Source of the DNA: Aminivibrio sp.
Lineage (GTDB): Bacteria > Synergistota > Synergistia > Synergistales > Aminobacteriaceae
Assembly (NCBI RefSeq): GCF_016756745.1
Contig: NZ_JAESIH010000021.1
Coordinates: 1 to 36,924, forward strand
Length of the DNA stretch: 36,924 nt
Direction: 5' to 3'
The position numbers and the translations under genes are program-made. This document shows positions 1-36,924 of this stretch, piece after piece. The first letter of the stretch is position 1. Each line of letters starts with the position of its first letter. The notes below the pieces were generated by a model. That model made no database searches. It had not been told where the DNA came from and worked only from the letters and a program-made list of their open reading frames with translations.

Positions 1-243
1 GCGCTGCGTCATGAGATCGGGCTGGGGCCTGCAGGTCTTCAGAATCCGCTGCCTGTCGGCCTTCCCGTTGTGGCCCCATATGATATAGTCGTCCGCGTAA
101 TATCTGCAAACCTCGCCGATCAGCGCGCTCTTCACGAACGTAACCCTTCGGTAGACTCCTTTCATTCCTTCGGAATTCCAGGGAGAAAATCCCCAGTATT
201 CCCACAGGTCGGAAACCAGTCCCAAATCTGAAATATCGGTCAC
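1..243 (-). CDS. Hypothetical protein, 5' part only (runs off window)
   Basis: A minus-strand reading frame is open from a GTG at 243-241 to the left edge of the window (81 codons), so only the N-terminus is visible. It begins MTDISDLGLVSDLWEYWGF and continues through an aromatic- and charge-rich stretch (CRYYADDYIIWGHNG). The start is chosen because an AGGTGAT Shine-Dalgarno-like sequence lies a few bases upstream, and the frame stays open with no competing frame. I do not recognise the family. It lies outside the island, on the chromosomal side of the tRNA gene, and is divergent from it. Function unknown; that it is a gene is likely but not certain because of the truncation. Confidence 0.5.
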   Translation of the reverse strand, partial: MTDISDLGLVSDLWEYWGFSPWNSEGMKGVYRRVTFVKSALIGEVCRYYADDYIIWGHNGKADRQRILKTCRPQPDLMTQR

Positions 244-392
244 TTAACCATCACCTGCCGAACCGATTATACTCCTCATGGAAAAAATAGGAAGTGATTT
301 AAGTTCCTTTCCGCCATATTTTCTATCAAAAATTCAGTAAGTACACTCGAAAAATGTCGAACCATCACCGTGTCTTCCGAAGATTTTCCGGC

Positions 393-421
393 TTGCAAAG
401 CAGCCCGAGGCACGGTATAAT
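393..421 (+). promoter_or_regulatory. Sigma70-type promoter of tRNA-Val
   Basis: TTGCAA (393-398) and a perfect TATAAT (416-421) are separated by exactly 17 bases. Transcription would start near 428, a few bases before the tRNA at 435. Spacing, match and position all fit a housekeeping promoter for the tRNA gene. Confidence 0.8.
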
Positions 422-434
422 ACCACCTGTTTTC

Positions 435-510
435 GGGCGATTAGCTCAGCGGAAGTAGCGCTTCCTTCACACGGAAGAGGTCACTGGTTCGATCCCAGTA
501 TCGCCCACCA
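435..510 (+). tRNA. tRNA-Val (anticodon CAC)
   Basis: A complete cloverleaf is visible. The acceptor GGGCGAT (435-441) pairs with ATCGCCC (500-506). The anticodon stem CTTCC/GGAAG encloses a seven-base loop reading TTCACAC, which gives anticodon CAC (valine, GTG codons). The T arm contains GGTTCGATCC. The discriminator A is at 507 and the CCA end is encoded (508-510). Its 3' 49 bases are duplicated at 31800-31848, so this is the integration site of the genomic island. The gene is intact because the island carries an identical 3' end. Confidence 0.95.
462..510 (+). repeat. attL: attL: 49-bp direct repeat within tRNA-Val
   Basis: Bases 462-510 are identical to 31800-31848. The repeat runs from the 5' side of the anticodon stem to the CCA end of the tRNA gene. 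Identity stops at 461/31799 on the left and at 511/31849 on the right. A direct repeat of a tRNA 3' end flanking a region that carries a tyrosine integrase is the classic signature of site-specific integration. Confidence 0.93.
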
Positions 511-520
511 AGTAATCACA

Positions 521-553
521 AGGGCTCCGACGATTTCGTCGGAGCCCTTTTTC
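521..553 (+). terminator. Rho-independent terminator after tRNA-Val (island-borne)
   Basis: A 13-bp perfect stem (521-533 with 536-548) is followed by a run of T. It lies 10 bases after the tRNA CCA end. Because it is beyond the attL repeat, it belongs to the island; the tRNA's original terminator is now at 31863-31894 beyond attR. Confidence 0.88.
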
Positions 554-763
554 TTTGAACGGACTCTCTCTAGACTCCATTAATTTAGGCCCTTTCTTCC
601 GCTTCTTTCTCCTTATTTCCCATAACTTAAAGATATTCTTGATTACAACGTTTTTCCTTTCATTTTCGCCATTTTACTTCGATTTGCTTGTTTTTTTGTC
701 GCGGTTACTGACGATGAAAACGGGAATATTAAAGTGTACATCCTAATTTTTGGGGGTACACAC

Positions 764-1024
764 ATGGACCTGGCAGAGCAAACAGGTTTCAAAAAGCGAC
801 TCCTCACGAGTCTTGAGGCGGCGGAATATCTGGGAATATCACATAGTTATCTGCGGCAGCTCCGGAGCGATGGGCATATAGGGAGGCGCGTTTCTCCCCC
901 TCCCCATATCCGAGTGGGCAAGATTGGGTTACGGTACGACATTCGTGACCTCGATCGATGGATTGAGGATCAACCGAGATATCAGACATACGCGGAAGTT
1001 CCTACGGAGGATTTCCAAAGATGA
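764..1024 (+). CDS. AlpA/excisionase-type helix-turn-helix protein
   Basis: The 86-residue product carries a MerR-like winged helix-turn-helix of the AlpA/excisionase kind: LTSLEAAEYLGISHSYLRQL (about residues 14-33) is the recognition helix-turn-helix, and the C-terminal half (GLRYDIRDLDRWIED) is the typical wing plus W-x-x motif. Such proteins act as directionality factors or activators of integrase genes in P4-type islands. The ATG at 764 is preferred over an in-frame codon at 734 because a GGGGG Shine-Dalgarno-like stretch lies 7 bases upstream. The stop overlaps the next gene's ATG (ATGA at 1021-1024), so the two are translationally coupled. It is the first island gene after attL. The precise role (excisionase or regulator) is inferred. 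Confidence 0.75.
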   Translation: MDLAEQTGFKKRLLTSLEAAEYLGISHSYLRQLRSDGHIGRRVSPPPHIRVGKIGLRYDIRDLDRWIEDQPRYQTYAEVPTEDFQR

Positions 1025-1687
1025 AGGCACCGGAATACATACGATTCTCTGCAGCGGTTCCGATTGAAAAACCGGACTGGGTAATCCCAGGGCTGAAGGT
1101 TGGGCAATTCGGCTTACTGACGGCTCCTGGTCGTACGGGAAAGTCATATCTGTTGATGCAAATCGCTATGTCTGTAGCCAGTGGACAGACGATAATCCCA
1201 AGGTTGGATGTTTCAGGAGCCGCAAAGTCGTGTCTGCTAAATTGCGTGGATGATGCTTCCGACGTCCGGGAACGGGGCAATGTCGTCCTGCGCTGTTTCG
1301 ATGTAGAATCTTTGCTTGATGACAACCTTTTCGTTGCGTCCATGTCAGGGGCAACTCTTAGATCGACGGAAATGCTGAAATGGGAACCCGGGTGAAGAAC
1401 AAAGCTTCAAAAGAACCATCCCGGTACCGGAACCCCTCGTTCGGATCATGCAGTTCCTGATGATCGAAAAGGAAGAGAAGGACAATATCTGGGAATTCGC
1501 CAAGAGCCCGGGGAAAAAATCATCCTTTTCGCGGAATGCCGCAAGATGGTGGAATACCTATGCCAGTGATGCCACAAAAGATACCACAACGGACTACGAA
1601 TCCAAGTTTTCTCCTTCAGAACTGGCGCCCAAAATGAAAGCGATAAACGACGCGCTTGGAGTGGACTGGAAGACAGTGGCTGATTAG
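1021..1687 (+). pseudogene. RepA/AAA_25-type ATPase, frameshifted and internally deleted
   Basis: The first frame (1021-1395) encodes 124 residues that look like the start of a RepA-like hexameric helicase/ATPase of the AAA_25 family: a PDWVIPGLKVGQFGLLTAP lead-in and a P-loop (APGRTGKS, about residues 36-43), then SCLLNCVDD, a probable second core strand. It ends abruptly in a stop. A second frame, open from 1379 to the stop at 1687, encodes about 100 residues (…KRTIPVPEPLVRIMQFLMIEKEEKDNIW…SRNAARWWNTY) that resemble the tail of the same class of gene. Full-length relatives are usually about 300 or more residues, so the middle is missing. In related islands this gene follows alpA and supports replication or excision. 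Here it is most likely dead. The two pieces belonging to one ancestor is an inference. Confidence 0.6.
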
Positions 1688-1751
1688 GTCCTCGCAGAAA
1701 TGGTCAAGCGGCACAACATCTCCTGAAAAACTGAAAAAGGCCTGAAACCCA

Positions 1752-1793
1752 AACGGAGGGAAAGAGATCTCACGCTTTCCCTCCGTTTTTTCT
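1752..1793 (+). terminator. Rho-independent terminator
   Basis: A 13-bp stem (1752-1764 with 1775-1787) with a 10-base loop is followed by a T-rich tract. It closes the alpA/repA-like transcription unit, 64 bases after the last stop codon. Confidence 0.85.
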
Positions 1794-1857
1794 TTTCCCT
1801 TAGGACGAATCTGTAAAGAGAAAAATACCGTTCCTTCTGACCCATGTGTTTCTACTT

Positions 1858-1888
1858 GAGAGCCATGATTTCCGGGATGAGAGCCACC
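1858..1888. repeat. Solo IS21-type terminal repeat pair (relic)
   Basis: Two copies of GAGAGCCA (1858-1865 and 1879-1886) are spaced 21 bases apart. The motif and spacing match the multiple terminal repeats of the intact IS21-family element at 5572-8114. No transposase is attached, so this is probably a leftover element end. The rest of the 1794-2190 interval contains no gene I can support. It is AT-rich just before 2190. Confidence 0.5.
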
Positions 1889-2190
1889 GATTATCTCAAA
1901 CAAACCGCTGTCACTTTCTATTGGAGCAACTGTCTCAAATAACGGTCGGTGAATCGAACCGCCCAATGTTCCCCCTCCTTTTCCTCTTCAACTATTTCTG
2001 CTTAAACTTCTTATTTCCATGGACCTGTCTCCGGAAAGGCGGCTCAATTCCACCTGAAAAAAGGCTCCGTCGAAATCGGAAAGCCGGCTCCCGGAGACTG
2101 TTTCCATAACAATATTATTTTTTTGTTTCACAGCATGCAAACCGCTATGTTAAATGCGTATACCAAAATTTCACTTTGGAGGCGGTAAGC

Positions 2191-2580
2191 ATGGGCAGCA
2201 AAAAAGTCCGTATTGTCATCACCTGCGAGAGCAGGCAAAAAGCACTGGAAGAAGCGAAGAAATGGGTTCTGCAGCTCGAAAAGGAGGTCCTGGAAGAACG
2301 GCGCAACTGCAGGACACGGGGTCTGATTCTTCTCGGAACCGTTCTTCTCGGCGCTATTTCCGATGAGGATACAAAGTTCCGGATTTACGAGCGGTTTATT
2401 GAAATCGACACCCTGCTGAAAAGCAAAAATACGCCGGTGGAGTCGAAAAAAGCTGCAAAAGAGAAGGCGGGCAGGGCTGTTATTGACCTGGCGAGAGCGC
2501 TTTCGGAAAAACTGAAAAAAGAGGCGGCTGCTGCCGGCCAGGCTGCCTCTCAGGGCGGCACGGTTACGAAGCAATCATAA
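2191..2580 (+). CDS. TraD/MobC-like mobilization accessory protein
   Basis: The product is 129 residues long, mostly helical and charged. A central motif, RNCRTRGLILLGTVLLGAI (about residues 43-61), resembles the R-x-x-RT-x-x-L-I-x-x-G signature of small TraD/MobC-like proteins that sit beside relaxase genes and assist relaxosome assembly. The C-terminal third is a lysine/alanine-rich helix. The ATG at 2191 is chosen because a strong GGAGGCGG site lies 5 bases upstream; the frame also extends 15 bases further to a TTG. The stop is 2 bases before the relaxase start, so the pair is almost certainly co-translated. The family assignment rests on the motif and context only. Confidence 0.55.
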   Translation: MGSKKVRIVITCESRQKALEEAKKWVLQLEKEVLEERRNCRTRGLILLGTVLLGAISDEDTKFRIYERFIEIDTLLKSKNTPVESKKAAKEKAGRAVIDLARALSEKLKKEAAAAGQAASQGGTVTKQS

Positions 2581-2582
2581 TC

Positions 2583-3632
2583 ATGTGGAAGCCCTACGTA
2601 CGGTTTTCTTCCTTCTGCTCCGGGATGCGGGCCACAAATACAGCACCCGCTCATGTTTCGTACCTCACGAGGGAAAGGGAGTGCCTTCTCTGGGGTATGG
2701 AAAGCGGAAGAAGAGAAATATCCGACCGCAGGGAAGCCGCCACTCGATGGAAGGAAATCGCCCGAATGGAAACCGGGCTCTCCCCACTCGACACTCGGGC
2801 GGGGAGAGCCCGGTCGGATGCGTGCGTCCAGGTGCGCCTGTTTCTGCCCCTGCCGAATCTGGTCTTCGACGGTATGGACAAGCCGGAAATCAAGGATGCG
2901 CTCACCACTCTCGTCCGGGTACTCGAACTGGATTCGACGGACGTGATGTGGTCCCTCCACAAAGGGTTGCCTGGTTCCGGAAAGAAGGAACGGGACCAGA
3001 ATCTTCACCTTCATATTTCCTATCGTCCTCGAAATAGCGAAGGGCACAAACACAGAATCTGCATCCGCAGGGAAGTGATTTCCCTGCGGGAGGCCCTGGG
3101 CGGGTGGCTCCAGGGAAGAGGGTACCCAATCGACTGGAAGTCAGTTTCAAGACCCGGAAAACGGCGGCATATTTCTCCGGAGAAAATCGCCATGGCCGAA
3201 CGGGGAGAACCGCTCCACTCTCCGGAAGAGCAACTCCAGGCGGACCTGACCCTGGGAAAACGGCTTGTGTCGAAGCTGACCCGGGAAGAAGCGCGACGAA
3301 TTCTTCTCGAACTCCTTCGTTCGGAAGATGCCGCCTTTTCCCGGCTTGAAGAAGAAATAGCGTCGCAGGGCTGGTCGATTTCTCGAACCCGGAGGGGGAA
3401 ACGGGATACCTGGATTCTGAAGGACGAGTCCGGAAAAGAGCTCGCTCTTCGCAGAATCCTGAACTGCAAGGAAGATGAAGTCCATCGTCTTTTTATGGTC
3501 CTTCAATCAAGGGACGCGGAGAAAGCCCCTTCAAAAAAACTCTCCGAAATTCCACTGGAACACACGGAAGATAACACGGAAATTGAACAGACGGAATCTG
3601 AGGAAACCACTCCGGAAATCTCGCGAAATTAA
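2583..3632 (+). CDS. Relaxase/mobilization protein (HUH-type, MOBP-like)
   Basis: The 349-residue protein shows the pattern of a MobA/TraI-like relaxase, which nicks one strand at oriT and stays bound to it through a tyrosine. A Tyr lies in a HVSYLTRE context near the N-terminus (Y27), a histidine is in SLHKG (H126), and the histidine pair of the HUH motif is in NLHLHISY (H142, H144). The C-terminal 130 residues are acidic and low in complexity. The ATG lies 2 bases after the preceding stop. No clear Shine-Dalgarno is present, consistent with translational coupling. No coupling protein or type IV secretion genes are in the island, so transfer would need a helper. An alternative is a degenerate or divergent relaxase; the canonical aspartate before the HUH pair is displaced. 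Confidence 0.6.
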   Translation: MWKPYVRFSSFCSGMRATNTAPAHVSYLTRERECLLWGMESGRREISDRREAATRWKEIARMETGLSPLDTRAGRARSDACVQVRLFLPLPNLVFDGMDKPEIKDALTTLVRVLELDSTDVMWSLHKGLPGSGKKERDQNLHLHISYRPRNSEGHKHRICIRREVISLREALGGWLQGRGYPIDWKSVSRPGKRRHISPEKIAMAERGEPLHSPEEQLQADLTLGKRLVSKLTREEARRILLELLRSEDAAFSRLEEEIASQGWSISRTRRGKRDTWILKDESGKELALRRILNCKEDEVHRLFMVLQSRDAEKAPSKKLSEIPLEHTEDNTEIEQTESEETTPEISRN

Positions 3633-4205
3633 ACCAGCGGCCGTTTCCAGCCGCGCTTGCCGTCAAATAGGGAATGCCCGTTTTCCACCCCTGAAACAAC
3701 CCCGCAAGCATTTCCGTTACCTCGAAATTTTCCCCCGCTCTTCCCCGAACCGCAAAGCGAAATGAAAGGCCTTGCAGGGAGTCCTGCCTGCGTTCCGATC
3801 ACCTTTTTCGCCGCGCAGCTCGTGTGTTCCTTGAAGTCCGCTGGTCCTTTCCTGTGATTCGCTTTTTGTCTTTTGCCCCTGCAAGGCTCAAGGGTGCGTT
3901 GGCTGCCGCCAACACTCCCTTTCGGCAGGGGGCCTTCGCCCCCTTGCATCCCCCAAAAGCAAAGGATGAAAGGTGGGTCAGTCTTTCTCTTCCGGGGTCA
4001 CTCCATTGCCCAAGGCCATTCCAGGAGCCAGCGGATCGCCTGCGCCCGGGACTGGAACCTGTGTTCGGAACGGAAATCGCCCAGCCCCCTCTTTAGAGGC
4101 GCAGAGGTTTCCAGTCCCTCTCCGGATTGCCTGGGAGAATGGGCAGTTTTTCTCTCGGTGTTTGAAAAATAGAAAGGGAAAATCGATTTATTAAAAAATA
4201 AACGC
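3633..4205. other. Non-coding structured region downstream of relaxase (candidate oriT/origin)
   Basis: No convincing gene is present for about 570 bases, yet the region is full of dyads. A small hairpin lies at 3774-3787 (GCAGG/CCTGC), and a compound structure sits at 3880-3948. Codon-like organisation is absent in all frames. Position next to the relaxase makes an origin of transfer the best guess. Confidence 0.45.
3880..3948. repeat. Nested double hairpin (candidate oriT core)
   Basis: TGCAAGG (3880-3886) pairs with CCTTGCA (3942-3948), enclosing two tetraloop hairpins: GTTGGC/GCCAAC (3898-3913, loop TGCC) and AGGGGGC/GCCCCCT (3927-3944, loop CTTC). The second overlaps the outer stem by three bases, so the forms would be alternatives. 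Dense, GC-rich dyads adjacent to a mob gene are typical of nic regions. The nic site itself cannot be assigned by eye. Confidence 0.5.
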
Positions 4206-4234
4206 TTGACGGATCAGCTTCATATTGCTATTAT
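4206..4234 (+). promoter_or_regulatory. Strong sigma70-type promoter
   Basis: TTGACG (4206-4211), a 17-base spacer, then TATTAT (4229-4234). Transcription would begin near 4241, almost 290 bases before the next start codon at 4528. The intervening 4241-4527 stretch has no supported ORF. It holds a CATCCC/GGGATG hairpin (about 4299-4317) and a GGAGG-preceded 6-codon mini-ORF near 4388-4408. The long leader could be regulatory or a small RNA. Confidence 0.6.
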
Positions 4235-4527
4235 ATCGTTCGTTTTGTGTAAAATAGATCCAACGTTTCATACACCCATTCAACCAGGCGGCTTTTGGAC
4301 ATCCCCTGTCGAGGGATGAAGCAGAAGTACGGCGGAAATCCCGGAAATAGCAGAAAAATGTATAACTCCCAGAAGGAGGCAGTCTTGTGAAAGAGCCCCA
4401 AAGGTAACGCGCGGGTTCGCTTCATTCTTGCCGACTTTTCTCTTCCTTTTCTACAAACTCCACTCCCCCCAATCAATCGAAGGCATTGCCGGAAAAGTAC
4501 CTTGACAAAAAAAAGAGGAGGTACCGA

Positions 4528-4779
4528 ATGAGCGACGGCACATCCCTGGCGCTGCTTCTGGAACTCGTCAGCAATCCGCTGATGATGATCAACTTCATCC
4601 TCTACAAGTACAACCGGGAAGATTTGACCGAGATTGCCAAAGACGACCCAAACCTCGCCGAATGGATCGAGGACCTCGGCCGGACCGCCGAAGCCGCGCT
4701 GAAGCATCTATCAAAACACGGCATCCCGGTTGACCACCTCAGGCAGCCCGACCTTGTTTCTTCGGAACTCTTGAACTGA
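4528..4779 (+). CDS. Small hypothetical protein (83 aa)
   Basis: The ATG at 4528 follows a near-perfect GAGGAGGT ribosome site at the right distance; the frame extends upstream, but this is clearly the start. The 83-residue product begins MSDGTSLALLLELVSNPLMM and then becomes charged (NREDLTEIAKDDPNLAEWIEDLG), ending in VSSELLN. The first 30 residues are hydrophobic without being a convincing signal peptide. The remainder looks helical. I do not recognise the family. It lies downstream of the promoter at 4206 and before the HicA-like gene, from which it is separated by an inverted repeat, so a toxin-antitoxin pairing with that gene is not indicated. Confidence 0.65.
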   Translation: MSDGTSLALLLELVSNPLMMINFILYKYNREDLTEIAKDDPNLAEWIEDLGRTAEAALKHLSKHGIPVDHLRQPDLVSSELLN

Positions 4780-4792
4780 CCCGACACCAAAA

Positions 4793-4823
4793 GAGAGGGA
4801 GCGGTTTTTCCCCGCTCCCTCTC
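4793..4823. repeat. Inverted repeat (possible terminator)
   Basis: GAGAGGGAGCGG (4793-4804) pairs perfectly over 12 bp with 4812-4823. It lies 14 bases after the small gene. There is no T-run after it on the plus strand, so termination on this strand would be inefficient. The A-tract at 4789-4792 gives a short U-run on the minus strand. Confidence 0.5.
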
Positions 4824-4927
4824 GCCTCAACCGGAAGAAAAAAACATTCCTTCTCCGGGCAGGTCCTCATCCCCTGCAGACCGGGAAGTATCTTAAGGAT
4901 ACTTCTCCAGAAAGGGCAGGTGTTCTT

Positions 4928-5257
4928 TTGGTATCAGCGAAAAAAGACATCGAGCGCTGGAAAAGGGTCAAGGAAGAGCGTTTTGGAAGGGTGGAAGCTG
5001 TACTCTCGAGGAACGGCTTCGCCAGAAAATCAACACGGGGATCCCATTTTGTTTTCCGGAACAGAACGATAGAAAAATACTGCAAAGTACTCCCGGAATA
5101 TTTCCTCCGGGATGTTTGCCCTGATGGTTCCCTGGTAATCGTCCAACACGGGAACTCGGTCAAGAGATGCTACCTTCTGCGGGCAGCCGGAATTCTTGAA
5201 AAGCTGGCTGAAATAATGGAACTGGAAGAAAAGATACTGAGCGGCCAGGCGGCGTAA
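4928..5257 (+). CDS. HicA-like mRNA interferase toxin (orphan)
   Basis: The 109-residue product has the core features of the HicA/YcfA double-stranded-RNA-binding-like fold. The segment VEAVLSRNGFARKSTRGSHFVFRN (about residues 23-46) contains the G-S-H signature with the catalytic histidine. It is followed by a strand-like SLVIVQHG and a C-terminal helix LRAAGILEKLAEI. HicA toxins degrade mRNA and are normally 60-90 residues and paired with HicB. This one has an N-terminal extension of about 20 residues, and no hicB is visible on either side. The start is a TTG at 4928, about 7 bases after a GGGCAGGTG site. The hairpin at 5310-5332 follows. It could be an orphan toxin, a decayed locus, or a HicA-fold protein of other function. 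Confidence 0.55.
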   Translation: MVSAKKDIERWKRVKEERFGRVEAVLSRNGFARKSTRGSHFVFRNRTIEKYCKVLPEYFLRDVCPDGSLVIVQHGNSVKRCYLLRAAGILEKLAEIMELEEKILSGQAA

Positions 5258-5309
5258 AAACAATAACAAGAAAGGTTCTGCGCCAAAAGGCGATATATCA
5301 CCGTAGACT

Positions 5310-5332
5310 GGGGAGGAGAATTCCTCCTCCCC
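5310..5332 (+). terminator. Probable terminator hairpin after HicA-like gene
   Basis: GGGGAGGA (5310-5317) pairs with TCCTCCCC (5325-5332) around a 7-base loop, followed by GAAATTTTAT. The T-run is short, so termination strength is uncertain. It separates the HicA-like gene from the darT fragment starting at 5420. Confidence 0.5.
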
Positions 5333-5419
5333 GAAATTTTATGCACCTCAGGCAACTTTGGCATAACACAACTCAAAGTCTTTTTTGAGAAAATTCCAGA
5401 ATGGAGGGAGAGCATATAT

Positions 5420-5571
5420 ATGCGAATGTTTCCTTCGGAATTTCTTGAATTTGCCTCTGTTTTTGAAGAAGTATGGGATGACCTTTTTGGGGAAACGCTA
5501 TTCGATACTGAACACGGTTATGGTGTCATTTCTGTAGTGGAGATTAATCATCAATGCGAAACGCGTTTTTT
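5420..5571 (+). pseudogene. 5' fragment of DarT1-like toxin gene, cut by IS21 element
   Basis: The ATG at 5420 has a GGAGGGAG ribosome site 9 bases upstream, the hallmark of a genuine start. About 50 codons (MRMFPSEFLEFASVFEEVWDD… then EHGYGVISVVEINHQCETRFF) run until the first IS21 terminal repeat at 5572. Translation then continues a few residues into the element and stops at 5594-5596. After the IS, the frame starting at 8115 continues with FAVFSNHQYLETNFPQ, which plausibly completes the small beta-rich domain begun by HGYGVISVVEI. The pieces together would give a protein of about 370 residues. The join is inferred from position, orientation and continuity of the fold. The two flanks show no clean target duplication because the insertion lies in a run of T. 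Confidence 0.7.
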
Positions 5572-5689
5572 TAGAGCCACTTGCTCGCAGATATGAGAGC
5601 CGCCTCCGCGCTTAAACAGAGCCATCGGCGCGCGGGGTGAGAGCCACCCCATTGGAACGAAGCGGCTCTGCACCTTGACAACCTGAAGA

Positions 5690-6433
5690 TCAATCGCGGG
5701 CTGCTTCACGCATGGACTTTTTGCCCTTGATGACGATATTGTACGCCTGTGAACAGAGTCGGTCCGTTATCGCCTCGGCGGCAACCGGGACAGGAATCTG
5801 GTCCAGCCATTCGGCGGGCTCGAACTGGGAGGCGATGATCGTAGCCTGGTGGTTGTGCCTCCGGTCGACGAGCGAGAGCAGCAGCTGGGTGTCCTCCACG
5901 GAGATGGGAAACAGAAGCCATTCGTCGATAATCAGGAGGTCGTACTTGATAAACTGCTTCCTCAGGCGATTAAAGGCTTCCACCCCCTTGATTCTGGCCA
6001 TTTTCAACTCGTTCAGCAGATCAGGCAGCTGAATGTAGCGGGTCTTCAGAAAACGCCTGCAGGCGGCCTGTCCGAGAGCCTGCGCCAGGAAGGACTTCCC
6101 GGCGCCGGTCGGTCCGACGATCACGACATTGCGTGCGTGCCGGATGTAGCTGCACGACGCGAGTTCCAGAATGAAGCTGCGGTCGAGCTTCCGGTCATCG
6201 TCGTACCTGATGTCTTCGACGCAGGCGGTCGGATTTTCGAATTTGGCCCCGTTGATCAGGCGCTGCAGCCGTCCGTGCTGACGCTTGCAGAACTCGCGGT
6301 CCACCAGCAGCGCGAAGCGGTCGCGGAAGCCCATTTCCTGGTAGGCATCGTCGTCGTGCTGCTCCTTGAGCGCCTCGGCGATCCCCGTCAGTTTCATGTA
6401 CCTGAGCTTGTTCACGGTTTCATGATCAAGCAT
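5690..6433 (-). CDS. istB: IS21-family helper ATPase IstB
   Basis: The 247-residue AAA+ ATPase has the IstB layout: an N-terminal helical domain (LRYMKLTGIAEALKEQ), a Walker A motif VIVGPTGAGKSF (G107-S114), Walker B DLLIIDEW (near residue 170), and a C-terminal ITDRLCSQAYNIVIKGKSMR-like tail. IstB assembles on target DNA and activates the IstA transposase. It is translated from an ATG that overlaps the end of istA by 8 bases, the standard coupling in this family. Length is normal, and no frameshift or missing motif is seen, so the element may still be active. Confidence 0.95.
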   Translation of the reverse strand: MLDHETVNKLRYMKLTGIAEALKEQHDDDAYQEMGFRDRFALLVDREFCKRQHGRLQRLINGAKFENPTACVEDIRYDDDRKLDRSFILELASCSYIRHARNVVIVGPTGAGKSFLAQALGQAACRRFLKTRYIQLPDLLNELKMARIKGVEAFNRLRKQFIKYDLLIIDEWLLFPISVEDTQLLLSLVDRRHNHQATIIASQFEPAEWLDQIPVPVAAEAITDRLCSQAYNIVIKGKKSMREAARD

Positions 6434-7973
6434 GGTCGCCGCCTCCGAAATATTCCGCTCCGCGCCGGAATCCGCGCCCCGGAGTTTCCTTCACGCCCTC
6501 CCCGGGCGTCTGGGAAATATCCATGTTCTTCTCGAGAATGTTCTTGAGTTGCTGGTACGACGGAGAGATTGTTCGCGAAACGATGATGCCGCAGGCCCGT
6601 TCGAGCCGGAGGGGACCGAACTTCTCCCGCAGGCTCAGCACGCCGAAACAGGAGCGGTAGGCCTGCTGCTCAATGACCGCCCGGTCGAGAATAGCTTCGA
6701 CCACCCGTCGGGTGGCGTTCCCGGTTTTCTCTGCCCAGCGCAGGAAGCGGTCGCGGTCCCATTCGACGAAGAAGAGCTTGTCAGGGGGCATGTGCTCCGC
6801 GACGGTGGCATAGTCGCCCTTCCCCCACAGTCTTTTATGGGACGCAATCCGCTGATGCTGGTAGAATATTTCCACTGCCGCCTGCGTTGCCCGGACGTCG
6901 ACCTCTTCTCCCAGATATTCAAACGGAACGGAGTAGAATTTGCGTTGATAGGCGATGTGGCAGTTCGTCTGGACCTTGGCTTTCCCCCACTGTGCCGGTT
7001 CGTAGGGGGATTCGGGAAGCGGGAGCAGGAAATCCTTTTCTTCGGCGAGAAAAGATGTCCAGCGGCTCTCGCTTTTCCCGGTCAAGGGCGCGGAATTGAC
7101 ATGCTCAAGGGCTGTGCGGACGTGCCGCTGCAGGTCCGGGAAGGACAGGATCCGGATGTTGCGGAGTTTTGCGATGATTTTTCGCGACGAAATCAACACG
7201 GCGTTTTCCGCGGACGCCTTGTCCTTGGGCTTGCGGACTCGAGCTGGCAGTATGACCGTTCCGTAATGGGCGGCCATCTCCTGATATGTCCTGTTCAGGT
7301 CGGGCTCGTAGAAATCGGAGCGCTTGACGCCGCTTTTCAGATTGTCGGGGATAACCGTCTTGGGAACGCCGCCGAAATATTGAAAGGCGTTGACGTGACC
7401 GGTGATCCAGGACGGCAGCTTTTGGTCGCGGAACGGCTCGGCGTAGATGATCCCGCTGCACGGCAGAACGGCCACGAACAACGAAGCCTGAGACATCTTT
7501 CCGCTCTCCGCGTCGAAGAAGGCGATCCTGGCGCCGGCCCAGTCCACTTCGAGCGAGAACGCGGGTTTGTGCTCCAGCCGGATGGTCGCCTTGTGAACCC
7601 TGGCATGCAGATGGTAGTACCGCCGGAATTGCGTCTCCATGTAAAAGCGCTCGCTGCTTTGGCGGCATTGTTCAACGTACTCCTCCCAGAGCAGCTTCAG
7701 GGTGACATGGGGCTTGGCCAGTTCAGCATGCACATAGTCGAAGTCGGGCATCTTGAAGGTTGCGTCTCGGGACGGGGCGGTGATTTGCAGCAAGCCTTGC
7801 GTCACGGCGGTGTCGTCCAATGCGTCCAGGTCTTTCAGGGTGAGCCAGCCTTGATCCCGCGCCTTACGCAGATACAGCGACACCGTGTTTCTGGACACCC
7901 CGTGCGTGGCGGCGACCTTGCGCTGACTCAGGCCGCTGTAAACGGCCCGGACAATGGTGAGAAAATCTGACAA
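6426..7973 (-). CDS. istA: IS21-family transposase IstA
   Basis: The 515-residue DDE transposase has an N-terminal helix-turn-helix (SQRKVAATHGVSRNTVSLYL, about residues 16-35), an RNase H-fold core with LEVDWAGA (D144), VIPDNLKSGV (D210) and the glutamate of DKASAENAV (E256), and the Mu-type C-terminal beta domain. It catalyses cut-and-paste or circle-mediated transposition together with IstB. The start is a TTG at 7973-7971 with AGGAGGT six bases upstream; no ATG fits better. Full length and motif-complete. The promoter would lie near the right terminal repeats. Confidence 0.95.
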   Translation of the reverse strand: MSDFLTIVRAVYSGLSQRKVAATHGVSRNTVSLYLRKARDQGWLTLKDLDALDDTAVTQGLLQITAPSRDATFKMPDFDYVHAELAKPHVTLKLLWEEYVEQCRQSSERFYMETQFRRYYHLHARVHKATIRLEHKPAFSLEVDWAGARIAFFDAESGKMSQASLFVAVLPCSGIIYAEPFRDQKLPSWITGHVNAFQYFGGVPKTVIPDNLKSGVKRSDFYEPDLNRTYQEMAAHYGTVILPARVRKPKDKASAENAVLISSRKIIAKLRNIRILSFPDLQRHVRTALEHVNSAPLTGKSESRWTSFLAEEKDFLLPLPESPYEPAQWGKAKVQTNCHIAYQRKFYSVPFEYLGEEVDVRATQAAVEIFYQHQRIASHKRLWGKGDYATVAEHMPPDKLFFVEWDRDRFLRWAEKTGNATRRVVEAILDRAVIEQQAYRSCFGVLSLREKFGPLRLERACGIIVSRTISPSYQQLKNILEKNMDISQTPGEGVKETPGRGFRRGAEYFGGGDHA

Positions 7974-8047
7974 TTGAATACCTCCTGAGATAAATTCCGT
8001 CTTCCGACGGTAATTCGATCTTACAGGAGTTCACCCTGACCGGCTCC

Positions 8048-9073
8048 ATGCCGGCGCGCCGGGTGGCTCTTTATGTGCGCGCCGGTGGCTCTAACACTCC
8101 GCGCGGGTGGCTCAGTTTCGCCGTGTTTTCCAATCATCAATACTTGGAAACAAACTTTCCCCAGATGCCTGAGGCCCCCCAAGTGTTCAAAAGAAGGTAC
8201 AAAATCCCTGAAGATTTTTCAGGAGATTCTTTCAAAATATACGTTGAAAAACCGGAGTCACTTAAACTGCTCTCTTCATTTCTGAGGAATAGGAAGATAA
8301 AAGAAACACCAGAAATCAAAAACAAAAAACGCAACGAACAGATCAAGAATTTTTGTACTGAGAGAGGAATTGAAACACTTGTTCATTTCACCAGGTTTGA
8401 AAATCTGGAAAGTATCCTAAAAAAAGGTTTCTTATCAAGAGAAGAACTAGAGAAATGGGACTCAACCAATCAGCCTGTTTTTAATGACAGCCAGCGTATA
8501 GATCAATGCCCGGATTCAATTTCGCTTTCAATCTCCTTCCCGAACTACAAAATGTTTTTCCACTACAGACAGAGAAATTCTGCAAAATGGGCAGTGATAC
8601 TTTTGAAACCGGACATACTATGGGAGATGGACTGCGCCTTTTGTATGGATAATGCTGCTAAGAGTCTAGTCAGTCGAATCCCCTTGTCGGAACGAAAAAA
8701 TGTGTATTCTCTATACTCGATGTTCAAAGATCATCCAGAAAACAAGAGGTGCAATTTGGGAATACCCGATTTCTACACCACAAGCCCCCAGGCGGAAGTG
8801 CTTGAATTCAATCCAATTCCTGCAGAATATATCACCGAGATCCATTTTGAAGAAATTGAAACCTTCAATTCATGGATGAAGCTCCACGGAGGGAAGCAAC
8901 CTGATGAACATCTTTTCAAATGCGAAACTCAGTTTTTTAAAGCTAGAATAGATTACTTGAAATGGCCAACTACTGCCGGGGGGGGAAGTGGTATTCTGGG
9001 CGAAGAAATTATCGGCGGAGATTTTTCAAACTATGACGGGGGAAACAATGCTGATGATGAAATACCTTTTTAG
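8048..9073 (+). pseudogene. darT: DarT1-like ADP-ribosyltransferase toxin, 5' end replaced by IS21
   Basis: The frame continues the gene broken at 5571. Codons 1-22 come from the IS21 right end, and native sequence starts at about 8115. Residues about 100-260 form the DUF4433/DarT ADP-ribosyltransferase domain: the NAD-binding histidine in ETLVHFTRFENLESILKKG (H113), the SISLSISFPNYKMF strand, the WAVILLKPDILWE segment, and the probable catalytic glutamate in SPQAEVLEF (E250). DarT enzymes attach ADP-ribose to bases of single-stranded DNA. The C-terminal tail (…GGGNSGILGEEI-like, ending DDEIPF) is acidic and glycine-rich. The catalytic domain itself is undamaged, so a truncated toxin could still be made if translation starts in or near the IS end; no good ribosome site is seen there. 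The next gene begins 9 bases after its stop. Confidence 0.75.
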
Positions 9074-9082
9074 GTAATTAGC

Positions 9083-9781
9083 ATGGCCACAAGACCTGTT
9101 TTCAAGCCATTATCCGCTTTTCCGTTTGTTGAGGAAATACCTGTTGAATTCAAATGGTACCCGGGGTTTGCAAAATCCCAGGCTCAGAAGTCCCTGCATG
9201 CCCTACACTCTGCAGCGAAACAACTGGGCATTTCTTCAATCCTGGAAATATCGTCCCGGTCGATGGATCCTTTGGGGATTTCTCTCAGCGCGTTCAACCT
9301 CCAAATTAATCCGGAGAATGCCAATGCCCCGGGAATGAGCGTGGAATGCGCCTTCCAGGGAAGCAAGGTTTTTCAATACGGCGGTCCATACCATGACTTA
9401 TACAAGGTCCCAAGTATTGAGGCAAAGAAGGATCCACGAATACGAAATTCCGGTGACCTTGTGGCATTCAATTTCCTTGGCGAGAGTTTTCCTATCACTC
9501 CGGTCACAGCTTTTTACGACTGGATTTACATGACTGCATTGTCCCAAAATCCGAAGTTATCCAAGGAACTTCTGAATTTTGAGGCCTTTTCCGACATCGC
9601 TTTCAATCCCCAAAAATCACTCAACTGCCAGGCCCGTGCTGCCGCTCTTTTTGTTGCACTGAATATGTGCGGGGAAATCGAAAAGGCCTTACAGGACAAA
9701 AAACACTTTTTCTGTCTGCTCGCCGGTCCGCCTATCAAGCAAACAAAAATTATTGTAGGGCAAATAAATCTATTTCAATAG
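9083..9781 (+). CDS. NADAR-family antitoxin associated with DarT1
   Basis: The 232-residue protein carries a NADAR-like core: VECAFQGSKVF (residues 87-97) corresponds to the E-N-A-x-Q-x-x-K-F signature of NADAR domains, followed by a glycine/tyrosine-rich loop and the helix PVTAFYDWIYMTAL. NADAR proteins remove ADP-ribose from nucleobases, and a subfamily is encoded next to DarT1 toxins as the antitoxin. Translation starts at an ATG 9 bases after the toxin frame, so the two form an operon. The stop codon TAG is made of the last two bases of the 4-bp target duplication plus the first base of the IS1182 element; before insertion the stop was also TAG, so the protein is full length. With the toxin gene broken, this antitoxin is expected to be transcribed only from read-through or an IS promoter. 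Confidence 0.72.
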   Translation: MATRPVFKPLSAFPFVEEIPVEFKWYPGFAKSQAQKSLHALHSAAKQLGISSILEISSRSMDPLGISLSAFNLQINPENANAPGMSVECAFQGSKVFQYGGPYHDLYKVPSIEAKKDPRIRNSGDLVAFNFLGESFPITPVTAFYDWIYMTALSQNPKLSKELLNFEAFSDIAFNPQKSLNCQARAAALFVALNMCGEIEKALQDKKHFFCLLAGPPIKQTKIIVGQINLFQ

Positions 9782-11439
9782 AGCCTGTTGCATAAGTAGC
9801 GCTGATTTAAGTTATCCACAAGCAGAAGTGCGGTAAAATAGTACATGAATCAAAGCAATGCAAAGACTGCCGGGGTGGATTATTGTGGCCTATAATTTTA
9901 GACATTGCAATCTAAATCAAATGTATCTGTTACCGCCGGACATGAGAGACTGGCTGCCGGGAAATCATTTTGTCTGGTTCATAATGGAGATTGTCTCCTC
10001 CCTTGACCTCAGTGCCTTCTTCAGGCGCTACAACCCTGAAGGAGACGGAAGACCGGCATATCATCCCTCCATGATGACATCGCTGTACTTTTACTCCTAC
10101 TGCACCGGCGAAAGGTCGAGCCGAAAGATCGAGCGGCTCTGCATGGAGAGCGTACCTTTTAGAATTATATCCGGTGACCAGCAACCGGATCATACCACCA
10201 TAAGCCGTTTCCGAAAGAAATTTGCCCCTGAACTTTCAGCCCTGTTTCTCCAGGTTGTTAATTTATGCTACGAATCAGGACTTTGCAATTTCAAAACAGT
10301 TTCGGTGGATGGAACCAAGATTCAGGCCAGCGCCTCCATGGCAGCCAACCGGAACGAATCGGGGCTCAAGAAAGAGATAAAAAAGTATTTCAAAGAAGCA
10401 GACGAGGCAGATGCCCGGGAAGATGAGCTTTACGGCCCCGGCAGGAGAGGGGATGAACTCCCTCCTGAACTGTCTACCCGGGAGAACAGACTTCGTAAGA
10501 TCAAAGAAGTCCAGGAACGCCTCCGCACGGAAAAAGAGGAAAAAGTCCGCTCCCAGGAGGAAAAACTAAACATGCGCAAAGCGCAGGAAGAGTCCACTGG
10601 AAAGAAAAAGCGGGGGCGCAAACCCAGGAGCGTCGAGGCTGTCGAGAAAGAGGCGTCTGAAAACCTCAAGGGCAATCTCACCGATCCGGACAGCAGAATC
10701 ATGAAGACCTGCAAGGGGTACATTCAGGGATTCAACGCCCAGGCAGCGGCTTCAGAGGACCAGATAATACTGAGCGCCGAGATAACTCAGGAATGTAACG
10801 ACAAAAACCAACTGATACCCATGCTTGAAAAAACAAAAGAAAATCTTGATGCCGTGGATTCAGACATAGAAATAGGCACTCTTCTGGCAGATGCCGGCTA
10901 CTTCAGTAAAAAGAACCTTGAGAGCATAAAGCCCGAAGACCCGGATCTTCTGGTCGCTGTAAGCAAGGAGTGGAAGACCCGCAGTGCGCAAGCGCAGGGA
11001 GACGGCAACGAAATCCCTGAGCCTCTCACCCCGGTCTCCGCCATGGAGTATAAGTTGTTGACCCCAAAAGGAAAAGAGCTTTACAAGAAGCGCAGCATCA
11101 CCATAGAACCGGTGTTTGGGCATATCAAGGAAGTGCTGCGGTTTGGTCGGTTCATGCGCAGAGGATTGGAGGCCTGTCGCTGTGAATGGAAGATGGTGTG
11201 CACAGCCCATAATCTCCTCAAGCTGTGGCGGTATGGAATTGACAAGGTTCATGAAAAGATCCGGAAAAGCAGGGCAATCGTTCCAGCAGAAAAGGGCGAA
11301 ACTTTAGCTTTGGCTGTATAGGTAATTTTTCTGAACGAATTTAACCGTCTGTCTACATCTGATGCTAAGGTACCAGCCTGAAAAACCAGGTCTTTTCGGT
11401 GGATAACTTTTTGTAAATTACCGGTTTGGCAACAGGCTC
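9781..11439 (+). mobile_element. IS1182-family insertion sequence with AATA target duplication
   Basis: The ends are GAGCCTGTTGC (9781-9791) and its exact reverse complement (11429-11439). Inner matching AAGTTATCCAC blocks lie further in on both sides. The 4-bp direct repeat AATA flanks the element at 9777-9780 and 11440-11443. It is 1659 bp long with one transposase gene. Intact ends, an intact gene and a perfect duplication suggest a recent insertion. Confidence 0.93.
9885..11321 (+). CDS. IS1182-family DDE transposase
   Basis: The protein begins MAYNFRHCNLNQMYLLPPDMRDWLPGNH (in two visible blocks), the standard N-terminus of IS1182 transposases. The DDE core residues lie in VSVDGTKIQASAS (first Asp), LADAGYFSKKN (second Asp) and RSITIEPVFGHIKE (Glu). 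A long charged coiled-coil insertion (roughly residues 165-250, rich in E/K/R) separates the first two. The GTG at 9885 is chosen because GGGGTGG lies 6 bases upstream and the N-terminus then matches the family; the frame is open to an ATG at 9858. 478 residues, full length, no frameshift. Confidence 0.92.
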   Translation: MAYNFRHCNLNQMYLLPPDMRDWLPGNHFVWFIMEIVSSLDLSAFFRRYNPEGDGRPAYHPSMMTSLYFYSYCTGERSSRKIERLCMESVPFRIISGDQQPDHTTISRFRKKFAPELSALFLQVVNLCYESGLCNFKTVSVDGTKIQASASMAANRNESGLKKEIKKYFKEADEADAREDELYGPGRRGDELPPELSTRENRLRKIKEVQERLRTEKEEKVRSQEEKLNMRKAQEESTGKKKRGRKPRSVEAVEKEASENLKGNLTDPDSRIMKTCKGYIQGFNAQAAASEDQIILSAEITQECNDKNQLIPMLEKTKENLDAVDSDIEIGTLLADAGYFSKKNLESIKPEDPDLLVAVSKEWKTRSAQAQGDGNEIPEPLTPVSAMEYKLLTPKGKELYKKRSITIEPVFGHIKEVLRFGRFMRRGLEACRCEWKMVCTAHNLLKLWRYGIDKVHEKIRKSRAIVPAEKGETLALAV

Positions 11440-11675
11440 AATAGATGGTATTTTTTATTCTATGGCCTGAATTCTTGTAAATGACTCTCGGTACCCAATA
11501 CAAGCAAAGGCGTTGCGTTTTTGTCGCTAAAACTAAACATCTTTTGATTAAGAGTGATTTCAACACACAATGATTCTGATACTCTAAAAGAAATTTAAAT
11601 TGTTTTTCTAAAAAATAATCTTGAAATGCTATTCTGTTCCTGGCTGTATTAATTTTGAAGAGAGGAGAGAAGCTA

Positions 11676-12719
11676 ATGGTTGAGGGTCATATCAGAGGAC
11701 TTTCACAATATTATTCCAATGGTCTGGAACGTATGGAAATTTGGATTGACAAAAAACATGCCTCTTCTCTACCGTGCCAAAATAATCAAAGAATCCCTAT
11801 AACGCTGATGATTGGAGAAAAAAACTTTGTTACAGGTTTAAGGAGTACTCCAGACAATGATTATGTATGGATTTGTCCCGATTTAAAAGATACACTTGGA
11901 AGAAAATCCTGTAGTCTAGCACAAGCGCTTTTGAGTAATGACTTTCAGAAAAATCAAAAGGTTAAATTGGTTTTTGACGGGAATATAGCAAGAATAGAAC
12001 CGATTTCTGAAATCGAAGTTCCTGATAAAAGCAGAAAAATAGCCGACCATTGTAAAATAGTGCTTGATTTGGCAAATGCAAAATTAAGTGAAGAGTTTTT
12101 TTATAACAGTCTCGCCCTATGTGTTATTGATGCTGTTTTTTCTCTTGGTATAAGCTATACAGCGACGCGTAATGTTGTGAAAAACTTTTGTTCCAAATTA
12201 AAGATCAAGATGTTTAGGCACCATGGAAGCAAATACCCTAAAATCGAATCTCAGTTTTCTATGGAGGCGCTGCTTTCCTTATACCAGAATCATTCTTTTG
12301 AAGAACTGGCAGACATAATCTTCAAAAACCACAATAGAACATCACCCCGAAACGGCATTCTAAAATCGGAAGCGGTGTTTCGCTTTGCCAGTGTCCTTCA
12401 TACTTTTGGGGTAAACTATTTCCAAGACATACCCCTTGTGATTGAAAGCTCAAATTTCGAATCCTCAATCAAGAAAATACCCGGTCAAAGCAGTGGTCTA
12501 TCAACCAAATACTTTTACATGCTTGCAGGTGGAGAGGACTTCATTAAGCCAGATAGAATGATAATCCGATTTGTTGAGTCTGTGATTCAAGAAAAAGTAG
12601 ACTCAGATAAAACATCTTCTTTGATTTTGGATGCCCTTACGATTTTAAAAAAAGAGTTTCCTGCTCTGACCCCAAGAATGCTCGACCATGAAATATGGAA
12701 GTACCAACAAAATTTATAA
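11676..12719 (+). CDS. Helix-hairpin-helix protein with putative B3-like N-terminal domain, function unknown
   Basis: The start ATG at 11676 follows a GAGGAGAG ribosome site; a longer TTG reading is less likely. The 347-residue product has two parts. Residues about 1-110 (GLSQYYSNGLERMEIWIDKKHASSL…, GLRSTPDNDYVWICPDL) are beta-rich and remind me of the B3/EcoRII-N-like DNA-recognition fold. Residues about 120-347 look like an HhH-GPD-type helical bundle, with KKIPGQSSGLSTKYFYMLAGG and then FIKPDRMIIRFV placed like the hairpin and catalytic aspartate of DNA glycosylases (D293). The catalytic lysine of endonuclease III-type enzymes is not evident. Base composition is very AT-rich compared with the BREX genes. 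It converges on the UvrD-like helicase gene at 12944. The upstream 11444-11675 interval holds only AT-rich sequence. Function is not established. Confidence 0.6.
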   Translation: MVEGHIRGLSQYYSNGLERMEIWIDKKHASSLPCQNNQRIPITLMIGEKNFVTGLRSTPDNDYVWICPDLKDTLGRKSCSLAQALLSNDFQKNQKVKLVFDGNIARIEPISEIEVPDKSRKIADHCKIVLDLANAKLSEEFFYNSLALCVIDAVFSLGISYTATRNVVKNFCSKLKIKMFRHHGSKYPKIESQFSMEALLSLYQNHSFEELADIIFKNHNRTSPRNGILKSEAVFRFASVLHTFGVNYFQDIPLVIESSNFESSIKKIPGQSSGLSTKYFYMLAGGEDFIKPDRMIIRFVESVIQEKVDSDKTSSLILDALTILKKEFPALTPRMLDHEIWKYQQNL

Positions 12720-12943
12720 ATATATTGTAATATTTCAATTAGTATAGTAACGCTACCAACTTGTAAACACAGGTTTCGAAAACAATGAAAATAAGAGATA
12801 TTTCTCCCGCTTGATTCGGACTCTCTAAGTAGAAACTGATGGAGTTCTATATAGCTATCTGCCTTTTTTTGATTATTAAGTTCCCGTAGAGCCACTTGTC
12901 TCCATTTGTAGATTCACGTTGTCAAAAAATCCTTAATTTTGCT

Positions 12944-15841
12944 CTATTCTTTTATCTTTTTAAAAGCGATTCTTTCATTGGTCGACGATAGAGCTTCAAT
13001 ACTTACACCTTTTACGGCCCAAGGGGAATTGCAGAGTTTCTCGAAATCAAAGTCGGCTTCAGGGACTGTTCTTTCCCAGCTTTTTCGGCCATTGTTGAAC
13101 TTATAATGGAGCTCTTCAAGATACTGTTTTACAGGGAAAGCATTAAATACTCTAATCTCCACTATTTTTGCGCTTTCCCTTGGGAGAACGGGTGGAAATT
13201 CATCCCAGTACAATGTTTCAAGCCATTGATTCATTGAGATATTCTTCAAAAAAACGGTCTTATTTCTTTCGCTGTCACACAATAACACGAGTTCATTTTT
13301 AGCTCTCGTCAGTGCGACATAGAAAAGGCGTCTCTCTTCTTCGTGAATCTTGTCGATACTGTCGAAAATTCTTTGGAATACCCAGTTTGGATGAATCAAA
13401 GGATATCGCCCAGGCACAGCATCAACAATGATTACTGCTTCTTTTTCAAGGCCTTTGAAATTATGAACCGTAGATATTTTGATTTTTTCCTTTTGCTCCT
13501 CGTCCATAAAGGATCTCAAATGATTAAGAAAAAGATTCAATGGACTTTGGTTTTTTTTAGAGTTCTCCTTTGAACAAAAGAAACCTCTCACATTGTTTTC
13601 CCTAGAGAGCAATACAACTTCTTTTTTTTCCTTTAAGAAAGAATCAACAAGCCTCAGGACTGAGGGGATAAATTTTTTTTCTTTGTGAAGATTTGATTCA
13701 ATTGTTGTTGGATGAAAATCACTCAAATATGCAACTCTCACTCGGCCAGGCTCAGTAGTCGAGGCCCTTGCAGGAGGCTTCTTTTCTTGCATTAAGGTAT
13801 TCCCAAGCTGGACTATTTTCTCCGCTGATCGATAATTTGTGCTGATATCAAGTTTTTTAGGGCATGAAAAGAATTCTTCAAAGTTTTCATAGAATTTTAG
13901 ATCGGATCCTGCAAATCCATTAATTGCCTGCCAGTCATCCCCGACACAAAAAAAGCTCGCAGACTCATTGAAATTCCTCATTTCGTTTAATAACGCATAA
14001 AATGGTTCAGAAAAATCCTGAAACTCATCGACTAAAACAAAACGCAAATTTTTAAGGTCACCTGTTTCCCTGCCACCCTTTCTTGAAAAACAGCTTTCAC
14101 CTTTTTTCAAAAGTTCAATGGCTTCCCACATCAAACCATCAAAATCCTGTTTGTTCCTATTTCCAAGTTCTTCAAGGTAATTTGAAAAAGTAATTTTCCC
14201 AATTTCAAGGAAGACCCGTTCTGCTCCTGAGATTGTTTCATGCTGACTTATTTTTATTTCCAAATCTTCGGGACTAAAATTTAATTTACGGCAACGCTGT
14301 ACGAATGATGTCATGGCTTTTGTAAAAGAATCTAAGGCCCTTACACTGATTTTTTGCCAAATCTCTTCATCATTCAATGCCTTTACCTTAATGCCTTTTT
14401 CTTTCATTCGTTCCAGAACTTTACGTGAGAACTCTTCACACCCGTCCGGAATAATATCGGATGAAGAAAAATCAAAAACAGACCATCCTCTTTTTTCTAG
14501 TGATTGTATTTCTATTTTACGGTTTGCATTTTCTTGCTCCAAAAGTTCACCGAAACCGTCATCCCCAGCTAGGTCAAAAAAATAGATAATCGCTTTTGCT
14601 TTTCCCTGGTAAATTGAAAAATATTTTTTTTCCGAAGTTTCCCGATTCCCGTATATTTTCCTTCCATACTTGTACTCAATGTCATTCTTGAACAAAGTAT
14701 TTGCAATGTTTTTTTCCCCTAAGGATTCAACAAATTCACCTGCCAGCGTTTCTCGCGGCAAAGAACTTCTGTGGGGAATCAGCTCAGGAACTGGGAGATG
14801 AAAACCGCCTTTAACGATCTGCCCCCAATCGTCTTGAAAGTGGCTCAGCATTACTTCTTTTATCATGTTGAGAAAACGCTGTTCTCTCATCTGATCTCGT
14901 ATTATCTCTTGAACTAAATTGCTAAGTTGGAGCCACCCTTTTTTTTCATCATCGTATAGTATTTCCTCTTCCGGGTGAACTAAGGCATGTGCAAGCGCAT
15001 GAAAGGTCATGACGTACGGTATGTCCTTCCCAAGAATTGAGGCTAATCTCTTTTCCATTTCCTTTGCCGCAGATTTATTAAAAGCCAGAAGAAGCAATTG
15101 ATGGGGTGATATTCCACAGTGCTTTTGCAAAAAAACGGCACGGGAGGTCAGGGTGGTTGTTTTTCCTGATCCAGCCCGGGCTACAACAAGTATATTTCCG
15201 TTAACAGCACCTACTGCAGCAGCCTGTTGTTCATCAAGCTGTCTGTTATTAAGAAGATCCTTTAGATTATCCTTTGCCCACTCCTGTACAAAATGAGCCT
15301 TTGTTTCCTGGAACTCTTGGTCAGAAAAAATTCCCCTCCAAGAACTCGATTCAAAGAAATCATCTGCTGATAGGAAATCATTTTTTAATACTGGTTGAAT
15401 GCTTTTCTTAAAGGCTTCTTTATGTTTTGCCTTTTCTTCTTTATGTTTTGCCTTTTCTTCTTTATGTTTTACCTTTTCTTCTTCTTGCTTTTGTTTTTTT
15501 ATTTTTTCTCTTTGGACCTGCTGTTTCTTGTTTATATCTAGAATTTTTCCAGGGATATCTACCCAAACCCACGGATTATTCTTAAGCTCCTTATAGACTG
15601 CGTTTATTATTTCTTGTCCTTCTTTAACCTCCTCCATTGACAATGGACACAATTCTTCTTGGTTTTTCAGGTATTTATTAATTTCTTCAGGCTTTATTTC
15701 TCTTCCACATTCAATCGCAACACGCACATAATCAAAAATAATTCTAATGCAGGGCAAGTTACGGGTTATACCATTCCAATGCCAGCATGTTATTAACTGC
15801 TTTAAAAGAATCATCAATTTCTCTTCATTCAAAGCGTTCAC
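12944..15841 (-). CDS. UvrD/Rep-family SF1 helicase with degenerate nuclease-like insert
   Basis: The 965-residue protein has the superfamily 1A helicase motifs: Walker A ARAGSGKTTT (residues 221-230), LLAFNKSAAKEM (Ia), VDEFQDFSEP (II), GDDWQAINGFAGS (III), TNYRSAEKI (IV), STVHNFKGLEKEAVIIV (V) and RLFYVALTRAKNELVL (VI). It would unwind DNA with ATP. Before domain 2A, residues about 366-463 (SLGEKNIANTLFKNDIEYKYGRK…) match the place where related helicases carry a PD-(D/E)XK-like nuclease. The expected R-P-D-F and E-Y-F-G-L elements read EKKYFSI and YFFDLAG, so catalysis is probably lost. Residues 105-145 are a lysine/glutamate coiled coil with three 7-residue repeats. The start is a GTG at 15841; internal starts are possible. 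Codon use is AT-rich like its convergent neighbour. Confidence 0.85.
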   Translation of the reverse strand: MNALNEEKLMILLKQLITCWHWNGITRNLPCIRIIFDYVRVAIECGREIKPEEINKYLKNQEELCPLSMEEVKEGQEIINAVYKELKNNPWVWVDIPGKILDINKKQQVQREKIKKQKQEEEKVKHKEEKAKHKEEKAKHKEAFKKSIQPVLKNDFLSADDFFESSSWRGIFSDQEFQETKAHFVQEWAKDNLKDLLNNRQLDEQQAAAVGAVNGNILVVARAGSGKTTTLTSRAVFLQKHCGISPHQLLLLAFNKSAAKEMEKRLASILGKDIPYVMTFHALAHALVHPEEEILYDDEKKGWLQLSNLVQEIIRDQMREQRFLNMIKEVMLSHFQDDWGQIVKGGFHLPVPELIPHRSSLPRETLAGEFVESLGEKNIANTLFKNDIEYKYGRKIYGNRETSEKKYFSIYQGKAKAIIYFFDLAGDDGFGELLEQENANRKIEIQSLEKRGWSVFDFSSSDIIPDGCEEFSRKVLERMKEKGIKVKALNDEEIWQKISVRALDSFTKAMTSFVQRCRKLNFSPEDLEIKISQHETISGAERVFLEIGKITFSNYLEELGNRNKQDFDGLMWEAIELLKKGESCFSRKGGRETGDLKNLRFVLVDEFQDFSEPFYALLNEMRNFNESASFFCVGDDWQAINGFAGSDLKFYENFEEFFSCPKKLDISTNYRSAEKIVQLGNTLMQEKKPPARASTTEPGRVRVAYLSDFHPTTIESNLHKEKKFIPSVLRLVDSFLKEKKEVVLLSRENNVRGFFCSKENSKKNQSPLNLFLNHLRSFMDEEQKEKIKISTVHNFKGLEKEAVIIVDAVPGRYPLIHPNWVFQRIFDSIDKIHEEERRLFYVALTRAKNELVLLCDSERNKTVFLKNISMNQWLETLYWDEFPPVLPRESAKIVEIRVFNAFPVKQYLEELHYKFNNGRKSWERTVPEADFDFEKLCNSPWAVKGVSIEALSSTNERIAFKKIKE
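15416..15478. repeat. Three 21-bp tandem repeats within the helicase gene
   Basis: The 21-base unit beginning CTTCTTTATGTTTTGCC repeats three times with one substitution in the third copy. On the coding strand it encodes three copies of the heptad K-H-K-E-E-K-A/V. The unit length is a multiple of three, so gain or loss of copies keeps the frame. Confidence 0.85.
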
Positions 15842-15972
15842 CTCGAATTACGGGGCTCTTTTCGATATTTTCTCCATTAGCATCTTCCGTAAACATAATT
15901 TACAAATCGATATCACCAAATGAAAGATCCCATCATTTTTGTATTACTTGATGAGTAATGCCATATCGAGGA

Positions 15973-18009
15973 TTAATCTTTCAATTCAAAAGAAGCCGCA
16001 AGCACCTCCGCTATCGTTGTTACCGGAGTCAGCGTGATTGCTTCAAGCACGTAGGAAGGTAAGGCCTCCGCTTCCTTCATGTTGTCGGCGGGCAGAAGAA
16101 CTTCTTTCACCCCGGCGTCGTATGCGGCCCGTATTTTCTGCTGAATGCCACCGACGGGAAGAACCTTGCCCATGATCGTAATCTCACCCGTCATGGCAAG
16201 ATCGTTCCTCACGGGCGTTTTCGTCAATGCCGAGACAATACCGGCGACGAGGGTGACGCCTGCGGACGGTCCTTCCTTGGGTACCCCCATAAAGGTGGCC
16301 AAAACCGCTACATCGAATCCGTTTCTCCACTCGGCACTAATTCCGAGATCCTCGTGTTTCGCCCTTATGTATTGGGCCGCGGCCTCGATGCTCTCCCGCA
16401 TGACCCGTTGTATCGATCCGAGTGGTACAATGCGCCCGGAGCCTTTCGTCGCCTGCATTTCAAAATGCAGGATGCAGCCGTGGTCTTCATCGACGGCCAG
16501 GCCTATGACCTCGCCGACCGTAGGAGCTGCGGGAAGCACTACCCGTTGGACGCGCTTGCTGTCCGGAAGTTCCGCTACGACATGTGTTCCTGAAGGGTGC
16601 AGCAACGCTCCAAGGGAGATGCGGTCGTACTCGCCCGGCGCAATCAGATGAAGCTGGTCGCGTACTCTCTGGCGCAGTTCGCAGGCCACGGTGAGGATGT
16701 CGCACAGCTCCCCGTCGGAGACCCTGCCGTCGGGATGAAGCAGCTTCAGCAGTCCCGACGCTGTTTTCATGACGGCCCGTTGGTCTCGCCCGGATACGCC
16801 GTTCGTCCGTTTCGCGTGATCCACCACTTCGAAGCGCGGCCGAAGCGCCCCCAGCAGATCGACGCGCCGAAGCTCATGCATGATTTCGCAAAAATAATCC
16901 GTTATAAAGCCGTAATCCTTCGAGTAACTGCCCGGTGTTAATTTTGGAATTTCCCAGCCGGGCAGGTATCCGTGGATTCGGTCCAGAAAGGCGATCACCT
17001 GCAGAAAATCGGGCAAGGGCTCGAAAAGATGATAATATTTCTCGTGAGGAAGTCCCCCCTGAACATCGAGATTGCCCACGAACACCAGGCTGGCGAAGGC
17101 GAGTATCTCCTTCTTCCCTCTGCTGAACTTGGCGTCCTGCATATAGCCCTGCATGATGCTCACGAACGACCTCGGATCGGTAAAATCGGTGTTCGCGATC
17201 TCGTCGAAGACGACGGCGTCCCTCACTCCCACCTCGCCGATCTTCCCGCTGTTCAGGTTGATGAAAAGCTGGGCCGGAGTCGCCTTGCCGCCCGACAGCA
17301 CGTGCGCGTAATACGATATGTTGCGGTAGAGATAGGTCTTCCCGGTCTCCCGGGGCGCAAGTTCGACCATGTTGACGTTGGTCTCCACCAGGGGAATGCA
17401 CCGGCACAGGTAGAGCAGCTTCTGCCGGCGTGTCATCCCGTGCGGATCAAGGCCGCATGAGTTCACCAGCACATCGAGCCACTCGTCGGTGGAGAACTCG
17501 CGGCGGCGCTCTATGTATTCGTCAAGGTTGATCACGCTGACCTGAAAAGGCGTGAAGGCCGTGATCTTGAAAGGCCTGATCTTTTTATTATGGATTTCGT
17601 TCTCGTCGTATGTCAGGTCGATGGTTCCCCACATGCCGCCGGAAAGCAGCATCGGGTACTGGCGAACAATGTTCTCGGGAATGTTCACGAAGCTCTCGTT
17701 GATGGCGGAGATCGTTCCCCAGTACTTGTCCTCCGTTTCAACCAGCCGCGCCTCCAGGCTTGCGATCACCGAATGGCTGCGGTTCTCGCGGATATAATGC
17801 CGGATCTTCTCCGCTTCCGCGCCGTAGACGAACGTCTCCTTCAGTCTTCTGACGACCTTTTCCATGTCCTCGTGGAAGGTCTCCTCGGAGCAGTAGTTGT
17901 CGATCAGGTACTCCAGCACGTACCGGGGAAACTCGTCGACGCCAGTATTGATAGTATGCGCCTTGTTGACGACCTTCCCTCTGAAAACCTCTTTGAGTTT
18001 CTGATTCAT
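15973..18009 (-). CDS. brxL: BREX protein BrxL (Lon-like protease/ATPase)
   Basis: The 678-residue protein has the BrxL layout: an N-terminal domain, an AAA+ module with Walker [10 protein letters not shown] (K224) and Walker B AVVFDE (265-270), and a C-terminal Lon-type protease domain with the catalytic Ser582 in EGPSAGVTL and Lys625 in [10 protein letters not shown]. Known BrxL proteins form DNA-binding hexamer/dodecamer rings and are needed for phage exclusion in type 1 and type 4 BREX. It is the last gene of the six-gene operon, 76 bases after pglZ. Length and active-site residues are normal. The 15842-15972 interval after it has no clear terminator. Confidence 0.95.
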
Positions 18010-18085
18010 CTGCGATCCCCCGCTCTCGACATAGGAATTCCCTGCCCGGGCCGTACCGGTCGGGCAGCAACGCCAACCTCCCGGA

Positions 18086-20992
18086 TCATCGCATGCTCCT
18101 TGGTGTCAGGCCCAGAATTTTCCCGAGATGCGGAGGCACGCGGCGGACGATCTTTTCGGAATTCAAGCGCATGGAAAACCGGATCTCCTTCCTCTTTTTC
18201 ACGGTGCGTTGCCCCTCGCGGTACGAAACGCCGATCCTCAGAATGCGCTCCATCATACCCGCTGCACGCTCTTTGTCCGAAGCGTCCTCTGCATCCGGGA
18301 CAAACCGGCAGACGACCTCCACTCCCGACGCCGAAACGTAATAGACAAGCGAAGGCAGAGCGGGTGTCGAATCCTTGTGCTGGTACGCCCCCTGCGTTTC
18401 CAGCCGGAGTTCCTTGTGTTTGTGAGAGTCCGCAAGCCGAACCTGCATTGTGAACTCGGCGGTCTCTCCTTCGATAAGATCGGATGGCCCCGAAATCGCG
18501 CCGAGGAGAAGGACTCCCTCCTCCGGTGTTTTCACCCTCATGGCGAGCATGGGCACAAACATTTCCTGGATGGAGATTCCTCCGTGGGAGTATGCGTCCG
18601 GGTTGAATTTCGCAGCGGGACGGGAAAAGGCATAGCCGGTTTTCGGGAAGAGGATGGATTCGTAGAGCTTTTGACGCTTCTGCTTCGTTCCCTTGTCGAA
18701 CACTTCTTCCGAATCGGGCAGCCGAAGATCCGCGACAGGAAACTCAAAAACGCTCTTGCGTACCTTCGCCGGAGCATTTAGTCCGCCGAGCTCCCTTCCC
18801 ATCCATGCGTTGAGGTAATGGCAGTCGTCCGGCTCGTTCAACCAGGAAGATTCAAGGAAGATGCGCTCGCGGCCGACGGCGCCGAATCCGTGATCCGCCA
18901 CGACGAAAACCTTTGTATCTGGAGGAAGGTTCCGAATGACGGCTGTCACTTCGTTTTCGATGATGTTCTTGATATGCTGCTGATAGATGAACGCCAGCGG
19001 ACGGGAGGGAACGCTGCGGCCGTCCGGCAAAGTCTTTACGGAAATCTTGTGAAGTTCCTTGTCGCACAGCTCGAAGATGAAGAACTCGACGTTGCCCGCG
19101 CGATAGCGGACGGTCTCCCCTGTCCCCGAACCTTCGGGGTTCACAACCTCGACGCTCCCGGCGTACCCGAAATCCCTTTTCAGCGCCTCCTTCAGAAGAT
19201 CGTTCTCGGCGCGGCGCGTGTCGAAGGAATCGGGAAAAGTGCCGGCGAAAATGGCTTTTCTGCTGATGTGCGTCTCCGAAGGAAGCAGCGACGATGCCGG
19301 ATAGTCCGCGATGATCTCCATCCGATCCTCGAAAAAAGGCCTGACCAGTTCATCCCAAATGTCGTAGCGCATTCCGTCGAAGACGAACACGACGGCCTTC
19401 TCCTTTTGCGGATCCCAGTGGGGCTTCAGGCAGCGCATCAGAAAGCGGCTTGTGAGACGGACCTCGGAGGAATCCGAGGCAACCCACGACGGATACTGGT
19501 CGGCCGCCATCTCCTGGTACCGGAAGTTCACTGCGGAAAGCGCTTTGTGTATTTCTTCCTTCAATATGCCGGTACGTTTGCGGATACGTTCCAGCGCGGC
19601 AGTAAAGCCGTCCGGCAAATCGCAGGCCGAACGAGGGAGAAAATCCGCGCTTTCAAGCAGACGTTCCAGTGCGGAGAGGTAGTATTCCAGCCGGTTGACC
19701 CGGCGATCGTTCCACAGCCCCCGGAACCACCCGAAAGACAATCCGGAGGTCTGCAGGACGCCCAGGTTTTTTAATGCGGCATTCAGGTCGCTCCGGATCC
19801 GGAGTATTGATTGGAGCAGGCCGTACGCCTCCTTGAGATTCTTCCAGGCATTCGACGGACGCTGTTCGATGAACAGATGTTTCCCGTCGTCTGTTTCCGG
19901 AAAGAGCGTCCGGCGGAGTTTTTCATGGGGCGGCGAGAGAGTGAAATCGGCAAGAAGGCTGTCCAGGGCGGCGAAAAGAGCCAGAGAGCGGAGGAGGACG
20001 GAGTACCGCTCATTGTCGATAACCTCCGCAAATGTTCCGCCGGTAAAGAGTTTCAGTTGCTCCAGAAGAAAGTCGAGCGCCTCACCGGAAAGCGACGCTT
20101 CGGCTTCCAGAAGATCCCGGTCGGCTCTGAGTGGATCGATCGAAACAAGCTCCAGCGCCGCCTCGGCTATCAGCGAAGCGTCCATCTCGCAGAACGGTTT
20201 GAGGTCGGGATCGATATTGGCGAGCACGAGTTTCCAGTGCTGTACGTGCTGGGAGAGAATCGCCGAGAGGTAGAATGCCCTCACCACAGGTTCCGGCGGA
20301 GAGTCCGCAAACCAGCGGAAGGGGGCGGGGGCGGTGCGCAATTCGTCGCGGATGGCACGGGCTACCTCCGGAGCGAGCGAATCAAGCTCTTCGAGCGCCG
20401 TTGAGCCGGCGAGAGCGATGCGCCAGTAGATACGCGCCTCGGGGCGTTTGAACGCCGCCTCGGGGACGCCAAGCGCCGAATAGGCGACGATGCTTCTGAA
20501 ATCATGGTCCGTGAAGCGGGTCGGATGCGCTGTTCGCAGTCCTTGGTGCGCTTTGAGCACATCGCCGAGCGAGCCCGCGATCAGCCGCGCGAAACGCGGA
20601 GTGTCCGCCTCCTGCGGCCAGTTGCGATCTCCTGTTTTTTCGATCAGAAACTGCCGGAGGCTGATGTCGATTCTCGCCGCCTCCGGCGTTTCCGCAAGAA
20701 GATCGGGATAGAAGGGGGGCGGCGCTTTCGTCGGCGAAGGCTGCGTCTTCCTTCTGGCGGGAGCGCGGTCGATGAGCAGCAGCTTGCCGTTTTCTTCCGG
20801 CGATCGCGCCTTTTCCAGCAGCTCTCTGAAGACGAGGTTCGTCGAGGCGATGATGGCCGTGAACCCGTTATCGTTGGCAAACCGGTGAACAGCCCCTTCG
20901 GTCTCGGGGAGAAGCCGAAGGTGATCCTGGACAAGCACGATCCGCTCGTCCTTCAAGACTTCCAGCTTCTCGATGATCCAGCGCGAAAGCAT
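18086..20992 (-). CDS. pglZ: BREX protein PglZ (alkaline-phosphatase-superfamily)
   Basis: The 968-residue protein carries the PglZ phosphatase-like core: a metal-binding [14 protein letters not shown] (residues 536-549), the nucleophile-region motif [17 protein letters not shown] (residues 568-584) and a second metal site VVADHGFG (697-704). The N-terminal 500 residues are a long helical region without motifs I can name. The C-terminal 150 residues are beta-rich. PglZ is the one protein shared by all BREX types; it partners with the methyltransferase. The start ATG is 12 bases after the upstream ATPase stop, so the genes are in one operon. Composition is GC-rich like its operon neighbours. 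Confidence 0.95.
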
Positions 20993-21004
20993 CGGCTCCC
21001 CTCC

Positions 21005-24000
21005 CTATTCCAACTGAAGCATCGGCAGAGAGTCGTCGTCCCCCTCGCCGCCGCTGAACTGGGACTCCAGAAAACGGCGGAATTCCTCCGCAACGCTCCG
21101 GATCTGGTCTTTCTCTATCGTGCCCGCCTTCGGTTTGAAATCGGCGATTTTGACCCGCTTCACAACGATCCGTTTCAGGTATCTGTTGATCATCTCCGCG
21201 ATTTCCGGCGTTTTCCGGACGGCTTTGAGAAAGTACGCCCGCAGTTCGTCCGCTGTCGCGCACGCAAGCAGCCCCGCGATAACAGGCTCCGCTTTTCCCT
21301 GTTCCAGGCGCTGCCGCACGGTGGGGTTCAAGAACACCTCCATCTTTCGACGCCACGCATCCTCAAGCGTCTTTTCGGCTTTTCGGGCTGCTTCCGCCGC
21401 CGTCTCCGCAATCGCCGCCGCATTCGCGAACGAAAGACCGCAATCATGCTGCGGTTTGCTGCGCAGCCGCTCCACCACGGAGATTCGGGAAGAGGACCGG
21501 CACTCGAACACATCGTCCAGGAGCTTTTGAAGGTGCGCGGCCAGCTTCTCGGTGCTTGCGGGGCACAGCGCGGAAATACCGTCGAGAACGTGAAGGATCT
21601 CGATGTCGGCGCCCCCGAGGATGTCTTGAATCTTCCTCCGGCTGCCTTCGACGGCGTTCACGGCACTTTCGTGCATCGGCACGTAGACGGAGGCGTACTC
21701 GCGGATCATAGCGGCTATCGTTCCCTTTTCCCCTGCTGGCGCCTGAGGATGCCCGACGAGTTCAGTCTTCAGCCTGACGTCCGAATCGATGAACTCCTTC
21801 AAATTGCCGAGCTTCACCCGGACGGCCTCGACGGCCTTCCGTGTCTCCGACAGCTCCTGCTGCTCCCCGATCTGTGCCGTGCAGTACTCGCGGGCCGCCC
21901 GCAGCTCGTTCTCGTATTCGAGGAATGCGCGAATGTCGTGGTAGTTCTTCAGCCGGTTCGCCAGGTCGTCCACCTCGGCGGACGAAGCCGCGTTCGTATC
22001 GAAGGCCTTGTACCCCATGGCCTCCTTCAGCGCGTACAGGACAAGCTGAATGTCGTCGCCGCCGTCGACCGGGGCGCCGAAGAGCGAAACCGCCTGCTCC
22101 AGCTCCGTCGCGTACGGGTTTGCCGAATCCAGATCGTCGAACAGGCTCCGCGCACGGACATCTGTCCGTGCGGCGATTTCTTTCTCCGAGTTGAAGAGCG
22201 AGCGCAGCGCGGCGCGGTACTTCGAAACGGCGGCGTCGTCCCGGGTGTCCGGAATATCGGCGCCGAGCAGCTTTTCCGCGTACGGCCTCAGCACGTCCCA
22301 GTTCTCGGGCCGCGCCACCTTCCGGATCTCCGTCAGCGAATCGAGCACCTTCGCGGAAAATTCCACACCGGCGATGTTCGAGTAGTCCAGCGTTTCGAAG
22401 GGAAGCGACGCTTTGCTCCCCACGCCGACGCGCACGCTGCCGTCGCGGACGAGGCAGAGCAGAAAAATCTGCACCATCCGGCGTGTGAGTCCGTAGTCCT
22501 TCGGGCCTCCGATGCCCATGAAGTTCTTGTACAGCGTCTCCATCTTCATGGACTGGCTTTCGTCCGCCAGCTTGTCGTCGATGAACGCCCGCATGTCCCG
22601 GACATATCTGTTGTCCGAAACGTCCAGTTCCTTCTCCGCGCTCTTTTTCATGATGTTCAACGCGAAGCCGAAGTTCTGCGCGGCGCTGATGTGCTGATTG
22701 GGCTTCGCCCCCTTGGGGATGCTCCCTGTTCTGACGATGCCGTTGACGACCTTGACGCCTTCTTCTTTCCGGAAGACATAGGGCGGTTCGAACTTTATGT
22801 CCCGCGACTCGTAGGCGGCCGTGAGCGCGCGGTCGAGCAGCGGCGTCAGAATCGCCGCCAGATCCCCGGCCACGCGGAATTCCATCCGTGTGTTGTTCAG
22901 CGCGTCCACGCGACCCCGTGCGTAGCTGTTGTCCACGATCTTCACGATCCTGGCGAGGTCGGACTGAAGCGTGTTGGACACCCAGTTGATTACGGCGATG
23001 GCGTCTTCGGTTTCCTTCCCCTGCCAGTCGGCGACGAGTTTGCGGTATGCGGCGAAGTCGATGAGGCGGTCGCGCTCCTCCTGCGTCTGTTCCGAGGGAG
23101 TCCACAGAAGGACGCGGGGATCCTTGCGGCGCTCGATCAGCTTGAGAACCGACGCCTCGGGAACGTGCCGGATACCTACATAAACAGCGAAATCAAGATC
23201 GGACTGGTCGGTTTCGACCGGCGGAAGCGGCTGGCTTTCCGCTGCCATTCTCCCGAAGTCGCGCATACCCACACGGCCGGCGATCTGACGCCCCTGCCAG
23301 ACCGCCTCCAGTTCCCGGTCTTGCGAATGGAAGGCGCCCTTGTCGTCAGGGTGCGCGGCAATTCCGCGGAAAATCGACCGGACGCCGCCGGAGAGGTCGA
23401 TGGTCATCTGGCGCGTGCGCACCGGCCACTCGTCCAGCGCCAGAAGATGCTCCCACGCCTCCTTCTGCATCGCCTCGTTGGACTCCGCCGCGTCCCGCGC
23501 CTTCTGGAACTCGTCCCTCGGATCGATGCCCGTGAAGACCGGATCAAAGCGGTAGCGGGGGCGCTTCTCTTCGTCGAACGTCTGGACGATCTGGCGCAGC
23601 TCTATCTTCAGATTTTCGGCGATGTTCTCGTAGTGCTGGTTGTTCTCGTCCGGATTCGCATCGGCCTCGCGCTCGATGAGGACGGAGTTGGCTATATCCT
23701 CCGGCGTGATTCCCTGCTGGCGCGTCCGCGCGATATGGTAGAGGAAGAGCGTCTGAACGACTTTGAGCCCCTTGTCGCGGTGCACCTTCAGGTGTCCCTT
23801 GGTAAGGCCGTCGATCTGGCGCTTGCAGGATTCGTACGCCCGGTAGTCCGTCTCGCGCTTCGTCTTGATGGCGACGAGCCCGGAGTGCACGCCGCTCGGG
23901 TCTTCCTCGTACCGTACCGCTTCGTCGAACAGCTCCCACAGCCGGATCAGCTCGCGCCCTTTGCTCCTGATCTGCTGTTTCAGCGTCTGGTGCATGAAGT

Positions 24001-25333
24001 GGATCGCCGAGCGCGTCGTGGTCAGCTCGTACGTGATGGCACGCAACACCTCCACGGCGGGTTTGTGAAAAGGGAAGAAGTGCCGGAACTCCGCCTCGCC
24101 GATGCTGTTCGGCCAGGTGAATCCCCGCTTGTAATGGAGATAGTAGTTGCCGATGGCCGCAGGATCCTTGATCTTCCGCACCCGCGCGAGGACGATGTCG
24201 TAGTAGTCCTTGTCCTCCTCCAGCAGCTTGACCAGCTTCAGGCGGTCGTCGGCGATGATGTTCTTGACCCCCATCTTGCTTTCGATGGCCTGCTGGGCGG
24301 CGCAGACGGTCCATACCGGCAGGTTCTGAATCTTCGCCAGCCTGTTCGAGAGGACGACGAGGGTTTTCTCGTCGTCGGCACGCTGCTCCTCGTCCCGGTT
24401 CTTCATGAAGAGGGAGACCTCGTCCAGCACCAGCAGTATGCCGCTGTAGCCTTCGGCGAGGATCGTCTCCGCCATGTGCCCCAGAATCTCCTCGGTCTCC
24501 GCGGCGATCTGCGGCTGGACCTTCAGATACTCGGTATAGAAACGCCAGAGCTTGTTGCCGCAGCTCCGCTTGTACTCGGGCGTCCTGTTCTGCTGGATGG
24601 TGGCGAGAAAGTCGTCGATCTCCTCGAACTCGTCCTCGTCGAAGAACTTCGGGTCGCGCAGGAACCTGGCCAGATCCTTCCGGTAGCGCTCCATATCCTC
24701 CGTGATGAAGCGGTCGGCGAGCAGCTCCACCGGATACAGGGAGATGTTCTTCCCCAGCTCGGCAAGCAGCTGCTCCTTGACGGCGTCGAGGATGTACTCG
24801 GAGAGCCTTCGCCCCTTGTCGGCCAGCCCCACCGTCCCGCTGCCGGCGCCGACGAGCGTCTTGACGACCACGAAGACGCCCTTGCTCCCCTTGCCGCTCT
24901 TGGCCTCGATCCCCTCCTCCCAGAAGCGGTAGAGCGATTCCCGTTTGCCTTTTCCGGAGGCCTCCTCTTTTCTTTTGACGATCTCCCAGGCTTCCTTGCG
25001 TCCGAGCGCCAGCGAGGCAAGGCAGCATAGCAGGTGCGACTTGCCGGAGCCGAACTCCGCCTGGATCCAGTACCCCTGGCCTATCGGGTTTTCCTTCCGC
25101 TCCCGCTTCCAGGGCGCGGCCATGCCGCGCAGGATGTCGGTGAGGAAGGGGCGCACAGGATCGATCTGAAACTCCTCGACGGTCTGCAGCTCCGGTATCC
25201 GCGCTCTTCGGCTTTCCGCCGAGTTCGAGTCGGCCCAGACGTGTTTTTCCAGCGAGTAGACGGAGATGATTCTGTCCGGGACCGTGCAGATCTCCGCAAG
25301 CGGCTGTCTTTGAGTGAAAAGATCTCCTTGCAT
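21005..25333 (-). CDS. brxC: BREX ATPase, BrxC/PglY-like (DUF6079-type)
   Basis: At 1442 residues this is the largest gene in the window. The N-terminus has a P-loop in YWIQAEFGSGKSHLL (G95-S99, K98) and a Walker B GILLVLDEVSLFM (D304, E305). Much of the remainder is helical, with a DPRVLLWTPSEQTQEE nucleotide-fold-like segment further on. The gene order, size and P-loop fit the BrxC/PglY group of BREX ATPases (the DUF6079-type members in my judgement). Its role in BREX is essential but poorly defined: it is thought to work with PglX and PglZ in discriminating phage DNA. It begins 3 bases after the methyltransferase stop. A separate helicase (BrxHI/BrxHII) is not encoded in the operon. Confidence 0.88.
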   Translation of the reverse strand: MQGDLFTQRQPLAEICTVPDRIISVYSLEKHVWADSNSAESRRARIPELQTVEEFQIDPVRPFLTDILRGMAAPWKRERKENPIGQGYWIQAEFGSGKSHLLCCLASLALGRKEAWEIVKRKEEASGKGKRESLYRFWEEGIEAKSGKGSKGVFVVVKTLVGAGSGTVGLADKGRRLSEYILDAVKEQLLAELGKNISLYPVELLADRFITEDMERYRKDLARFLRDPKFFDEDEFEEIDDFLATIQQNRTPEYKRSCGNKLWRFYTEYLKVQPQIAAETEEILGHMAETILAEGYSGILLVLDEVSLFMKNRDEEQRADDEKTLVVLSNRLAKIQNLPVWTVCAAQQAIESKMGVKNIIADDRLKLVKLLEEDKDYYDIVLARVRKIKDPAAIGNYYLHYKRGFTWPNSIGEAEFRHFFPFHKPAVEVLRAITYELTTTRSAIHFMHQTLKQQIRSKGRELIRLWELFDEAVRYEEDPSGVHSGLVAIKTKRETDYRAYESCKRQIDGLTKGHLKVHRDKGLKVVQTLFLYHIARTRQQGITPEDIANSVLIEREADANPDENNQHYENIAENLKIELRQIVQTFDEEKRPRYRFDPVFTGIDPRDEFQKARDAAESNEAMQKEAWEHLLALDEWPVRTRQMTIDLSGGVRSIFRGIAAHPDDKGAFHSQDRELEAVWQGRQIAGRVGMRDFGRMAAESQPLPPVETDQSDLDFAVYVGIRHVPEASVLKLIERRKDPRVLLWTPSEQTQEERDRLIDFAAYRKLVADWQGKETEDAIAVINWVSNTLQSDLARIVKIVDNSYARGRVDALNNTRMEFRVAGDLAAILTPLLDRALTAAYESRDIKFEPPYVFRKEEGVKVVNGIVRTGSIPKGAKPNQHISAAQNFGFALNIMKKSAEKELDVSDNRYVRDMRAFIDDKLADESQSMKMETLYKNFMGIGGPKDYGLTRRMVQIFLLCLVRDGSVRVGVGSKASLPFETLDYSNIAGVEFSAKVLDSLTEIRKVARPENWDVLRPYAEKLLGADIPDTRDDAAVSKYRAALRSLFNSEKEIAARTDVRARSLFDDLDSANPYATELEQAVSLFGAPVDGGDDIQLVLYALKEAMGYKAFDTNAASSAEVDDLANRLKNYHDIRAFLEYENELRAAREYCTAQIGEQQELSETRKAVEAVRVKLGNLKEFIDSDVRLKTELVGHPQAPAGEKGTIAAMIREYASVYVPMHESAVNAVEGSRRKIQDILGGADIEILHVLDGISALCPASTEKLAAHLQKLLDDVFECRSSSRISVVERLRSKPQHDCGLSFANAAAIAETAAEAARKAEKTLEDAWRRKMEVFLNPTVRQRLEQGKAEPVIAGLLACATADELRAYFLKAVRKTPEIAEMINRYLKRIVVKRVKIADFKPKAGTIEKDQIRSVAEEFRRFLESQFSGGEGDDDSLPMLQLE

Positions 25334-25336
25334 GGC

Positions 25337-27928
25337 TTACTCCTCCGTTTTCCTTCCGCGGCGCTTCGGCTCGCTTGCCTCGCGCGCCAGCATCCTCGCG
25401 CACACCTGATAGTCCTCCTCGACGTTGACCATGGTCTCCTCGGAGAGCGCGTCGGGGTTCAGCCCGCCCTTCTCGAACAGCAGCTTCCCCTGCTCGTAGA
25501 GCCCGGCCCGCTTGCAGTGGCGTATCCACTCCGCGAGCGTCGCGTCGTTCGGGCGCTCCTGTTCAGGGATGACGGCCCCCTGAGCGAGCTGGGCGAGATA
25601 GCGCTTCACCCGCCTTCCCAGCCCTCTGGCGCGTGCGTCGCGCTTGGCCCGTTCCTCCTCTTCGGAGGCCGGAAGGCGCCACGTTCCCTTTTCGGTCGTG
25701 TAGAAGTAGTCAGGCAGGAGATCGGTCAATTGGCGGCGAGGCTTGTCCGTCACCGCGTAGATGTAGAACTCGAAGAGATTGCTGTAGTGCACGCCCTCGT
25801 CGCCGGGGTTTTTCCCGAGAAAGTCCTTGAGGAACGCGCCGATCTTTTCGGCCGCCGCTTCCTCGCGTGCGTTTTCCGCGTCGTCGTGAAGAACCAGTTC
25901 GGTCTCCTTCAGGTACCAGCGGCCGATCTCGTGCGTGCCGAAGAGGTTCGGTTCCTCCGGCTCGAAGAGGGTTTTCATCACGGGGGTCTTCACCTCTTCC
26001 GCCGCGCTCCGGAGCAGTTCGTCGAAGTCGTGCGCCTCCATCTGCCCCTTGCGAACCATCCGGCTCACGACCTCGTCGTAGATCCGGTCCTTGGTGCTGC
26101 CGGGGTGCGCGCCGAGATAGTCGCGGACGATCCGGCGGACCTTCTCGCCGAAGGTCGTCTTGTCCTCGTCCCCGGTGAGGAGGATGGCCTCCGCTGCTTC
26201 GCCGGGCTTGGGCTTGCGGAAGTTGATGACGAGGTCGCGTTTGTTTACTTTATCAGCGTTAAGCTGATTGTACGACTTCTGCAAGGTGTCGATGTAGAGC
26301 GCGGAGTCTGTTTTTTCGACAACGAACCCTGCTTCCGCCATGATGTCCTGCACCAAAGTCCACGTCCCCTCCGATGTGTCGTGGTAGCACAGCGAAATGC
26401 ACCGTCCGGGTTTGAGCACGCGGTAGCACTCTCCCATTGCCTGACGCATCATTCCGGCCCAGTCTTCCTCGGTCTTGCCCCGCACTTCGTTGACGATGAT
26501 CTCCTCGTCGTGCCAGTGCGTATCGAAGCCGAGCCACGCCTCCCAGATGAAGTTGAGTTCGCCGTATTGGATTTTGTCGGCATAGGGGGGATCGGTGAAG
26601 ATGTAGTCAATTGAATTTGATACAATCCCCGACTGTTTTGATGCATCTTGTGTTGATACTATAATCTTAGTATAGCTGCTAGAGTCATTTCGAATTTTTT
26701 GATAACCTCTGGCAAGGTTGGTTATTTTACCTGCATACCATGGAAGAACGGCATATTCCCGTCCAGTCTGTGGTATGTAATATGTGCCTTTAAAAAGATT
26801 GTTTGGGAACCGGGGATCAGTTGAGTATCCCTGCATCTTGCTGAGGTTCACAAGAATGGCTTCAAAACCAAAAAACAATTCATCGGAATGCTTGATTTTA
26901 CGACCAATAGTATTCCGTATCGCCGCCAGCGCCCACAGATTGCGCTTGGTGAAGAGTTCATCCACAGTTCGAAAATTGCTGGTTCCCGCACGCCATTTAA
27001 CGCCCCAACACTCCTGCTCTTTGGGCGCGTGCATCATCCGGTCTTTCGGATACCAGTACGGAATCTCACTCTCCTCGATCTCCCGGATCTTCCCGAGGTC
27101 GTACTTCTCGAAGTACTCCCGCTTCTTCTCGTCCGGGTCGTTATGCCGCCGCTCGCCCCGCTTCGGTGTGCAGCCGTTCTCGCAGAGGTAGCTCACCATC
27201 ACGGGGATCGCGCCGAACTTCTCCGTGCGCGTGCTGATCTCCTCCGTGATGCCCCGCTGAAAGCAGTGCGGGCAGGCGCTGATCTTCTTCGGTTTCCCCT
27301 TTGCGGTCTCCCCTTCGACCTCGACGCAGTCGAAGAGCGGAACTTTCTCGAAGCAGCGGGGGCAGCGGAAGACCTGGGAGTACACCGTGTACGCCGTCGT
27401 CGCCTTGCCGCCGCACCGGTCGCATCGCGTCTCGTACAGCCAGTCTATCTCCGGCTTGACCGTGCGCTCCAGCTCCTCGAAGGCGTGCTGCAGCTCGTCG
27501 GTGTCCACCGGCGTGCAGTAGTTCTTGGTGATGAAGGTCGCCGCGGGGGAGCGGTCGATGGCGATGGCCTTCCGCTCCTCCATCAGCGCAGCGAGCGCCG
27601 TGCCGCCGGAGCCGCAGAAGGGGTCGAGCACCAGGTCGCCCGGTTTGGTGTAGTGGCGGATGTACTGACGGATGGCGTCGTGCGGCTTCTTCGACCAGTA
27701 GGTGTGCATGTTGTAGATGGCCGTGGCCTTGGTGGTCTCTATGGCCTTGTCGAAGGGCGGCGCGTCGTAGTCGTCCGTCTCGGGATCGTAGGGGTTTTCC
27801 TGCAGATGCTGCTCCACGAAGGCCCGCAGGTTCGGGTTCGGTTGATCTCCTGAGTAGTACCCCTCCGGCATTTCGGGGATTGTTTCCTTGAAGAGGCTGC
27901 CGGACTGCGCTTCTTTTTTCTTCGCCAT
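25337..27928 (-). CDS. BREX DNA methyltransferase (PglX-like, DUF1156-type) with zinc ribbons
   Basis: The 863-residue protein has the SAM-binding motif I LVLDPFCGSGGTALAAL (FCGSGGT at 104-110) and the catalytic motif IV YIFTDPPYADK (DPPY at 446-449), which marks an adenine-N6 or cytosine-N4 amino-methyltransferase. Two C-x2-C pairs (C169/C172 and C189/C192) and a further set (C219/C222, C249/C253) form probable zinc ribbons between the motifs. The layout, with a HTYWSKKPHDAIRQYI block before motif I, recalls the DUF1156-type PglXI methylases of type 3 BREX rather than the 1200-residue PglX of type 1. It would mark self DNA. The segment for residues about 309-443 (26600-27000) is strikingly AT-rich in a GC-rich gene. 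Confidence 0.85.
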   Translation of the reverse strand: MAKKKEAQSGSLFKETIPEMPEGYYSGDQPNPNLRAFVEQHLQENPYDPETDDYDAPPFDKAIETTKATAIYNMHTYWSKKPHDAIRQYIRHYTKPGDLVLDPFCGSGGTALAALMEERKAIAIDRSPAATFITKNYCTPVDTDELQHAFEELERTVKPEIDWLYETRCDRCGGKATTAYTVYSQVFRCPRCFEKVPLFDCVEVEGETAKGKPKKISACPHCFQRGITEEISTRTEKFGAIPVMVSYLCENGCTPKRGERRHNDPDEKKREYFEKYDLGKIREIEESEIPYWYPKDRMMHAPKEQECWGVKWRAGTSNFRTVDELFTKRNLWALAAIRNTIGRKIKHSDELFFGFEAILVNLSKMQGYSTDPRFPNNLFKGTYYIPQTGREYAVLPWYAGKITNLARGYQKIRNDSSSYTKIIVSTQDASKQSGIVSNSIDYIFTDPPYADKIQYGELNFIWEAWLGFDTHWHDEEIIVNEVRGKTEEDWAGMMRQAMGECYRVLKPGRCISLCYHDTSEGTWTLVQDIMAEAGFVVEKTDSALYIDTLQKSYNQLNADKVNKRDLVINFRKPKPGEAAEAILLTGDEDKTTFGEKVRRIVRDYLGAHPGSTKDRIYDEVVSRMVRKGQMEAHDFDELLRSAAEEVKTPVMKTLFEPEEPNLFGTHEIGRWYLKETELVLHDDAENAREEAAAEKIGAFLKDFLGKNPGDEGVHYSNLFEFYIYAVTDKPRRQLTDLLPDYFYTTEKGTWRLPASEEEERAKRDARARGLGRRVKRYLAQLAQGAVIPEQERPNDATLAEWIRHCKRAGLYEQGKLLFEKGGLNPDALSEETMVNVEEDYQVCARMLAREASEPKRRGRKTEE

Positions 27929-27930
27929 GG

Positions 27931-28455
27931 CTACTCTCTGACCTCCCAGAGGTGGTTGTCGGCTATCAGGTTCGTGGGCAGGGTGTAGTCTCCCCCGTTC
28001 GCTTCATGGAACATGACGACCCGTCCGCGCGACCTCCGGCCGGGGAGCAGCAGCAGAATCCGCTGCTCGTCCGCCGCCATGCTGCGCAGCAGGTTCAGTT
28101 CGATCTGGTAGGCGAAGAGCATCTCCAGATTGGAGAGGACCAGGATTCCTCCGCCGGCGAGGCGTTCGCGCAGAAACCGCTCGAACGCCCTTGCCACGTG
28201 GGCTGCCGTGGGTTCGGGGCGCTTCGCCTCGTTTTCGGCAAGCTCCCTGAACTCATCGTCCGGTATCGCGTCCAGGATGCCCCTGTTGACGTTGACGGGC
28301 CCGGGAAAAGGGATGCCGTCCGTGGTCCTGGCCTGTCGCAGTTTCGCCGCAAAAGCGCCGAGTGCGGCGTAGCCGCTCAGAACGCCGTACAGGTGCCTTC
28401 CTCCGGGGAGCGCGAGCTTTTGGCGGAGCGCTTCGATGATCTCGGTGCTCTTCAT
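27931..28455 (-). CDS. Small BREX component, BrxB/BrxF-like
   Basis: The 174-residue protein is placed between the brxA-like and methyltransferase genes, where brxB or brxF is expected. The C-terminal half has the layout of these families: a strand-turn GGGILVLSNLEMLFAYQIELNLLRSM (about residues 100-126) followed by a strand RILLLLPGRR. The N-terminal half reads HLYGVLSGYAALGAFAAKL (about 21-39) where BrxF proteins have their P-loop; no G-K-S/T is present, so nucleotide binding is unlikely through that motif. PGPVNVNRGILDAI aligns with the next conserved block. It overlaps the brxA-like stop by 5 bases and precedes the methyltransferase by 2. The choice between BrxB and BrxF is open. Confidence 0.6.
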   Translation of the reverse strand: MKSTEIIEALRQKLALPGGRHLYGVLSGYAALGAFAAKLRQARTTDGIPFPGPVNVNRGILDAIPDDEFRELAENEAKRPEPTAAHVARAFERFLRERLAGGGILVLSNLEMLFAYQIELNLLRSMAADEQRILLLLPGRRSRGRVVMFHEANGGDYTLPTNLIADNHLWEVRE

Positions 28456-29588
28456 GACGTTTTTCCTCCGATGATCCGTTCGACCGCTTCCGCGAGCGTG
28501 TACCTCGTCGTGAACTGGCGGACGGCGTCGATCTCCGAGACCTTGCTGATCAGTCCGCTGTTCCGCAGGCCGTACAGTGCGTGCGGAAGGCGTTCCGGGT
28601 TCCAGAGCATGGCGCGGATCAGGCGGTTCTCTTCGAGCTTGCGGATGTCGTACATGCCGGGTTCCGGAAACTCGCTGTGGAGTACGAATGCGAAGGACGC
28701 CGCCGGAATCTCCCGGTAGGAGAAGGCGAGCTTCGTCCGGTCGGCCTTGGCGACACCGCCCGCCGCAAGGGCGTCCACGATGGCCTTGGTGCAGTCCGTG
28801 ATGCTCTTGGACTCGGGAAACTGCTCCGTCAGGCGGTTCCGGATGTGCTCGCGGTGCAGGCGGCCCGTGCCAAGGTTGGGGATGAGCAGTTCCTCGACGA
28901 TCTCCGCCTGGAGCGGTTCCGCGAGGAGAAAACGGTAGAAGCAGACCTCCCGCAGCTCGCGGGTATCCGGGAAGGCCTTGGCGAACAGGCGCAGGGGAGC
29001 GTCCGCGTACCCTTCCGGGAACATTCTTCCCGTGATGTAGTTGGTATATCGCTGCCTTGTTTGTTCGGCACTGAAAGGAAGAGAGCTTCTGAGAAAAGAT
29101 CGTATCTCGTTCAGCGAATCGCTGTCAGGAAGGTCAGGCAGAATCTTGATAGTCTCCTTGAGCAATGATTTTCCGAATAAACCTGTGCGTGTTTTTCTTA
29201 TGGGCATGGGTGACGACGGCGTCGGAACTATCTCAGGAGAATCAGTATCGAACAGCGTCCCTTGAGCAGGTATTCTTGGTTTCTCCTTGGGCGTTTGTGT
29301 AGAAGTGCCATAATATTTACGGATCCAATCCACAAGCTTTATAAGGATAGCGCTATTGCCTTTAATGCCGTTAAATTGGCAGAGATCATCATATGGAGCT
29401 TCCAACAGAGAAGAGAGGCTGCCGTAGTGAGACAGCAGACGGGCCGCAAGTGGCTGAAGATCTACTCGGGGAATAGAATAAGTCAGTAGAAGTTCAAGCA
29501 GGGCTTCTTCAGAGCGGGAAGATTCTTCCCCTGAGGAAAAACGGTCTCGTAAACGTTCTCGATGATTAGGTTTGACTGTTTCTGACAT
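28452..29588 (-). CDS. RadC-type HhH domain fused to BrxA-like protein
   Basis: Residues about 8-93 (HRERLRDRF…EALLELLLTYSIPRVDLQPLA…FNGIKGNSAILI) match the N-terminal UPF0758/RadC helix-hairpin-helix domain. The RadC JAMM metalloprotease part is absent. After a Pro/Ser-rich linker (about 95-130), residues about 160-378 form a helical region (FSAEQTRQRYTNYITGRMFPEGY…FYRFLLAEP…IVEELLIPNLGTG) that I read as a BrxA-like (DUF1819) domain from sequence pattern and operon position. BrxA is a DNA-binding BREX component. It is the first gene of the operon, with the start ATG at 29588 and a weak GGGTTGGGA site. The first about 180 codons are notably richer in A+T than the remainder. Other possibility: a family of its own. 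Confidence 0.7.
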   Translation of the reverse strand: MSETVKPNHRERLRDRFSSGEESSRSEEALLELLLTYSIPRVDLQPLAARLLSHYGSLSSLLEAPYDDLCQFNGIKGNSAILIKLVDWIRKYYGTSTQTPKEKPRIPAQGTLFDTDSPEIVPTPSSPMPIRKTRTGLFGKSLLKETIKILPDLPDSDSLNEIRSFLRSSLPFSAEQTRQRYTNYITGRMFPEGYADAPLRLFAKAFPDTRELREVCFYRFLLAEPLQAEIVEELLIPNLGTGRLHREHIRNRLTEQFPESKSITDCTKAIVDALAAGGVAKADRTKLAFSYREIPAASFAFVLHSEFPEPGMYDIRKLEENRLIRAMLWNPERLPHALYGLRNSGLISKVSEIDAVRQFTTRYTLAEAVERIIGGKTS

Positions 29589-29627
29589 TTTTATCCCAAC
29601 CCATTCTTAGTAATTAGGCGAGCTTCG

Positions 29628-29657
29628 ATTATCTTAACTCCTGTTGGGCAAGACCAA
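29628..29657 (-). promoter_or_regulatory. Candidate promoter of the BREX operon
   Basis: Read on the minus strand: TTGGTC (29657-29652), 18 bases, GATAAT (29633-29628), about 40 bases upstream of the brxA-like start. Both hexamers are imperfect. It is the best pair I can see; the whole 29589-30120 interval is AT-rich. Confidence 0.35.
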
Positions 29658-30119
29658 AGGAATTTTTGCGAATCAGGATAACAAACCGATTTTTATGAAT
29701 AATCAATAGAAATTACTGACTCATTTCCAGTTTCGAGAAGTATTTAGGGTCTATTCGATAATGTTTTATTTCTCTAAATCTCGATGCATTCATTTCTTTT
29801 TAATGAGAATGGCTTTTTCATCCTTGAAGCATGGTTAGTATTCATTGAGTTAAGAAAATCAGTAGAAATAATCTTACAACACAGCGAGAAGAATTGCATT
29901 GTTGATTCTCTCTATTTTCTGTAGCAAATTCCAACTTGTCTAATATGGAGTTCAACACTTTCTCTCCGTCCCCTTTTAGGTCTTTGAGAAAATTCGGACC
30001 TTTTGTTCCCGTTTCCTAAACCCTTGCCTTACGAGCATCAAAAACCTTAACCTTTATGCTTCTTGAACGTTGGTGTTCCGAAATGTGGAATAAAAACGTT
30101 GCGGGGGACGGATGTGGTG
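29658..30119. other. AT-rich intergenic region with a possible gene remnant
   Basis: No complete gene is seen. On the minus strand, about 29842-30012 encodes a protein-like stretch without a start (KGDGEKVLNSILDKLEFATE is part of it) that ends in a hydrophobic tail and a stop. It may be the remnant of an unidentified gene. Confidence 0.3.
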
Positions 30120-30434
30120 TTACAAAACGGCACAACGGGCTTTTGAAGAATGTTGCGTTTGCAATAAATAAAAAGAAAGGTAAATGGTAATGAATCCCTC
30201 CTTCGAAAATGGGACATATCCCGGTTCGTCCACTATGAACAGGTTGTACCAGGTGTACTTGCCCAGAGTCCGGGCAAGGGTTTTCTCCCCCCGGCTTTCC
30301 AGGAGTTCGTTGACGAGATTGCAGGACGTGGTGAACCGAACCCGAAGGTTCTTCCAGCAGGCTTCTATTCCAAGGGTCGTGGCGAGGTGGGTTTTCCCGC
30401 ACCCGCTTTTGCCCAGGAAGAGAATATTCTACCC
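30120..30434 (-). pseudogene. istB fragment (second IS21-family relic)
   Basis: On the minus strand, 30431-30180 encodes a piece of an IstB ATPase: LFLGKSGCGKTHLATTLG (Walker A), a central ESRGEKTLARTLGKY segment and FIVDEPGYVPFSKEG (Walker B region, usually D-E-L-G-Y). A stop codon lies directly before it, and after the last similar residue the frame runs into unrelated sequence. N- and C-terminal thirds and any istA are missing. It is a different IS21 lineage from the intact copy at 5572-8114, because the Walker A and B sequences differ. It lies directly downstream of the integrase gene. Confidence 0.8.
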
Positions 30435-30463
30435 TGCCCCGTTTTATGCCCCCATTGTGTTGT

Positions 30464-31630
30464 TCAATAGTACAGGCTTTCGAGCTTGTCAACAGCCTCC
30501 TGTTTCTGGTCCGGGGCAAGGTGGGCGTATCTCAGCGTTTGATCCAGCCGGGAATGCGTCATCAACTCTTTTATAGTCAGTATGCTAACACCTGCCATTA
30601 CCAGTTGAGACGCGAAATCGTGTCTGAGGTCGTGCCAGCGGAAATTCTCAATGTCGGCATCACGTATTGTCTTTTCCCACGATGACCGCACATCATGCAT
30701 TGATTTCCCGGTGGGACCGATGAAGAGAAATTCACCCAGTCCGGTTCTTTGCCTAAACTGCCTCCACTCTGAGAGCACTCGGAAAACGATAGGGTTCATC
30801 GGTATAAAATTTTGTTTGTCGCCTTTTGCAGTGTCACGGCGGAGCCGGATGGTTCGCGTTTCAAAGGCGATGTCATCCCACCGGAGCTTTAGTAAAGCAC
30901 CTCTGCGGATGCCTGTGTTCAGAGCAACCAAGACGATTGTTTTCAGGTAGTCCGGTTCTCCGGGCTTTTCCCGTTTGTCAAGGACGGTTAGTAGACGGTT
31001 TCTTTCATCAGGGCTCAAGTATCGTATAATTTCAACTGAGTCGGATTCAGGAAGTTTTTTTACCTTTTTTTGAATCAGGGGACAGATAGCGATTTTATCG
31101 TTTTCCCGAGCCCATCTGACCATTGCCAAAAAAGCGTTTGATGCTCGATTCATTGAGCTGGCTTTTTTCCCTTTCTTTTTCTCTTCGCTTCTCCAAGTGG
31201 CTAGATCCTCTCCTGTCAGTGTGGAGCAGGCTCTGGGGAAAAAAATACCGAAATCTCGGCTAATAAAATTTTCCGCGTTTGTGGATTTATGGTGAACTAA
31301 AACCTGTTTTCTATATAACTCAAAAATCTCCCCAACGGTTATTTCATCGGGTTTTTTTCCGGTTGTGATAGGGATGCCCCTGATGAGGTCAGCGAGTTTT
31401 GTTTTTGCAACTTCCCGCGCCTGGGAGACCGTTAGAATAGAGGCATCCCCTATTTTAAGCGAGCTTCGCTTGTCAGTGACCTTTGTTCTGTAATCAAGGT
31501 AGAATAACTTTTTACCTGACGGCTCTACCCTCAAGATTAATCCCTGGATCTCAGAATCCCTAACGGTGTATCGTTTTTCTTTAGGGGTAAAATTTTTCAC
31601 GTTTGTGTTCGTGAGTTTTTCGACAGCCAT
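30464..31630 (-). CDS. int: P4-type tyrosine integrase
   Basis: The 388-residue protein has the N-terminal arm-binding DUF4102-like region (SEIQGLILRVEPSGKKLFYLDYR), a SAM-like core-binding domain (about 95-190) and the catalytic domain with the tyrosine recombinase residues: R242 in NTGIRRGALL, H333 and R336 in RWHDLRHDFA, H359 in LMTHS and the nucleophile Y368 in TLRYAHL. It integrates and excises the island at the tRNA-Val 3' end. The gene lies 169 bases from the attR repeat and points into the island, as is usual for P4-type islands. Complete, with all catalytic residues present. Confidence 0.96.
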   Translation of the reverse strand: MAVEKLTNTNVKNFTPKEKRYTVRDSEIQGLILRVEPSGKKLFYLDYRTKVTDKRSSLKIGDASILTVSQAREVAKTKLADLIRGIPITTGKKPDEITVGEIFELYRKQVLVHHKSTNAENFISRDFGIFFPRACSTLTGEDLATWRSEEKKKGKKASSMNRASNAFLAMVRWARENDKIAICPLIQKKVKKLPESDSVEIIRYLSPDERNRLLTVLDKREKPGEPDYLKTIVLVALNTGIRRGALLKLRWDDIAFETRTIRLRRDTAKGDKQNFIPMNPIVFRVLSEWRQFRQRTGLGEFLFIGPTGKSMHDVRSSWEKTIRDADIENFRWHDLRHDFASQLVMAGVSILTIKELMTHSRLDQTLRYAHLAPDQKQEAVDKLESLYY

Positions 31631-31799
31631 TTTCTCTCTTCCTTTTTCACTAATTCAGACTCCAAACAGACTCCAAAAAAATCATATCACACCGTACAAA
31701 TACATACAACAAGGAACAGGGGAGTTTTATCAAACATTGATGTTTACTGATTTTATAAACGCAATGCCTTGTAGGTGCAAAGCCAATAAAATCTATTAT

Positions 31800-31848
31800 T
31801 TCCTTCACACGGAAGAGGTCACTGGTTCGATCCCAGTATCGCCCACCA
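31800..31848 (+). repeat. attR: attR: 49-bp direct repeat of tRNA-Val 3' end
   Basis: Identical to 462-510. Only the 3' part of the tRNA is present here (from the anticodon stem on); no acceptor 5' strand or D arm precedes it, so this is not a tRNA gene. It marks the right junction of the island with the chromosome. Confidence 0.93.
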
Positions 31849-31862
31849 TTATGTAGTCACAG

Positions 31863-31894
31863 GGGTTTCTGCAATTGTGCAGAAACCCTTTTTT
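31863..31894 (+). terminator. Original tRNA-Val terminator (displaced)
   Basis: GGGTTTCTGCA (31863-31873) pairs with 31878-31888 around a 4-base loop, followed by six T. It stands 14 bases beyond attR, in the same place relative to the tRNA end as the island terminator at 521-553, so before integration it terminated the tRNA transcript. Confidence 0.88.
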
Positions 31895-32041
31895 ATGCAG
31901 GGAAGGAGTCATGAAAGGGCTCCTTCAAACCTGACAATCTCCTGCCTGTACCCCGGAAAAGAATCGCCCACCTTGATTATTTCCAGAATCCGGCTGAAAC
32001 GACGGAATATTTTAGCTTTTCCCATGCCAGTCCAGCGCATA

Positions 32042-32088
32042 AAAAGGCACAGGAAACCCAAAGGGGATTCCTGTGCCTTTTGGTTTTT
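32042..32088. terminator. Bidirectional terminator
   Basis: AAAAGGCACAGGAA (32042-32055) pairs with 32068-32081, followed on the plus strand by GGTTTTTT. On the minus strand the A-rich left arm gives a shorter U-run. It ends the minus-strand ferredoxin/DUF169 unit. The interval 31895-32041 has no gene I can support. Confidence 0.85.
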
Positions 32089-32095
32089 TGCCGTT

Positions 32096-32404
32096 TCAGC
32101 CGGTAATTTTACCTTCTTTGATCATCTCTTCCCTTACTTTACCCCAGATTCCCTCTTTTTTATAAAGCGCTCTTACCGCTTCGAGGTCAGGGAAGGTGAT
32201 CGCCTTCGCCGGACAGAGATTTGCACAGGTAGAACACCCCACCACCTGGCAGTTGAAGAAATTCTCCACCGAGGACTTCCCGTCGCGCCATCTGAATACA
32301 TTTTTCCCGCAGTTGAGGCACATCCCGCATCCTACGCATTTTTCCCCGTCGATCGTCGGCCCCCAGTTCACTTTCTCTCTCGGATATCCTGCAATCCAGG
32401 GCAT
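32096..32404 (-). CDS. Ferredoxin-like protein with two 4Fe-4S motifs
   Basis: The 102-residue cytoplasmic protein has two cysteine clusters: CVGCGMCLNCGK (C23, C26, C29, C32) and CQVVGCSTCANLCP (C52, C57, C60, C64), which would hold two [4Fe-4S] clusters for electron transfer. The spacing in the second motif is longer than in a standard 2[4Fe-4S] ferredoxin (C-x4-C-x2-C-x3-C-P). The start ATG at 32404 follows a perfect GAGGAGG site; the frame extends upstream, but this start is clear. It lies 27 bases downstream of the DUF169 gene, in one operon. Partner enzymes are unknown. Confidence 0.85.
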   Translation of the reverse strand: MPWIAGYPREKVNWGPTIDGEKCVGCGMCLNCGKNVFRWRDGKSSVENFFNCQVVGCSTCANLCPAKAITFPDLEAVRALYKKEGIWGKVREEMIKEGKITG

Positions 32405-32431
32405 GGAGCAACCTCCTCTCCACATCACACT

Positions 32432-33175
32432 TCAGATACTTCGTTCTTCCATCTTCCGAAGCTGCGCATAGGCGTTCTTCCCTCTCGAAGCAGGCATAGC
32501 CTTCCGGGAGAGGCGCTGAATCTCTCCGGTTATTCCGGGAAGCATTTCCGCCGGAAAACCGAGTACTGATTCTCCCGGAAGAATATCGGTCGCATCCCGG
32601 CATCCATAACACCCGAAGGAAAGATTGAGCCGTTTCTCAAAATAGGGCAAAATGGTGGAGTCCACGCACGTGGCCTGGAGAACCGCCGTAGAGGAACCGA
32701 CCCTCTCCCCGCCCTTGATATTCAAATCGGCAAGAGCTATCCACATGAGACGTTCCACCTCATCCTCCACCACCACCACATCAGGAATACGCGACACTCT
32801 TTCCAGCGGGGCAAGCTCGACGGCATACAGTGATCTTCCCTCAAAACGAGGCATATTCTCAAACATTTTTTTGCCTGTTTCAGAACAGCCCACTATCCCG
32901 AACCCGACCAGCCCTTCTCCGGAAGCCAGTTTTTCCGGCAGATTTGAAAAACCGAACGCCCTTGCAGCCGCAGGGCAAGAAATACCCTGTCCGTCGAGAA
33001 GCACCGTTTTCCCCCGTCGCGCCACCATGAGAGCCTGACAGTATCGGTGATTCTCAAGCACTTCACCTTCCGATGATTCCTTTTGCCGAAGAAACGAAAC
33101 CCCTACCGGGAAGGAAGCAAGTCCAAGGTCATGCCGCAGAGAAATCCCCATTGATCTTATCTCATTCAGTTCCAT
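32432..33175 (-). CDS. DUF169 family protein
   Basis: The 247-residue soluble protein matches the DUF169 family: an N-terminal PVGVSFL segment, a cysteine in HRYCQALMVARRGKTVLLDGQGISCPAAARAFGF (blocks from about residue 43), and late motifs LNLSFGCYGCRDATDILPGESVLGFPAEML. Six or more cysteines suggest metal or redox chemistry, but no reaction is established for the family. It is common in anaerobes next to ferredoxins, as here. The ATG is preceded by a very strong AGGAGGGGG site. The CDF exporter gene ends 30 bases upstream. Confidence 0.8.
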   Translation of the reverse strand: MELNEIRSMGISLRHDLGLASFPVGVSFLRQKESSEGEVLENHRYCQALMVARRGKTVLLDGQGISCPAAARAFGFSNLPEKLASGEGLVGFGIVGCSETGKKMFENMPRFEGRSLYAVELAPLERVSRIPDVVVVEDEVERLMWIALADLNIKGGERVGSSTAVLQATCVDSTILPYFEKRLNLSFGCYGCRDATDILPGESVLGFPAEMLPGITGEIQRLSRKAMPASRGKNAYAQLRKMEERSI

Positions 33176-33205
33176 CAGCAGTCCCCCTCCTGATCATACT
33201 TCGAA

Positions 33206-34195
33206 TCAGTCGTTCCCCGAGCATCGACCGCCGATGCATGCCCCGAATTCTATTTGCAGCGTGACGTGGGAGATCGAAAAAACGTCCCGTATTTGGCGGG
33301 AGATAGACTCAAGCATGCCGTCAGTGCTGTTTTTCATGGAATCACACAGCGTTACATGGGCTTCGAGAAACAGCTCTTTTCCGTCAGTGGTCCAGATATG
33401 CACATGGTGCATGTCTATAACATCGTTTCTCTCTTCCACCGCTGCGATTATTTTCTTTACGTCTATTCCTTCTGGCGTACCCTGCATGAGGATATGCACC
33501 GAAGTTTTCAGGAGCGGCCAGGATTCCCTGAGGACGTAAAGGGAGACGACGAGTGTGAGCAACGGATCGAGCCAGTACCACCCGAACAGCATCATAAGAA
33601 TGGCCGCGGCGATAACTCCGACCGAAGATAGTGTGTCCATAACGATGTGCAGATACGCCGAACGGATATTCAGGCTTTCTTTGGAGTCGCCGTGAAGAAG
33701 CCAGGCAGTAAAGAGATTGCCCAGGAGTCCTATTACCGCAACCACCAGCATGACCCCTCCGACAACCGGTTCGGGATGATAGAATTTTCTGCCTGCCTCC
33801 ACCAGCAGGAACAGGCCGATTCCCACAAGAGCGACGGTATTCACTAGGGATGCAAGAACTTCAGCCCTCTTGAATCCGAAGGAATGGGACGGCGTCCGTT
33901 CCTTTGCGGCTATTCTCCTCGCCAGCCAGCTTATGCCGAGGGACGACGTATCGGAAAGGTTGTGAACCGCATCGGAAAGAAGGGCCAGGCTGTTCGACAT
34001 AATTCCTCCAACCACTTCGGCTAGGGTAATCGTTAAGTTCAGGACAAGAGACAGGAGCAGCCTTCCCTCGGAAGTTCCGGCAGAAATCCCGTGAGAATGG
34101 GAATGTCCGTGGTCATGGACATGATTGTGACCATGTTCATGATTATGGTCCGAATGTTCTTCTTGTGTTTCTTCCTTGTGATTGTGGATATTCAC
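33206..34195 (-). CDS. Cation diffusion facilitator (zinc/cobalt exporter, CzcD/ZitB-like)
   Basis: The 329-residue inner-membrane protein begins with a histidine-rich segment (HNHEHGHNHVHDHGHSHSHG, residues 18-37) that binds metal. About six membrane segments follow. The transport site residues are in LLSDAVHNLSDTSS (H and D of TM2) and LHIVMDTLSSVGV (H and D of TM5). The C-terminal cytoplasmic domain contains the regulatory VIDMHHVHIWTTDGKELFLEAHVTL fold (in visible blocks). It would export Zn2+ or related divalent cations in exchange for protons. A GTG start is used at 34195 with AAGGAGAG 8 bases upstream. Cluster neighbours (ArsP-like permease, ArsR) support a metal-resistance role. Confidence 0.93.
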   Translation of the reverse strand: MNIHNHKEETQEEHSDHNHEHGHNHVHDHGHSHSHGISAGTSEGRLLLSLVLNLTITLAEVVGGIMSNSLALLSDAVHNLSDTSSLGISWLARRIAAKERTPSHSFGFKRAEVLASLVNTVALVGIGLFLLVEAGRKFYHPEPVVGGVMLVVAVIGLLGNLFTAWLLHGDSKESLNIRSAYLHIVMDTLSSVGVIAAAILMMLFGWYWLDPLLTLVVSLYVLRESWPLLKTSVHILMQGTPEGIDVKKIIAAVEERNDVIDMHHVHIWTTDGKELFLEAHVTLCDSMKNSTDGMLESISRQIRDVFSISHVTLQIEFGACIGGRCSGND

Positions 34196-34273
34196 GATCC
34201 GCTCTCCTTCTTTCTTTTCTTCTGGAACAGCAGCTCAAATTTCTTTGCAGCCTTAGTTGACAGCACTTGCTGA

Positions 34274-35440
34274 TCACGAAGCGAATGCTCCGAACAGCAT
34301 GCCCGCAGCTGTAGAAAGGATCACCACGAGCGCGACATACGTCGTCGTCTTCCTGGGGCCGAGTATACTGTTGATCACGAGCATGCTTGGCAGGGACAGG
34401 GCCGGACCGGCAAGCAGCAGGGCCAGGGCAGGCCCCTTTCCCATGCCGGCGCCGAGAAGCCCCTGGAGTATGGGCACTTCGGTGAGAGTGGCGAAGTACA
34501 TGAACGCACCGGAAATGGAGGCAAAGAAGTTTGCCCCGAGGGAGTTCCCTCCCACGAGCATGGCCACGTAGCGGCTCGGGATGAGGGCCTCGTGACCGGG
34601 GCGGCCCAGGAGGAAGCCCGCCACAAGAACGCCGCCGAAAAGAAGGGGCATAACCTGGAGGGCGTATCCCCATGTTGAGGTGTACCAGTCCTGCCGCTCG
34701 TCTCGGCTGAACCACATCCAGGCTGACAGCACCGTGGCGGCAAGTCCTGCCCCTGAGAGCACCCACTTCAGGTTGTAAACCCCTTCCCAGAATGCGCTGG
34801 AGGTCTTCGGAGCCGCCCAGTTTGCGAAGACGAGAAAAACCACCATGCTCGCCATGTACACAACCGTCTTCCACAGAGGACGACCGCCCTCTTCCTCCGG
34901 GAGCTCGGCGAACCCTTCCTGGCGGGCCTGTTCCTCTTTGCCGAAGATGGCCGCCATGAGAAGGCCGATCACCACGCTGAAGATTACCGCACCCACAGCC
35001 CTGGCGATGCCCAGCTCCAGGCCGAGCACCCGGGCGGTGAGGACAATGGCAAGAACATTGATGGCGGGTCCGGAGTAAAGAAACGCCGTCGCCGGGCCGA
35101 GTCCGGCGCCCCGCATGTAAATTCCTGCGAAGAGTGGCAGCACGGTGCAGGAACACACTGCGAGCACCGTCCCGGAGACGGAGGCCACGGAGTAGGCGAT
35201 CCATTTCTTCGCCTTTGCCCCCAGATACTTCATCACCGACTGTTGGCTCACGAACACTGATATGGCTCCGGCGATGAAAAATGCGGGAACAAGACAGAGA
35301 AGCACATGTTCGCGGGCGTAGTCGGCCATCATGGCCACCGATTCCGTAAGACCCGCGATCACCCGTTCATTCCCCTCGGGGAGGAAGTAAAAGGTCAGGA
35401 AGAACGCTGCAATCCAGAAAAATTTCTTGCGGTCACTCAT
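34274..35440 (-). CDS. Permease of the ArsP/SO_0444 family
   Basis: The 388-residue integral membrane protein has about ten hydrophobic segments and the family signature AVCSCTVLPLFAGIYMRGAG followed by TAFLYSGPAINVLAIVLTA (near residues 90-140). A second half repeats a related fold (GGNSLGANFFASISGAFMYFATLTEVPILQGLL). Relatives export organoarsenicals or other metal(loid)s. The CSC motif is suited to thiol-type ligands. The start ATG (MSDRKKF, 35440) has GGAG at the right distance; upstream in-frame starts are too close to it. The gene lies downstream of the thioredoxin-like gene and its terminator. Substrate unknown. Confidence 0.88.
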   Translation of the reverse strand: MSDRKKFFWIAAFFLTFYFLPEGNERVIAGLTESVAMMADYAREHVLLCLVPAFFIAGAISVFVSQQSVMKYLGAKAKKWIAYSVASVSGTVLAVCSCTVLPLFAGIYMRGAGLGPATAFLYSGPAINVLAIVLTARVLGLELGIARAVGAVIFSVVIGLLMAAIFGKEEQARQEGFAELPEEEGGRPLWKTVVYMASMVVFLVFANWAAPKTSSAFWEGVYNLKWVLSGAGLAATVLSAWMWFSRDERQDWYTSTWGYALQVMPLLFGGVLVAGFLLGRPGHEALIPSRYVAMLVGGNSLGANFFASISGAFMYFATLTEVPILQGLLGAGMGKGPALALLLAGPALSLPSMLVINSILGPRKTTTYVALVVILSTAAGMLFGAFAS

Positions 35441-35498
35441 TTCCATCAACTCCGTTTTCTATATTGTCTGCTATATGGCTTTTTTAGCACATAAATTC

Positions 35499-35531
35499 CG
35501 AAAAAAATCCCCCCCGCCGAAGACGGGGGGA
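35499..35531 (-). terminator. Rho-independent terminator (minus strand)
   Basis: On the minus strand, a GC-rich stem of C6/G6 plus flanking pairs (35510-35530) is followed by seven T (35507-35501). It lies directly after the thioredoxin-like gene, so arsR-trx may be one transcript and the permease-CDF-DUF169-ferredoxin genes another, or partial read-through occurs. Confidence 0.85.
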
Positions 35532-35544
35532 CGTATTCAAAACT

Positions 35545-35787
35545 TTACCCCTTCGCCTTCTCCAGGAGTTCTTTCACTTTGTCATAGGAAGGCACATGGC
35601 CTGCAGAAAGAACCCTGCCGTCCACGGCAAGAGCCGGAGTGGTCATGACGCCGAATTCCATGATGCGGGGGATCTCGGTCACCTTTTCGATGACATAGTC
35701 CAGGGAAAGCTCCTTCGCTGCCTGGTCGGCAAGTTCAGTGAGCTTCTTGCACTTGGGGCATCCTGTGCCCAGAATCTGGATTTTCAT
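35545..35787 (-). CDS. Thioredoxin-like CPKC protein (redox-active disulfide protein 2 type)
   Basis: The 80-residue protein is a minimal thioredoxin fold: MKIQILGTGCPKCKKLTELA with the active-site C-P-K-C (C10, C13), then the cis-proline region FGVMTTPALAVDGRVL (P at the V-M-T-T-P position) and GHVPSYDKVKELL. Such proteins accompany ArsR-regulated ArsP-like permeases and probably move thiol-bound metal(loid)s or reduce a partner. The ATG at 35787 has GGAGGAGG upstream. It overlaps the ArsR stop by 4 bases (ATGA), which proves the coupling. Confidence 0.92.
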   Translation of the reverse strand: MKIQILGTGCPKCKKLTELADQAAKELSLDYVIEKVTEIPRIMEFGVMTTPALAVDGRVLSAGHVPSYDKVKELLEKAKG

Positions 35788-36152
35788 ATTCTTTTTTCCT
35801 CCTCCCGATTTTCGTCTTGAAGAAATGAACCGCACCCGCATGAGGAAAAAACCATATCCACATTCTGCCCCTGCACCACTTTCTCCACGCAGGAAAGAAG
35901 GGAGGCAAGACACCGGATACGAAGGCTGTACCAGACGTTGAGGCCTTCCTTACGGCTGTCCAGTATTCCAAGGTTCTTCATCAGGGCGAGATGCTTGCTT
36001 ATGGTGGTTCGGTCGAAATGAAACATTTCCGCAATTTCGCAGACGCACATTTCCCGCTTCGCCAGAGCTTCAACTACACAAAGCCTGACGGGATGGGCAA
36101 TTCCCTTCAGAATAGCCGCCTTTTTTTGCTGTAAGTCGACCAGTTTATTCAT
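35784..36152 (-). CDS. ArsR/SmtB-family metal-responsive repressor
   Basis: The 122-residue winged-helix protein has the ArsR layout: HPVRLCVVEALAKREMCVCEIAEMFHFDRTTISKHLALMKNLGIL (blocks between residues 20 and 64), with the C-x-C metal sensor pair C36 and C38 on the helix that reads M-C-V-C-E, as in arsenic/antimony/cadmium/lead sensors. Further cysteines (C25, C88, and the C-terminal SSCGCGS at 103-109) could complete the site. It would repress its own operon and release on metal binding. A palindromic candidate operator at 36168-36183 lies 15 bases upstream of the start. Full length. Confidence 0.93.
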   Translation of the reverse strand: MNKLVDLQQKKAAILKGIAHPVRLCVVEALAKREMCVCEIAEMFHFDRTTISKHLALMKNLGILDSRKEGLNVWYSLRIRCLASLLSCVEKVVQGQNVDMVFSSCGCGSFLQDENREEEKRI

Positions 36153-36167
36153 TTACCCACCCCCAAC

Positions 36168-36183
36168 GTGGCAATATTACCAC
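36168..36183. promoter_or_regulatory. Candidate ArsR-family operator
   Basis: GTGGCAAT/ATTACCAC is a 16-bp palindrome with one mismatched pair, centred 23-24 bases upstream of the arsR start codon. Its location in the presumed promoter suits autorepression. The arsR to DGC interval also holds small hairpins (for example CCGGC/GCCGG near 36321-36335). Confidence 0.5.
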
Positions 36184-36353
36184 ATAGAATCAAAAAAACA
36201 AGAAGATAGTCTTTTCTGACTTTCTTACTCAACGCCAGGTTTTCTCAGGATGTTGATCACCATATATTTTTCAGTCATGAAAAAAAGATTTTCCCGTTGA
36301 TCACAACAAACTCTTTCGTGCCGGCGAAAAGCCGGTTCAGGTGGAACACCTCC

Positions 36354-36740
36354 CTACTTTCCTGCTGCGAGAAGAGTTCTGCCTTCGGCGGCAGCCTTTT
36401 CTATGTTCTCTTCGGTCGGCGGACACTCCCCTTTTTTCATCCCCACGTCAGTAAGACGGAAATGCTCGAAATTCTCAATTCCCGCTTTTTCGAGCATTTT
36501 CCTGGTACAGTCCAGAGGGCAGCCATCCATGGCAAGAACCTTGCCCGCAAACCGGGCGGACAGTATCAGCCCTTCGGACCCGGCACCCACCAGGGCCAGG
36601 CACGCAAGGCTGCCGTATCCTTCTTCAGTGAGTTTCCGGGCGGCCCCGTAGGCGGTGGCCCCGATATCAGCAGCACCCGCACAGCAAAAGATAATCTTTG
36701 GAGCCCCGCCTTCACAACCGCATCCGCAGTGAACCGACAT
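36354..36740 (-). CDS. DGC-domain putative zinc-binding protein
   Basis: The 128-residue cytoplasmic protein opens with MSVHCGCGCEGG, has FCCAGAADIGATAYGAARKLTEEG, and the family-naming motif LAMDGCPLDCTRKML (about residues 69-83), i.e. the DGC family (PF08859-type). The many cysteines (C5, C7, C9, C19, C20, the DGC and C-T-R-K pair) probably bind zinc or another soft metal. Its function is not established. AGGAGGG precedes the ATG. It sits upstream of and in the same direction as arsR, separated by about 200 bases, so it may be transcribed separately. Confidence 0.85.
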   Translation of the reverse strand: MSVHCGCGCEGGAPKIIFCCAGAADIGATAYGAARKLTEEGYGSLACLALVGAGSEGLILSARFAGKVLAMDGCPLDCTRKMLEKAGIENFEHFRLTDVGMKKGECPPTEENIEKAAAEGRTLLAAGK

Positions 36741-36796
36741 GCTATCCCTCCTGATGTGTATGTAAACAATAAAACTACGTTCGATTCATAAGGTTA

Positions 36797-36924
36797 AGGA
36801 ACCTCTGAAAAAGTCTCGGGCAAATTGCCCTGCAACCCTGTAAAATAGCGCTATGGGAACTGTTTCTTACTCCAGACCATACGGGGAGATGAAGACCGAT
36901 GAACCGCCAGAAAACGCTTGCGAA
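36797..36924 (+). mobile_element. Possible left end of an IS5-like element, truncated by window
   Basis: The sequence AAGGAACCTCTGAAAAAGTC starting near 36797 looks like the terminal inverted repeat of IS5-group elements. A short open frame begins at an ATG at 36899 (MNRQKTLA, after GGGGAG) and runs off the edge; such starts are common in IS5-family transposases. The other end is not in the window, so the call is tentative. Confidence 0.35.

Follow-up and report, generated by a model that had tools for sequence, protein, structure and literature searches.

BREX is among the commonest phage-defence families. The described types closest to the locus analysed here are type 1 (brxA-brxB-brxC-pglX-pglZ-brxL), type 3 (brxF-brxC-pglXI-brxHII-pglZ-brxA) and type 4 (brxP-brxC-pglZ-brxL). 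For type 1, the nuclease activity of PglZ and a BrxC-BrxB-PglZ core have been demonstrated (PMC12205998, PMC13326643). BrxL is an AAA+ ring loaded onto DNA; in type 1 its Lon domain lacks the protease motif and seems to be structural (PMC10164562). BrxL is held in the literature not to be a protease. In published work BrxL is limited to types 1 and 4 and its Lon domain is called inactive. The most complete recent survey, in its main text (PMC12839542), gives BrxHII for only 77% of type 3 systems and states that type 3 has no BrxL at all; no system composed like the one reported here is described in that main text.

The window, a stretch of 36,924 nucleotides from Aminivibrio sp. (NZ_JAESIH010000021.1), contains six genes that a preliminary description had read as a non-canonical BREX system and possible new subtype. 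The analysis was based on profile searches, structure models, residue alignments and trees. We consider it probable that the locus represents a distinct, so far unlabelled BREX type and a complete anti-phage system working as proposed below.

The six-gene operon

All six open reading frames were found complete at 15973-29588 on the minus strand, to which all coordinates below refer. They encode, in this order, BrxA with a helix-hairpin-helix (HhH) N-terminus, BrxB, a PglXI/BrxXI-class methyltransferase, BrxC, PglZ and BrxL, and since they are separated by gaps of only -4, 2, 3, 12 and 76 bp, they are laid out as an operon. A tyrosine integrase is encoded directly upstream (Pfam), DarT1-NADAR and IS elements lie near, and a canonical type 3 BREX is carried by the same genome. 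The possibility that a UvrD helicase encoded downstream is a seventh component, or stands in for BrxH, was dropped, as the relatives showed a single distant UvrD-like neighbour (28%).

In searches of the operon proteins with PADLOC, Pfam and NCBIfam profiles no BrxH, BrxP, PglW or BrxD was detected, which bears out the reported lack of a BrxH helicase. Neither the type 2 markers BrxD, BrxHI and PglW nor a BrxP PAPS reductase or DUF4007 gave a profile match; BrxHII was missing both from the operon and from the cores of the relatives. With Pfam, no match was obtained in the operon to a HerA/FtsK translocase (the mark of a BREX-related capture system), to DUF499 or to a helicase; the ATPase matched DUF6079.

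The first gene (28452..29588) encodes a BrxA-like DNA-binding protein of 378 aa, whose residues 9-78 (29355..29564) match the RadC/UPF0758 HhH by profile (UPF0758_N, 3.4e-5) and by structure, resembling the HhH domain of Hef (1x2i); this domain is present in most relatives. The AlphaFold model (pLDDT 88) matched BrxA (7zge, Z 14.0) and SspB (Z 13.2), so that the RadC-HhH/BrxA fusion proposed earlier was confirmed, the label RadC-HhH being correct because the RadC MPN domain is absent. A Halorarius homologue (2e-15) passes the Pfam BrxA cut-off. The second product (174 aa; 27931..28455), described before as BrxB/BrxF-like, is assigned to BrxB on its modelled fold (pLDDT 89.3), the top PDB match being BrxB in the Acinetobacter BrxC-BrxB-PglZ complex (9zll, Z 10.9); the sequence signal is weak. 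With the NCBI BrxF model it scored 16.6 bits, below the cut-off of 50. Both proteins are nearly invisible to profile libraries and are best matched by solved structures. The PADLOC models for BrxA, BrxB, BrxC and PglZ gave very low scores or none, and therefore loci of this kind have probably been missed or mis-typed.

The adenine methyltransferase (863 aa; 25337..27928) was assigned to the PglXI/BrxXI class (PADLOC PglXI 3.5e-112; N6_N4_Mtase 1.3e-22) and is not the large PglX of types 1, 5 and 6. Between a SAM motif conserved in relatives (DPFCGSG, aa 102-108; 27605..27625) and the catalytic motif (DPPY, aa 446-449; 26582..26593) the alignment of relatives revealed an insert with two Cys4 motifs (27149..27427), which is likely the target-recognition region; a large insert with a Cys4 finger is also characteristic of type 3 PglXI/BrxXI. 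The earlier label of a DUF1156-like zinc-ribbon enzyme holds for the two Cys4 motifs and a weak NCBIfam match (DUF1156_antiphage, 2.6e-9), but Pfam finds no DUF1156 domain.

The BrxC-like AAA+ ATPase (1442 aa; 21005..25333) matched DUF6079 (1.2e-10, Pfam) and BREX_BrxC (5.4e-8, NCBIfam), and in profile-profile comparison reached 99.4-99.7% probability to BrxC of types 3 and 1, in agreement with the BrxC/PglY-like ATPase originally named. Its Walker A and B motifs are conserved in the family, the Walker A region (AEFGSGKS, aa 92-99; 25037..25060) being near-invariant. PglZ (968 aa; 18086..20992), a phosphodiesterase/nuclease also recognized in the preliminary description, matched Pfam PglZ (1e-7) and BREX_PglZ_3 (3.2e-10, NCBIfam) and, at over 99% probability, PglZ of types 1 and 3. 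The metal-binding residues of the BREX superfamily are kept, and the catalytic core D539, T574, D700-H701 and H803 (18584..19378) is shared by all 18 family members.

BrxL (678 aa; 15973..18009) consists of a DNA-binding N-terminus, an MCM-like AAA+ ATPase and a C-terminal Lon domain (Pfam BrxL_N, BrxL_ATPase, Lon_C), and its identification is secured by PADLOC BrxL (2.6e-165) and 8emc (1.4e-102). Residue alignment places Walker A (PRETGKT) at aa 219-225 (17335..17355). The Lon protease domain spans aa 495-673 (15991..16527; Lon_C 5.8e-50, and 5.8e-51 in a separate search), with the catalytic serine S582 in GPSAG (16264..16266) and the catalytic lysine K625 in GGIQQK (16135..16137), both conserved in the family. 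This serine-lysine dyad was found in all 16 checkable BrxL proteins of the clade versus none of 18 type 1/6 references, and the Lon domain groups with active LonA/LonB and not with the C-termini of type 1 BrxL. The degenerate Lon domain or HKD nuclease of BrxL in types 1, 5 and 6 is therefore not what is present here. An intact dyad is by itself no proof of protease activity; its retention in all family members, in which BrxL identity to the window protein falls to 44%, suggests selection for activity. The intact dyad, the most striking feature of the locus, is not reported in the preliminary description.

Relatives and phylogenetic placement

The same module was recovered in about 30 loci from some 13 phyla including archaea, mostly from metagenome-assembled genomes; its distribution over bacteria and archaea is patchy. 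All six genes are present in 13 loci with the window included (at least 12 others), which were found in Pseudomonadota, Chloroflexota, Omnitrophota, Spirochaetota, Bacillota, Caldifarciminota (WOR-3), Myxococcota, archaea and one contig of a viral collection. Because the set recurs in many phyla, it is not a chance assembly. Three loci reached via BrxC (L027-L029) carry BrxC-like genes with no PglZ or BrxL on the stretch examined and were left out of the system counts; in L029 a methyltransferase follows the BrxC-like gene. No relative was obtained in a PglZ single-protein scan of viral contigs or in a PglZ search of plasmids; two viral-collection contigs were recovered with the BrxC alignment. 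The position of the methylase before the ATPase, previously regarded as a distinguishing mark, is not diagnostic, because several relatives carry the methyltransferase after PglZ.

In trees with types 1/6 and 3 as references, BrxC, PglZ, the methyltransferase and BrxL of the family were each monophyletic, with SH-aLRT values of 99, 99 (in the tree without L042), 98 and 100, respectively. BrxC and PglZ lie outside the type 1 clade, and both, together with the methyltransferase, outside the type 3 clade. Types 2 and 4 were compared by HMM; a reference search for type 2 with NF033446 among 297 Pseudomonadota gave no match, and DUF4007, the mark of type 4, was matched in Chloroflexota. With no described type fitting, four monophyletic trees and a six-gene set conserved across bacteria and archaea, the suggestion of a new subtype is supported. 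The proposed mixture of type 3-like methylation with a type 1/4 BrxL stands as regards composition; the locus is not a mosaic of type 3 and type 1 parts, because its methyltransferase branches outside type 3.

Pairwise distances of BrxC correlate with those of PglZ (r 0.97), BrxL (r 0.93) and the methyltransferase (r 0.89). Moreover, the window proteins show higher identity to those of an Anaerolineaceae locus (79% for BrxC, 91% for BrxL) than to those of a locus from their own family, Synergistaceae (72% and 84%). The proteins thus diverge together and the module moves between lineages as a unit.

Proposed function and alternative readings

By analogy with characterised relatives, the locus likely excludes phage in a methylation-guided manner, with PglZ acting as nuclease and BrxL as a ring loaded on DNA that can also cleave proteins. 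BrxA with its HhH and winged helices, BrxB, BrxC, PglZ and the methyltransferase would assemble into a complex that methylates adenine in host DNA as a mark, the site being read by the zinc-ribbon insert. Incoming DNA without this mark would switch the same complex to a restriction mode, in which PglZ would nick the DNA and BrxL would load as an MCM-like, ATP-driven ring and block phage DNA replication. Given the dyad residues, the ring is probably also proteolytic and breaks down proteins that sit on the captured DNA, be they replisome, phage proteins or BREX regulators. A bolder version is quite possible, though we incline slightly against it: a separate type that dates back as far as types 1 and 3, in which the Lon protease of the DNA-loaded BrxL ring is functional. 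Proteins on unmarked DNA would be stripped off or degraded by this ring, and BrxA would guide it through an HhH that reads branched or replicating DNA.

A divergent type 3 BREX in which BrxL has replaced BrxHII, and which is no type of its own, would agree with PglXI as best methyltransferase match in PADLOC, with BrxC and PglZ on the type 3 side of the midpoint root and with the incomplete occurrence of BrxHII in type 3. It is judged unlikely, since type 3 BrxC, PglZ and methyltransferase each form a closed clade that excludes the window family, the profile-profile distance between family and type 3 is about that between type 3 and type 1, about 120 residues of PglZ extend past the portion aligned to type 3, and the survey's main text records no BrxL in type 3. 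A recent chimera of type 1 and type 3 systems formed within the Aminivibrio genome, for which the mixed composition and the resident type 3 BREX could speak, was rejected with near certainty: the six genes are found together in many phyla and their divergence is correlated, and in the trees the closest relatives of the window genes are not type 3 genes.

The integrase, DarT1-NADAR and IS elements might instead point to a module for maintenance or stabilisation of a mobile element, which is very improbable against a BREX composition with both modification and restriction sets complete. Less easily dismissed is a BREX without proteolytic effector, its Lon domain either playing a structural part or working only in-house, where it would process BREX proteins or turn them over. 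The seemingly structural domain of type 1 BrxL favours it and the dyad kept throughout the family opposes it; we regard it as a serious contender, though on balance doubtful.

A separate type with a protease-competent BrxL would contradict both published statements on BrxL, and if its Lon protease works as in the bolder version, no proteolytic effector would have preceded it in BREX. The reading touches the question of how BREX stops phage DNA replication, and the role of BrxL is testable by a single residue change. As BrxL is paired here with PglXI-class methyltransferases, modules for modification and for the effector step can be exchanged over long evolutionary times.

Comparison with described systems

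Type 4 shares BrxC, PglZ and BrxL with the locus, whereas here BrxP/PAPS reductase is absent, a methyltransferase is present and BrxL carries a Lon domain. The Type-3 BR system (DUF499 ATPase, MTase, helicase, PglZ, iSTAND), as presented in the main text of PMC12839542, has in common a zinc-finger MTase (two fingers in a subset), PglZ and iSTAND; it differs in that the window BrxC is DUF6079-like and not DUF499, no helicase is encoded, and BrxL and BrxA are present. On a Halorarius halobius plasmid (NZ_CP101162), MTase, BrxA, BrxB, BrxC and PglZ are closest to the window family, but BrxL is absent, BrxA lacks the HhH and identities are 21-29%; the locus is possibly a BrxL-less sister of the family. 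With type 3 the window shares the PglXI-class methyltransferase with its Cys-rich insert, a small BrxB/BrxF and the three-winged-helix BrxA; it differs in having BrxL and no BrxHII, a C-terminal PglZ extension, another gene order and clades of its own. With type 1 it shares the six functional roles, BrxL in last position and the C-terminal Lon-fold domain of BrxL, but here a PglXI-class methyltransferase replaces the large PglX, BrxC, PglZ and BrxL form separate clades, BrxA carries an HhH and the Lon dyad is intact.

Operon layout, surroundings and protein identity

The six genes, which had been described in preliminary form as one operon at 15973-29588, are six complete minus-strand ORFs running from 29588 to 15973 with intergenic gaps of -4, 2, 3, 12 and 76 bp. 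The window represents one entire contig (C21) of a 2.94 Mb host genome. The GC content is 59% in the operon, 45% in the upstream integrase region and 38% in the adjoining UvrD gene. A tyrosine integrase is located directly upstream of the operon; on the other side, farther away, a DarT1-NADAR ADP-ribosylation toxin-antitoxin pair (8048-9781), an IS21 ATPase gene and a transposase are found, and together these elements make up what looks like a mobile defence island. Directly downstream of BrxL, a UvrD/helicase IV-like protein of 965 aa is encoded (12944-15841), the N-terminus of which is a long stretch rich in lysine and glutamate; among the relatives this neighbour has only one, distant counterpart (28%, locus L034). 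An open frame of 1508 aa on the plus strand (20504-25030), antisense to BrxC and PglZ, probably results from high-GC coding in the opposite strand. The same genome harbours a second BREX system on contig C25 (approximately 68000-87900), a canonical type 3 locus with PglXI methyltransferase, BrxHII, PglZ and BrxA, in which a large ORF of 1274 aa sits between BrxHII and PglZ.

Clear profile-library matches were obtained for gene 3 (PglXI, 3.5e-112) and gene 6 (BrxL, 2.6e-165). Those of BrxC, PglZ and BrxA were weak (approximately 1e-3 to 1e-10) and BrxB had almost none; therefore, homology was tested by other means. In gene 1, amino acids 9-78 matched the RadC/UPF0758 N-terminal domain. Its AlphaFold model was built from 21 family sequences (pLDDT 88); the best structural matches of amino acids 130-378 include BrxA 7zge (Z 14.0) and SspB 6juf (Z 13.2), and the N-terminus matched the Hef HhH domain. 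The previously proposed RadC-HhH/BrxA fusion is thus borne out by the RadC profile and the BrxA fold. For the gene 2 model (pLDDT 89), the top match in both programs was BrxB as solved in the Acinetobacter BrxC-BrxB-PglZ complex (9zll). Profile-profile probabilities of BrxC and PglZ exceeded 99% against the families of type 1 as well as those of type 3. Most or all family members keep the Walker A/B motifs of BrxC, the D/T/DH/H set of PglZ and, in the methyltransferase, DPFCGSG, DPPY and the two Cys4 motifs of the insert.

Distribution and phylogeny of the module

A scan of 84,980 species genomes with the BrxC alignment returned 33 loci, most of them from metagenome-assembled genomes and many on contigs ending within the module. 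The module, whole or as the portion present on the contig, was found in Pseudomonadota, Synergistota, Chloroflexota (including Levilinea saccharolytica and Candidatus Viridilinea), Omnitrophota, Spirochaetota, Armatimonadota, Caldifarciminota, Bacillota (Pelotomaculum), Myxococcota, Verrucomicrobiota, Bacteroidota, a Patescibacteria-labelled bin, and the archaea Methanothrix, Methanolinea and one further euryarchaeote. It is rare, occurring in 2/188 Synergistota genomes and, among 197 genomes of one archaeal phylum, in the seed genome only. The Synergistota relative (G024), which belongs to the same family as the window, matches Synergistaceae contig JAISQE010000047.

All six genes were seen in the window and in loci L015, L016, L018, L019, L021, L023, L030, L035, L036 (completed by L126), L039, L042 and L154 (an IMG/VR contig). 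The gene order of the window recurs in L015, L016, L021, L030, L035 and L154, and with inserted genes in L039. The position of the methylase before the ATPase, noted in the preliminary description, is not shared by L018, L019 and L023, where the methyltransferase follows PglZ. Some loci carry two methyltransferases. An extra gene sharing the methyltransferase C-terminal tail lies directly before BrxC in L020 (7366-8172) and between methyltransferase and BrxC in L021 (7043-8167, with DUF7662 repeats), L154 (4157-4990) and L155 (4051-4983). In Levilinea (L036), a HEC-01-like AAA ATPase and a DUF4276 gene (18285-20044) are inserted in the operon at the methyltransferase/PglZ junction. Two Desulfobacteria encode lone BrxC-like ATPases of approximately 1100-1200 aa without other BREX genes (L027, 9983-15016; L028, 3365-8690), after which comes a DbpA-type DEAD-box helicase.

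Maximum-likelihood trees combined the family with references for types 1/6 and 3 (from Synergistota, Chloroflexota and plasmids). Type 3 and type 1/6 formed closed, mutually separate groups, and the family occupied one side of a single branch (SH-aLRT 99 for BrxC, 98 for the methyltransferase, 100 for BrxL); for PglZ, support was 99 without and 69 with the divergent Myxococcota row L042. PglZ and BrxC, whose phylogeny the preliminary description had singled out, both set the family apart from these references. The four trees are quick searches with long branches, for which reason the placement of the Halorarius locus, L042 and L043 relative to the family is unsure. By profile scores, the distance between the family and type 3 is about equal to that separating types 3 and 1. 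Pairwise distances across the six proteins correlate with r of 0.78-0.97 for all pairs excluding the methyltransferase and 0.40-0.89 for pairs including it. The window proteins resemble those of an Anaerolineaceae locus (79% for BrxC and 91% for BrxL) more closely than those of the Synergistaceae locus from their own family (72%, 84%); therefore, entire modules transfer across phyla.

The Lon domain of BrxL and a possible mechanism

The Lon catalytic serine in GPSAG (once GSSAG) and a lysine of GG(I/V)xxK type are present in 15/15 family BrxL sequences and in L154; both residues occur in 0/18 type 1/6 references, and the solved Acinetobacter BrxL (8emc) is without them. In a Lon-domain tree, the family joins housekeeping LonA/LonB, opposed to type 1 BrxL C-termini (100/100). 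The Lon_C score is 174 bits for family BrxL and 264 bits for the genome's own Lon. BrxL has been reported to contain no obviously conserved Lon protease motif (PMC10164562), and PMC12839542 describes its Lon domain as inactive. Judged from its sequence, family BrxL is probably able to cut protein.

In type 1 systems, the metal-dependent nuclease PglZ binds BrxB (PMC12205998), a core complex of BrxB, BrxC and PglZ tunes methylation versus restriction (PMC13326643), and BrxL forms an AAA+ ring that loads onto DNA, with its ATPase required for restriction (PMC10164562). By homology, these roles are likely to hold in the window system, and BrxA appears to have gained a domain that binds DNA in other proteins. 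The main alternative for the BrxL protease is an internal regulatory role. The reading preferred here is that the BrxL ring would load on unmarked DNA and strip or degrade replication proteins there, while PglZ would nick the unmarked DNA.

Comparison with described BREX systems

Outside the clade, the nearest relative lies on a Halorarius plasmid (L008, 7580-17402), where five related genes stand in the order MTase-BrxA-BrxB-BrxC-PglZ, without BrxL and BrxH; a metallophosphoesterase gene comes after them. BrxL has been considered confined to types 1 and 4 (PMC10164562) and, in PMC12839542, 'entirely absent' in types 2 and 3. The main text of PMC12839542 reports a BREX survey of 8475 taxa which recognised four BREX clades, a capture system and three BR systems and discarded hits left unassigned; it mentions neither RadC nor helix-hairpin-helix, and its effectors include no Lon. 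No BREX type described as new or as the seventh turned up in the literature searched. With types 2 and 4 compared through HMM libraries only, the composition of the family corresponds to none of the clades, BR systems or capture system in the main text of PMC12839542, in agreement with the possible new subtype suggested earlier.
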